A stretch of 64,000 nt of DNA from contig CM046352.1 in NCBI GenBank assembly GCA_025403435.1, forward strand, positions 470,893 through 534,892, given 5' to 3'. A program made the translations under genes and the position numbers. Source of the stretch: Artocarpus heterophyllus. Its lineage: Eukaryota; Streptophyta; Magnoliopsida; Rosales; Moraceae. Below are positions 1 through 64,000 of this stretch, in pieces. A model generated the notes under the pieces. That model ran no database searches. It was not told the origin of the DNA and saw only the letters and a program-made list of their open reading frames with translations. Positions within the stretch are counted from its first letter, which is position 1; each line of letters opens with the position of its first letter.

Positions 1-235
1 TTTATATTATAAATAAAAGGTTAATTTTTTTTAAAAGAGGTAAATAAATAATATACACCTTAAATTTATTTATTATGTGAATAAAAATAACTTAAACTAT
101 AAATAAAGAATAAATAAATTATTTACATCACAAATCTACTATTTGTTATAAATATTTACTAAATCTAATATTTACTTTAATTAATTTTTAAAAGTTATAT
201 ATATTATAATTTTTATAGATCCTAATCATGTAAGT

Positions 236-578
236 TGTTTCAATCATTCACAACAACTTAAAACCATAATACAACGGAAGCAAATTGGATCGTAAAATAT
301 TACCTCCCGTCATTGTCGAGTAATATGCAAATTTGAACCGACTGTAACAATGTTTCACGCTGTGTTTTGAAATTTTCTGAGCACTCTCAATTTTCTTTTA
401 ATGGTGTAATATGTGAAAATTACGTGCTCAGAGACCCAATGGATGATTTAAATTAAAAACCGTGGCCATCACATGGTTAAGACAGTTTTTATCGAGAGAT
501 AAAAACTATGACGATTGATGATGGTTATATGGGCCACTTCATGAAAACATTACACGTGGGCTAATCTAGAATCCAACA
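236..578 (-). repeat. 3' LTR of the copia element
   Basis: On the minus strand it begins TGTTGGATTC and ends TTGAAACA. It matches 7622-7965 with scattered substitutions (about 7% by eye), so the insertion is not recent. Confidence 0.9.
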
Positions 579-596
579 TTCTCCCACTCTGCCCAT
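579..596 (-). other. polypurine tract of the copia element
   Basis: On the minus strand the bases just before the 3' LTR read GCAGAGTGGGAGAA, a purine-rich run directly abutting TGTTGG. This is the usual place and composition of a plus-strand priming site. Confidence 0.7.
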
Positions 597-850
597 ATAC
601 ACATCAACCATGACAATAAGAAACAAAATACATGAATCATATAGATCCTCTAAATGATGAGTATTATCTTGCATGTATTACAATATATCTTGTCTCTTAA
701 GATTTACCCATGTAACTTAATGAATAAACCCTATGTTTATTCCAGGTCCAAACTTTAGTGATAATTCTCAGAAATAAATTTGTGCACTTAACTGAAGTTG
801 GAATGAGAAAATATCATAAATATAGAGTTTCATTACAAAGTACAACAAAA

Positions 851-1190
851 TTACACAAGGGAACCAAGTCTCATTCTGTCCACATGATCTCTAAATTTTA
901 CTGGTGGCATACTTTTAGTCAAAGGATCGGCAATCATCAATTCAGTGCTTATGTGCTCAACAACCACTGCTTTATCCTTAATACGCTCCCTTATAGCTAG
1001 ATACTTAATGTCAATGTGTTTGCTTCGACTCCCACTCTTGTTGTTTTTAGCCACAAAAATTGCAGCTGAATTGTCACAAAATACTCTCAATGGCCTAGAG
1101 ACAGAATCCATAATCCTAAGGCCAGAAATGAAACTCTTGATCTATACACCATGCGAGGTAGCCTCAAAACAAGATACAAACTCGGCATCC
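851..1190 (-). pseudogene. copia RNase H, C-terminal half (relic)
   Basis: The minus-strand translation carries the copia RNase H tail: a CDNSAA motif, KHIDIKYLAIRE, and HISTELMIADPLTK. The reading continues from AEFVSCFEATSHGV at the right edge (about 1150-1190) but is broken by an in-frame TAG just after HGV. The N-terminal half of the domain lies at 3202-3343, beyond the nested LTR inserted at 1191. Confidence 0.9.
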
Positions 1191-3201
1191 TGTTGGAAAG
1201 ATAGTACACAACGAAATTTTAAAAATTTTATATCAGAGTATTTTCTAAAACACAAGTTTGACATGCTATATGCATAAATTAACCAGATCTTACTAAACTT
1301 TGAATGCCGAAGAACTCTCGCAATCCGTGAAGAGAAGTAACGTTCTAGAAGAGCCTCAACCAACTGGTCTTCTTTGCTATTCTTTATCCACGATTAGAGT
1401 GAGTGTGGGCTCACACGTACAGCTCTTCGTTCAGGTAACTCTCTTTCCAACCAATTGAGAGAACCCAAAGCTAGTGTTCATGATTTGTGAACAGGAGCTC
1501 TTAGGGAGTTTAGATTCTCACCAACAGAGTATCACTCTTAATCTCTCAATTAATCTAAATAACTTATGAGACTTACTCCCTATTTATAGAGGTTGGGTCT
1601 AGGGTCAGTCCTTATCAGATCAGGTCTCAAAAATTTGAATCAGAATCAAATTCAGATCAATATCTGATAAAATACGTGTAAAAACATGTGATCCTTTTTT
1701 TGCGCATCGGCAGGCCGAACTTGCCCCATCGACAGGCCAAACTTGATGATCTACATACCAAACTGTCAAAAAAAAAATCTCAGCAAATCTTTTATTTTTC
1801 ACCCGAGATTCTATAGGATAAAGTCTCAGTTTTAATTCAAATAACTTAATAGAGCAGTTATCTAATCAAAACAACATTATCTAGATTATCTCTAAGAAAA
1901 TAAATGTATTCCTAATAATTCTACAAGTTTATCTTGATTTAATTTATTTAAAATTAAATCAACCAATAAACAGAAAAGAATTATCCGATCCCAATAAATC
2001 AACAAGTTTATCTTGAATTAATTTTGTCACAAAAATTAATTCAACCGATAAACATACATGAATTATTTGATTCTTCTAAATTTCAACCAATCTAATAAAT
2101 CTGACATAAGTCACCAATTATTGAAAAAACATGCCGTATCGTTACAAGATTTTGTGAGCTATCAAATGGAATCAAATGGACCTATATATTTCAAGCTCTC
2201 GATAATTACAAAACCCAATATCCCAGATATACATTTCATAATTATCAACTCTAACGCTATTCCATTAAAAGCTTGGAGCTACACTCTCGAACTACATAGA
2301 ATTACGAAGCTCATATAGTTAAGTCTCCATGACATATCATAATGTATCGTATCCCTATAGGACTATCCATAACCTGCTTAAGGACAAGTTCTGTCTTACC
2401 TTCCTAATTATTTTTATCTTACGTTCCATTATTTCACCATCAGAAAACTTACCATCCAAAGATAGTATACAATCAGTTAGACCTATGTATCTAAATGGTT
2501 GAACGCTTCAGTTTTTCAATTACAAGATAACGCATATAAGAGGATATCACTACTCCGAAGGAGGAGCTATGGATTCTATATCTATGAATAACAGGTCTAT
2601 GCTATCAAGAGTCATGCCTCCAACGTACCGGCATGCATACCACTATTAAGATGTGGGTGTCACCCTTTGATACATTAAAAGACACAAGTCAAGACAACAG
2701 ATCTACTATTCATCTTAGGATTAAGATACAATACAAATGATTGTCTAAAGTGAATCGATTTGCCGAGATAGAATTATTAATCCAAATCAATTTACTTTAT
2801 GTCTCGATCCAACACATCATCACCTATGACAATGTGCCAATGTTTCTATTCACAGAGTCCACCTCTGATGGTCAAGACAAACCATCTCCCAATAGGGATA
2901 TAGATAACATAACAATCTTTACATGAATAAAGTGCCCAAGTTTATTCCCTCGATTACGGATCTTATGATTTAGACTGTTACCTTAAGAATCATGTCTTTT
3001 GCATAGTATGTTCATCATATACCCAATTCTTAAAGGTTTAGACTGACAGTCTCAGACTATTATTTGCTTAACATACATTCAACAAATATGAACGTAAAGA
3101 TGACAAGATTTTGTATATAAACAATAAATAAATTCTTTATTGATAAAAATATCTCTAAAAACTTATTACATTTTTACTCCTTAGGACGTACATGTCTAAC
3201 A
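1191..3201 (+). mobile_element. nested solo LTR (about 2.0 kb)
   Basis: The RNase H frame of the host element stops at 1190 and resumes at 3202, which defines the insert. The insert begins TGTTGGAAAG and ends TGTCTAACA (TG...CA with near-inverted ends). It is flanked by CATCC and CCTCC, a 5-bp target duplication with one mismatch. No coding domain or second LTR copy was found, so a solo LTR is the simplest reading. A TATTTATAG box at about 1581 supports plus orientation, but this is inference. It contains two copies of a GC-rich motif (1706-1721 and 1729-1744) that also occurs in the solo LTR at 10097. Confidence 0.8.
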
Positions 3202-3711
3202 CCTCCATAGTGGAGGTAGCAGTCAAAGTTTGCTTGGTACTCCTCCACGAAATAGCTCTACCAGCTAGCATGAAAATGTACCCAAAAGTTGATTTTCGTG
3301 AATCAATGCAACCAGCAAAGTCAGAGTCAGAGTAGCCTCCCACTAACCTTCTGGTATATACATTGATCCATGATGTTTTCTACAAATTCAAATGAAGAGA
3401 TCACGTCATGGAATTTTAAATACTACCGATCGGAGGCTTGCTTCAACCCATATATGGATTTCTTAAGCTTACATACCAATTTTCACATCCATTTGTTGCA
3501 ACTCTAAGTCAAAATGAGCAACGAGTGCCAAGATGATGCGGAGAGAATCTTTCTTAGATACAGGAGAAAAGGTCTCCTTGTAGTCGATTCCTTCATTCTG
3601 AGTGAACCCTTTGGCGACGAGTCTTGCCTTATATCTTTTGATGTTGCCCAATAAGTCTTTCTTTGTTTTATAAACCCATTTACACCCTATGACTTTTGCA
3701 CTATCAGGCAA
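3202..3711 (-). pseudogene. copia reverse transcriptase and RNase H N-terminal half (relic)
   Basis: The minus strand starts with the RT N-terminus (GCKWVYKTKKD, YKARLVAKGFTQ, DYKETFSPV, QQMDVK). It then jumps to the KSIYGLKQAS segment and to YSDSDFAGCIDSRKST of RNase H. The stretch expected between QMDVK and IYGLKQ and the whole region carrying the YVDD catalytic core are missing. At least two internal deletions therefore removed the RT active site. A stop interrupts the stretch after KQAS. Confidence 0.88.
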
Positions 3712-5403
3712 CTCAACAAGATCTCAAACTCCATTGGATGCCATAGAATCCATCTCATCCTTCATAGCATTGTACCAAAGCTTCAATTCTTGGCAACTCA
3801 TGGCTTGTGAAAACGTTTCAGGATCATTTTTGGCTCCAATATTGTAGTCTGATTCTTGTAGATACACAACATAATCACTAGAAATTGCTGATTTCCTTTC
3901 TCTAGTAGATCTCCTTAATGTTGTTGATTCAATATTCTCTTGGGGAATCTATTGCTCAACTATTTCTGGTGGTTATTGAGCAACTTGACCTTCTAGATTA
4001 TTATCAACAGTTTGTGGAACTTCAACAATCGGTTGCATAACACTCGACTGAACTATAGGAGTGTTATGAACAATAATCAACCTATCACTCGATGTAGATG
4101 GTTGAGCTTCAGTATGATCTCCTTCAGAAACTATGTTCCAAAATTGATCGCTCCCACTAATTAAGTCATTCTCAAGAAACTTAGCGTTCCTTGATTCCAT
4201 AAGTCTATTGCTGTGAGTTGGACAGTAGAATCTATATCCTTTGGACCTTTCAGCATATCCGACGAAATATCCGCTAATGGTCCTCGGATCTAGCTTCTTC
4301 TCTTGTGGGTTGTACAATTTTACTTCAGACGGACATCCCCAAATGCGTATATGTCTCAAACTCAGTTTTCAACATTTCCATAACTCAAATGGTGGCTTTG
4401 GGACAGCCTTAGTCGAAACTCGGTTTAATATATACACAGCCGTCTTAAGAGCTTTAGTCCACAAGGACTTAGAAAGATTGGAGCTATTCTGCATACTCTT
4501 AACCATATCCATTAGCATTCAGTTTCTTCTCTCTGCCACACCATTCTGATATGGGAAACCATGCATGGTGTATTGAGCAACTATCTCATGCTCTTGAAGA
4601 AACTTCACAAATGGACATTGAGCTTGTCCATCCTCGGTGTATCTACCGTAATATTCTCCACCTCTATTTGTCCTTACGATCTTTATTTGCTTTCTGTATT
4701 GTTTCCCTACTTCAGCCTTGAAAACTTTAAAGACGTCTAATGGTTCATCCTTTGTATAAAGCAAGTAGAGATACATGTATCGTGAGTAATCATCTATAAA
4801 GAAATGAAGTATTTCAGACCATATGAGTCCATGTCTGGACTACAAATATCTAAATATATGATCTCTAATATTTCTGAACTACTCTTGGTACCTTTCTTAG
4901 ACTTGTTGGTTAGCTTTCCCTTAATACAACCCACACAAGTCTCGAAGTCAGTGAAATCCAACGTATTGAGTACTCCGTCATAACCTCTTGATTCTCTCAA
5001 TGGAGATATGTCCTAATCTCCGATGCCACAATATAAAGGAATCCTCATTTATAACACAACGTTTCATACCAGTGTGAACATGCATAGCATTATAAGTAGT
5101 TTCATTTTGTAAATTAATAGAGAAAAGACCATCAGATAATGTACCATTTCCAACAAGATCAAATTTATAAAATAAACTAAAAGAAGTCTCATTAAAATTA
5201 AAGGAGCAACCTAAAGGTACAAGTCTTGAAACTGAAATCAAATTCCTAGAGAAACTTGGAATATAAAATGTATTTTCTAAATCTAAAATGAAACCACTAC
5301 TTAGAATTAAACTGCACGTTCCAACAGCCTCTACATGTGAATGCATCTTGTTTCTAGAATAAATGTATTGTTCACTTGCCACTGGCTTCCTTAGGCTTCG
5401 CAT
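3712..5403 (-). pseudogene. copia integrase (GAG-pre-integrase plus core, relic)
   Basis: On the minus strand a GAG-pre-integrase segment (LWHRRLGHISIERIKRL) is followed by an integrase zinc-region remnant (CVGCIKGK). Then come core motifs (NRGGEYYG; FPYQNGVAERRN) and a C-terminal region with RHIRIWGCPSEVKLYNPQEKKLDPRT. The residue before RGGEY, a catalytic Asp in active integrases, is Asn here. Several frame changes separate the pieces. Confidence 0.88.
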
Positions 5404-5406
5404 ACC

Positions 5407-6331
5407 CTATAAGGTATTTGAAATATAGATTGTAGAGCCAGAAACAATCCACCATGTGTTATAAATGACATCAATCATATTAGATTCATAACAAACAAAT
5501 GAGACTAGATTACCTTTCTTCTCAAGCCAACTCTGAAATTTGCCACAATCCTTCTTCATGTGTCCCTTCCTTTTACAGAAGAAACACTTGGATTCCTTCT
5601 TAATAACAACTTTGGAAGGTATTTTACCTTTCCCTTTATCTTTGTCTTGATTCTGATTTTTTCCCTTGGTCGTTGTCAGTGCAATTTCACCCACCTCCAT
5701 TATTAGCCGCCCTTCTTCTTCAGTACACATAGTTAGCAGTTTATTGATTGACCATTTGTCTTTTATGTGTGTTGTAAGAAATTTTAAAGGGCCCATATGG
5801 CTTTGGAAGGGTGTTCAGAATATAGTGCACCAGAAAAGATTCAGAAATATCCACCTCAAGGTTCTTAAGTTGAGCCGCTATGTCCCTTATCTTCATGATG
5901 TGCTCACGCACACCTCTCACACTAGTGAGCATTAAGGACGAGAACCTCATAATTAGGGTGCTGGCAAGTGTCTTATATGAAGTTTCAAACTGCTCATCAA
6001 TGGCCTTTAGTAATGCTCAGAATTTGTCATACTGTTCGATAGAACCACGTATGCCAGCAGAGATTTTGGTCTTTATGAACATGACACTAAGGTGATTAGA
6101 TCGCTCCCAACGTTCATAAAGAGCAATCTCATCCTGAGTGTTGGTTTCAGTGATTACGGGCTCATCTTTCCTTATAGCATAATCAATATCCATCCACCCC
6201 AAGTGAAGAAGAATCCTCTCCTTTCAGACCTTATCGTTTTCCCCTTTCAGTTTAGGGATATCACATCGAACATCAGAGAAATTCACAGGTTGTATGACTG
6301 TATAATTAAAACAAACATGCTTATGATCTAA
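5407..6331 (-). pseudogene. copia gag and start of protease (relic)
   Basis: The minus strand carries a UBN2-type gag (GWMDIDYAIRKDEP; LPKPYGPFKISYNT) and then one CCHC zinc knuckle (CFFCKRKGHMKKDC). This runs into a protease start where the catalytic D of the D-S-G triad is replaced (W-I-V-S-G-S). A TGA at 6224-6226 interrupts the N-terminal part at a position usually Trp, and frames change between 5950 and 6017. Gag packages element RNA; the protease would process the polyprotein. Both are dead here. Confidence 0.88.
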
Positions 6332-7621
6332 AATATTGAGACTAATAGACATAAATCATACTTAACCAATGTAAATCATGTATAAAATCATAAATCTAGC
6401 GACATAAAACTTGCTTGTGGGCTACATTTCTAATTCAATTATATTCATGTTATTGTATGATAAAACTATCAAATTATTTGACCTTTTCTAATTCCTGTGG
6501 GTAAATTAGAAAATATAATATGATATTTTATCCTAATTAGTCATACTAATATAATAAAAATTCATGTGGGATAAAGTTTATTATATTGAGTACAACTAAT
6601 TGCAATAAATGTACTTTAACTAATGTGATCCTAAACCAATTAATATATAATTTTGCATAGTTAGAGGTGCTGTGGCTTAGCTCTAATTATTCAAAATCAT
6701 ATGGATCACTCAGACATTTAATTTTGTTCGTAAGATTACTCATAAAAATTGCATATTCTATAGACAACATAAGAATTATGAACAAAATCTAAATTTGTTC
6801 TAAATGTCATAACTTAATAATATGTATAATAAAACACAAAATTATACATGTAACATTAAATTAGCACATCAATTATGCACAACAAATTTATCACATAATA
6901 AACAATTACTTTTAATATGCTAAAATTATTTAACATAATATTGTATGCGTAATAGGCAATGAATTATATATACAAAGCAACATATAATTTTAGCACATCA
7001 AAACAAAACCATAAAACAAGGTTTTATGTAAATTTCAAAATAAACAAATCTGGAAAAATGTGCCTTAAATTTTTATTTTTTTTTTTGTAATTTTCAACCT
7101 ATCCAAACGACTTATCATTTTGGGCTTACCCTCCCAAAAATGACTTCTCATTTGGCTGTTGAAACGGGCGCCTTCTGGTATGTCTAAATGACATGTCGTT
7201 TTAAGCCTCAGGGCTTAAAACTACATGTCATTTTACAGTAATGAAATGCTCATTCTTTATGCTGAATGACATGTTGTTGGGCTAACAAAAATGCCAAATG
7301 ACATGTCGTTTTCATGTCAACTTCTTCACCCAAAAATGGGTCATGTTGATCCGTTTGATCTATATTACGACCCAGTTTTAGACCCGTTCGAATTTTCACG
7401 TTCCAGGCATCAAATTTAACATTTTAAATCATAAAATTGTTAAAAATCTAATTATCCAATGATTTTTAACTTTAGTTTTGATTAAAAACTTCAATTTATC
7501 AAACCCGAAATCATTCAACAAAATTACGTGAACTTTGCCAAAAAAAAAAAAACAGAATAATTCAAACACAGCATCATATGAAAGGCAGAGGTGTTTAAAG
7601 GCTTAAATACCAAATGTAAAT
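6332..7621 (-). other. copia untranslated leader region
   Basis: AT-rich and without coding similarity, lying between gag and the 5' LTR. On the minus strand, positions 7612-7601 read TGGTATTTAAGC. This resembles the initiator-Met tRNA primer-binding site TGGTATCAGAGC at 9 of 12 bases, but sits nine bases from the LTR, so it is tentative. Positions 7090-7330 hold several ATGACATGTCGTTTT-type repeats like those upstream of the proteasome gene. Confidence 0.6.
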
Positions 7622-7965
7622 TGTTTCAATCATTCACAACAACTTAAAACCATAATACAACGGGAGCAAATTGGATCGTAAAATATTACCTCCCACCATT
7701 GCCGAGTAATTTGCAAATTTGGACCGACTGCAATAATGTTTCACGTTGTGTTTTGAAAATTTTCTGAGCACTCTCAATTTTCCTTTGATGGTGTAATATG
7801 TGAAAATTAGGTGCTCAGGGACCCAATGGATGATTTAAATAAAAAACCATGGCCATCACACGGTTAAGACAATTTTTGTCGAGAGATAAAAACTGTGACA
7901 GTTGATGATGGTTTTATGGGCCACTTCATGAAAACATTACACATGGGCTAATCTAGAATCCAACA
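7622..7965 (-). repeat. 5' LTR of the copia element
   Basis: Direct-repeat partner of 236-578 with the same TG...CA termini on the minus strand. Confidence 0.9.
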
Positions 7966-10096
7966 AATCAAAACACAGCACAGTTTATTCTAAACTTCAT
8001 CATTAATTAGGTTTAATTAAATAATATTACATTTAGACGCAATATTATTGGTGACTAAAACTTTAAGTCACGGTAGTTTTTTTAGCTATCTAAAACCTTT
8101 TCCTCTTACTAAAAATCATGTCCTAAAAGTTTTAATAGATCACTCCAAAAATTTATAACTAAATGCATATTAATCACAAAGCCATGACTAAAATTGTCAT
8201 TTAATTGTACAAAAATGTTCCCATCATAGTTCAATATGAGGGAAAGATCATTTATATCGATTGTAAGAAGATATCATTTTATCCCGCGATGGAGATACTT
8301 TAAAGAGCATTCCTTTAGTTATATATCAATGTTCTAAGTTACTTTTTATGGCAACTTTATAAAGTCTTATAACTGGAAATTTTTGATGATTTATGCAAAA
8401 TCAAGTAGCTAGTATCGAAATCACGAACTTTATTACTAGTTTTTTGACGTAGGTTTCTATGTTATTTATTGAATCTTTGGTTTCATATATTAGTACTTTG
8501 AAATTTTGATTTTCCTTAATTCCTTTCACTGAAATTGATTCTTGGCTCTACCATATAACTATATAAATACACGTATCATGTACGTTTTCTTAGGGATCAC
8601 ATACAGACAAATGTATGTGTGTGTATATATATCTCACATGCATCCATAAATGGCAGTGAACTCTTGCACTCGCATGTTAGGAAAAATGAAAAATGAGAAA
8701 TGAAAAAATCAAATCAAATCAAATCAAGCAGAAATTACACTCTGATTCCATGCCAAACGAATTTCATACATTGTACTCTATAAAGATCTATATTTAACAC
8801 ATGTATATTTAATTAGTTTAGTATTTAGCACAAAGAAAACAGTGATGAGGCACTCCCTCTAGCTAATTTATAACCTGGATGTTGATACTCACACATCGAA
8901 GCACTGCTAATTTAAGGTACTCTCGGGAAAAAAATAAATAAATAAATAATAAACCTTTCTCCAATCTCCATAATCAAATATTAAAAAAATCTTGAGATAA
9001 TATGGGATTTAGACTAAATTAATATCAAAATTTGTAAACGGATGTAGAATTACCGCCAGCTAATTAACCTATGATCACAACTTTGTTGGTTACAAACTGA
9101 TTAATTTCTTTTGTTTTTTTTTGGTCAACAGTTTTCAGGGATAATAATTAACACTTTCGTAGCTAACAATATATACCTAGTGCCCCCTCAGTTGCAAATA
9201 TATTGTATTCTTACTTGTAATTTTTTATTTTACAAACTTCTAATTTGACAAAGATTAATCAATTATTAATTAATTATGGGCCCTCTATTATGTTATCCAG
9301 TGAATCAGATCAATATCATCATATTTAATTTTTTTTAAAAAAAGGCACGAAAACATGCAGGTAAAAAAAAAAAAAGTAAGGATGGGGTACGTACGCATAC
9401 GATGCAATAAGCTGCCTGGTTGTAATAAATACAAATTACAAATTTTAAGATTACAAGTTTGCCGTCAAAATTGACATCAAAGAGAAGAGATAAAAGTTTT
9501 TTTAAAATATAATTAAATCCATTGTCACTAAAACATGCTTTTTCTTTTAGAAAGTGACATTAATAATAATTTTTAAAGTTGTACGTAAATCAATTGGTTG
9601 ATTTACCAATTGCTAAATCAATTTGTGGCCAACAAACATGCCTTTTTTTTCTTTTTTTTTTTTGCAGTGAGTGTCTAAATCAATTTGTCACCAACCCATT
9701 ATAACATCTTTTTTTTTTTTTTTTACAAACCATTATTAGAACGTTTTTCTTAATGCAAAGTAACCACTATAATTAACTTGAACTGAATAAGTTGTTTATA
9801 CACTATTCGGAAACGTGTACACAATAACTAGAAATATTAAGCGTTACATATATATCATGTATAGAATGGAAAATATGAGAAAAGAAAACTGATATTCCAG
9901 AGGAATTTCTCATAGGAATAATACGGATAGTGTGATTTTTCAAATGCTGAAATGACCAATATTAATCATTCAAAAAAAATGACAAAATTAATAATTCACT
10001 CGATTTGTTTTGTATTAGTTCCTTCATTGGCCAATATTGTTTGATTAGCTTGATCCACTAATTTATGGGTCCCACCCGTCACCCGACGTGCGACTA
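7966..10096. other. AT-rich intergenic DNA
   Basis: No supportable gene. Contains poly-T tracts (about 9640-9663 and 9709-9724) with a short repeated phrase, CTAAATCAATTTGT, next to each. Otherwise unremarkable. Confidence 0.6.
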
Positions 10097-12216
10097 TGTA
10101 ACGCCCCGAAATTTATTTAATGTTAATGTAATATAAATGATGAATTAGTGTGCCATAATTAATGTTTTAACATTAGATTATTTGGTTGGATTTTGAATCT
10201 TTGGTTGTTTTGTTAAATTGATGCATTCAAATGATTTTATATTGTTTTAAAATAATGTTTTGAGTTTTAAAACATAACAATTTGTAAAATGTTAAAAATA
10301 CTCCGTTTTACAAAACCGTGGGCGGCACATGGTTTTTGCACAGTAAAACCGCCCACCGTTTTTCTCTATTTATTCCCTTTCTCTTTCTCTCTCTCTTCAC
10401 TTCTCAGCTCACTCTCTCTCCTCTCTCTCTTGATCTCTCGGCAATCTCTCTCTCTCTCTATCTCTCTCAAAAATTTCGAAACCCAATTTTGAATCCAAGC
10501 TTCGGGTTAGCAAGGAGGAAGCTCGGGGACGTGATTCGGCAACCGAGAACGCGGATTGAAGCTTCGATTCGAGGTTAGATTTGAAATTTCTAAACTTTTT
10601 ACAAAATTTTCAATTTTGTACATTTTCGAAATCTAGGTTTGTTTAAGCTTAGAAAACCTTGGATTTGAGTTAAATGAACTTAGAACACCTAGAATCTAAG
10701 CTTAGATTGAAGAAAAACGGATTGGATTCAAGATTTTTCATTTTTCCTCAATTTTTCCTATTTTCAGATTTTCGGGATTTTATGTTTGAATCTTGTTTAA
10801 ATGAGTTTTAAAGTGTCTAAATATGTTTTTCTATCATCTATGAATGTTTTCCATGCTTGGGATTTGAGAAAAACAGGTTAGAATCAAGATTTGGGTTTTG
10901 GGGAAATCGAAACCCGTGGCTGGAATTTCTGGGTTTTCCCAGTTCGGCAGGCCGAACTGCGTGTTCGGTAGGCCGAAATAGGGATCGGCAGGCCGGTGTT
11001 CTTCAGTCCGGCAGGCCGAACCTAGAAATTGTTCGGCCGACCGAACTTTCCTTCCGGCAGGCCGAACTGTGCAGTTCGGCAGGCTGAGGCAGGGAGTCCG
11101 GCAGGCCGACCGAGGCATGGAAAATTTTGTGAATTTCACTCGTTTTCACTGTTTTGAACCCTGATTTAAATCCCAACCTTATAGAATGATTTTAAAGGTA
11201 CAAATGGCACACTAGGACATCATGAAATGATTTAGTGACATAGGATGTCTTGAACTAGATATTGATCGACTTAGTTTGTATCTAGGATCGTTCGTGGTTC
11301 CGCGGAGCTAACGTATAGCGGACCGGGATTACGGTGTGGGGCACTGGCACGAGTATTGAGGTAGGACTTCTACCCCATTTCTTTGGTAGCCTGGTTTCGA
11401 AATGATTTGGCTTTGAAAAGGATTTCTATTAAAGTGTTTTCAACGGTTGTTCAAAAAATGTATTTATCGGTTATATTTTAATATACCGTGAACTGAAATG
11501 AACTTCATAATACATGTAAATGTCAACACTCGGTAATTGGGTTTGAATGATAATGATATTAAACATATAGGCATGATGCCATATCAGAGATAGGGTCGTG
11601 TAGCGATCGACCTTAGGGGCAGGTCCCGAAACCCAGCTGGGCCACTATGGTGGTGATACTATGGTTTGCCTAGGAAAAAGAAAATGATATTTCTGGTTGT
11701 CTAAGTAAACCATTCTGGAAAGAATGGTCTTACTTAAAATTGTTTATTTATTTATCTATTTATTTATTTAAGGTTTCTTTTAAATAATTCCTGAATAATG
11801 AAATATTCCTTTAAATTAAATTATTTTGTAAAACATAGTCCTACTGAACCTTTCGCTCATGTTTTATTTGTTTTAAATTTCCCCCTCTAGGTGGTTTCCT
11901 ATTTAGGTTTGGAGAGGATTCTTCGGACCGAACTCAGGAGCAATAGGAGGATTGATTTATATTTTGTGTTATTTAATCAAGGCATGTAAGATTTAACTTT
12001 ATTTGTATCTGGACTGTGATTGTATTTATGATATTGTCAGTACCATGTGTGTGCACAAATTGTGGGTCTGTGGGACCCATATTCGCTATGTTTATTATTT
12101 AATTTTTCATATTTTATATTTAACTCAAACTTTTAAACTTTGGATTTTAATTAAATTCTCTTTTAAATTAACTTAAATAATCCGCCACGTCACCTCCCGT
12201 ACCCCGGGGCGTGACA
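10097..12216 (+). mobile_element. solo LTR, Ty3/gypsy-like (2.1 kb)
   Basis: Starts TGTAACGCCCCG and ends CGGGGCGTGACA, an 11-of-12 inverted terminal match with TG...CA ends. It is flanked by the perfect 5-bp target duplication GACTA (10092-10096 and 12217-12221). TGTAACRCCCC starts are typical of plant chromovirus (Tekay-type) LTRs; that assignment is from general knowledge. There are no internal domains and no partner LTR. A long CT-rich stretch (about 10378-10470) and an eight-copy GC-rich array (10943-11112) lie inside. Confidence 0.88.
10943..11112. repeat. eight-copy GC-rich degenerate repeat array
   Basis: The 16-mer TTCGGCAGGCCGAACT and variants start at about 10943, 10964, 10984, 11007, 11032, 11053, 11074 and 11097, a spacing of 20-25 bp. 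The core CGGCAGGCCGA is nearly palindromic. It is far more GC-rich than the surrounding LTR. Confidence 0.9.
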
Positions 12217-12627
12217 GACTATGAACGCCTAATTGCATCGAAGGTGCGACTTGACACGTGGTGGAACAAAAGATGTGACGAGGACAAAATCCCACCTCCC
12301 TAATAGTACTAAACATTGAAACCTACTCTTTAAATTGGTGTTAGTTTCCATTTTCTATTGATTAAAGCTAAGAAAATGGTCATTCTAATTCTATCGATCA
12401 AAGAGGAAAACACGCCATCTTATTTTCTATTAATTTGAGTGGACTCGAACACTTTTATGTCTAATAAAGTAATAATTAGACTCATTTTTGTTTTAAAAAG
12501 AAGTACCAATTTTTTAGAAATGATAACTCCTCTTCTTGACCCTAAAAATTGCTTGGATTTGAGGATTTCTCAGCTTGGTCGGCCCAAAGCATTTCCCCTT
12601 TGCCCTTATCCTCAAGTTGTTGCTTAG
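12217..12627. other. intergenic, no feature seen
   Basis: Flank of the solo LTR, starting with its GACTA target duplicate. No coding or repeat signal recognised. Confidence 0.5.
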
Positions 12628-13405
12628 GCTATGTTTGGGAACCTTAAAAGCCGTTTAGAAGTGCGGTTTTTGTTGTGAATTAAAAGCCGTAATTCTACCA
12701 AGAATAAAAAATATGTGAACAAAAAATAAATAAGAACACACAAAATATATAATGGTTCACCCTCGATGTGGGAGCTACATCTATTTTCAGCTGCTGTAGA
12801 ATAATTCACTATGACAATAAAGAAGTTTACATGAGAAAATTACACACTCTCTCTTAAGAATTTTTCTCAAGCCTCCTTCTTACTCAATTTTCTGAGTTTC
12901 ACTCGACAAAAGAAAGAACTCAACCTATCTATATATAGGTTTACCAAATAATAGGCAACAAATTCAAAAAAATCGCAAAACACAAATTCCAGGACACTGG
13001 CACGCCCGGCCGCACGCTTTGCTTGCGTAGCCGCTCGAGACTTGCCTCACGATCCAATTTTTATAACCCTCCACGTGTGGCCGCTTACCTTCCCCTCTAT
13101 AGGGGCACGAAGCTTCTATCTTCTCTCCCTGCCACACAGTCTTCTACTGCCCTCTTGGGAACAAAAACCTTTTTTTTTTCCTCTTCTTGCACTTTTATAG
13201 TATCAAATCTTTTGCGTGGAGTGATATTCTAAAAATATTGAATTTAGTTCTACACTTCTTAACAGTCCTAGCCATCAGTTACAATTGTGAACAGTATAAA
13301 GATCTCATATGCTACATTAAAAAGCTGCAGTAGCTCTCATGTGCTACAATTTTCAAATAAAAACTGTTGGTTTCAATTGTTCTTCCAAACGGCCAATTAG
13401 TTTGA
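12628..13405. mobile_element. MITE-like remnant interrupted by an LTR-like insert
   Basis: The left edge (GGCTATGTTTGGGAACC) and the right edge (TCTTCCAAACGGCC) form an imperfect inverted pair. The interior carries phrases such as AAGATCTCATATGCTACA, also seen in short elements near 30780, 34740 and 42430. A hAT-type MITE is likely but the ends are degenerate. Confidence 0.4.
12671..13264 (+). mobile_element. small solo LTR or TRIM-like insert
   Basis: Begins TGTTGTGAATTAAAAG and ends CACTTCTTAACA (TG...CA), about 594 bp. It contains GGTTCACCCTCGATGTGGGAG and a CTATATATAGG TATA-like box at about 12930. Flanks GTTTT and GTCCT match at only three of five bases, so the boundaries are plausible rather than proven. 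Confidence 0.5.
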
Positions 13406-13618
13406 ACTAATTCAATTAATTAGAACTAATTAGTTCAAAAGACTATAGTAATAAAAAGCTTTGTATTATTTAAGTTCAAACCAAACTCCAAACACTACAA
13501 TATTTTGTTGTCATTGTCTGTGAAGTTTGCTTGAGCTCTTTTTTTAATTTAATTAGAAAATAAATATTATGTCTTCAGGAAAAATGAGAAGAATAGAAAA
13601 ACAGCTATTACACACACA

Positions 13619-13665
<47 letters not shown>

Positions 13666-15576
13666 GGAGAAGGTGCAAACCTGTTAACAATAATATTTTC
13701 TGTTTTTTAAGATATAATTATGATAAGTAATGCGAATGCAATGGCTATTGTTTTATCCAATTATTTTTTTCTTATGACATATAAAAGTTAATATGCTAAT
13801 ATAACCTATTAGATTCAGACTTGAACAATTATGACATTTATATTTTCAAACATAAAATGTGAAATTGATTCTCATTGCATTGTGTTGGAATGCTTGTGCT
13901 TAAAGGTCGTTAAGAGCTCTATATGATGTTAATCTTACCAAATAATTTTAGTAATTAGTTAATTAATTTTTTAGCACCTGTCTTTAGTCATTCATGAAAG
14001 ACCACTCTTAACGTGTAAAAATAAAATAAAATATTTATCATATTTATTTATATAACAATTGCTTTATAGAAATATTTAACACTGACATGTTATCAAGGAT
14101 GGATATAAGATTAATTTCAATAACGGTACATACAAAATAAAATTTATAAGAAAAAAATTAGAGAAAAAAACTCCTATCAATTTTTTAAAACACTTTTTAT
14201 ATATAGTTGTTCCATATAAAATTTAAACAATATTATATAATCCATCTAAAAAAACCAACCGTGTACATTTTCTAATCAATGTTATGAATTTAAAAATTGT
14301 AGTATGAATAAAAAAGTTAATTAAGTTTCAATATAGGAGGTTGAAAACAGAGAGAGATGTACAAATTAATGTCTTAGGTGTGAGAAAATGATCAAGCCAA
14401 ATGGACTAATCTTGTTAACCATTGGACTTAAGATAAGTAAAAAAAAATGAAATTTAATCTCTGGATTACACCAACCTTTTGGTTGAATTGTACCGAACTC
14501 ATTCTCATTTCTATATAAGTTATAGATTATAAATATAAGTAGATTATAGATAGATGACTATACAAATTAGAGTTAGTTTGCTCGTGGTGGCAGAAGTAGC
14601 TCGTTATAAGTAGTACTTCACACAAACAATCAATGTTGGAGAAGAAAGGTAGCTATAATTTGTCATGAAATTCGACCATCACGCATATATCTACCAGAAA
14701 TGCTCGTAATTTAGTTACTAGATCACGTGACCCCAGCAACGCTGATAACCTTTCATCAAATTATTTGTACCAACTAGTCCCCAATGCACGTGCCTTTCTA
14801 CAAAAGCCTTGTTTGTTTCTCTCTCTTTGCTCCTGTAAACCAAACCTTTGCCTAGTTAGCAATATATATTAATGTACTTATTTACTGCCTTTCCATATGT
14901 ATACACACACGCACGCATGTACACATATAAAGACACACATGAATGTCCTTCTTACATATGTATATATATACACACACGAAGAGCTGCACCATAATATAAT
15001 ATAAAGTGGAGAAGCTTCAATGTATCTTCATCCACAAGGTTAGTTATTTATTTGCTTCACATATACACCAATGTGTGATCATCTTCTGAAGGAGAAGAAA
15101 AGAAAGTACTATATGATATATGAGCTATATATATATATATATTTATACATTTTCTTTCCCATTTTCATCTCTTCTCTTGTCATTAAAACTATACAGATTT
15201 TTTTTTTTGCGTGCATTATTTCACATGCATGCTATTCAAGAGTAAAATGCCAATATTCATTTAGTGTTATGTGCAAGAAAGAATTGATGTAAATTATGTA
15301 GACGTATTTTATCGACAATTTTATTGAGAATAATTAGCTGACATGATCATTTTTATGATCTTTTGAATTCTACAGTTTTGTGAAAATTTGTTCGCTAGTT
15401 TATAAATTATCGGTCTGCTTATGTACGTATAAAATGTTACCAATATGATTAAAAATATAAATTTTATTGTCCAACAAAAAAGAATAAATTATGTAGTAAA
15501 GTATATGTGTGGCCGGATAAAAGCTGCACTAGTATGAAGGTAACAAAAAACCTTTCTAACTATATGGAACACTAAT
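13401..15576. other. intergenic, microsatellite-bearing
   Basis: AT-rich; holds a compound (CA)n(TA)n microsatellite at about 13609-13665. A possible promoter-like stretch ends at the short ATG-led phrase at 15020 followed by GGTTAG, but no gene could be extended from it. Confidence 0.5.
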
Positions 15577-16615
15577 CCAATAAGTCCCCAAGCACGCGTG
15601 TCTGCTTGGGTTTTTCCCCTTCTTCCTTCTAACTTCTTTCTCTTCGTGCGCTGTCGTCCTTGGGCTAGAGGCTATCGCCGTCACTTGGTGGTGGCTTTAG
15701 TTTCCGGCCCAGAGATGTTCTCGGGGACTCACTGTGACATTTTCAATAGTGTGCTCCAAGATCTCCTTTTTTTTGAGGCATTTTTTGACGAATTGGTGGG
15801 CAGCTCTACCGGTTTTTGGGGTCCTCTTCCTAGGTTTTGCCAGAGTTCGACAGGGTCAGGACCCGTTCTTCGTCATCCTGATTTGTCGGGTGTGGTTCGC
15901 GTGGGTGGTGGTTGTCGATGGTGGTTAGGTGGTCGGTGGTTTGGGTGGTCACCTCCGACATTACGTGATTCTATAGGTGGTTCGTACCCATCTTGGAGAG
16001 GTTTCCTTTGCCCTGGTGGTGCTACCCGGTTCGGAAGGTATGACTTGTCATAGTGGAGTCGCTTGGCTAGTTTTGGTGGTGAATCTCTCGCTGTCGTCGT
16101 CATCTTCTTTATGGTAACCATGTTTTCTACAAGTCTCCATCTCAGCCTCAGGCACAGTGGTCATGGAGTCTCTGTCTATTGGTGTGTGCGTGAGGCCGAG
16201 CCTCATTGTTTGCTTCTTTCAATTAGGTCGTTTGTTTTGTACTTATATTTGCAGATCTTTCTTTGTATTTGTCTTAGGTTCTGTTTAGTTTTTCTATTGG
16301 AGCTTGTCTACAAGATTTATCTTTGTAGTTTCCTTGGTTTATGGTGATGATCTATGTGGTACTATGTTTTGACCCTTATTTGATGGGTTTTTCCATTGAT
16401 CTGTGGTGTCTTGAAAAGAGCGCAATGTGTGCTCGCTTTATGGAAGTCTCAAAGTACTCCAGTTCTTTTACGAGCTTCTCTCCCCCCTCCAGTGCGTAAT
16501 CTTTTTTGTATTTGATTGCGGTTGGGTGTGGCTATGTATTACAGAGCTTATCACATCATTTGTATCGATTCTTATGATTTTTTGAATTAAATCTCCGTTT
16601 CTTTTCAAAAAAACA
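15577..16615 (+). mobile_element. 5'-truncated non-LTR retroposon (LINE-type)
   Basis: Flanked by a 19-bp target duplication with one mismatch: AACTATATGGAACACTAAT at 15558-15576 and AACTATATGGAACTCTAAT at 16616-16634. The 3' end is A-rich (CTTTTCAAAAAAAC). The composition (GC- and T-rich) differs sharply from its flanks. A long TSD plus an A-rich tail is the mark of target-primed reverse transcription. The sequence contains an open frame of 151 codons, but nothing in it is recognisable as protein, and it is most likely 3' end material of a LINE. Confidence 0.8.
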
Positions 16616-16784
16616 AACTATATGGAACTCTAATTTTAAGAGAGAGAATTATTTGTGGCTCTAGAAATCTAGTTTTATCAGACATTTATTCATAGACATT
16701 TGAAGGTCAATCGTAAGAATCTCGTACATAGAAACCATTCAAAATTATGCCTGAATTTGTATTAAACACACAGCGAAAATGGTA

Positions 16785-17110
16785 CTATTTGAGAATTAGA
16801 ATGTACGGTCTCTTACAACCTAAGCAAAAGCCTGAAATTTTTTCAAACTTCAAATCCACCCAAACTATTAGGGTGTCTACTGCTGAATGCATTCGCGCCC
16901 CTTGCTGGAGAGGTTTAATGATAGGAACAGACAGCCTTGCTTGCATAAACTTCCCTGAACATCCCCCACATTTCTTGTCCTCCTCACACAAAAGCCAATC
17001 ATATTTCCTATTAATTATTCAATTTCTGTAACCATCCATTGAGGACTAGGGATGCGATGTTTTTGAAACCAAAATGGGAAAACTAATAATCTAAATACCT
17101 TCTTCTCATA
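16785..17110 (-). pseudogene. LINE ORF1 fragment (DUF4283 / CCHC-type)
   Basis: On the minus strand a segment reading FWFQKHRIPSPQWM is followed, after a stop and frame change, by SGKFMQARLSVPIIKPLQQG. Next come WVDLKFEKISGFCLGC and a knuckle remnant. This pattern (RxxxxKPLxxG ... WVxLKYExLPxFCxxCG) is that of the nucleic-acid-binding ORF1 of plant L1-type LINEs. It is broken and short. Confidence 0.7.
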
Positions 17111-17943
17111 CACTTTCAATACAAGCAGGCATCTAATTATTTCCATTGATAGCACATATCTAGTGCTATTTGTTAGATCAAGAAACCATATTTTTGGCGT
17201 CAAATTAGTTTCTTTTTTCTTGCAAGGACAAAGGAATTGAGGCTCTGGAATAGTATGTACACACACACACACACATATAGCATCTTTGTTGATTATTAGA
17301 ACTAGCAAAAATGTGATCCACTTTTAAATTTAGTTTCTAGTACATATATGTTATATATTAGAAGGAAAGAATTAAAGAAGCAAGAGAGATCATGATCTGT
17401 AAGAAACTCGCATATATGGTACACACAACATTTTTTTTTTTAAAGATCAGAAATAGTACTTGTACATGTATGTACTTATCAATATCACATAAGGTTCTCT
17501 ACAATTACAACAATTAGAAAATCTTCAACAATACAAAAATGACAAAGGAGATAAATGATCTTTCTCTCTAACATCTCTATTGCAACTAAAGAAACTTGTT
17601 GGAGATCCATTTAGAAGGATTGAAAGTGTAGCAGAAATTATAAGAATCTCGTTATAATCCAACCAAATAAACTTTATTATCAAAACCAAAACTGTCTAAA
17701 ACATGAAAAATGATATTCCAATCTATAATATCAAAAACTTTCCGAATAACAACCCCTAATTGTCAAATCCTGAATCCATCTATGAGGGCACCAAAACCAA
17801 ACTAATTCGTCGAAATAATCGGTTGATACAATATAGCAGACCTACAAACATGGATCAATATATAGTACAATTCATAAATAAGAAAACACACCATATATAT
17901 GAATACATTAATAATTTTTGTTGATCATAAATTTCAGGATCCA
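17111..17943. other. 3' flank of the MYB gene
   Basis: AT-rich, with a short (CA)n run at about 17260-17272. No separate gene seen; it probably holds the 3' UTR and terminator of the MYB gene on the minus strand. Confidence 0.5.
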
Positions 17944-19074
17944 TCAAATTAGGGGGTGATCGACAACATCTACCGCCATATTTTCTTCGGCATGACCTAA
18001 GGTTTCCATTGCATATTCGACTTCAGTTTCCCAAAGCAAATCGTGATTGAATTCACTCGAAGAAAAAGGTTCAACTGCCGAGTACTTAAGATGATCATGA
18101 TCAACGTCCTGCACAAGAGGATTAGTTTGCAGTTCTTGAACTTGGTAATTAACAAACTGATCTTCATTATTCTCGTCATTGATTAAAGAATCGAGAAACG
18201 ACGAGAATATTGAATCCTCGTTATGCGTACTACTATTAACATTCATATGATCCTCCTTCTTATAATTTTCCTGATGATGATCATGATCAGATTTCTCCAT
18301 GATCAAATCTTCACCTGAGAAATTAACCCCAATATTCCCACACCGATCAAGATGTTCTTTTGCTGGTGGAATTTGAGAATAATTAGGGTTAGGGTTTGAA
18401 TTATTGGGAAATACTTGAAGAGTGGTAGAGCAATCATAGGCTAGTACTTTTGAGCAACTAGGGTTTTGGTAAGAATTAGAGTTGGGATTTGCATCAAAGG
18501 GCTTGTGAGTCCTTGGATCTATGCCTTTGCTTATGAGTTTCTTGCTTAGACGGGTATTCCAGTAATTCTTGATCTCATTATCCGTACGCCCTGGAATTCT
18601 CCCAGCTATCAAAGACCACCTAATAATTGATTAGAACATTCAACAAGATCTATTAATTATCAATATATATATATATATATATATTAGGGTTTTCTTGATA
18701 ACAGAACATGAAAATAAATATAACATACGTACTGCATGGCAATACCTGTTTCCAAGGAGGCGGTGAAGGCGTAGGATGAGATCCTCCTCATCGGGCGCTA
18801 TGGCACCGTGCTTGACGGAGGGGCGGAGATAGTTCATCCAGCGGAGGCGGCAGCTCTTGCCGCAGCGGAGCAAACCAGCGTGCTCGGGTAGGGTTCGCCA
18901 CTGGCCTTCTCCTTTTCTTTTGATGTAGTTGGATAAGATCTCATCTTCTTCTGGAGTCCATGGACCTTTCTTTAACCCTACTCTGCTGCAACATGGCGTT
19001 TTGCTTTTGATCTGTTTGGAGCTGGTGGTGGTGAAATGTTTGTGATGATTAGCAGATGAAGATGGGTTCCTCAT
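17944..19074 (-). CDS. MYB5: R2R3-MYB transcription factor, MYB5-like
   Basis: Two exons: 19074-18746 and 18619-17944, with donor AG|GTATT and acceptor TTAG|GTGG. They join in frame inside R3 (LLGN-R-WSLIAG) to give 334 aa. R2 covers about residues 36-86 (Trp of [25 protein letters not shown]) and R3 about 89-137 ([11 protein letters not shown]). The bHLH-partner signature D-L-x2-R-x3-L-x6-L-x3-R is intact at residues 98-117, so it should join a MYB-bHLH-WD40 complex. After the DNA-binding domain, [11 protein letters not shown] and a C-terminal [10 protein letters not shown] (about 249-258) match the MYB5 class. Known MYB5 proteins act in the nucleus on proanthocyanidin, seed-coat mucilage and trichome genes. 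Usual R2R3 genes have an additional intron in R2, which is absent here. The exact orthology to MYB5 is inferred from remembered motifs. Confidence 0.88.
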
Positions 19075-19591
19075 GATCTGATCTGATCTCTCTTTTTATC
19101 TTTGCCTTGATCTTTTTCTTCACTCCCTATATATGTATGTGGATTGGTTTTTGGTTATAAATTCACTGTGTGGATAAGTATAAGGGAAAGCTTTGAAGGT
19201 TGATTTGGATATGATGAAGATAATGAGAAGCATATTATCTGATATGTGTATGTATATATATATACATATATATATATTATTATCTGCTGTCAAGACGTGA
19301 AGATATATAAGGAAAATAATAGATGTCTAGCTAGTTTTCATCATTGCCAAACTTGGAAAAGAACTCATTTTTCATATTGGAAAATTTGTCATATAAAAAA
19401 AATTGTTAGTACACAGATTAGATTTTTTAAATCAATTTTTTGTCATTTTTTCTTTTTTAACTAAAAGCTGGATATTCAAACGTTAATCAACTTATAGTAG
19501 AGTCATGTATAGAATTACTGTTAGACCATCTCTAAAAATATTTTTTGTTTAGATTTTTAAAATTTTTGTCTTTGATTAGATTTTTAAGTTG

Positions 19592-19626
<35 letters not shown>

Positions 19627-21694
19627 TTCGTTATGCATGTTGCAGTACCCCTTTCTACCATATAACAGTTATAACTATACATATGTAATTTGTTAAATAG
19701 TGAAGATATTGGAAATAAAATGATTTTGTAGACCAATGGGATTTTGACATAGGTTAGTATATTATATTTCCCAGTTCTCGAACTTGCATGGGATGGCCCA
19801 TATATTTTGCCCTCCCTCTTTTGACCAAGATGGAGCAATGTGAGAAGAGAGAGAGAGAGAGAGAGACAGAGAGAATTTGTCTTTCGGCTGGAAAAATTGA
19901 AAGGAAGCGAGGGAGGAAAAGATGCTATACTTTTTTTAAAAGGCTTGTTTGTGCAACAGTTTTTATTTTTATTTCTATTTTTTTTTCCGCCGTTTGTGCT
20001 AATGCATGTTTCTAGATACATGCATGTTCTAGGTCTAGTCTAGATATGCGTGACATAAAAATATGTATATATATATATATATAGAATGCTTAATTAAATT
20101 TTTAATTATGTAAGCTCAAAAACCCAATATTATAATTTTTGAAGTCAGTGAAAAGAAAAGGGAAGTTTTAAGTCATATATTCCTGTGGTAGATTAGTTAT
20201 TTCACAAAATTTAATCAAAACTTTAATATGTGAGCTTATAATATGTTCAATTAGCGCCACTCTTGCAGGAATTTTTGTTGGTTTTTCATTATAAAATAAA
20301 GTGCTAAAAAAAATCAGTGTTTTTTTTGGTCATGAACCTGTGTTACTGTTGCATTTCTTGGAATATTTTGTACGACGGGCAATATTCCCCTAATTACCAT
20401 GTTATAAAATTATTATTGTCTTTTTCTTTCTTTGATTATTGGTGTACTTTTGAATGACTGATATTATCTGGCATCATGTTCGATAAATTGCCCGAGTTTT
20501 GCTAATTTTACAGCACATTCTTACAAAATATTTGTGAAGTTTACGTATTTGAGAAGTGTGGTCAAAACAGAAACTTTTGAATTGAAAATTGTAGCATTTG
20601 AGAGCTTTATATTATAGCTTATTTTTCTCCTCATTGTGTAGCATAAGAGAAATTCACACTGTATCAATCAAAAGTTTTGATTAAAATTAATTTTGGTGAA
20701 CACCCTAATAGTACAAGTGGGCGACTAGTTAAAACAAAAAAAAAAAGATTGTGTGGGGTGAGATTTTGACAGAAGTTGTGGGTCTAGTGGGTGAGATTTT
20801 CGCTCTTCCATCATATGAGTGATGCTTTTCTCTTTTTTCTTTTTCCTTTTTTTTTTTTTTTTTTTTTTTGCCTAAGACCTTTTGGTTTAGCCGCACTATC
20901 GAATTTGGTGGGGTGAGACTTTGAAAGAGGCTGTGCGTTAGATTCTGTTATACATATTGAGTGTCCTCTCTTTAAACATACAAAAATGGAAATGTTAATG
21001 TGGTCATGAGTCTCATGACTATTGGAATACCAAAAATATTGCCCCCACTAACATCTATTAGTCGTCTTATTTGGAAGGTAAAATCGACATTGCAATTTTC
21101 AAGGGAGGAATTTACAAAGAAAATTAAATTATACCGAACTAATGCAATTTTCAAAAATAGATTATTTGTGAAAAATAAAGATAAAAGTTAGGTTTTTATA
21201 ATTAGTGATAGAAGACTTGACCTCCTCTCTGTCCATGTAGACATTGTACCACATATATCATGACCTTTTTCTCTTTAAATTATTTGCTCGCAAACTTTTA
21301 GGATCAAAATAGTTGTATTATATATGGAAACTCCAATATAAAATAATGCTACAAAATTTAAGCTTAATATTAGCAAAAATGACAATTGCAAGCGAAGAGG
21401 AAACATTCTCCATAGACAGCGTTCTCCAACTTCTTGCATTGATCGTTACAATGTAATGGAAAGAGGCACGGTCCCTTCCATGTTTTGCTTTTCTTCCCAC
21501 ATTTTAGCTTGTCTTGCTCTTGTTTTATTATAATTTCTTTTTCTGTGGTACAAAACAAGAATCTTAACTAATCAATTATAACATCAAATTCATGTATGGA
21601 GTTTATAAGTGTAGAAGCTGAATGTCTCAGAACAAATATACATGGAAAAGTTAATTTTTTTAAAAAAAGGTAAAAACAAAACCACTATTTATTT

Positions 21695-21731
<37 letters not shown>

Positions 21732-21777
21732 CCAATTAGCTACGAGTGGTTCAAAGTTAACTATTGTATGTTTGATG
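19075..21777. other. upstream region of the MYB gene, AT-rich intergenic
   Basis: Holds the MYB promoter and several (TA)n tracts: about 19252-19275, 19596-19622, 20066-20083 and 21697-21730. A (GA)n run lies at 19849-19865 and a poly-T tract at about 20848-20869. A MITE-like stretch near 20560-20680 shares the AGCTTTATAxTATAG phrase. No gene supported. Confidence 0.55.
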
Positions 21778-24700
21778 TGTTATACCCAAGATTTTTAATG
21801 CATTAAAAATGCATTAAGTTAAGGATTATATTAAGACAAAGTACAGCTTAATGAAAAATATTGTATAATAACATGGAAAATTATACAGTATTAGAGCAAT
21901 GCAGTATAAGAATTGGATTGTGTGGACCACAATTTCTTTTATTACAGAGCAAAAAGAAAAGAAGAAAAAAAATCAGAAAAATTTGGCTTTGTCTCTCAAC
22001 TTTCTCTCTCTAGATTTTCTCTCTCTCTCCTCAAATCTCATTCGAGATTTCGGCGTCCGTTTTCGACACCTCCCGCGCCAATGAAAAGCTCTTAATGAGC
22101 TGAGTCCAACGAGGTGTCGTGTCGTGTCGTCCAAAAAGCTACCGAAGGAAGCCTCACGCGCCGCCCAAAGTGGCTGTGAAACCCATTTTTTTCCGACATG
22201 AATTCTCCGTCGTCCGACCACCAATCGACGTGATCTTGGTGTCTATGGACTCAGCATGAGGAGATGAGCAAGATGGTACCAATTTTCCAGCTCGATTTTG
22301 GCTGGAAAAGCCTCGATGGAGTAGCCCCATCGCCGCTGTGGAGCCACCGTCGGACCCGCCGTCTCCGGTGGCGGTGTGACACACCGCCGGTGCCAAAAGG
22401 ACCAGAGGATGACGGCGAGCAAGACCCCTTACTCAATTGCACCGTTCCGCCGCCCCTCACCGGAGATCGAGGACGCCCGCCGTGAGCCGCCGTGGGTGAA
22501 CTTGGACTCACCATTTCAGGCCGTGTTGTGCCAAATTGAGGGCACAAACACCTTCAGAGGATCGAGAGGAAGAAATTTGGCTCCTCAATTGCACGAGACG
22601 AAGGTCGGTCACCGGAGAACCAAGACCCGCCGCCTAGCGTCGCCGTGAAGAGGTCGAGCCATCTTTCCACGCGGTGTTGAGTAGCCCTATCTTAGGGGAA
22701 ATGCTCAGAAGATGTCGGGGAGCAAATCCCCCAGCTCAATTGCACGGTATCTCCGCCGAAGATAGGAGATCGGAGCCGTCGATTTTGGCCGAGAAACTCA
22801 TCCTCGATTTGAGCATATGGAGGCCGAATTGGGTTAAATTGACCCCACCAATCAACTTAGGAGGGTCAAATTAAGGGGGGTTAGGATCGAGCTCAGCCCC
22901 CAACGTAGCCAATCGCCACCGGTCAACGGCGGTCAATGGTCAATTTGGGATTTTGTGATCCGGACCACCAATCAAAGATCCGAGACCGCCTCCCGACTTG
23001 CTTTGACGCTCTGAACTCAATGGTGACCTCCGTTCGAGCTAATTCCACTCCGGTGAAAATTGTTTGGTATCGATTGTACGTGGATCGAGGTGATTCAAAC
23101 AACAATAATGGAGCCCAGAATAACGTTTTCAAGAATGTATGATCTCCAGGAAGCATTCCTAGCCATTCATGGTCACTCGAGGAGCACAACAGAGGATGCT
23201 TCGCATACTGTAGATACAGCGAGGTACAACTGGATCCGCTTAGCTTGGAGTCCAAGTAAGTAGGAATCTTGCCTACAGTATGAACCATTTTAAAATAAAT
23301 TATTTCAGATGCTTTCATAAAAATTTATGAAATGCATGATTAGTGATTGTTACACTATTTTATGTGAGAATGAGTTTTATAACGTTACAAGGTTGACGAA
23401 AAACCCGTTAAGGGTAAAATTATCATTATTAAAGAAACAGCTAGAACGGAGTCGAACACTCCGATTTAGTATAACGTTATTAGACGAAAAATATTTCGTA
23501 ATATGTTAAGTAATAAAATCGCCAGTAAGACAGTAGATTTAATAAGGGATGTTTAAGTAAACGAGAGGTAAACCGATGGGTTACGAGGTTAAAAGGAAAA
23601 GTAACCCCGGTGGGTTACAAAGCTAAGTGAAGGAAAGGTAAACCGATGGTTTATAAGGTTAAGTAAAGACAACAGTAAACGAAAGTATACTAGTCAAGTT
23701 AAAAAGAAAGAATAGTTAATGTTTAAGTTTTATTATCAATCGAGTGGATTGATAATAAAGAAAGTTAATTAATAAGTCAGTTGTCGTTTGATCAGGACAC
23801 AGAGGTCGACTAATGGAAGGAAAAGGAACGAAATAGAGAACGCTAGAGCATAGTTTGGGTAAGTTTCAAATCTCACCTATAGCATGAAATAAATTATTTT
23901 TAAATGCTTATTTATATAATGTGCAAATGAGTTTGCAATTATTATGCAAGTTTCTTTTAAAGTATGTTTACATTTATTGTGCAAAAAGTTTTAAAGTTCA
24001 AGAAAAAGAATTGCAATGAATTTGCAACCGTTATGTTAAAGGTTTATTTGCATATTGATATGTATAACGCTTTTTAAAAGTTTAAGTTATGATTTTCAAA
24101 GTATTGAAAGTATATTTTGCATTATGACAATGCATAATGTTTTATAGTTTAAGTTATAAGTTATATGATGCATTAGTTATGCAATAAGTTGCATTTGTTG
24201 TGCAATAAGTGTTAGAATACAAGTTATGATTTGCAAAATGTGTTTGCGTTTTATGATGTATTTATTAAGCAATATGTTGCATTTGTTATGCAATAGATTT
24301 TATAGTACAAGCTATGAATTGCAAGTGTGTTTGCATATGATGTGATTGTATTTGGAATGCTCACTAAAGTTAATAAGAAGGTAACGTAAAGATAAAAAGA
24401 AAGTGTTGTACCAGCCTCATCGTTATGAGGTACTGAAAGTAAAATTAAGTTTGACCTCCTAGATGTGAGGGACAAGACCTCAATGTTTGATGGTCTCAAG
24501 TCTTCCACAAGGGAAGCATCATGTTTATGACCTCATGATTAATGAGTTGGTACGAACACTAAAGTAAGATAAGGAAAGTTAAGGAACGAAGATAGAAAGT
24601 TATAATAAGATAAGGAAAGTTAAAGAACGAAGATAGAAAGTTAAAGTAAGAAAAGAATATTCATAAAATGCTCATAATTGAAGTCAATAATTGAGCATAA

Positions 24701-25552
24701 ATGGAGTCATGCATTTTGATGTTGCTTGAATGCCTTTTTATGAAATATTTATATGTTATGTTATGGAAAACATTTAGAGAAATGTTTTATGATAAATATT
24801 TATGAAAAATATTTTCATGTTTCTAAGAAAAGGTTTATGAACGACGTTTTAAGCAAAACATTCAAGAAATGTTTTACGAAAAACGTTTATGCAAAATGTT
24901 TCAGAAATGTTTTATGAAAAACATTTTCAGAAATGTTTATGGAAAATATTTGTGTAAAATGTTTCAAGATAAAGGATTTTGTCAGAAAAGTTTTAAAGCA
25001 TGATTAAATGAATTGTGAGTTTATGTTTGAACTTACTGAACGAAAGCTCATTAAAAGTTTTTCATGCTGTAGGTATTTTATTGGTGACCAATAGGACCCG
25101 TTAAAAGAGCTGGGTGCTGCGGAGGACAGATGCGAAGATTTGGGTATGGATACCATCACTGTTTGTTTCTGCTATGCAAAGAAAAGGTTTTCCATTGTTT
25201 AATATAGTGTTTTCAAAGTTTTAAGAAAATCAGAGTTTGAAGAAATGCATTCAAAGTTTTAAGATACAGTTTACGAACTGTTTTATGTAATTATAAAGTA
25301 CAGTTTTAAGCTATGATTTAATAAATGTTTCTTATTAAGTTTCAAGAAAGGATTTGAAATGATTTTAACGGCAAGTGTTGAGCGAGGTCTCAACTTGAAA
25401 TGCGACAGAGGTCGCACCAGTTTTAAAGAACTTTTAAAGAACGTTTTAAGAAAAAAAAATTATTTCAGTACTTTTCTTACTAAGTATGATTACTATTTAT
25501 AAAACGATGTTTAAGAAAGTAAAGTGACTGCCCGAAAAGGCAGGTCGTCGCA
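21778..25552 (+). repeat. left LTR
   Basis: Closely matches 26644-30436 across its full length. Includes a GC-rich block (about 22060-23250) that gives chance open frames in both copies but no recognisable protein. It also has a long T/A-rich region (23880-25020) rich in TTTATGAAAAA and TGCAATAAGTTGCAT phrases. Confidence 0.92.
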
Positions 25553-25570
25553 GGTAGTATCAGAGTAGTA
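25553..25570 (+). other. primer-binding-site-like sequence
   Basis: Directly after the left LTR the sequence reads GGTAGTATCAGAGTAGTA. This resembles the initiator-Met tRNA complement (TGGTATCAGAGC) with one inserted or changed base. Confidence 0.6.
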
Positions 25571-26619
25571 TCCTACCATCCCATCTCGCGCTGTCATATG
25601 TCCGCTACACCATAGCTCAAGTAAGTAAGTTAAGTTAAGCAGGAAGAAAAGTTAGAATTTAACGAATACGTGTTATTGTTGGGTGTAGCCTTTGATATCG
25701 ACACACCTAGATAAGCAATGAGAAGGTAAGGGTCAAAGGATGAACGTGATGATATACGCTAGAATGTCTTCATAAGTCAACAGCAGTCGTCGCCTATTAG
25801 CGATGTCAAGTCAACGATGACAAAACGTGGTCAATGATGGTCAACAGATGGCCGACGGCTCAAAATCAAAAAGATGAGCTTGTGACACGTTATGATGTTT
25901 AGGCGCACAATGGTGTCTCCGTAGGAGCAAATCTTACTCTGTTGGAGTTATTCAGTATTGGCTACACGTATAACGAGAAAAAGTAGATCAAGATAACAGA
26001 ATAATGAAGGTCTGAAGTGATTTTCAATGCTCTATGGAACGAGAGTGCCTGAGAGCAACCAGACGTTAGATGACTAATTATGTGATTTTATCAAGCTTAA
26101 GCACTCCTTCGTTGAGCTGAGACATGCGAATGAGCTCATAACTGCCTGGATGGGAAATACGATCAAGACAACGATGCCCAATCTAGGAGCAAAAACCTCA
26201 CAGATTGGAGGATGGAAGCTAGAAATTTATATGTTATGAGGAAAATTACAGGAAAATGCAATTTTAGAATGGATATAGAACCAAAAATTATGGATTTTGT
26301 GGTCGGATGACCCTGATCTTCAGATAGAAATGATGAAATTAAAATGGAAATAAACCCTATATCCGAGAATAGCATTCAAATGTAGAATACTAAACCTTTA
26401 GATGAATGAAAACTGCGCTCAAATGTTGAAAGATCAGAGTTGTACAGCAGAAGTGTGGTGTACAATTTAAAGGAATATGTCAGTAATATGATGAAAATTA
26501 TAGAAGTTCCAAGATGAAGGCTCAGTTTTAGTGAAACAGTAGTGATCAAGGAAGCATATTAAGAACGAAAAAGAGAATAAGGAAGATGAACTACCTATAA
26601 AGGTACTAATTTTCGAGGA
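25571..26619 (+). other. interior of the giant-LTR element, non-coding
   Basis: About 1 kb with stops in all frames and no recognisable retrotransposon domain. A residual gag or leader is possible but cannot be shown. Confidence 0.6.
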
Positions 26620-26643
26620 CAAAAATTGTTAAGGATGGTAGAT
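26600..26643 (+). other. polypurine region before the right LTR
   Basis: Reads TTTTCGAGGACAAAAATTG and then AAGGATGGTAGAT up to the LTR start. This form is typical of the end of Ty3/gypsy chromovirus pol and its polypurine tract. Confidence 0.6.
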
Positions 26644-29600
26644 TGTAACACCCAAGATTTTTAATGCATTAAAAATGCATTAAGTTAAGGATTATATTAA
26701 GACAAAGTACAGTTTAATGAAAAATACTGTACAATAACATGGAAAATTATACAGTATTAGAGCAATGCAGTGTAAGAATTGGATTGTGTGGACCACAATT
26801 TCTTTTATTAAAGAGCAAAAAGAAAAGAAGAAAAAAAATCAGAAAAATTTGGCTTTCTCTCTCTACTTTCTCTCTCTAGATTTTCTCTCTCTTTCCTCAA
26901 ATCTCGTTCGAGATTCTGGCGTCCGTTTTCGACACCTCCCGCGCCAATGGAAAGCTCTCGACGAGCTGAGTCCAACGAGGTGCCGTGCCACCCAAAAAGC
27001 AGCCGGAGGAAGCCTCACGCGCCGCCTAAAGTGGCAGTGAAACCCATTTTTTTTCGACGTGAATTCTTCGCCATCCGACCACCAATCGACGTGATCTTGG
27101 TGTCTATGGACTCAGCATGAGGAGAGGAGCAAGATGGTACCAATTTTCCAGCTCGATTTTGGCTGGAAAAGCCTCAACGGAGTAGCCCCGTCGCCGTCGT
27201 GGAGCCACCGTCAGACTCGCCGTCTCCGGCGGCGGTGTGACACACCGCCGGTGCCAAAAGGACCAGAGGGCGACGGCGAGCAAGACCCCTCACTCAATTG
27301 CACCGTTCCGTCGCTCCTCGCCGGAGATCGAGGACGCCCGCTGTGAGCCACCGTGGGTGAACTTATGTTCACCGTTTTAGGCCGTGTTGTGCCAAATTGA
27401 GGGCACAAACACCTTCAGAGGATCGAGAGGAAGAAATTCGGCTCCTCAATTGCACGAGACGACGGTCGGTCACCGGAGAACCAAGACCCGTTGCCTAGTG
27501 CCGCCGTGAAGAGGTGGAGCCATCATTCCACGCGGTGTTGAGCAGCCCTATCTTAGGGGAAATGCTCAGAGGATGTCGGGGAGCAAATGCCCTAGCTCAA
27601 TTTCACGGTATCTCTGTCGGAGATAGGAGATCGGAGCCGCCGGTTTTGGCTGAGAAACCCATCCTCAATTTGAGCATATGGAGGCCAAATTGGGTTAAAT
27701 TGACCCCACCAATCAACTCAGGAGGGTCAAATTAGGGGGGTGGGCTCGAGCTCAGCCCCCAACGGAGCCAATCGCTGTCGGTCAATGGTGGTCAACATCG
27801 GTCAACGCTTGGTCAACGGTCAATTTGGGAATTTGTGATCCGGACCTCCGATCGAAGATCCGAGACCACCTCCCGACTCGTTTCGACGCTCTAAACGCAA
27901 TGGTGACCTCCGTTTGAGCTAATTCCACTCTGGTAAAAATCGTTCAGTACCGACTGCATGCGGATCGAGGCGATTCAAACAGCAATAACGGAGTCCAGAA
28001 TGACATTTTCAAGAATGTATGATCTCCAAGAAGCATTCCTAGCCATTCATGGTCACTCGGGGAGCACTATAGAGGATGCTTCGCATACTGTAAATACAGC
28101 GAGGTACAACTGGATCCGCTTAGCTTGGAGTCCAAGTAAGTAGGAATCTTGCCTACAGTATGAACCTTTTTAAAATAAATTGTTTTAGATGCTTTCATAA
28201 AAATTTATGAAATGCATGATTAGTGATTGTTACACTATTTTATGTGAGAATGAGTTTTATAACGTTACAAGGTTGACGAAAAACCCGTTAAGGGTAAAAT
28301 TGTCATTAATAAGGAAACGGCTAGAACGGAGTCAAACACTCCGATTTAGCATAACGTTATTAGATGAAAAATGTTTTGTAATACGTTAAGTAATGAAATC
28401 GCCAGTAAGACGGTAGATTTAATAAGGGATGTTTAAGTAAACGAGAGGTAAACCGATGGGTTATGAGGTTAAAAGGAAAAGTAACCCCGGTGGGTTACAA
28501 AGCTAAGTGAAGGAAAGGTAAACCGATGGTTTATAAGGTTAAGTAAAGACAACAGTAAATGAAAGTATACTAGTCAAGTTAAAAGGAAAGAATGATTAAT
28601 GTTTATATTTTATTATCAATCGAGTGGATTGATAATAAAGAAAGTTAATTAATAAGTCGGTTGTCGTTTGATCAGGACACAGAGGCCGACTAATGGAAGG
28701 AAAAGGAACGGAATAGAGAACGCTAGAGCATAGTTCGGATAAGTTTTAAATCTCACCTATAGCATGAAATAAATGATTTTTAAATGCTTATTTATATAAT
28801 GTGCAAATGAGTTTGCAATTATTATGCAAGTTTCTTTTAAAGTATGTTTGCATTTATTATGCAAAAAGTTTTAAAGTTCAAGAAAAAGAATTGCAATGAA
28901 TTTGCAACCGTTATGTTAAAGGTTTATTTGCATATTGATATGCATAACGCTTTTTAAAAGTTTAAGTTATGATTTTCAAAGTATTGAAAGTATGTTTTGC
29001 ATTATGACAATGCATAATGTTTTATAGTTTAAGTTATAAGTTATATGATGCATTGGTTATGCAATAAGTTGCATTTGTTATGCAATAAGTGTTAGAATAC
29101 AAGTTATGATTTGCAAAATGTGTTTGCGTTTTATGATGTATTTATTAAGCAATATGTTGCATTTGTTATGCACTAGATTTTATAGTACAAGCTATGAATT
29201 GCAAGTGTGTTTGCATATGATGTGATTGCATTTGGAATGCTCACTAAAGTTAATAAGAAGGTAACGTAAAGATAAAAAGAAAGTGTTGTACCAGCCTCTT
29301 TGTTATGAGGTACTGAAAGTAAAATTAAGTTTGACCTCCTAGATGTGAGGCACAAGACCTCAATGTTTGATGGTCTCAAGTCTTTCACAAGGGAAGCATC
29401 ATGTTTATGATCTCATGATTAATGAGTTGGTACGAACACTAAAGTAAGATAAGGAAAGTTAAGGAACGAAGATAGAAAATTATAATAAGATAAGGAAAGT
29501 TAAAGAACGAAGATAGAAAGTTAAAGTAAGAAAAGAATATTCATAAAATGCTCATAATTGAAGTCAATAATTGAGCATAAATGGAGTCATGCATTTTGAT

Positions 29601-30436
29601 GTTGCTTGAATGCCTTTTTATGAAATATTTATATGTTATGTTATGGAAAACATTTAGGGAAATGTTTTATGATAAATATTTATGAAAAACATTTTCATGT
29701 TTTCAAGAAAAGGTTTATGAATGACGTTTTAAGCAAAACGTTCAAGAAATGTTTTACGAAAAACGTTTATGCAAAACGTTTCAGAAATGTTTTATGAAAA
29801 ATGTTTTCAGAAATGTTTATGGAAAATGTTTGTGTAAAATGTTTCAAGATAATGGTTTTTATTAGAAAAGTTTTAAAGCATGATTAAATGAATTGTGAGT
29901 TTATGTTTGAACTTACTGAGCGAAAGCTCATTAAAAGTTTTTCATGCTGTAGGTATTTTATTTGTGACCAATAGGACCCGTTAGAAGAGCTGGGTGCTGC
30001 GGATGACAGATGCAAAGATTTGGGTATGGATACCATCACTGTTTGTTTCTACTATGCAAAGAAAAGGTTTTCCATTGTTTAATATAGTGCTTTCAAAGTT
30101 TTAAGAAAATCAGAGTTTGAAGAAATGCATTCAAAGTTTTAAGATACAGTTTACGAACTGTTTTATGTAATTATAAAGTAAAGTTTTAAGCTATGATTTA
30201 ATAAATGTTTCTTATTAAGTTTCAAGAAAGGATTTGAAATGATTTTAAGGGCAAGTGTTGAGCGAGGTCTCAACTTGAAATGCGACAGAGGTCGCACCAG
30301 TTTTAAAGAACTTTTAAAGAACGTTTTAAGAAAAAAAAATTATTTCAGTACTTTTCTTACTAAGTAAGTAAGATTACTATTTACAAAACGATGTTTAAGA
30401 AAGTAAAGTGACTGCCCCAAAAGGCAGGTCATCACA
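26644..30436 (+). repeat. right LTR
   Basis: Partner of 21778-25552. Differences are mainly single substitutions, suggesting a relatively recent insertion compared with the copia element at 236-7965. Confidence 0.92.
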
Positions 30437-32738
30437 TGACGTTGCCAAGTGATAAAGATAAAATTACACTACATTGCTATAGGTATATTATTGTGATGAA
30501 ATTGAAATTCAATGAAATTTTAAGAATATTTTAAAAATAGTAATAGTTACATAGTAATTTTTATAATGATATTATATTTTATGTTATATAATTATACATA
30601 GTAATTATTAAAATTTTAACGATATTATTTTAGGTCATATAATGAATAATATTTATAAACTAAAGCTATATTTTGATTCAACAAATATGATTAGAACTTT
30701 CGTCTAATTAAACCATCAATAAAAGAAAAAAGTTCACAAACACCTCTTGTGTTTCATTGATTTTTCAAATTAACCCTTCGTTTGATAAATCAGTTCAAAC
30801 CAATAACAATATAAAGTCTCATATGTTTTAGTGTAAAGCAAAAAATAACCGTTATATAATGTAAAGCTCCACATACTACAATTTTTGAACCAATGTTTTA
30901 AGTTGAAACCGGTTTGCCTCCAAATATCTTACATAGTCCTTGATAAAAATGATTGAGCAAACAAAGTGTAGGTTTCTAAAATACAAGTTTTGAAGTTGGA
31001 AGACGGTGTGTAGGTTGCTATAATTATCTAGACTAATTAATTACAAACAAGCAATATTGTAACAGCTCATTTAAAATAAACTGACTATCGTCGGATATAC
31101 CAATTAATAACTATAAATATAAGACTATAGGTAAACTATAAGTATACGTGCTCACCAACATATGCAAGAAGGATGAACACAATAAGCATGAGAAACAACA
31201 AGTACAAAAATTTGGAATACTTAATTCCTTTAGATGACTATATATGTGCTTCATATGTTTATACAATATATACATATATATATATATATATTGTGTGTGT
31301 GTGTGTATGTGTAGAAACGCTTAATATACATTTAAATATATAGTCTATACCTCTTCTTCAATAGAAAAAGATCATATACAACTCATGTTTTCGGATATTT
31401 TAATCAATATCTTATATTTCTTAGCTGTCTTATGTTTTTCTTTCTACTTCGATTTTGTTTAGTTTTTCCCCTCAGTATTATGTTATCCGGAATATTACGC
31501 CTCAAAATCAAGTCGATAATATAATTTTGTTCAGCAAAAAATTATCTTTTGAACTTTTAAAGAAAGTTTACATTCGATAGCCCCTGCATAAATAGTAATT
31601 AATTAATTTCATTTTGTTAATACTTACTGGATTACAGAGCCAAGAAGGATTTGTTAATTATACTTACAATACGAGAAAAACAATATTTTAACGAAAGCTG
31701 TACATAAAAAAAGAAAACAATTATGTCCGAAAACTTTACTTCCTACTCATTTGGTACGTGTGTTTATATGTACATGTATACATATATACATTATGTGTGT
31801 GTGTGTGTGTGTGTTTGTGTTTCTTTTTATACCAATTACCCGTGAATATTATGAGATGAGCGTAATTTTTACATTTATTATGATGACATTTAAACATTTT
31901 ATGAAGTGCTTTCATTGCAATAATCAGGAGGAGTTTCAACATGCTTGGAGGTGGATTTTAGATTGACATGCATAAGGATGCATAGTATTTGTAATGAAAG
32001 TATTTGTAATGCTACATATGAGACTAAAATTATTCTATTCCCATTATGAGACTAAAATTTTTATATGTTAAAAGAGTTATAGTATTTGTAATGCTACATA
32101 TATTCTATATATCAGACATTTACCTAGGGAGATCAATAGTTTTATTAAACTGTCCCTTAATTAGGAGTCGAAGAATACCTTGAAGACAAATCTACATGTG
32201 TGTGTATTATTTAACATGAAAATGATATTTTTAGCATCTTATAAAAAAATGAAAAACATCTAGTTCTATGTTGGTCATGAAACCATAAAACGTAGCAGGA
32301 TGGAATGTTCTTTTTTTCTTTTTAATATAAAGGATCCGGCTCATGTTGCTATACTAATATAAAGTAATTATTCTAATTATCTGTTCGTAGCTATTAGGCA
32401 AAACAACTCTACGTGATCATATACTTTTAACCACTTGAGCTTCCTTCGTATTCTCTTCTCCTTGAATCAAGTTTGTAGGCACCAATTGAATAATCTTTGG
32501 TTACCATACCTCCTTCGAATCCTTCTTGAACATGGATTTCTTGGAGCTAAAGGGAGTGCAAAGAAATCCCATATGGAAGCAAAGGCAAGAACCATATGAG
32601 ATCTTAGTAAATTAACGATTTATCTGGTAAATATCAAATTTACCATATAAATTTAGAATTAAGCAAAAAAATTACACTTTAGTCTCATAAGAAAATGAAT
32701 AAATAATAAAAGAACAACGCACGTTGTGCCATTGTCAG
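30437..32738. other. intergenic, AT-rich
   Basis: No gene. Holds (TA)n(TG)n at about 31269-31312 and (TG)n at about 31793-31820. A MITE-like stretch with repeated ATATAAAGTCTCATATG and AATGTAAAGCTCCACATACTACA phrases lies at about 30770-30910. A short imperfect tandem around GTATTTGTAATGCTACATAT lies at about 31985-32105. 32635-32735 matches 37126-37240. Confidence 0.5.
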
Positions 32739-32915
32739 GCCCTTTGTGTTCATTGCTTTGCTAATTAATAATAATAAATAAAAATAATTAAAGCACCTCT
32801 GCTTTCTTTCTTATCTTTGTTACTCCACATTTAATTCAAGAATAGCGTAATTTAGGACTTTTAAGATATTGATTAGGCGTATAATGCGGTAATTTTAAGC
32901 TGTGTAACTTGTTAT
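32739..32915 (+). pseudogene. 3'-end fragment of the RAP2-11-like gene
   Basis: TGTGTTCATTGCTTTGCTAA and the following about 150 bases match the last codons, stop and 3' flank of the intact gene at about 41885-42060, including GCTTTCTTTCTT and TTTGTTACTCC, in the same orientation. No AP2 domain is present. It is a partial copy with no coding potential of its own. Confidence 0.85.
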
Positions 32916-33357
32916 GAAATTTATTTAATAGAAGGGTATATGGAGAAAAATCATGATGAAAAGGTGAGATCTTTGAAGGTTTTTAAATCTTAATCTTATT
33001 TTCCTTACAAAATTTCCTTCTTCATTCTTTTGATCTCTACGATGTCTCTTTGGTTTTAATACTAGAGCTTCTATACTTATCGTACAAATTCCATCTCTGT
33101 AAAAAATAAGTATCTGCAAGTGATGAAAGCCAATTATTTTCCCTTTTACAAATCAACTAAAGTCTCGTATTGTACATAGATTATAGATTAAATCTTAGAT
33201 GCCTTATGATTGAGAATGGAGATAGTGATTAAAGGAAAATATAGAGTTATTGTAAGCCATCAATTAAAAAAAATAGATTCAAAAAATTGAAAAAAAAAGT
33301 TTCCATTAAGAGAAAAAAATTCATAATGAACTCATAATTCATAATCTCATATACATA

Positions 33358-34366
33358 CAAGGATTGAAATATCGATATTTTCACTTATATTTTCATGAAA
33401 ATTTTCGTATTTTGAAAGTACCGATATGGAAACAAGGATGTCATATCATTACCGTAGAATATCTAAAAATTTTAATAGGAATATCAACAGATATTAATAT
33501 TTTGATAGAAATATCGACTTCCGTAAAAACTATAGTGTTAACTGACAAAATATCGAGAAATTTTAAGAAAATTTTTGTGAAAATATCGACAAAATATCTG
33601 TGTTTTATACTTATTTTTTAATTTACTTTTGAAATGTTATAAAAGTCATGTTTTTTCATTTACTTTTTAATGTTGTCTTTCATAAATTTACTTTTCAATA
33701 TTATAAAATTCATGTTTTTTATTGACTTTTTATATGTAGCCTAGTCTTGAATCATGAGGAACTTTATATACTGAGATTGCCAAACATGTGGGCTAATAAA
33801 ACTAAAGAAGACAAAGAAGCAGAGAACATGGTATTGTTTTATACTTCTTATCAATTAGATTAACTCATAATTTTTTATACATAGAGAGGTAGTAGATAGG
33901 GATCAAGAGATATGCATGACACATTTAGAATTGTATAAAAAAAACTATTCAAACTGCATGGCTAAGTATTAATATTGTTTAAAAGAAGGTATTCCGAATA
34001 CCTTTGAACATCGTAGAAGCTCTTTGTAGTATTGTATTGTCTTGTTTTGCATGAAACGGTATATGTAAAGTACTTGTATTAAGTTAACTTTTGATTATTT
34101 CACTTAATTTGAGATTATATACTTATCATTTATCATCGTACGATCAATTCTTATAATTCTTATTTATCACATACTTAGTATTTTTGTTAAGCTTCATCTT
34201 GATTGTATATTATTAACAATTTTAGAGTTTATTTAAGTTTGAATTAAAAATAAAATGATTTAACTTTCCATATTTTATGTCAATTTTCACCTGTATCGAT
34301 ACTTCCACCGATATTTTTATGAATTTAATTACCGATATTTCCATGAATATCGATATTTTCATCCTT
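33358..34366. mobile_element. non-autonomous Mutator-like element (MULE)
   Basis: Perfect 9-bp target duplication ATATACATA at 33349-33357 and 34367-34375. Terminal inverted repeats: AAGGATTGAAATATCGATAT at the left, and the complement of AATATCGATATTTTCATCCTT at the right. A 9-bp duplication is characteristic of Mutator elements. The interior (1 kb) has subterminal ATCGATATTTTC repeats and no transposase. Confidence 0.8.
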
Positions 34367-34375
34367 ATATACATA

Positions 34376-35161
34376 TTCACTCATTTCAAAAAAATATGTA
34401 CATATTCACTCCTTTAAATATATATATATATATATATGTACATATTCACTAACAAATCTATCCATTCTATTTGTCCATTATCGCCCACCATACAATGCTC
34501 AGACCAACATGTGCTCTGACTTTGACCACCACCACCCACCACGCCATGTGAGTCGACCCTTGCTCCAACTTGAGGCACCACCACCCGCCACACCATGTGC
34601 TAACCGACACCACTCACCACATCATGTGTCAATCTATATTTCTAACTCTGATTCTGCCTCTTTATCTACCTCAGAATGGACCCTCAAAACCACACTCTAA
34701 CAACTTGACACAATTGCTAAGCTTCGTTTGGCAAATTCTTTCCAACTATATAGTTTCAACTGCTATAGTATAAAGCTCTCACATGCTATAGTAAATTTGT
34801 TCTAAATTTGAGATATAGCCATAGGATTAGAGTCATTCAGAAACTCAACAAGCAATATGCTACTTTGACGGTGCAATTCAATTTGATGCTAAGAGCATCT
34901 TTAGTCTCATGCTAAATAATGTAAATGTTAAATTTTAGTTTGCTATTTGAAAAATTATTCTCTCATGAAATACTATTTTTTATAATAAATTTTGGGAAAT
35001 GCTATATCTGGTGGGATATGTTATACAAGTAATAATTGAAAACACACATTTTTACCTTAATATAGACAGATTATTACTAGCTTGAACAATGTACAAATGC
35101 AACAATGATCAAGTGCTATATTGGCACTCAATTGAATTGCATCACTAAAAGCAAGAGACAT
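34376..35161. other. intergenic with microsatellite and MITE-like sequence
   Basis: A (TA)n tract at about 34418-34437 is flanked by two copies of TACATATTCACT. 34720-34800 carries the MITE phrase CTATAGTATAAAGCTCTCAC. Proline/histidine-rich open frames around 34510-34700 follow CCACCACC repeats and are not convincing genes. Confidence 0.5.
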
Positions 35162-36296
35162 TACTACGTATTAGAGATTAAATGACGCTTATTTAATGAT
35201 GCTTTACAAAAAACCATCGTCTAGTGTGTTTAAAAAGTGCAACACGGGAACCTCCATGTTTCGAAAATTCGTATGAGATGGAGTCTAAAGTACCACATTA
35301 GATGACAGTTTTTAAGCAACCGTCATCTAATGTTCTCAAACAAATTTTAAAAAAATAAGCGGGATTTTTTACGCTCATTCTTTTTTCGACAAATGTTGGA
35401 TTTTTCCATTCCCTACTTAAATTTTGGACTTCCTTATGCTCTACTCTATCTAATTTGCAAAATCTAAAGTTTTTCTCTTAAACCCCATCATCTTTTAACA
35501 AGTTTTCTCTATCTCTTACTTCCCCTCCTAACTCACTCTTTAATTTTATCCTTCCAAAAGTTAACAATGTTCTCCAGAATCCCCCTTTCATCTTTTCAAA
35601 ACTCATCACTTCCTCAACTACCACCATCAAGATCCTCATAAACACATCCTTGAATCTTCAGCCGTCGTGACTCTCTATTACATCCGTCACCGTAGCCACC
35701 ATCACCTTCGCTACCACCTGTTGAGTACCAAAATTTAGGTACTTTGCTTTTTTTAAATTTAAGTTGTTTGTGTTTTAATTTATAGTTTTTTTTGTATCTA
35801 ATTAACTATTTTTTGTTATTAGATTTTGTAGAGAAACTTTTTATGGTTTTAGAAATAAATGTGTTATATCCATAATGATTATGTAACAAGGAGAATTTGT
35901 AAAATATGTCTTTAACAAATATTATATGTTAATTAATGAGATATAAATCAAGTTTATTAAAGAAGATGACATGAATTTTTGAATAAAGAAGTCATTTTTT
36001 GAGAAGAAATAATTTCAGTGATTTTTTTAATTTTTAAAAGCACAATAGAGGATGGTTTCTTTAAAAAAACTGTTGTCTAATGTGTGTTCACGTGCATATT
36101 AGACAACAATTTTCTTTAGAAACCATAATCTAATGTAAATAAATCGCGCTCAGTGTAGACGTAAGATTATGGTTAAAAACCATCGTAGAAAGTAGACTAT
36201 ATATTACGACTCTAGATAAGACGACAGTTTAGCTAACTATTTGTTTATCTTTAGAAGGCAGTTTTTAATAGTCATTTAATGATCAGTCTGTAGTTG
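35162..36296. mobile_element. CACTA-like non-autonomous element, degenerate
   Basis: Ends are an imperfect inverted pair (ACTACGTATTAGAGATTAAATGAC and the complement of the segment ending GATCAGTCTGTAGT). Subterminal inverted units TAGATGACAGTTTTT / AACCGTCATCTA occur at 35295-35333. Further pairs built on TGTCTAATGT and TTAGACAACA lie at 36052-36126. Repeated short subterminal units around TIRs of this type are known from CACTA elements. The canonical CACTACAAGAA terminus is not clear. Confidence 0.45.
36052..36126. repeat. 75-nt near-perfect hairpin
   Basis: ATGGTTTCTTTAAAAAAACTG with TTGTCTAATGTG pairs with the downstream complement ending TTCTTTAGAAACCAT around a short loop (TGTTCAC). 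It lies inside the CACTA-like element. Confidence 0.7.
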
Positions 36297-37461
36297 TAAC
36301 ATTTCTTATTTGGTTTTGATCAGATAGGATCCAGACCATCATTTACTTAAAAAATTAAAGAGTTTGAAAATAACTTAAATCATACGTCTCATAATTGGCA
36401 TGCCACTACTACTAATTTATGTACTCATTTCTAATATTTACGATCTCTAATAGCGTTTATGTTTTTTTTTTTGTACTGTTATCTTATGAACTTATCACAT
36501 ATTTGTAATTTTTCTATTTAAGTCTTTACACATTTGAAATTTTGGAAGTTTGTACTTTGAATTTATAAATTTGTGCCAAATTACTCTATTGATAGTGATG
36601 TTAATATCTAATAGAAATTGAAACGTCATTATTACATAAAATGCCTTTATTATAGAAGTCAAACGGAATATCAATTTTCCTCAATTTTGATGAGACATTT
36701 TCATGCGACATTTTCAACTTTCCTCAAGAACCTTGAAGAACTTATAGCCCAAAAAAAAAAAAGGAAATTTCAGAATGCTCTAAACAGGTTTGTAAAGCAT
36801 CCAAAGGGTATGACTTGCAACATAGTTACTATGTTAGCCTAAGTTTATTCCAAAAATGTAGTGGTTGAGACAACTATTCAACTATTCATGGACATTCAAA
36901 CCATCCCAATCAACATGGTATTTTAACTCCCTTATATAGTGCCTTTGAAGCGAAAAACTTCAATTCAAATTGGATGTAGGACTACAAGAAGGTTATTTTC
37001 TTAGATACTGACTTGACATGGTTTGAACTCTTTTGACAATGCAGTATTGTACTTTGACAGTGTAACTTAATTTGGTGTGAAGAGCATCTCCAATCTAATG
37101 CTAAATTAATGTATCTATATTAAATTAAATATCATATTTACTATATAAGCTTTGAATTAAGGAAAAAAATACACTTTTAGTCTCATAAAAAATAAAAAAG
37201 AAACAAATAAATAACAAAAGAATAACGAACGTTGTGCCATTGTTATACCTTAAATCGGTTCTTAAAATCTATGCTTCATGCCATCAAATAACTATTTGAT
37301 TTTATGCCATATAAAAAGTTAAAAACCAAAATAAAAAGACTAATATATCCTTATGTTCATTAGGTTTTTTTCCTCTCCCTCACTTGTCCTTTCTCCCTCC
37401 TCCAACTACCCCTCTCTTTCTGCTCTCCCTCCTCTAGCCATTCACTCCCACGACAGAAACA
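36297..37461. other. intergenic, no gene
   Basis: 37126-37240 repeats 32635-32735 (shared CACTTTTAGTCTCATAA and ACGTTGTGCCATTGT). 37055-37110 resembles 34860-34920. A CT-rich stretch runs 37368-37440. Confidence 0.5.
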
Positions 37462-38281
37462 ATGCAGTGAACAACCAACAACGGCCAACTTCGAGAGCCG
37501 CACGACAAGCACGGAACAACCATGCCCGACTTCAGCAGCCGTACGATGAGCATAGACTAACCTGTTGAAATATGGAGCCAAATCAACCTAGCAAAGGAGA
37601 AAGAAGAAAAAAAAAGGAGGGCAGAGACACAGCGCCGCGGCGCCCGAACCAGCGCCGCGGCGCCCAAAACAAGGGCCGCGGACCTCGTCCGAGAACAAAC
37701 CAGCGCCGCGGCGCCTAAAGTCTGGTTTGTTGCGAAACTTTGAGTTAGAGTCGAACTCAAACGCCCCAAAAAGGGGAAACTACTAGGGTTTCCCATTAGT
37801 TGCTATTTTTCTCCTCCTTTGGTTATAAATAGACATAAGGTGGCTAGGGTTGTGTGTGATGTGTGTGAAAATTGTGAGTGACATAATTTTGTGAGAGGCA
37901 AAATTCTTGAGAGCTCCATCCTTGAGAGAGAGAAAAATTCCCACAGGGTGTTAGATCGAAGAGAGTTTTGGTAAGCACAATTTGTGAGTGTATGAGAAAC
38001 TGCTCTTGTAATCTGTAATCTCCTTCATCATAGTGGAATCTGCAAGCGGCAGAAACAGGACGTAGTCTCAAATTTGGGCGAACCTGTATAAAAATTTGGT
38101 GTCTCTTTTTCTTCTTTTTTCCTATTTATTTTCTACAATTGTTCGTTCTTGCGATCCTTGGAATTAGGAGTCGCCTAATTCCCAACATAACCATGTCTGA
38201 CTTTAGGAGCCATGCGACGAGCACGGATCAGCCATTGACGAACTTCAGGAGCCACGTGACTTGCACAGACTAGCCATGGCC
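37462..38281 (+). repeat. degenerate ~41-bp minisatellite, split by an LTR
   Basis: Units of the form CCATGyCnGACTTCAGnAGCC + gTACGATGAGCAyrGACTAA occur just before the LTR (about 37500-37562) and resume directly after it (38191-38281). About five recognisable units in all. The LTR at 37563-38187 interrupts one unit. Confidence 0.7.
37563..38187 (+). mobile_element. solo LTR, copia-type (625 bp)
   Basis: Starts TGTTGAAATATGG and ends AATTCCCAACA, with the perfect 5-bp target duplication TAACC on both sides (37558-37562 and 38188-38192). A TTATAAATAG box lies at about 37823. Three copies of the palindrome GCGCCGCGGCGC occur at about 37632-37643, 37652-37663 and 37693-37704. No internal domains or second LTR. 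Confidence 0.9.
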
Positions 38282-40900
38282 AAAGTTCAAGAATCGTTCT
38301 CTATTTCTCTCTCCCCCTCCCCCTCTGTCCTCTCTCTTGTCAGAGCCGCTGTGTGCCATAGATGGAGACTATACATCGACCCCGATGCTCCCTTGCATGT
38401 CGCAACTTCAGACGAAGGCATGGCATCATCGTGGGTACTCTCCATACGAAACCAGCGATCTAATGTCGCTGTGACTCGACGGAGATAAGGAACTCTCTGA
38501 TATGGCATTGCCATTCCACAAATCATTGTGCCCAGCTTGTTGATGGAGTGGCTGAATTTTTGCTGATCGAGCTTTTTTTTTCATTTTTTGATTTTTTTAA
38601 TTATTAAAAGAGATATTGACAGTATATTATAATGTGAAGACATAATTATGGCATTCTTTCTGTAAATTTTTTTTTATTGTGACATAAATCAATCTAAGCT
38701 TTAATTTGTGGTATTTTTAAAAAGAGAGTGCTTCATAAACATAATCTTTTAATATTTATTTTTTATAAATTTTATATATATTTATTTATAGTATAACTTA
38801 ATATATAATATAAATAATAATGTGATATTAATAAACATAATTTTAAAAAATGTGGCAGGATGATGTGTGATTTTCTCTACACTAAAGAGCCCAAAAATTT
38901 ACATGAAGCGCGACTCATTAACTAAACAACCTAGGCCAAACTCGTTTGATAATTGTGCCGGGGCTTTGTTGTGCCCACGGCTTAGTTTATACCCTGTCGG
39001 CCCATTAAGCCTAGACCATTTTGGCATCTATATTTGCCACTACGTTTAATCAAATTATTCACTGTTTAGATACGTATGTACCTATAAAATGCAAATTACT
39101 CTCACCAAGGCAGCCCTTTCAATAATGAACAATTGTTCCTACGCATTTCCAAGAAAATGAAAAGCAAACATCAAATGTTTTTTTCGTACATTTTTCTCAA
39201 AAACAAAGGAGCAAAAAATTAATTACAAGAGAATCCCATATAAATAATCTAAATACAAGAAGATGTTTATGTTATGACCGCACTTTAAAAATGAAGTTGA
39301 GTACACATGTTGCGCAACACTTTTAAAAGTTGTGTTTATTTATGCTACTCTATGATCTATATTATATGTTAAGTTATGCCACAAATAAATATATTTAAGA
39401 TTTATTAAAAAATAAATCTTAAAATATAGTATTTTTTTAAATTCCCCTTTAAGTAAACAACTTTGAAACACGTGAAGCTTGAAAAAGAAAGATCAACATA
39501 CTGAATCTAAAGAAGTAATTAAAGGTAATACGAGGATATAGTTTCTCTTGCATTTGTTTTATCCTAGGAAGGTGGAAAAAAATACCCGTAAGTTCTGTTT
39601 TTATCCGTCAAATCTATATTTGATTTTGTCAGTTTTACATACTTCATGTTCGTATAATTTTGATTAAAACTAACATTTAAAAGTATGTATTATGGATAGA
39701 TATACACCAAAGCTAAAACACGCTCGTTTGGTTTATAAAATAAGTTAAAAAGTGCAAAAACAAAAAAGAGAATCTAGAAATAGTACTAATGTTTACATAA
39801 AAAACAACAATTTTTGTTTGGTGATGCAAGTAGGAGATTAGAACAAGACGTTTTCAAAATGAAAATGACTTTGTCTATTTGTTATAAAACATGGGTCCTA
39901 GTATGACTCAGTCTTACCTCATTTTCAAGGGCCAAAATATACATGGGTCTAGACCTTTTGTGTTTGGCTCATCCACAACCTTATTTGGATGCCCTCCAAG
40001 TGGCGGCCTTCGTGTATCTTCATGACTTTCTTCTCGAGAATATTTGACTTGTTTAGAGAAGAGAGAAGGGGGAGAAAAAATAAAAAAGGGGCCAATATGC
40101 TTTATTAGATAATATACAACAATCTTGTCCTTAATTTAATTTTTTTTAATTTTTTAATTTTTGCTTCTCTTAGATGTGCCCTCCTTTGCGTAAAAGTCAT
40201 TCTTGTCCCTTAAAATTGTCAGGCACTACCCTTCTACACTCTTCTCCATTTTTTAGGAACGTTTGAAAATGTGATGCATGTTTCCGCTATGTTCTCTATT
40301 TTTATCTTTTTGTAAGGTTCATTGATCGATTTTCCTTTTTTTTTCTCTCTCTCTGAAGTATGCACAACAATTCAACTCCAGAGATATACTAATCATTATT
40401 GAACGCAAATGGATCAATCCACAAAAACCTTCTTTGGGCAGAGATTTCTCTATTTTTTGCATCAGTGGCTGCCTATTAGTGAGACTTCAAAAGGGTTTTT
40501 TTATTTAAAAAAATAATAATAATAAGTAAAGAGGGAAAGGGAGAATTTTCTTCTAGCTATGGTGGCCATGATGGGGTTATGAAGATAAAGCAGATAAGTA
40601 AATATCAAAAGTTGTTATTTTTCCCCATGAGATTTGGGATTAATTTACAATAGGTATGTCGTAAGTGGAGGGCCAACAAGTCATTTTCCACAAGTCAAAA
40701 GGGTAAATTTTGGAGAAAACATGTTCTCTTTTTTTTTTTTTTTTTTTTTGAAGAGGTCACTATTGAAAGATATTATTTAAATTAAACATGGGAACAGATC
40801 ATAAAATATCAAACAGAAAACAACAGCCAATTTCTCCCATGAATATTTTATTTTCCCACTTGCTTATAGAAAACAGAGAAAGCTATTCAAACATATATAA
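38282..40900. other. intergenic, upstream of RAP2-11-like gene
   Basis: CT-rich at 38310-38335, then very AT-rich (38570-38860). No gene recognised. The ERF promoter probably occupies the last kilobase or so. Confidence 0.5.
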
Positions 40901-40922
40901 ATTCCCATCATTAGCAACCACC

Positions 40923-40931
40923 CTTATATAG
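40923..40931 (+). promoter_or_regulatory. TATA box of RAP2-11-like gene
   Basis: CTTATATAG lies about 100 bp before the ATG at 41026, a normal distance once a short 5' UTR is allowed for. Confidence 0.5.
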
Positions 40932-41025
40932 CCAAACCAGTTTCTTCTTTCTTTTTGTCACACTCTGATTAAATTTCAAATTTCCTTTTGATCCCCCTCA
41001 CAATTTTTTGAATTTCTTAGCAAAA

Positions 41026-41907
41026 ATGGAGATCCATTTTCAGAAACAAAACCAACAATATTTCAAGACAACAGGAATTCAAAGTAGTAGCAAAACCAAA
41101 AAAGGAAAGCTCAAGGGAAGAAATAGAAACAACAACACCAACAAGTTTGTTGGGGTTAGACAAAGGCCTTCTGGGAGATGGGTGGCTGAGATCAAAGACA
41201 CAACACAAAAGATTAGGATGTGGCTTGGCACTTTTGAGACTGCTGAGGAGGCTGCAAGAGCTTATGATGAAGCCGCTTGCCTTCTCCGTGGTTCCAACAC
41301 CCGAACCAACTTCATCACGCATGTCTCCACGGATTCCCCTCTCGCCTCTCGCATTCGGAACCTCCTTAACAACAAGAAAGGAGCAAAACATCAAGAGGGT
41401 TTTGATTCCTCGCCCAAGAATTCAATCACAAAAACTAGTACTAGTAATGTTACTACTACTAACACTAACAATAGTAGTACTAGTACTAGTTCTAGTATTA
41501 ATTCTTTTAGTGGGTTATTCCAAGATGGTACTCCTATTGATCAGTTATTTGATGATGCATACAAACCAGACTTAAGTAATTGCAATGAGGAGGCAGTGCT
41601 TCAATCGCAATTCTCGACGAATCTCTCTCTCTCGTGGGGTTCTGGAGCCACGTTTGATCGGTTTCCCTTTGCTAGTAGTACTACTGATGAGCAAGTGTTG
41701 GATTTGTCAAAGAATGACCATGATCAAGCTCATGTGCCTGAGACTGCTCATCACTCGGAGTTTCTAGAGTTCGAAAGGATGAAAGTCGAAAGACAAATTT
41801 CGGCGTCGCTCTACGCTATGAATGGCGTGCAAGAATACATGGAAACCGTGCATGATCCTGCTGAAGCTCTGTGGGATCTTCCTCCCTTGTGTTCATTGCT
41901 TTGCTAA
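41026..41907 (+). CDS. RAP2-11: AP2/ERF transcription factor, RAP2-11-like
   Basis: Single-exon gene of 293 aa. The first ATG in frame is at 41026 (CAAAAATGGAG); the in-frame codon at 41008 is TTG. A single AP2 domain spans about residues 41-97 ([48 protein letters not shown]), with the YRG-type N-part modified to FVGVRQR and the RAYD element intact. A Ser/Thr/Asn-rich linker follows. The C-terminus has [12 protein letters not shown] (about 256-267) and a final [11 protein letters not shown]. These C-terminal motifs match Arabidopsis RAP2.11, an ERF that binds GCC-type sites in the nucleus and takes part in the low-potassium root response. Function here is inferred by homology. Confidence 0.9.
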
Positions 41908-42659
41908 TTAATATTATTAATTATAATAATAATTAAAGCTCCTCAGCTTTCTTTCTTTTCTTTGTTACTCCATATTTAATTCAAGATTAGTGTAGGGTAT
42001 AATTGAGGTTTAAGATATTAAGGTGAAAAATGCAGGAATTTTCAGTTGTTTAATATATCCAGCAATTTGCTTTATGAAAGTTTGTGCAGAGAACAAACCA
42101 TCTGTTAAGTTTTTTTGCTTCGAAATTTTGTATTTATTTTCTGTACAAAATTTTCTTGGTTATTCATTAGTTTCTAAGCAATTAGAGCTACGATAACTCA
42201 TAGGTTCAACTGTTACCATTTCTCATTAAAGCAAAGAAAGAAAGAAAAAAAAGAATTCCATGTTTCAGGTTTTATGATTGAAGATCTCAATTTATGTTCT
42301 ATGTGTGACTGTTGTAAGTTGTAAGTTCATTTTCTACAATTTTGGTGTGCAAAATATGACCCAACCCATTCAACCCACTAAATAGGGTATTTAAGAGCAG
42401 TTGAAATTGAAAAAGTTGGTTTGAAAATTGTAATAGCTTTATACTGTAGTAACTTTTTACTCTTTATTACAGCGGCTAAGAGCTTTATACTATTTTAATT
42501 ATTAGTCAGTTACAATCGAGACGCCAAACAACCAATAAAACTTTTATGGGATAAATTGATAGCTGAATTAAATTTTAAATCAACTATTAACTAATACAAA
42601 CTTAGTTAAGTGGGCTAAAAAATCTCAAATACCCACCCAACCAACCCGCCCTTATTCTA
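41908..42659. other. 3' flank of RAP2-11-like gene and intergenic
   Basis: The first ~150 bp are copied at 32739-32915. A MITE-like segment (TAATAGCTTTATACTGTAGTA and AAGAGCTTTATACTATTT) lies at about 42420-42530. Confidence 0.55.
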
Positions 42660-42862
42660 TGTCGTTAAGTTCCTAGCAGTTAAACGACGTGTAGTTTATT
42701 TTATTGTCAAACGACATGTCTATTTGGATAAACGGCATTCTCTTTTGGACAAAGTTTATATGAATCACCGACGAATCATGGATGAAGAAGATAATGAAAT
42801 AAGTCTCCGTCTCAAGTCGTTAATGGTGTCTTCATCTTCTTCACCTCTAAAACTAATAATCT
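42660..42862 (+). pseudogene. copy of the PPR promoter and first codons
   Basis: Plus-strand bases 42770-42858 match the minus-strand start of the PPR gene (58840 downward): AGTCTCCGTCTCAAG, GTTAATGGTGTCTTC, CCTCTAAAACTAAT. The start codon position (42799-42801) is ATA instead of ATG. The preceding 100 bp resemble the PPR upstream region. The match stops after about 20 codons. Confidence 0.85.
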
Positions 42863-43675
42863 GAAAATGCAAGGGGAGACAGAGAGTCTAACCTGAAGGC
42901 ACTGAGAGAAAATGAGTACTCACTCTCTCCCATGGTGGCCGGAGAGAGGAAGAGATATCGAAACTTTTAGAGAGAGAAAGAGAGAGAGAGAGTTGAGGTT
43001 TGGGCGAGAGGAGTGAAGGGTAGAAAAAAGGGGTTCTTGCTTTCTTGTATAGCTTTGGTGTTTGACGTGTTAAAGATTGGTGTCGTTTGAATCCATAAAC
43101 TACTATGTAGTTTTAATTGGTGTTAAGTGATGGAAGTTGGATGAAGTTTACATGAGCAAAATGACGTGTAATTGGTTTTAAGAGTTTTCCCTCGTTTCTT
43201 TTTTAGAAAACGACATCTGGTTTTATTCAAATTTTGATGTCGTTTTATTAAAAAAACAAAACACTATATAAGATGGGTCTTTAAGGCTACATGTCGCCTT
43301 TTGGAAAATGGCATAGTTTGTCAAGTTAAAGTTTGGTGTCGTTTTAGCCCATAAACGACTTGTCGCTTTTGGTATTAAATTTTGCAATTTGATGTCGGTT
43401 GAGTGGACAAAACGAGCTGCAATTCGCTTTCAAAACTTCTTGTCGTTTTATAGCAAAAGACATGCGGTTCCTCCCGGTGTTAAATTTTGGAACTTGAAAG
43501 GGTTGTTGTCACGTGTTTTGCCATGGAAAAGCTGTTTTTTATTATTTTTTAAGGAAAAGGGTAAAGTTTTGTTTTGTTTAATTAAATAAATGGCTGTCTA
43601 AAAAAAAAAAAAAAAGATAGATGGCTTGTAGATGTTGAGCAAATTATTCAATTGTACATTAATGTGAAAAAGAAA
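42863..43675 (-). pseudogene. copy of proteasome alpha-2 intron 1 edge, exon 1, 5' UTR and promoter
   Basis: The reverse complement matches 59415-60630. Exon 1 (42933-42893, 41 nt as in the live gene) keeps its ATG, its length and the CAG|GTTAGA donor, and would encode MGESEYSFSLSAF against MGDSQYSFSLTTF. Upstream it follows the live 5' UTR and promoter down to ACAATTGAATAATTTGCTCA (about 43643-43662). There is no downstream exon, so it is a headless promoter-exon copy. The long poly-C of the live gene is absent. Confidence 0.9.
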
Positions 43676-44800
43676 AAATAGACAAATTTATAATTTAAGA
43701 TTTTAGTTTTAAGTTTAGGATTTATTTTCTTTAAGACAAATAAATGGGAAAAGTCATCAACGACACCTCTGAAGAAGTTATTGATCAACAAGTCCCTTCA
43801 ATATTAGTAAGTGTTTGCAAAATATAAAAAGAGTAAAAAGTACCACATTGCTTAGGAAAGAAATGTGAGAGCTACTTAGGCTATGAATTAGTTAAATTTG
43901 AGTCCATTAAATTCCTTTTTATGAATTAGTTTACAATGAAGGTTTAACAACGGGAAAAATCATTAGCAAGATAGACACGCCTGCAGAAAAATCATTGGTG
44001 GGTAAAGACACCTCTGAAGACTTCAAGACAAAAAATCTTTGTTGCGTTATCATGGGCTGACATAGATGGGTTACTATTTATTTAAGTAGAAGGTTACTGA
44101 TTTGTACACTAATATTCCCAATCTTCTTCTTTTTTGTTCTTATTTTTTCTTTCTTTTTCATATGATGGTTGTCTCTTTAACACAATAGATGACTTGGAAA
44201 AAGAGATAAGCAAACCATATACGTTAATGAATAACTCATCTTTTTTGTCATACTCTACGAAAAAGCTCCTTTTCACATTGGTTTCAAATTTTCTTCTAAA
44301 AAATTCTTTTTAACAATTCTTTTTATTTAGCATATATTATCCAAAAAAAAAAAACCCTCATAAGAGACAACAAGTTGTCTTAAAACACATATTAATATCC
44401 TTGTTATATATCTCAACTATGTAAAAGATGTTTAGAACTGTTTTTGGGAGGGGACAATCTGTCCACAACGTTTTGTCCTCGTCTCTTTTTTTTCCTTTTT
44501 TCACTTTTTATTTGCCTTTTTCTATTTAAAAAAATATTACATCTTTTGTTTTATTTCTTCTTTTTTGTCTTTTCTTCTCAATCTCATTTTCTCCTAAAAT
44601 TTTTTTCTAATTTATTCTTATGTATATTATCGATTACATATATAAATATATTTATTGAACATAATCTTTGTAATTGTTTAATTGTCACTCTAAATTTCAT
44701 CCCATTTTTTAAGAATTTTTTTCCTTAATTTTATTTTTTGCTTTTTCATCGTTCTAATTTATGTTGTTCTTTTGCTTGTTCATTGTTTTGTCATTTTGCC
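43676..44800. other. intergenic, no gene
   Basis: AT- and T-rich. Short repeated phrases around GACACCTCTGAAGA at about 43763 and 44010. An open frame at 44444-44728 is T-rich, gives Phe/Leu runs, and is not credible. Confidence 0.5.
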
Positions 44801-46370
44801 CCTTGTTGGGGCACTTTTTTCGTTAGCTTTCACACATGAGGGTGCAGACTTTGTGACTCCTTTCTATTCGCTCGAACGCTATCTGACAAGAGCTGAAGTG
44901 GCTGCGCGTTGGGTGATGGAGCTGATTAAGTTTGCAACGGCTATTTTGGCATTATGAGTGGCCGAAATGGATTGTTTGGGCTTGCCTTGTAGTGGCTCTG
45001 GCTAGGTTACGGCTAAGGCCAGGTAGCCTAGAGGACAGTCAAGTCCGAGATGAGACCCGTTGCAATTCTGGATCCGTTGGAGATAAAGACTTTTGTTGAC
45101 AGGAATCTCCATGTGTGCGAGCAATGTAGGAAAGAAACGTGACAGGGTATGGATGAACTTCCTATGTCTAAGTGATAGAGATATGTCCCTTTGGTCAAAA
45201 TGTAATTTTTTTTATGAAATGGTAGAGTTTGATGATCCTACAGGTGGAACAGCTTCTTGAGAGAGAGATTCTTTGATGAGTAAGGTAGTTTAATACTTAA
45301 AGAGAGAAAGTTTAAAGAAGGAAATGGTGGTGGGCTTTTTAATCATGGATTTGGTGTTTCTTGGCCATGGGCTTCCTTTGAGCTATCAAAGGTCGTGACT
45401 TTGAGAGTATTTTATGCATTTTTATATTCAAGAGAGGTAATGTATGGGTTTTGTGCTTCTTTGGAGGTTGCTAGAAAATATAGAGCTTTAAGCTTTCCGG
45501 TGAAAGAAAATAAATTATTTGGGACATGGTAATACTCTTTCTTGGTTGTTTGAGGTCGACAATGAAATTTGTTGGGGCTCTTTTGTTGTAGGCCTTCACA
45601 TGCGGATGGTGTAGACTTCGTGATCTCCTTCTATTGGCTTAGTTGCTGACCAATAGGAGCTGAGTCGGCTGTACGATGGGTGATGAAGCTGGTGAGACCC
45701 ACAGTGGCTGTTTAGACTCGCCTTATAGTTGCCCGGATGGGTTATGACTAGACCCGTGTAGACTCGAGGATAGTCAAGTCTAAGGGAGACCCGTTGGAGT
45801 TCTGAACCTATTGGAGATGCTAACTTCTCTAAAAGAAACATCCAAGCATGCATGTGACGTGAGAGAGGGATGTAAATATTAATGGAGGAATTTCCTAGAT
45901 ACTTGGTAATGGTGATGCACCCATTTGTTAGAATTGTAGGACTCTTAATGAAAGGATGAGGTTTATTAGTCCAACGGGAAGAATAGTCCCACAAGAAGAT
46001 AGCTGCAACGGGTGGGTTAATTTAAGGCTAGAGAGAGGTTTTAGAGAGAGAAGGAGATGCGAACCATTCATGGTGGCTTTTTGGTTCTCCTTGTGCTTAG
46101 GGTTCATTGGGACATGGATAGGGTTGACTTTAAGAGACAGTGATATTTTCAGGTTCTAATTGGAATGTGCAAGTATCTTGGATGCTCTTGAAGCTTGCTA
46201 GAAAAAATGGAGTTTGGGTTGTGATAATGTTTCTTCTAGATGGCATTGAGGTCGAGGATGAGATTAACGAGTGTTTTGGGGTGATTTTATGGTATTTCGT
46301 GGTGGAGACATGGTGATTTGAGCTTGAAAAGATGGTGGCTATGGTGGTTCTAGGGTGGAGAAGATGATGG
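44800..46370 (+). repeat. two diverged tandem units of an unknown repeat (~765 bp)
   Basis: Unit 1 (about 44800-45590) and unit 2 (about 45590-46370) share ordered landmarks. The opening block is TTCACACATGAGGGTGCAGAC / TTCACATGCGGATGGTGTAGAC. Later both have GTCAAGTC...GAGACCCGTTG, TTGCTAGAAAA and GAGGTCGA. Divergence is high. No protein recognised. Confidence 0.55.
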
Positions 46371-49300
46371 TTGTGGTGGTTTTGGATACTTGATGCTTTC
46401 TCTCTCTTTTACTTTAAGTAGAATGGGTTCATTAGCCTCTTTTCAAGGGTGTTAGAGATGGTATTTGTAGAGAAAAAAATACAGTTCTAGTTTTGTTGGG
46501 CTTCTTCTATTTCGAGCACTTAACTGGGGGTAGTTCCACGCCTGGTTCCGCAAGAATAGCTATATGTGGCAACAGCCCATGGGGGAAGATTTTCCCTCTA
46601 GATTCAAACTTGGTCTTTGGGACAAAATTGAGCTTGTCAGGAGCATTAATGGCTAGCCGATCCAAAGGTGCCATTTTGGGTGGCCTACTGCTGGGGCATC
46701 CATATGACAGGGGTCTTGTTTTGCCATTTTGAGCAAGAGTCAGACCTAGTAATAGGGTTCCCTCTGACCCGCCCCTAATTAAGGGGAGTTTGTCTCTGAC
46801 CGCATGTAATGACCGAGAAAACGTCATCAATAAAACCTAATATTTAATTAGGTTTAATTAATGAATTTATTCTTAAAAATGTGAAATTGTGTAAAAATTG
46901 TAATTTATGTGAAAATTACAATAAAATATGAATGAGCAACATTGATTGCAAATTTTATGGCATATGTAATGCAATGGTGGATATTATAAAATACAAATTT
47001 TATGAGTTTGATGACTCAGAGATTTGTGCATAATATCCATAAAATGAATTTCATGTCACAATTAATTGTGAAATTGTGATATAAACGAATGAATGATTAG
47101 AATGTAAATAGGACATAGAGGTTGTCCTAACCCTAACCGGGGGTAGAAAGGAGGCCAGAGCAGTATAAGAATACTGCTAAATAAAAACACAGATATGAAA
47201 AATGTTATGATTGGCCTTAAAAAGTAAACGAAAAGTAAGTTAAATATTTTTATACAGTCTAAGGATAGAAAGTACACTGAATTGGCCACGGCAGTATAGG
47301 AAAACTACTGTGTGGTGAAAAATTACACAGTATAAATTTTTAACTCCATAAAGTGGACACTTTTTGCTTTTCTATTGGGCCACATGTCAAGAAAAGTGGC
47401 CCAATCATTTTGTGACACCTAGTGGTGTACTCATGGGTTACCATGAGTCACCAAATGAGATAAACATGCATTTATGGCAAGTTTATCAAAGTTTTCTTTT
47501 CTTTTCTTTCCACCAAAGTTTCGGCAGCCATAGTTCTGCTCCTAAAAAAAATTTCTCAGCCCCAAATCTTGCAAAAATAGCCCCCAACAAATTTTACAAG
47601 CAAGAACAAGGATTTTCCACAAGTTTAAGGTAAAATCCTAAACTTTTAATGGGTTTTCAAGGGATTTTTCATGGGCAAAGGACAAGAGATTAATCCATGG
47701 TATTTTTGTATGGAAAGGAAGCTTAGGAGGGAGTCTAAAAGGATTTTGAAAGCTTCAAACCAAAAGGGTGTCATTTTGGTAAGTTTTAAGCTTTAAAGTT
47801 TGAAATTTTATAGATTTTGTTTTGATTTTTGTTCTTTCAAACCCATGAGGGGTTTTGAACATGTATTTGATGGAAGTTCATGTATATGTGGTGTATGATA
47901 AGTTTGAGTTATGGAAATTTTTGTTTTAGTGTAAATCGGCAATTTTTGTAAAAATGATATTTTTGTAATTTTGAGGTTAAACTTTGCAAAGATGATGTTT
48001 GAGCATGGGAATGTATTGATTAAGGTATGAAATGATTTCTGCAGGGGTAAAATTGCAAGTTTGAAATGGATTTATGTAAAAATGCCATAGGGACTAAATT
48101 GAAAGGAAAAAATTCCTCTCGGCAGAATTGGAAATTAGCCAAAAACACCCCTGTACAGTGATATTTTGGAAAAAGTTAAAACACAAAAGTTGTAGATCTC
48201 GATGAAACTGTTAGGCATCGTGGACGGTTCATCAAAAAACTGATTCGTTTATGAGATTTTAATTTTTCAAGAATTTATGGAAATTGTGAAAAATTTGAAA
48301 AAGGGGCAAAAACGTCATTTCTCAAAGGATTTTGAATATGATACTTTGAGCAAAAATGATCCTTGACAAAAATAGAAAATTCTGGTGCAAAGAAGTAAAT
48401 TTTAGTTTCGGGGGCAAAAAGGTCAAAATTTTCGGTTCATGGGCTAAACCGTAAAGTTTAATGAAAATGGGGCATAATTGAGAAATAAAGAGATTTGACC
48501 CACTAGGATGTTATTTTAGAATGAATATATGGTTATTTTATAAGAATAACGAAATCGAGCTCGAGTAGGTTAGTAAACCTGCGGAGGGCAAAATCGTCAT
48601 TTCTGCCCAAATAACCCGAACTGCTTTGAAATGTTCCAAATGGGATAAGAAAACGACTAGAAAGGTTTCCACCCTTCGTTAGAAACGATATGGTGAAGTT
48701 AGATAGAAATAAGAAAAAACGGTGGTTTTTAGAGTTAAACATAGTAATGCAACTCAATTTATTAACTAACAAATGTTTCGTATTGAAACATAGTAAAATT
48801 TGGCTAATGGCTTTGTAATTGGCCAACAGGATCCTAGGAATCTAGAAGAAAGGATATCGTGGTTAAGTTGTCCGACAATTGCATCAAGTAAGTACCCATC
48901 CCACCTACAGTATGAAATTGTAGGCTTAGAGTATAAAATGTGTATATGTATACTTGTATGTATATCAAGGTGTATACTTGTATGTATGCAATAACATAAG
49001 TATTTATAAATAAAAGAAAGGGTATACTTGTGAGTATATGGAATATATATATATGCCTGAGCGTATATTAATGCATACCAGTGTGTATATTTTATGTTAA
49101 GTACCTGTTAGTACATTATGCTATATATACCTGAGCGTATATTAATGTATACCAGTGTGTATATAAAGTATGTACCTGTATGGTCTATATCGTACAAAAG
49201 TATTTATGTAGATTATGTTATGTATAACATGTACTCATCACTTCATGCATGGTATGTTAACCATAATAAGTGAATTGGTAATGAATCACCAAAAGTTAAG

Positions 49301-51262
49301 AAAAGTGTCGTACCGACTCCTGACTCAAGGGGAGTTTAAGGATTACAGGATGGTCACGGTGTTACGTAGACCTAAGTGCGCAATGGTACGAACACTTGGG
49401 CCCTAGTTAAAGATAAGAAATGATAAGGATAATGAAGGATTATAAGAAAGCATAATATGATCATGCATTTTATTGAATGTGCATGTGGGTTTATATGGGA
49501 CTTACTGGGCGTTAGCTCATTAAGTTTTTCATGCTGTAGGTATTCCGACAAAAAGGTCAGAATAAATCATAATGATGAGCTGGCGGACGGATGATGTGTG
49601 CAGACTGGGTATGGTTTCCGCCGCAGTATGTTTTCCGCTGTATGATATTTTAAATTATTTTGAAAGTAATGTTTGATAAGCTATATTGTAAGAGAAGGAT
49701 GGTTATGTAAACACAAGTATATGTATGTATCTCACAGGTTATTAAACAATATATGTACAGTATTTGTATTAAAAAAAAAAATTTCCTAAATTTTTGCCCT
49801 AAAGTAATGAAGAAAGAGTTTAATCACAGCCCGAAAAGGCGGGTTGTGACACCGCAGGAGTCACATGTCCCTACATTAGAGCTTCCCCCACAGGTGCGCC
49901 AATAAGGCTAACGTGACGGGTGAGTTGGCGCGACGATATATTACCACATTGACGGGCCACAAATGGGCTTTTTCCTAATGCTGGGCTTGAACTTCTAAGT
50001 TTTTTGGCCTTTTTTCACTCTAAGTCCTCCATACCTATTTTATTCTAATCCCAATTAGATTTAAAACTCTGCAAGTGAGTTAAAAGTCAAATTAGACAAA
50101 ATAAAATGGGCCCATTTGTCAAATTGGATAAAATAAAATGGGCCCATTTACTTCTCTTGGCCTTCCAAATCACAGCCCACTTGAAGGACCCCCACCTCAT
50201 GGTTTGGGTCCATGTACCTTACTTTGGGCTATATTGTTAAACATGGGCTGGGCCTTTAATTTGTGAAAAAACAAGCATCAACAAAGTTTATAGGAACTTT
50301 GAGGTCGTTTGGCAGTGGATTGAGGTGGTTATGTGATGGTTGGAGCCTAATGGAGGTGGCGGCCATGGAGTTTCATGGTGAAAGAAAGGTGGATATGGAA
50401 GGACATAAGGGTGGTTATGGAGCTTAACTTAGTTTTGCTTTGGTGGTCTGAGTAGAATGGGTAGCATTGGTTGCATTAGTGGCATTAGTCTCTCTAAGAG
50501 TGATGAAAAGGGGTATTTATAGGGGGAAGAAAGAATTCTAGTTTGGTTGGAAATCTTCCATTTTGGGTGTCTAGTTGGGAGAGTCCTAGGTTCTGTTCTG
50601 CGGGAGCAGCCATAAGTAGAAACTTCTTGCCATGGAAGATTTCCCTCTTAGATTTGAATTTGGTCTTCCACATGGGACTAGGCATGTCAGGAGCATTAAT
50701 GACCACAGACCTAGGAGGGCCACTTTGGGTGACCTGTCATAAGGGCATCAAAAAAGAAGGAGTTTTGCCTTGCTGTTCCAGGCAAGGATCAAACCTTAGG
50801 ATTGGGTTTCCTCTTAACTGGCCTTGATTAGGGGATAACTTGTCTCCTGTTATAGGGGTCACATGACTCTATGGCTAGTTTCCTTGGGTGGACTTCTAAG
50901 TTGACCTGCAAGTAAGCGAACGCCTCAAGTGGGCCATAATGGCTGATGTGTCATGTGGGCCAAAAAAATGGGCTTTTTCTATTATTGAGCTAAGGCTTTT
51001 GGAATAAGTTTATTGGCTTAGTTCTACTCCAAATTCCTTCATACTCATTTTATTCTAACTCCAATTAGACTTAAAACCTCTCAAGTGAGTTAAAAATCTA
51101 ATTAGACCAAATAAAATGTGCCTATTCATGTTCCTTGGCCTACTAAACTACGGCCCTCTTAGAGGATCTTGGGACGTGTTTTGGGTCCACGTGCCTTAAG
51201 GCCATATCATGGGATATTGGTTGGGCTTGTGCGTTGTAAAAAAATAGGTTTCAACACCCTTT
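46371..51262 (+). repeat. two diverged ~1-kb repeat units, the first split by a solo LTR
   Basis: Unit A (about 46371-46804 continued at 49857-50284) and unit B (about 50290-51262) share an ordered set of blocks. These include GGTATTT[G/A]TAGRG, TAGTTGGGAGAGTCC-like text, TTTTATTCTAA(T/C)(T/C)CCAATTAGA, AAGTGAGTTAAAA and GGTTTGGGTCCATGT / TTTTGGGTCCACGTG. They end in CATCAACA / TTTCAACA. Possibly LTRs of an old element; identity unknown. Confidence 0.55.
46805..49851 (+). mobile_element. solo LTR, Ty3/gypsy-like (3.0 kb)
   Basis: Starts TGTAATGACCGAG and ends GGCGGGTTGTGACA, with the perfect 5-bp target duplication CCGCA (46800-46804 and 49852-49856). It shares with the LTRs at 21778-30436 the block TTTTTCATGCTGTAGGTATT (49528 region) preceded by a TTAGCTCATTAA-like phrase. 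It also shares the terminal CCCGAAAAGGC. This places both in one broad LTR lineage. No internal domains or partner LTR. Confidence 0.9.
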
Positions 51263-51499
51263 TTAAATTAACTTATTTTAAATATATCCCTGATCATTTC
51301 ACCTTAAGTTTTATCCCTTTTTTACGAATTTTTTTCTTATTTATTTATTTGCTTTTTCATTGTTTTGATTTATGTTTTTCTTTGCTTCTTCATTGCTTTC
51401 TCATTTTACCCTTGTCAACATAACTTCTTTCAAATGTATCCCAGATCATTTTACAATTTCATTTTCTATATATTTTTTTAAAATACTTTTTGGGCTCTT

Positions 51500-52220
51500 T
51501 ACATACATGCCACCAAGAATAAAGCTGAGATTGGTTTATGCCACGTAAAAAAAAATAATAATAATTGCAGAGAACGCATGCTATATCATCACTCTATTTA
51601 AAAATGCCAAATATGCCCTCAATGTTTATTTACATTCATGTCATAAATGTCACATTTACACAGTAAATATTTTTCCAGTAGTGAATGAATCATTAACCAT
51701 GTAAACATAACATTTAACAATAATATTCAATCTGTTTGACTTATATATAAGAACAAGTAAATATCATGTATGAGTTGTAAATGAGTCATTCAAATGTAAA
51801 TAAGTCATTTACAAACAATATTCAATTTGTTTGACTTATATTTAAGAACAATTAAATATCACGTATAAGTTATTTAGCAAAAAAAAGTATCATGTGTAAG
51901 TTGTAAATGAGTCATTTACCGTCTAAATGTAACATTTACCTATAATATTCATTATGTTTGACTTATATATAAGAACATGTATATATAATGTATAAGTTGT
52001 AAATTTACACAGTAAATGTTTTGTTTACCAACATAACAGGTCTGTTTTACCAATTGCAAATCAATCATTGATCATGTAAACGAAACATTTCCCAAGATCT
52101 AATTTAAGGGTATTTTAGTGAGGACATTAAATTTTGGTCATGCCATTGTGGCATGTTTTCAAGTAATGTTTGAGTTAATGGTTTAAACTAATCCAGTAGA
52201 AAATTGTATGGCATGTAGCA
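51500..52220. mobile_element. MITE-like element with internal tandem units
   Basis: Near-inverted ends (TACATGCCACC at about 51503 and the complement of TATGGCATGTAG at about 52208) enclose three ~100-125-bp units starting at about 51720, 51816 and 51942. Each has TTTGACTTATATxTAAGAAC and GTTGTAAATGAGTCATT. No TSD was established. Confidence 0.35.
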
Positions 52221-52362
52221 TTAATATATTTACTTTGTCCTCTCACTTACTCCTACTAAAATATATTGTTGAGTTTTTTTGTTTGGCCCATTACAATAAA
52301 TTTTCCCCTGAAACATGTGTTCTTTCTAAAATTTCTTTCATACCATCCTTTCAACTTTTTCC

Positions 52363-52564
52363 TTTTTTTCTTAATAAATGTATTTTCCCTAATTTGTTCA
52401 TGTTGAAGAATTGAAAGGCGTTTTTTCCTTTACTCCTATTATCATAATTTAACTTTTTTCTTTTTCTTTGTTTCTTTTTTTCTTAATAAATGTATTTTCC
52501 CTAATTTGTTCATGTTGGAGAATTGAAAGGCATTTTTTCCTTTACTCCTATTATCATAATTTAT
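52363..52564 (+). repeat. 112-bp direct tandem duplication
   Basis: CTTAATAAATGTATTTTCCC and the ~90 bases around it occur twice with period 112, differing at only a few positions (TTGAAGAATT against TTGGAGAATT; AGGCG against AGGCA). Confidence 0.85.
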
Positions 52565-53159
52565 TTCATATGCATTTGTTCTTAACTTTTTTTTATTTTT
52601 ATTTTTATTTTTTGGCCAAAGATCTTTTATAGTGCCATCATTTTTAATGTGTTGCTTTTAATAGTTTTTTCTCCACATGTTCCTACTGAAATATAATTTT
52701 TTCATATATACCCCTATTTATTTATTTTTCCTTTATAACTCATTATTTTAAAAGGGATGCTCATAATGATGTTTGTGTAAGTTTCATATTAAGCAACAAC
52801 TAATTAAAATATTTAATGTTAAGTAAATTAAAAAAATAAAGACATGATAATTAAAACTTAACACATAGATGGAGCCTACAAAATGACTCTAGCACTTGGT
52901 GGAATTCAGCTAGTGTGTGTACATATACGCACACATCAATGCAACTAAAATTACATATCGATGTTATATATGTACTATCTCCAAAACAAACAATGTTCTA
53001 TGTATATGCGTGTGTGTGTGTATATATATATGTATCTAAAAGATATTAATATTATCTTTTATATATTTTCATATCGCATTAGGAACCTCCATAACAAGAA
53101 GAAAGGAGCAAAACACCAAGACGTAATAAATTGAAAACAAAAAACAAAAAACAAAACAA
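52565..53159. other. AT-rich intergenic with a 47-bp ERF gene fragment
   Basis: 53074-53120 matches 41349-41395 of the RAP2-11-like coding sequence at 43 of 47 positions (GGAACCTCCxTAACAA; AGAAAGGAGCAAAACA). A (TG)n(TA)n microsatellite lies at about 53009-53030. Nothing else seen. Confidence 0.75.
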
Positions 53160-54995
53160 AAATCTTAGAAGGCCACAAACTGCCACCAAACGGAATCAGG
53201 TAAAAATGTTAATATCAATGTTGTGATGGAAACCAAATTTATATAATCTCCACAAATAAGATAGAACTTCATGGAACATGGTGCCTTTTTTGCTCTTCCT
53301 AATTGGCAAGAGCAGTATCTGACAATTTGCATACCCAGTTGGGGTTCCAAAGCCCAATGAGCAACCTCATGAGCTGACTTATTACACATTCTCTGAACCC
53401 AGGACGGTTTAAAATAAGAACCGAATAACAGGCGGATTAAGCAGTTCAGTCATCTGGTGGGTGAGCCGAGATCAAAGCGTCACCCACTACCTTGGCATCC
53501 AACTCAACCGTGAAATTAGACATTCCCAGCCTTCGAGCAGGCAAACACGCCATTTCAATAGCCAAGAGCTCCGCCTCTAAGACACTCTCTGCCTGCGTTA
53601 CTTGAGAGATAACACCAAGGACCGGTCTTTGACTATACCGTACTACAAATCCAAGGCCCGCTGTACCATTTCTGAAGGCTACATCTACATTCAATTTTAG
53701 GCAGTTTCCAACCAGAGGACTCCATCTAGGGATAGAAAATTGAGCAGTGCAGGGCGTTAAATCAGATATCTGTTGATACTACATACGCCTGCATTCCACA
53801 TGATGGTTGACAGAATAATTAACGCGTCAAATCAGGTCCCAAACATCCCCAATCAGGCCCTTATGCTTCCTAGTATTTTTGTTTGTCCACAGCAGCTCCA
53901 TAAGAGTAGCAGCATGCAGAATCTTCTCCCAATCTCGCCCTTAAATAAAACCAACTTATGTAAGTTCATGTGTCATGCACTTCAAACTTTTGAAGCAAAA
54001 ATGATAAATAGCAAAAGATATTCAAGTTATTCTACCGTTGGTACAAAATGGACAGTCATAACATCCGGGGATATAATAAATATCTGGCACCAATCTGCCT
54101 ATGGTTCAGCACTATGCTAGAGTGGATATTTGGCAAACACAATAAAGTTTCTAAATCAGTCCAACAGAGATTCTTCTCTAAAGGCTATCAATTATCCACA
54201 AGGAGTGAAACCAAATAATAAGAAATCTACCAGTGCTCGAAGCTGAAGCCTTTTAGTCATAAACCTATTGCCTTGTAGTGCTGCTCAAACCAAGAAATTC
54301 ATTTGTCTAAAGACAATGCGAACAATTTGTAAAATACTTTCAAACAGAGTAATCAGAAGCCACAAAATAAAACCTGTAAGCAACTCCAATATTTGGCGTC
54401 AAACTTTGTATCTTCTGAACCTGCAAAAAACAAAATCATACTTCATATCTTTTTGGAGGCACGGACAGAATGCAGTGCGTCTAAAACTACACAATTATGG
54501 TATTCCATAAATGTTTTTGTGCATTAACAAACATTTTAAATTAACTACAATGCAAAGGACACGAGAAAACCAGGTAAGAAATATTTAGATTTTCAATTTG
54601 TTTGATCACCAAAATTCATTCAATTGGGGTTGAACATAAGATCAAGAAAATGAAATAGAGAACGTAGCAACAATATAACCGGTAGAAAATACAATATTGA
54701 TGCAAAGTGCAAACAATCACATTCCTTTCTCATTCTTTTGCAACACCCCTTCGTAGAAAGCAATAATTCATCATGAATTAGAAAACGTAAAAAGATTGTG
54801 AGGACACATTCCCCCCCAAAAAAAAAAAAAAAAAAATTGAAATGAAATACGTACTACTATCATACCCGAAGATTCAATTCCTAGGAATTTGAGTTTATAT
54901 AGGTTAAAATCAAATCAAGCTTTAGGTTTTTTCAATGTAATCCACTAATCCTAATCAACCTTAGCTATAAGGATTTAGTTTTAGTTTCAAATTAA
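53160..54995 (-). pseudogene. inverted copy of proteasome alpha-2 introns 3-4 with exon 4
   Basis: The reverse complement follows the live gene from about 61610 to 63035. Shared blocks include TTTGTGTTTGCACTTTGCA-like text (54700), CCAAGAAATTCATTT (54289), ACTTCAAACTTTTGAAG (53978) and AGGCCACAAACTGCCACCAAA (53169). Exon 4 (54420-54374) has the same 47-nt length and intact AG/GT sites, and would encode the live exon with one Val-to-Ala change. No other exon is present. A LINE RNase H fragment interrupts it at about 53311-53946. Confidence 0.9.
53446..53750 (-). pseudogene. LINE RNase H domain fragment (RVT_3)
   Basis: The minus-strand translation has KLNVDVAF, GLGFVVRYS, then VLEAELLAIEMACLPARRLG and NFTVELDAKVV. 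This order (D of the NVD strand, E of the EAELLA helix, D of the ELD strand) is that of the plant RNase H-like domain found at the end of L1-type LINEs. It is a fragment within the proteasome-intron copy. Confidence 0.75.
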
Positions 54996-55123
54996 TTTAT
55001 GTATAGCAGTGCTAAAATTTATGTATCATATAATTTAGAACTGCCAAACAACAACTAAACAGCGGCAAATAAAGAATGCAAGGAGACTAAAACAATTGTA
55101 TTAACAAGATAAGAAGCTAAACC

Positions 55124-55367
55124 CACATCAAATATCTTGGTGTCAATATCTATACCAATAATGTTTGAAGCACAAGTTGCTTTTGCACCCTCTGTAACCT
55201 GTAATGTAACAATCATATTCAGCAATATAAAAGTGAAGCATTTACCAGAAGGAAATAACTAAAGGCCCACAAGGAAACTTACTGCGAGACCAATAGTCCT
55301 AAAACCCAAAACAACAGCAACAGAGCCAGGTTCTACTTCTGTCATGTTCCAGACAGCTCCGACACCT
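55124..55367 (-). pseudogene. class III alcohol dehydrogenase (GSNOR-type), two-exon fragment
   Basis: On the minus strand, exon X (about 55367-55283) encodes GVGAVWNMTEVEPGSVAVV then LGFRTIGLA. An intron with GT...AG follows. Exon Y (55198-55124) encodes VTEGAKATCASNIIGIDID and TKIFDV. The joined frame is that of the NAD-binding fold of S-(hydroxymethyl)glutathione dehydrogenase. The glycine-rich loop is altered (LGFRTIG where GLGxxG is usual). No upstream catalytic domain or downstream exon is present in the window. Confidence 0.8.
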
Positions 55368-55708
55368 TACTTTACTTTTGGTTCACAATTTGAACCGCGG
55401 TTCAAATCTTTTTGCTACAGCATTTTTTCTAACAGAAATTTGAATTTCTGTTCAAACTCGTGAACTAAATGGGACATATGTAGCAATGAATACGGTCAAA
55501 ATGAAGACGTACTAGGTGCCCTCAACTTGAATGAAGACTGCAGGACATAACCTGTTGAATTGGCTAAAGTTCATTTACCTGCGAAAAAAGTATACGCTAT
55601 TACAATTGTGCAATCTTAAACAGAATTTATAAAACCTATATATAAAACAGAAACTACTATTGAAAAAATAACTCATGCATAAAAAAATATTCTTCTCCTA
55701 TGAATTAC
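55368..55708. other. 3' flank of the PPR gene
   Basis: No recognisable coding sequence. A short inverted pair around TTGAACCGCGGTTCAA lies at 55391-55406 and AACAGAAATTTGAATTTCTGTT at about 55430-55451. It probably carries the PPR 3' UTR. Confidence 0.5.
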
Positions 55709-58700
55709 TTACCAATAATCTCTACATGAACAGAAACCACCTTCAAAATGATGAAAACGATATGCATCGCGTACTACAATACCTCGATTACTAATTCTCG
55801 ACACATACTTAACCCAATTATGGCAATCTCTACAAATTCGGAGATTCTTAATCACGTGTATCGGACGGTTATTATTATTAATTAAGCTAAGTAACCCAAA
55901 AGTTACTGCAAGTTTCTCGCTGTGTATATACGCACTAGGGTCCTTCTGCTCTTGTTCTTCATCATTCAATAGGCTATAACGTTCCTGAACATAACCGATT
56001 TTAGCTGCCTGAGTGTTCAAATCAGCTAAAAACGCGTAAATCTTATCCGCAAGTGGGTGAAGCCGATCGCCAACAAAGAAGGCGTGATACGAGTTCTTAA
56101 CCTCAATCCAGCTCTGGCCAGGCTCTTTTTTCACACCCCTTTCTCTCATCAATCTTCTTGTGTGATCCCGAAGATCCCATTTCCCAGCCACGGCATACAT
56201 GTTTGATAGAAGAACATAAGTGGCCGAATCGTCAGGTTCCAACTCTAGGAGATGACGAGCAGCAAACTCTCCGATTTCCGCATTTTTGTGAACTGTACAA
56301 GCACTTAATAGGGTCCTCCAAACCATTGCGTCTGGTTTTATGGGCATTTTATCTACAAACTCTTTTGCATCACTAAGTAAACCAGCTCGGCCGAGAAGAT
56401 CGACAACACAAACATAATGTTCAGGCTTTGGCATTAGGCCATAATCTTTGTTCATGGACTCAAAGTAGCCGAGCCCTTCATTTACCAACCCCACATGACT
56501 ACAAGCTGACAAGACTCCAACAAACGTGATGTGGCTTGGCATCAGGCCATGCCGTTTCATCTGCTCAAAGAGATCGAGTGCTTCAATACCAAGTCCATGT
56601 TGAGAATAGGCAGTGATCATGGCATTACACGAGACCTCATTCTTCTCCGGCATTTCGTAAAATTCCCTCTTGGCATCGTCAATTCTTCCACATTTTGCAT
56701 ATAGCGTGATTAAAACGTTAGAAGCCTCGGTTTCTGAATCGTACCCCGTTTTTATGATCATGGCATGAATTTGTTTCCCTTGTTTTATATTTGCTAAATT
56801 AGCAACAGCACTAACAGCAGAACCAAATGTGAATAAGTTAGCCTTGACTCCAGCACTATTCATTCTAGAATATATCTGCAGCGCTTCCTCGTATAACCCG
56901 CTCTGTGCAAAACCGGATATTAATGCATTCCAGGATATATTATCTTTAGAATCATTCTTGTCAAACGCTAGGTAAGCTTCTCGTGTCCGACCACATCTTG
57001 CGTAAAGACTAACGAGCGCATTGCTGATTGAAAGATCATTTGAATAGCCTGAGATACACGACTGAGCGTGTATCTGTCTTCCCTGGTTGAGCGCTTTAAT
57101 GCCAGAACAAGCAGTGATTGCACTTGCAAATCCTATGTTGTCAGGTTGAATCCCTCGATATTCCAATTCTTCAAAAAGTTTAAGAGCTTCAACGTACATT
57201 TCATGTTGTGTGTACCCCGCAACCATAGCAGTCCAAGAGACAACGTCATCCTCCGTAAGTCTTCTGAGAATTCCAAGGGCGACATCCAATTTTCCATGCT
57301 TAGCATACATGTCAATGAGAATACTACAAACATAGGCATTAAACTGAAACCCAGTTTTTATTACGTGAGTATGAATCTGTTCTCCTAGATCAAGTTCTCC
57401 AACAGCAGTGCAGGTCCTCAATATACTTGGATAAGTGAAATCATTAGGAATAACACCCTCTATCAGCATCTTCCTAAATATCTGAAATGATTGGCCAAGA
57501 TTTTCCAATTGTCCATAGGCAACTAGCATCACGTTCCATAGGACAACATTTTCTCTCTTTGTTGTAAGGAAAAACTTGTGTGCCGTTCGCAAATCAGAAC
57601 ACTTCACGTAAAGATCGAGCAGAGAACCTTCGAGGATAATATCCGACGACATTCCCGATTTTATGGCGTACGAGTGAAGTTGTTTTCCTTTCTCGAGTGC
57701 CCCCCTAGAAGCGCAGGCGCTCAAAAGACTTGCTACAGTGATGCAATCAGGTTTTAAATGATCAAGCTGCATTTTCTCGAACAATTCTAAGGCTTTAACG
57801 CTAAATCCGCACTGAGCTAGACCCGATATGAGTGAATTATACGAAACTCCATCCCTGGTCTCCATTGTGCTAAAAATCTTTTCAGCAGATACTAAATTTC
57901 CCGAGCGGGAGTAAAGCGTTACAAGTGCATTACACACATAGGTTTCTGAACTGAATCCACCTTTAAAAACAAGGCCATGAATTTGCTGCCCAGTGCCGAA
58001 AAACTCCACTTTCGTACAAGCACTTAAAACACTGGAGAATACATAAGGAGTAGCAGGAGTTCCCATCGTGTGCATTTGGCAGAAGAGCAAAACAGCTTCT
58101 TCCTCGCGTCCATTTTGAGACAGCCCGGAAATGATTGCCACCCAAGAAACACTGTCCCGCAAATGCAAGTTAAAAAACACCTTTTTAGCTAAATCTACGC
58201 AGACCTTTTTCGAGTACAAATCAATCAAAGGATTACACACAATTGGAGAAGTTCCAAATCCGAGGCGAACAATCCTAGCGTGAAGTTCTTTGACACGGTG
58301 GATACTGATGTTACAAACACCGCAGGCCTTCAGAATCATGGCAAATGTGATTTCATTCGGACAAGTATTTTCCATAACCATTCTCTGATAAAAACCCAAC
58401 ACATCAAAATCCAATGTACTAGATAGAAACCCATGAATTATCCTATTCCATGAAGTTAAACTTCTATCAGACATTTCGTCGAAAACCTTAACCGCACTCC
58501 CCAAATCTCCAAAAGCAACATAAACTTCCATAAGTCTGTCACGTAGGCTATCTTTCTCATCGTCAAAACCCAGTTTCAGAATCCTGCAATGAAGCTTGGT
58601 GACGTCGATGAAGGAGCGAGAAGTAAGAGAAGCTTCTAGAAGGCATAGATAAGTCTGGGAATTGGCGCGAACACCACGTTGTTCCATGAAATGCAAGACA

Positions 58701-58840
58701 TCGTATTGATGGTGAAGAGGAAAGCTACGATGAGAAGTGGGTAAACAACTGCTCGGAATTCGATGGTGGTGATGATGAAGATTGATTAGTTTTAGAGGAG
58801 GAGAAGAAGATACCATTAACGGCTTGAGACGCAGACTCAT
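55709..58840 (-). CDS. DYW-class pentatricopeptide repeat protein (At4g13650-like)
   Basis: Intronless, 1043 aa. The N-terminus (about 1-45) is rich in Ser, Pro, Arg, Leu and a His run with few acids, as in organelle transit peptides. About twenty or more PLS-type PPR motifs follow ([20 protein letters not shown] and similar). Then come E/E+ regions ([31 protein letters not shown]) and a C-terminal DYW domain. The DYW deaminase has HSEK (HxE), CRDCH (CxxCH) and ends in CRDYW, so the zinc and catalytic residues are present. Such proteins bind organelle transcripts and carry out C-to-U editing at defined sites. Closest remembered relative is Arabidopsis At4g13650. The RNA target is unknown. The gene is divergent from the proteasome gene. 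Confidence 0.93.
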
Positions 58841-60545
58841 TTCATAGTCTTTTCTTCATCGATGATTCGTCATCCATTCAAAAAATTTGTCCTTGTTTTC
58901 TTTTGGACGACATGTTGTTGATATATACATATATAATAACTACATGTCGTTTAGATGTTCGATTTAATATTCGAGTTGTTATTAAACTACTTTAAAAGTT
59001 ACGACCAAAACAAAACGAGGCTTTTATCACGAGAAAGGATATGTCGTTTTTGTTAAAAAAAACGACATCTCAGAGTTTTAAGCAACAACTGCATGTCGTT
59101 TTCTCTATGTAAATGAAAACAAACTTGCAGAATTTGAAAAAAACGACATCAATTTTTACACAATAACTACTTGTCGTTTTGTCTAGGAAAACAAGCTTGC
59201 AAAATTTGACGCCAGCCAAAAGCTATGCTGTATTTATGTAATTGAACCATGCTCATCGTTACTTAAGGGAAAAAAAAAAAACGTTGCTAATATTTATTTA
59301 CTCCATTTTGACTGATTTTTCATTTTTTTTTTATATCCAATTCAACTCATATTTGATTAGATTGGAGTAGTCTGTTATCTGATTATTCTCTAGATCTACA
59401 AGTTCATTTATATGAGTACAATTGAATAATTTGCTCAAGAATCAAGAGCTACAAGTCATTTATCTACTTTTTTTTTAAGCAAAGTCGTTTATTTAAATAA
59501 ACAAAACTTTACCATTCTCCTTAAAAAAATAAAAAAACAAAAAACAAAAAACAACAACATCCAAAACAAAAAACAAAACGAAAATTTATCATGGTAAAAC
59601 ACGCGAGGAACATAAATCCAGTAAAAGGGGTTAAAAAAAGGCTAGAAGTCGATTATATACCCAAACAACACCAAATTTAACATTCCATAACAAACCATTT
59701 CTAGCTTTTACAAAAACGACAGCCTACATAAAACTAAACCACTATAAACACCAACTACATGTCACTTCTAAACCACGTTAAACTTGAATAAATCAATACT
59801 TAAGACTACAAATCGTTTATGGACATGATTCGTTGCAAAACTTTAAAAAAAAAAAAGGACAGGAGAAACAGCATGTCGTTTTCTACAAAAACGACAACAA
59901 AATTTTGAAAACGGGATTACGGGTCGTTTTGTCCACGTAAATGACATCAAATTGCAAAAAAATTAACACCAAGAGCGACTAGTCGTTTATGGACTCAAAC
60001 GACCCCAAACTTTAACGTCACAAACTATGTCATTTTAAAAAAACGACATGAAATTTTTAAGACCCATCTTTATATCGTTTTTATCAAATTTAAACGAAAT
60101 CAGATTTTCAATCTTGACATTGATAAACTAGATGTCGTTTTTCTTAAAAATAAAGGAAGGAAAACTTTACACACACCAATCACATGTCGTTTTGTCCATG
60201 TAAACGACATCAAACCCGCAAAATTTAACACCGCAAGCTAACTTTTATGGATTTAAACCACGTTCATCTTTTATTCTTTATCAAGACAAAGTCGTTTAAG
60301 CAATCAAGCACACGTGCTTTGCACGTGCGTGCCTCTCTCTCTCTCTCTTTTTTCTTTTTTTTTTTTTTTTGGAGAAAAAACAGACCTTCTTCTTGAACAA
60401 GAAAGGCAGCAAAAAACCCACCTTTTTCTACCCTGCACCTCTCTCGCTCAAACCTCAACTCCTCCCCCCCCCCCCCCCCCCCCCCCCCCCCTCTCTCTCT
60501 CTCTGTCTCTAAAAGTTTCGATTTCTCTTCCTTTCTCCGGCCGCC
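58841..60545. promoter_or_regulatory. shared intergenic region of PPR and proteasome genes, with repeats
   Basis: 1.7 kb between divergent ATGs. It contains about twenty TGTCGTTT or AAACGACA units, often as pairs (ATGTCGTTTTGTCCATGTAA then AACGACATCAAA), in degenerate units of very roughly 80-100 bp. The last 250 bp hold CT-rich and C-rich proteasome 5' UTR sequence. Parts are copied in inverted form at 42660-43675. Confidence 0.75.
60464..60491 (+). repeat. 28-base poly-C tract
   Basis: An uninterrupted run of 28 C in the presumed 5' UTR of the proteasome gene, 54 bp before the ATG, followed by (CT)n. The copy near 42960-43000 lacks it. Confidence 0.95.
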
Positions 60546-63500
60546 ATGGGAGACAGTCAGTACTCATTTTCTCTCACTACTTTCAGGTTAGACTCTCTCT
60601 CTCCCCCCGTGCATTTTCGTTCTCAGATGCTCTATTATTCATAATTTTCTACCATTGACACGGCCGGTACTTGTTTATCAGTCCTTCGGGAAAGCTGGTT
60701 CAGATCGAGCACGCCTTGACAGCCGTCGGCTCCGGCCAAACCTCTCTCGGGATCAAAGGTAAAATTTTCTTTCCACTCAAATGGTTTTTCTAGGGTTCGC
60801 TGTTATCCGTTGAATCGATGATGAAAACATTGACGAGCGATCCCTAATTGAAATGTGGAATTAAAAAAAAAAAAGAAGAGGATTTTGGTTTCAATTTGGA
60901 GGGAATTTAGCTGTGGTTTTGTGGAAAGATCGAAATTTTGATTTGGTGTTGGAAACGAAGTTTTACTGATGTTTAGCTGGTCATTTTGCAGCTGCTAATG
61001 GTGTTGTTATCGCGACTGAGAAGAAGCTACCTTCAATCTTGGTTGATGAGACATCTGTAAGTGCCTCTAATCAGTTCCTGGGAAGGACCTAATTTCGAAA
61101 ATAACTATATTTTAGTATAATTTCGAAGATTTGTGATTAATTGTGGCTATAACAATGAATTTGTAGAAGTTACAGTAGTACTAAATTATCGTTACCTAAA
61201 CATGTGCTTAACAAACTGTCATTTTAGTGTATGGTTATTTTGATTGGTTATTATGCATGTTAGTTTGGAACTTTTGGACTTGATCATACACATAAAGCTA
61301 TTTCTTCCCATGACATTGTATGTTTGTTGTATTAATGTGTTTGAGGATTTCCTTTTATGTTTTGTTCTTTTCACCTGGAACATTTTTTCATGAAGTCTTT
61401 AGTTTTTCAATTTCTTCTTTGCTAGGTTTTTCTTTTCTGTTCTCTGCTTTTTACTCTTTCCTTCTTTTATGTTCTTTGTTTAGGAGAATCTAATCCTCTT
61501 TTCTTTTGTACTTTGTAAGTTTCCTTTGAGGAGGCTTCAGCTTCTTCCCTTGGGTGAAGGACGTAATTGCATATAAATAATATCCTAAATAATTCGCATC
61601 AAGAACACCTAGGCAGAAACTCAAACTATATCCTTATAGCCAAGGATAGTTAGGATTAGAGGTTTGTCTCAAAAATTTTGAAAAACCCAAAACTTGATTC
61701 TATCCAATATAAATCCTGAGAATTGAATCTTCAGGTATGAAAGTAGTAACTAGTTCCTTTCAATTTTTTTTAGATTTTTTCCGCACAATCTTTGTATGTT
61801 GAATTAACTAGAAAACAAAGGGGAGTAGCAAAAGAAAGACAAAGGAATGCAATTGTTTGCACTTTGCACTCTTGTATTTTCTTTAGGTTATATTGTTGCT
61901 TTGTTCTCTATTTCATTTCCTTGAACTTGTATTCAGGCCATTCTAGTGTGTTAAGGTGATCAAAAAAATCGTAAAATTTAAATTTCTGACCTGGTTTTCC
62001 CATGTCCTCTGCATTATAGCTAATTTTAAATGTTTGTTTCATACACAAGAATAATTATGAAATATTGGACCCGTTTGGTAGTGTTTTCAAAATAGGTGAA
62101 AGTAGTTTTGTTTTGGAAAATGAGAATTTTTGGGGAATTATGCTGAGAGTGTTTTTGAAATTTTTGCCTCAAAAAATATGTAAAAAATTTCCAAAAACTT
62201 CCAAAACAATACGAAACAGGGCATCATGTTTGCATAATTTTAGAAGCGGTCCTTTCTGTCCATGCCTCCAAGAGTATTTGAAGTATGATTTTGCTTATTG
62301 CAGGTTCAAAAAATACAAAGTTTGACACCAAATATTGGAGTTGTTTACAGGTTTGCTTATGCGGTTTCCAATTGAAAATACTGTGTTTGAAAATATTATG
62401 CAAGTTATGACTACCATATTTTCTTTAGATGAAATGAATTTCTTGGCTTGAGCAGCATTATAAGGCAATAGGTTTATGACTAAAAGGTTTCAGCGTAGAG
62501 CACTGGTTGATTTCTTATTTTTGGTTTCACTGGACAAAACCAGCATACCGTGTGGATAGTTGATAGCTTTTAAACAAGAATATCTGTTGGACTGATTTGG
62601 AAATGTTATTGTGTTTGCCGAACTCTAGCATAGTGCTAAACTATTGGCAGAAGATAATATTTGCCAGATGATTAGTGAAATTAAGCACCATCGGAATATT
62701 CAAGGTGTCTTGGGTTGTTATGGCTGTCCATTTTGTACTCACTTATGTCTTTTATCGTGGGATGTTAGAATAACTTGAATATCTTTTGTGAATCATCATT
62801 TTCACTTCAAAAGTTTGAAGTGCATGACTCATGAACTTAAATATGTTAGTTTGTTTAGTCTACTCGGTATAAATATAGTCACATGCATATTCAGTTGTTG
62901 TTGCCAATTAGGAAGAACCAAAGGCACCATGTTTCATGAAGTTATATATTATCGTGGAGATTACAAATTTGGTTTCCACCAACACATGCATATTAATATC
63001 TTCACTGTTTGGTGGCAGTTTGCGGCCTTCTAGGATTTTTTTTAATTACATTTTGATACTTTCATGTTTCCAGCTTCCAACTTTTTAATTTCGTTCTGCT
63101 CTCTCCTGCAGTGGCATGGGTCCTGATTTTCGAGTCTTGGTCAGGAAAAGTAGAAAGCAAGCTGAACAATATCATAGGTTATACAAGGTACTATATGTTT
63201 TTCACTTTTTTTTTTATTTTCTTTTAATCCAACGGGGGTCTTTGGATTGCAGTTATTCATCATTCTCATTGCAAATGTGTATTAACAGTTTCATATTCAA
63301 ATATCTCTTTTGTAGGAACCAATACCTGTTACTCAACTTGTTAGGGAAACTGCAGCTGTGATGCAGGAGTTCACCCAATCTGGGTAATGAAAAGGCTACT
63401 GCTTTATTAGGACACATTCTATTTGACAAATATCAAGTTTGAAATAAGGAAAAAAAAAACCTGAAATAAATTGAGAAATTTGAAAGCTAATGATCATATT

Positions 63501-64000
63501 TATCCGGCTATTTCATCTGGTTTCTAAAACGAATTTTGTATAAATAATTCCTCTACACCACTTTACCCATTGCTGTGTTGTTGATGGATCTAATATCTTT
63601 CTTTCTTTTTGGGCAGTGGTGTAAGGCCTTTTGGAGTCTCTTTACTTGTTGCTGGGTTTGATGACAATGGTCCTCAACTCTTCCAGGTAACTTCTATTCC
63701 CCCAAGATTTGTTTGTTTGGATTAGTTTATGGGGAAAAAAAATAAATTTTAGCCTTGTTAGCTTTGATTTTTCCCAATTTTGCAAGTATTTTTAAGTTTT
63801 TTAGCTTAGGTTTACTTGGGTGTGAGACTGACTATCCAGAGATATATGTATTTTTCCATCAAATACTGGTAGTAATATTTACTTCGTTACTTGTAATGGA
63901 ATTTATTTCTTACCTTGGCAGTGATATCAACAGGTGCTTTAACCATTACTATGTTGCTTTTATTCTCTAGGTTGATCCATCAGGTTCATATTTCTCATGG
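60546..64000 (+). CDS. PAB1: 20S proteasome subunit alpha type-2 (partial, runs off the window)
   Basis: Exons: 60546-60586, 60682-60758, 60992-61056, 62304-62350, 63112-63187, 63316-63383, 63617-63686 and 63971 to the window end. All have GT-AG junctions and join in one frame, giving 158 of the usual ~235 residues. The N-terminus MGDSQYSFSLTTFSPSGKL, followed by QIEHALTAVGSG, is the alpha-subunit signature that gates the core particle. Later blocks GVVIATEKKLPS, GMGPDFRVLVRKSRKQA and QSGGVRPFGVSLLVAG match alpha-2 (PSMA2/PAB1) rather than other alpha types. It forms part of the outer ring of the 20S proteasome in cytosol and nucleus; alpha subunits are non-catalytic. Intron 3 (1.25 kb) and intron 4 (0.76 kb) are copied in inverted form at 53160-54995. 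The 3' part lies beyond 64000. Confidence 0.95.

What the first reader, a model, noticed from the sequence alone, without database searches (positions are those of the whole stretch)
42660..43675. Inverted, circularly permuted copy of the PPR/proteasome gene heads
At the live locus, reading the reverse strand, the order is proteasome intron 1, exon 1, promoter, then PPR promoter and PPR ATG. In the copy, read on the plus strand, the PPR promoter and first ~20 codons come first (to about 42858). The proteasome intron 1 edge, exon 1, 5' UTR and promoter follow (42863-43675). The two halves are swapped around a junction at about 42860. Such a permutation is what re-insertion of a circular DNA intermediate would give; a tandem duplication with deletions could also do it. 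The copy has a lost PPR start codon but an intact proteasome exon 1 and donor site.
Basis: partly seen in the sequence, partly recalled or inferred. Interest (0 to 1): 0.8.

Follow-up and report, generated by a model that had tools for sequence, protein, structure and literature searches.

The report
Scrambled relic of duplicated proteasome gene
A plant chromosome carries the broken front ends of two neighbouring genes in swapped order, most likely a scrambled remnant of an old mirror-image duplication whose other pieces survive nearby and on a sister chromosome; it is a neat fossil of known kinds of DNA rearrangement rather than a new system.

Summary
Window 42747-43657 (possibly 42660-43675) carries the PPR head joined directly to the proteasome alpha-2 (PSA2) intron-1 edge, exon 1 and promoter, inverted and circularly permuted relative to the live locus 58779-60618. 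A second inverted PSA2 piece lies at 53153-54988, and the homoeologous region on contig C25 holds the complementary 3' half of an inverted PSA2 copy beside the ERF gene. Site patterns place the split of all three remnants from the live gene before, or about at, the C25/C26 split, so this is not a recent copy of today's locus. Best reading: an old inverted duplication decayed differently on the two homoeologs, and on C26 its head was displaced and permuted. The junction 42862/42863 jumps 1.84 kb back in live coordinates, blunt or with 4-base microhomology. Circle reinsertion is the most economical single event; backward template switching or tandem duplication plus deletion is nearly as good. 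The outer ends are 0.4-0.5 kb apart in the live locus. No outgroup was available. Known kinds of event; modest interest.

The parts
42747..42862 (+). PPR' head: 5' leader plus about 20 degenerate codons of the DYW-PPR gene; start codon ATA; the frame meets a stop just past the junction
   Evidence: 81% to live 58892-58779; 0 of 300 shuffles; translation
42655..42746 (+). possible further PPR' upstream sequence, marginal
   Evidence: score 32 against best shuffle 31 of 300
42862..42863 (.). permutation junction joining live 58779 to live 60618; blunt, or ATCT microhomology with a 6-nt indel
42863..43657 (-). PSA2' head: intron-1 start, exon 1 (MGESEYSFSLSAFR, donor intact), 5' UTR, promoter
   Evidence: matches live 60618-59416 in pieces; translation
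42381..42546 (.). dispersed repeat left of the copy
   Evidence: 40 of the 41 matches are other places, all within this stretch
43659..43728 (.). low-copy repeat at the right edge of the copy
   Evidence: 3 of 16 rows (C4, C19, C12)
44416..52920 (.). repeat nest separating PSA2' head from PSA2' body; the same repeat family near both edges (from 44.42 kb, and 51.26-52.92 kb), other repeats nested inside
   Evidence: 46.64-50.80 kb was not searched
53153..54988 (-). PSA2' body: introns and exon 4 (VQKIQSLTPNIGVAY at 54376-54420); matches live 63043-61616 inverted; interrupted at 53340-53941
53340..53941 (-). insertion in PSA2' body with a reverse-transcriptase-like (RVT_3, RNase H-type) frame at 53449-53778
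54998..55369 (-). alcohol dehydrogenase class III gene fragment abutting PSA2' body; relatives on C10 and C9
55709..58840 (-). live PPR-DYW gene, 1043 aa; no close second copy among the matches listed
58779..60618 (.). live segment equivalent to the copy: PPR head, shared upstream region, PSA2 exon 1 and start of intron 1
60546..64000 (+). live PSA2 gene from its start codon (continues past the window end)
41008..41907 (+). AP2/ERF gene flanking the remnant on the left; anchor shared with C25

Best explanation
Before the C25/C26 homoeologous regions separated, the PPR-PSA2 region was duplicated in inverted orientation, giving ERF - PSA2' (inverted) - PPR - PSA2. PSA2' became a pseudogene and decayed differently on the two homoeologs: C25 kept its 3' half, C26 kept pieces of its 5' half. 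On C26 the PSA2' head with the attached PPR' head no longer lies on the PPR side of the body, where an unrearranged inverted duplicate would have it; it lies on the ERF side and is circularly permuted. The most economical single step is that the segment equivalent to live 60618-58779 was excised or copied as a roughly 1.8-kb circle, closed at the 58779/60618 junction, opened in the upstream region (between live about 59000 and 59400) with loss of a few hundred bases, and reinserted next to ERF. Shown: order, strand, junction, complementary remnants on C25, symmetric site patterns. Inferred: that the three remnants come from one duplication, the ancestral order, and the circle itself. The structural part, shared with the first rival, I hold at about 0.75; the confidence given is for the version with the circle.
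For: Order and junction. Inverted body remnant in the same interval. Complementary inverted tail remnant on C25 next to ERF. Collinear homoeologous block, window 35308-82341 against C25 689652-648225: 9 of the 15 rows lie on this diagonal, 2 are the inverted remnants, 4 are a repeat family off it. Site patterns dup=C26 / dup=C25 / C26=C25: head 24/32/54 of 507 columns, body 31/39/98 of 898, C25 tail 81/96/137 of 1974; in all three the 95% bootstrap interval of dup=C26 minus dup=C25 spans zero. With a C1 stretch as rough outgroup, derived sites shared by C26+C25 9, dup+C25 5, dup+C26 1, over 342 columns. One circle event explains both the displacement past the body and the internal swap; inversions of the blocks would change their strand, which is unchanged.
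Against: The outer ends are not adjacent in the live locus (0.4-0.5 kb). The divergence ratios (dup-live over C26-C25) of body (1.90, 1.52-2.33) and tail (1.28, 1.11-1.46) do not overlap, so those two may differ in age or rate; head (1.48, 1.18-1.92) fits either. Body and tail cover different parts of the gene, so they cannot be compared directly as one copy. The body abuts an ADH fragment from elsewhere, which suits patchwork insertion. No outgroup genome was available to show the ancestral order. In the C1-rooted count dup+C25 exceeds dup+C26, on very small numbers.
Confidence: 0.44

Rival explanations
1. No circle: tandem duplication of the head segment, or a backward replication template switch (MMBIR/FoSTeS-like), made the same 58779-to-60618 junction in the old inverted duplicate, and deletions then left only the permuted piece.
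For: A tandem-duplication or backward template-switch junction is identical to a circle-closing junction; blunt or ATCT microhomology fits. Both outer ends look lossy.
Against: Does not by itself explain why the head lies on the ERF side of the body; it needs extra copies or a further move, plus deletions.
Confidence: 0.3
2. Patchwork repair: the C26 pieces (PPR head, PSA2 head, PSA2 body, ADH fragment, perhaps a 48-bp ERF-like piece) are separate filler copies laid down during break repair before the homoeologs separated, unrelated to the C25 tail remnant.
For: Mosaic of fragments including ADH class III with relatives on C10 and C9 and an ERF-like 48-mer at 53074-53121; body and tail divergence ratios do not overlap.
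Against: The PSA2-locus pieces are all inverted and lie in the same syntenic interval where C25 holds an inverted PSA2 tail; coverage is complementary.
Confidence: 0.15
3. Direct copy of today's C26 live locus after the C25/C26 split (the simplest form of the first reader's idea).
For: One stretch (42863-42988) is 89% identical to live C26.
Against: The copy shares no more sites with C26 than with C25: 24 against 32 of 507 columns.
Confidence: 0.04
4. Capture by a transposon (Helitron or Pack-type) that carried the gene heads.
For: Repeats lie at 42381-42546, about 43659-43728 and about 43801-43887.
Against: No long terminal inverted repeat brackets the copy: the 24 arm pairs in 42000-44450 are at most 34 nt and AT-rich or promoter-motif pairs. 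None of the 16 rows is another copy spanning the junction. Helitron termini were not tested.
Confidence: 0.05

Closest known systems
eccDNA-mediated duplications in human (Takahashi and Innan 2020, PMC7188851; abstract and section 6 read)
   Same: Duplicated fragment with swapped block order, explained by circularisation, opening elsewhere and reinsertion
   Different: Their three cases are about 20-130 kb and 95-97% identical; here about 1 kb remains of a 1.8-kb segment, 76-89% identical, in a plant, with decayed ends and no outgroup
Circular intermediates of human segmental duplications, A-B/C-D to B-A/D-C (Chicote et al. 2020, PMC7450558; abstract and section 7 read)
   Same: Order swap, and junctions with only short indels or microhomology
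   Different: In 8 of their 16 pairs closing and/or opening points were resolved to the base (gains or losses of 1-27 bp, microhomology of 1-2 bp); here only the closing junction is resolved and 0.4-0.5 kb is missing at the opening point
Cattle colour-sidedness KIT translocations Cs29/Cs6 (search listing and start of abstract of PMC12235870 seen; the circular mechanism is recalled)
   Same: Order change attributed to circular intermediates
   Different: Large, recent, with a phenotype
Differential decay (fractionation) of duplicated genes on homoeologous chromosomes (recalled; no paper read; search returned 0)
   Same: Different parts of one old gene copy lost on each homoeolog
   Different: Here it is a pseudogene from an older inverted duplication, and one remnant is also permuted

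Membership tests
Circle-mediated (eccDNA) duplication | Block order swapped relative to source, strand of blocks preserved relative to one another | tested here: met
Circle-mediated (eccDNA) duplication | Closing junction blunt or with microhomology or short indel | tested here: met
   (not specific to circles)
Circle-mediated (eccDNA) duplication | Outer ends of the copy adjacent in the source (opening point) | tested here: inconclusive
   0.4-0.5 kb apart in the live locus; loss in the copy and gain in the live locus could not be told apart
Circle-mediated (eccDNA) duplication | Empty acceptor site in a relative | tested here: inconclusive
   No head copy found beside ERF on C25, but that interval holds the PSA2' tail instead; no relative genome is held
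Inverted duplication older than the homoeolog split | Remnants on both homoeologs; copy about equidistant from both live genes | tested here: met
Inverted duplication older than the homoeolog split | All remnants of one age | tested here: inconclusive
   body and tail ratios do not overlap; rates of decayed sequence may differ
Transposon gene capture (TIR type) | Terminal inverted repeats around the captured pieces | tested here: not met
   (42000-44450 and 52900-55700)
Transposon gene capture (Helitron type) | Helitron termini | not tested
   no call made
Whole-genome duplication pair C25/C26 | Collinearity beyond this locus | tested here: inconclusive
   A block of about 47 kb is collinear; the wider test with L055 and L056 did not complete

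The most novel reading that the evidence does not exclude
A plant nuclear gene-head segment that moved within its own locus through a small circular intermediate, leaving a permuted fossil of an old inverted duplicate whose other remnants survive on both homoeologs.
Probability: 0.3. Interest if true: 0.45.

Novelty: new member of a known kind. Interest (0 to 1): 0.28.

Why it matters
If the circle reading holds, it would be a small natural example of genic circular DNA reinserting in a plant chromosome. [quoted passage not shown] It also warns that a 'copy of the live locus' can really be an older duplicate whose complement lies on the sister chromosome. It changes no known gene function.

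Tried and rejected
Rejected: chance similarity; a recent copy from the live locus; a third source locus (16 rows, 20 rows; both lists are lower bounds); a PPR homoeolog or remnant on C25 (tblastn of 620001-690000 gave 4 rows of 16-21% identity at a PPR-like frame about 30 kb away); a close second PPR copy elsewhere (39 rows at E up to 1e-100, 44 of 1424 candidates scored: the second-best row is 40% identical, the highest identity among the others 49% over part of the protein); terminal inverted repeats. The AAACGAC/GTCGTTT-rich upstream stretch also matches other places (C1, C228, C16, C2), so the upstream match alone is weaker evidence than the exon and PPR-head matches. Led nowhere: a literature search for reciprocal loss (0 papers); filler-DNA and template-switch searches, of which I saw listings only.

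Full report
What is there. I take it to be a plant from its DYW-PPR and AP2/ERF genes and from the closest solved proteasome subunit, 7qve_i (first of 60 rows shown of 235; that this entry is a plant proteasome is recalled). The live PPR gene (55709-58840, minus, 1043 aa) and the live PSA2 gene (proteasome alpha-2; start codon at 60546, plus) stand head to head. At 42747-43657 their heads recur inverted and permuted: PPR head 42747-42862, then PSA2 intron-1 edge, exon 1 and upstream region 42863-43657. Each of the four pieces tested beat all 300 shuffles.

Junction and ends. The copy passes from the PPR reading (..CTAAAACTAATAATCT) into intron 1 (GAAAATGCAAGG..). Both sources have ATCT near the switch, so the join is blunt or uses a 4-base microhomology with a 6-base indel. 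In live coordinates it joins 58779 back to 60618, a step of 1.84 kb. The right end stops at 43657, or by eye at up to about 43675 (live 59416 or about 59398), where it meets a low-copy repeat (3 of 16 rows). The left end is 42747, or marginally 42660 (live 58892 or about 59000). The two ends are therefore not adjacent in the live locus today. By eye, the C25 live upstream region also loses its similarity to C26 near the same right-hand point (about 59415), so part of the 0.4-0.5 kb may be later change in the live locus; I could not settle this.

Wider setting. A further inverted PSA2 piece lies at 53153-54988 (live 63043-61616), with exon 4 legible and an insertion at 53340-53941 that holds a reverse-transcriptase-like frame. 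It abuts an ADH class III fragment at 54998-55369 and a dispersed repeat at about 55365-55485. Between head and body, 44.42-52.92 kb appears to be a repeat nest (46.64-50.80 was not searched). Without it the head and body remnants would be about 1 kb apart. The C25 block is collinear over window 35308-82341 against 689652-648225: of 15 rows, 9 lie on this diagonal, 2 are the inverted remnants and 4 (window 1190, 2079, 72439, 72440) belong to a repeat family off it. C25 holds a live PSA2 and, next to ERF, the 3' half of an inverted PSA2 copy at 664398-672798 (the last 70 bases at only 73%), interrupted by a 6-kb insertion flanked by a 10-base repeat with one mismatch. No PPR gene of useful identity was found in C25:620001-690000.

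Age. On cleaned three-way alignments (gapped columns, and columns whose surroundings are under 60% identity or too gapped, dropped) the counts dup=C26 / dup=C25 / C26=C25 are head 24/32/54 of 507, body 31/39/98 of 898, tail 81/96/137 of 1974. The uncleaned counts, made for head and body only, point the same way: 38/43/71 of 584 and 38/50/116 of 981. A copy made from C26 after the split should share more with C26, and the C25 tail more with C25; the first is not seen, and the second (96 against 81) is within the bootstrap noise. So the remnants split off before, or about when, the homoeologs separated. Faster change in decayed copies inflates C26=C25, so I rely on the symmetry of the first two numbers. 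The ratio dup-live over C26-C25 is 1.48 for head, 1.90 for body and 1.28 for tail; body and tail intervals do not overlap, which counts against a single event unless rates differ.

Mechanism. An unrearranged inverted duplicate would read ERF - tail' - body' - head' - PPR' - PPR. C26 reads ERF - PPR' - head' - body' - PPR with every block still inverted and tail' not found. Inversions of blocks would change their strand; moving the head'-PPR' segment as a circle does not, and also gives the swap in one step. Equal-looking junctions arise by tandem duplication or backward template switching, and the ADH and ERF-like scraps suggest that patchwork insertion happened here too. I hold the structural reading (old inverted duplicate, displaced and permuted head) at about 0.75 and the version with a circle at 0.44.

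Comparison. Two human studies describe the same signature: swapped order, and in the second also junctions with only short indels or microhomology (PMC7188851 abstract and section 6; PMC7450558 abstract and section 7). Here the order and closing-junction criteria are met, while the opening-point and empty-site criteria are not resolved. In the listings (15 of 26 papers shown; 10 of 18 shown) I saw no title or abstract start that reports a plant nuclear case, but I looked into only one plant paper, in passages (PMC10462705), so I make no claim of priority.

Noticed in passing
window 21768-30436: Large direct repeat: 21768-25552 matches 26635-30436 at 94% over 3.8 kb, probably a young tandem duplication
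   Followed up: no
window 53074-53121: 48-bp piece 92% identical to part of the nearby ERF gene (41349-41396), next to the PSA2' body; 81% to the C25 counterpart
   Followed up: partly
C25:664769-670799: 6-kb insertion in the C25 PSA2' tail flanked by a 10-base direct repeat with one mismatch, possibly a Mutator-like element (the label is recalled; element not examined)
   Followed up: partly
C25:657500-663090: About 5.6-kb stretch splitting the C25 live PSA2 upstream region, with a 38-bp perfect direct repeat at 657500-657537 and 663053-663090
   Followed up: no
window 58900-60300: Upstream region rich in AAACGAC/GTCGTTT motifs; parts match a few other loci (C1, C228, C16, C2)
   Followed up: partly
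window 60464-60491: 28-base C run (G run on the minus strand) in the live PSA2 5' region, not present in C25 or the copy; possible assembly-sensitive spot
   Followed up: no
window 32741-32907 and 41884-42053: 80% identical repeat of about 170 bp at the ERF 3' end and upstream of it, hinting at an older ERF-side duplication
   Followed up: no
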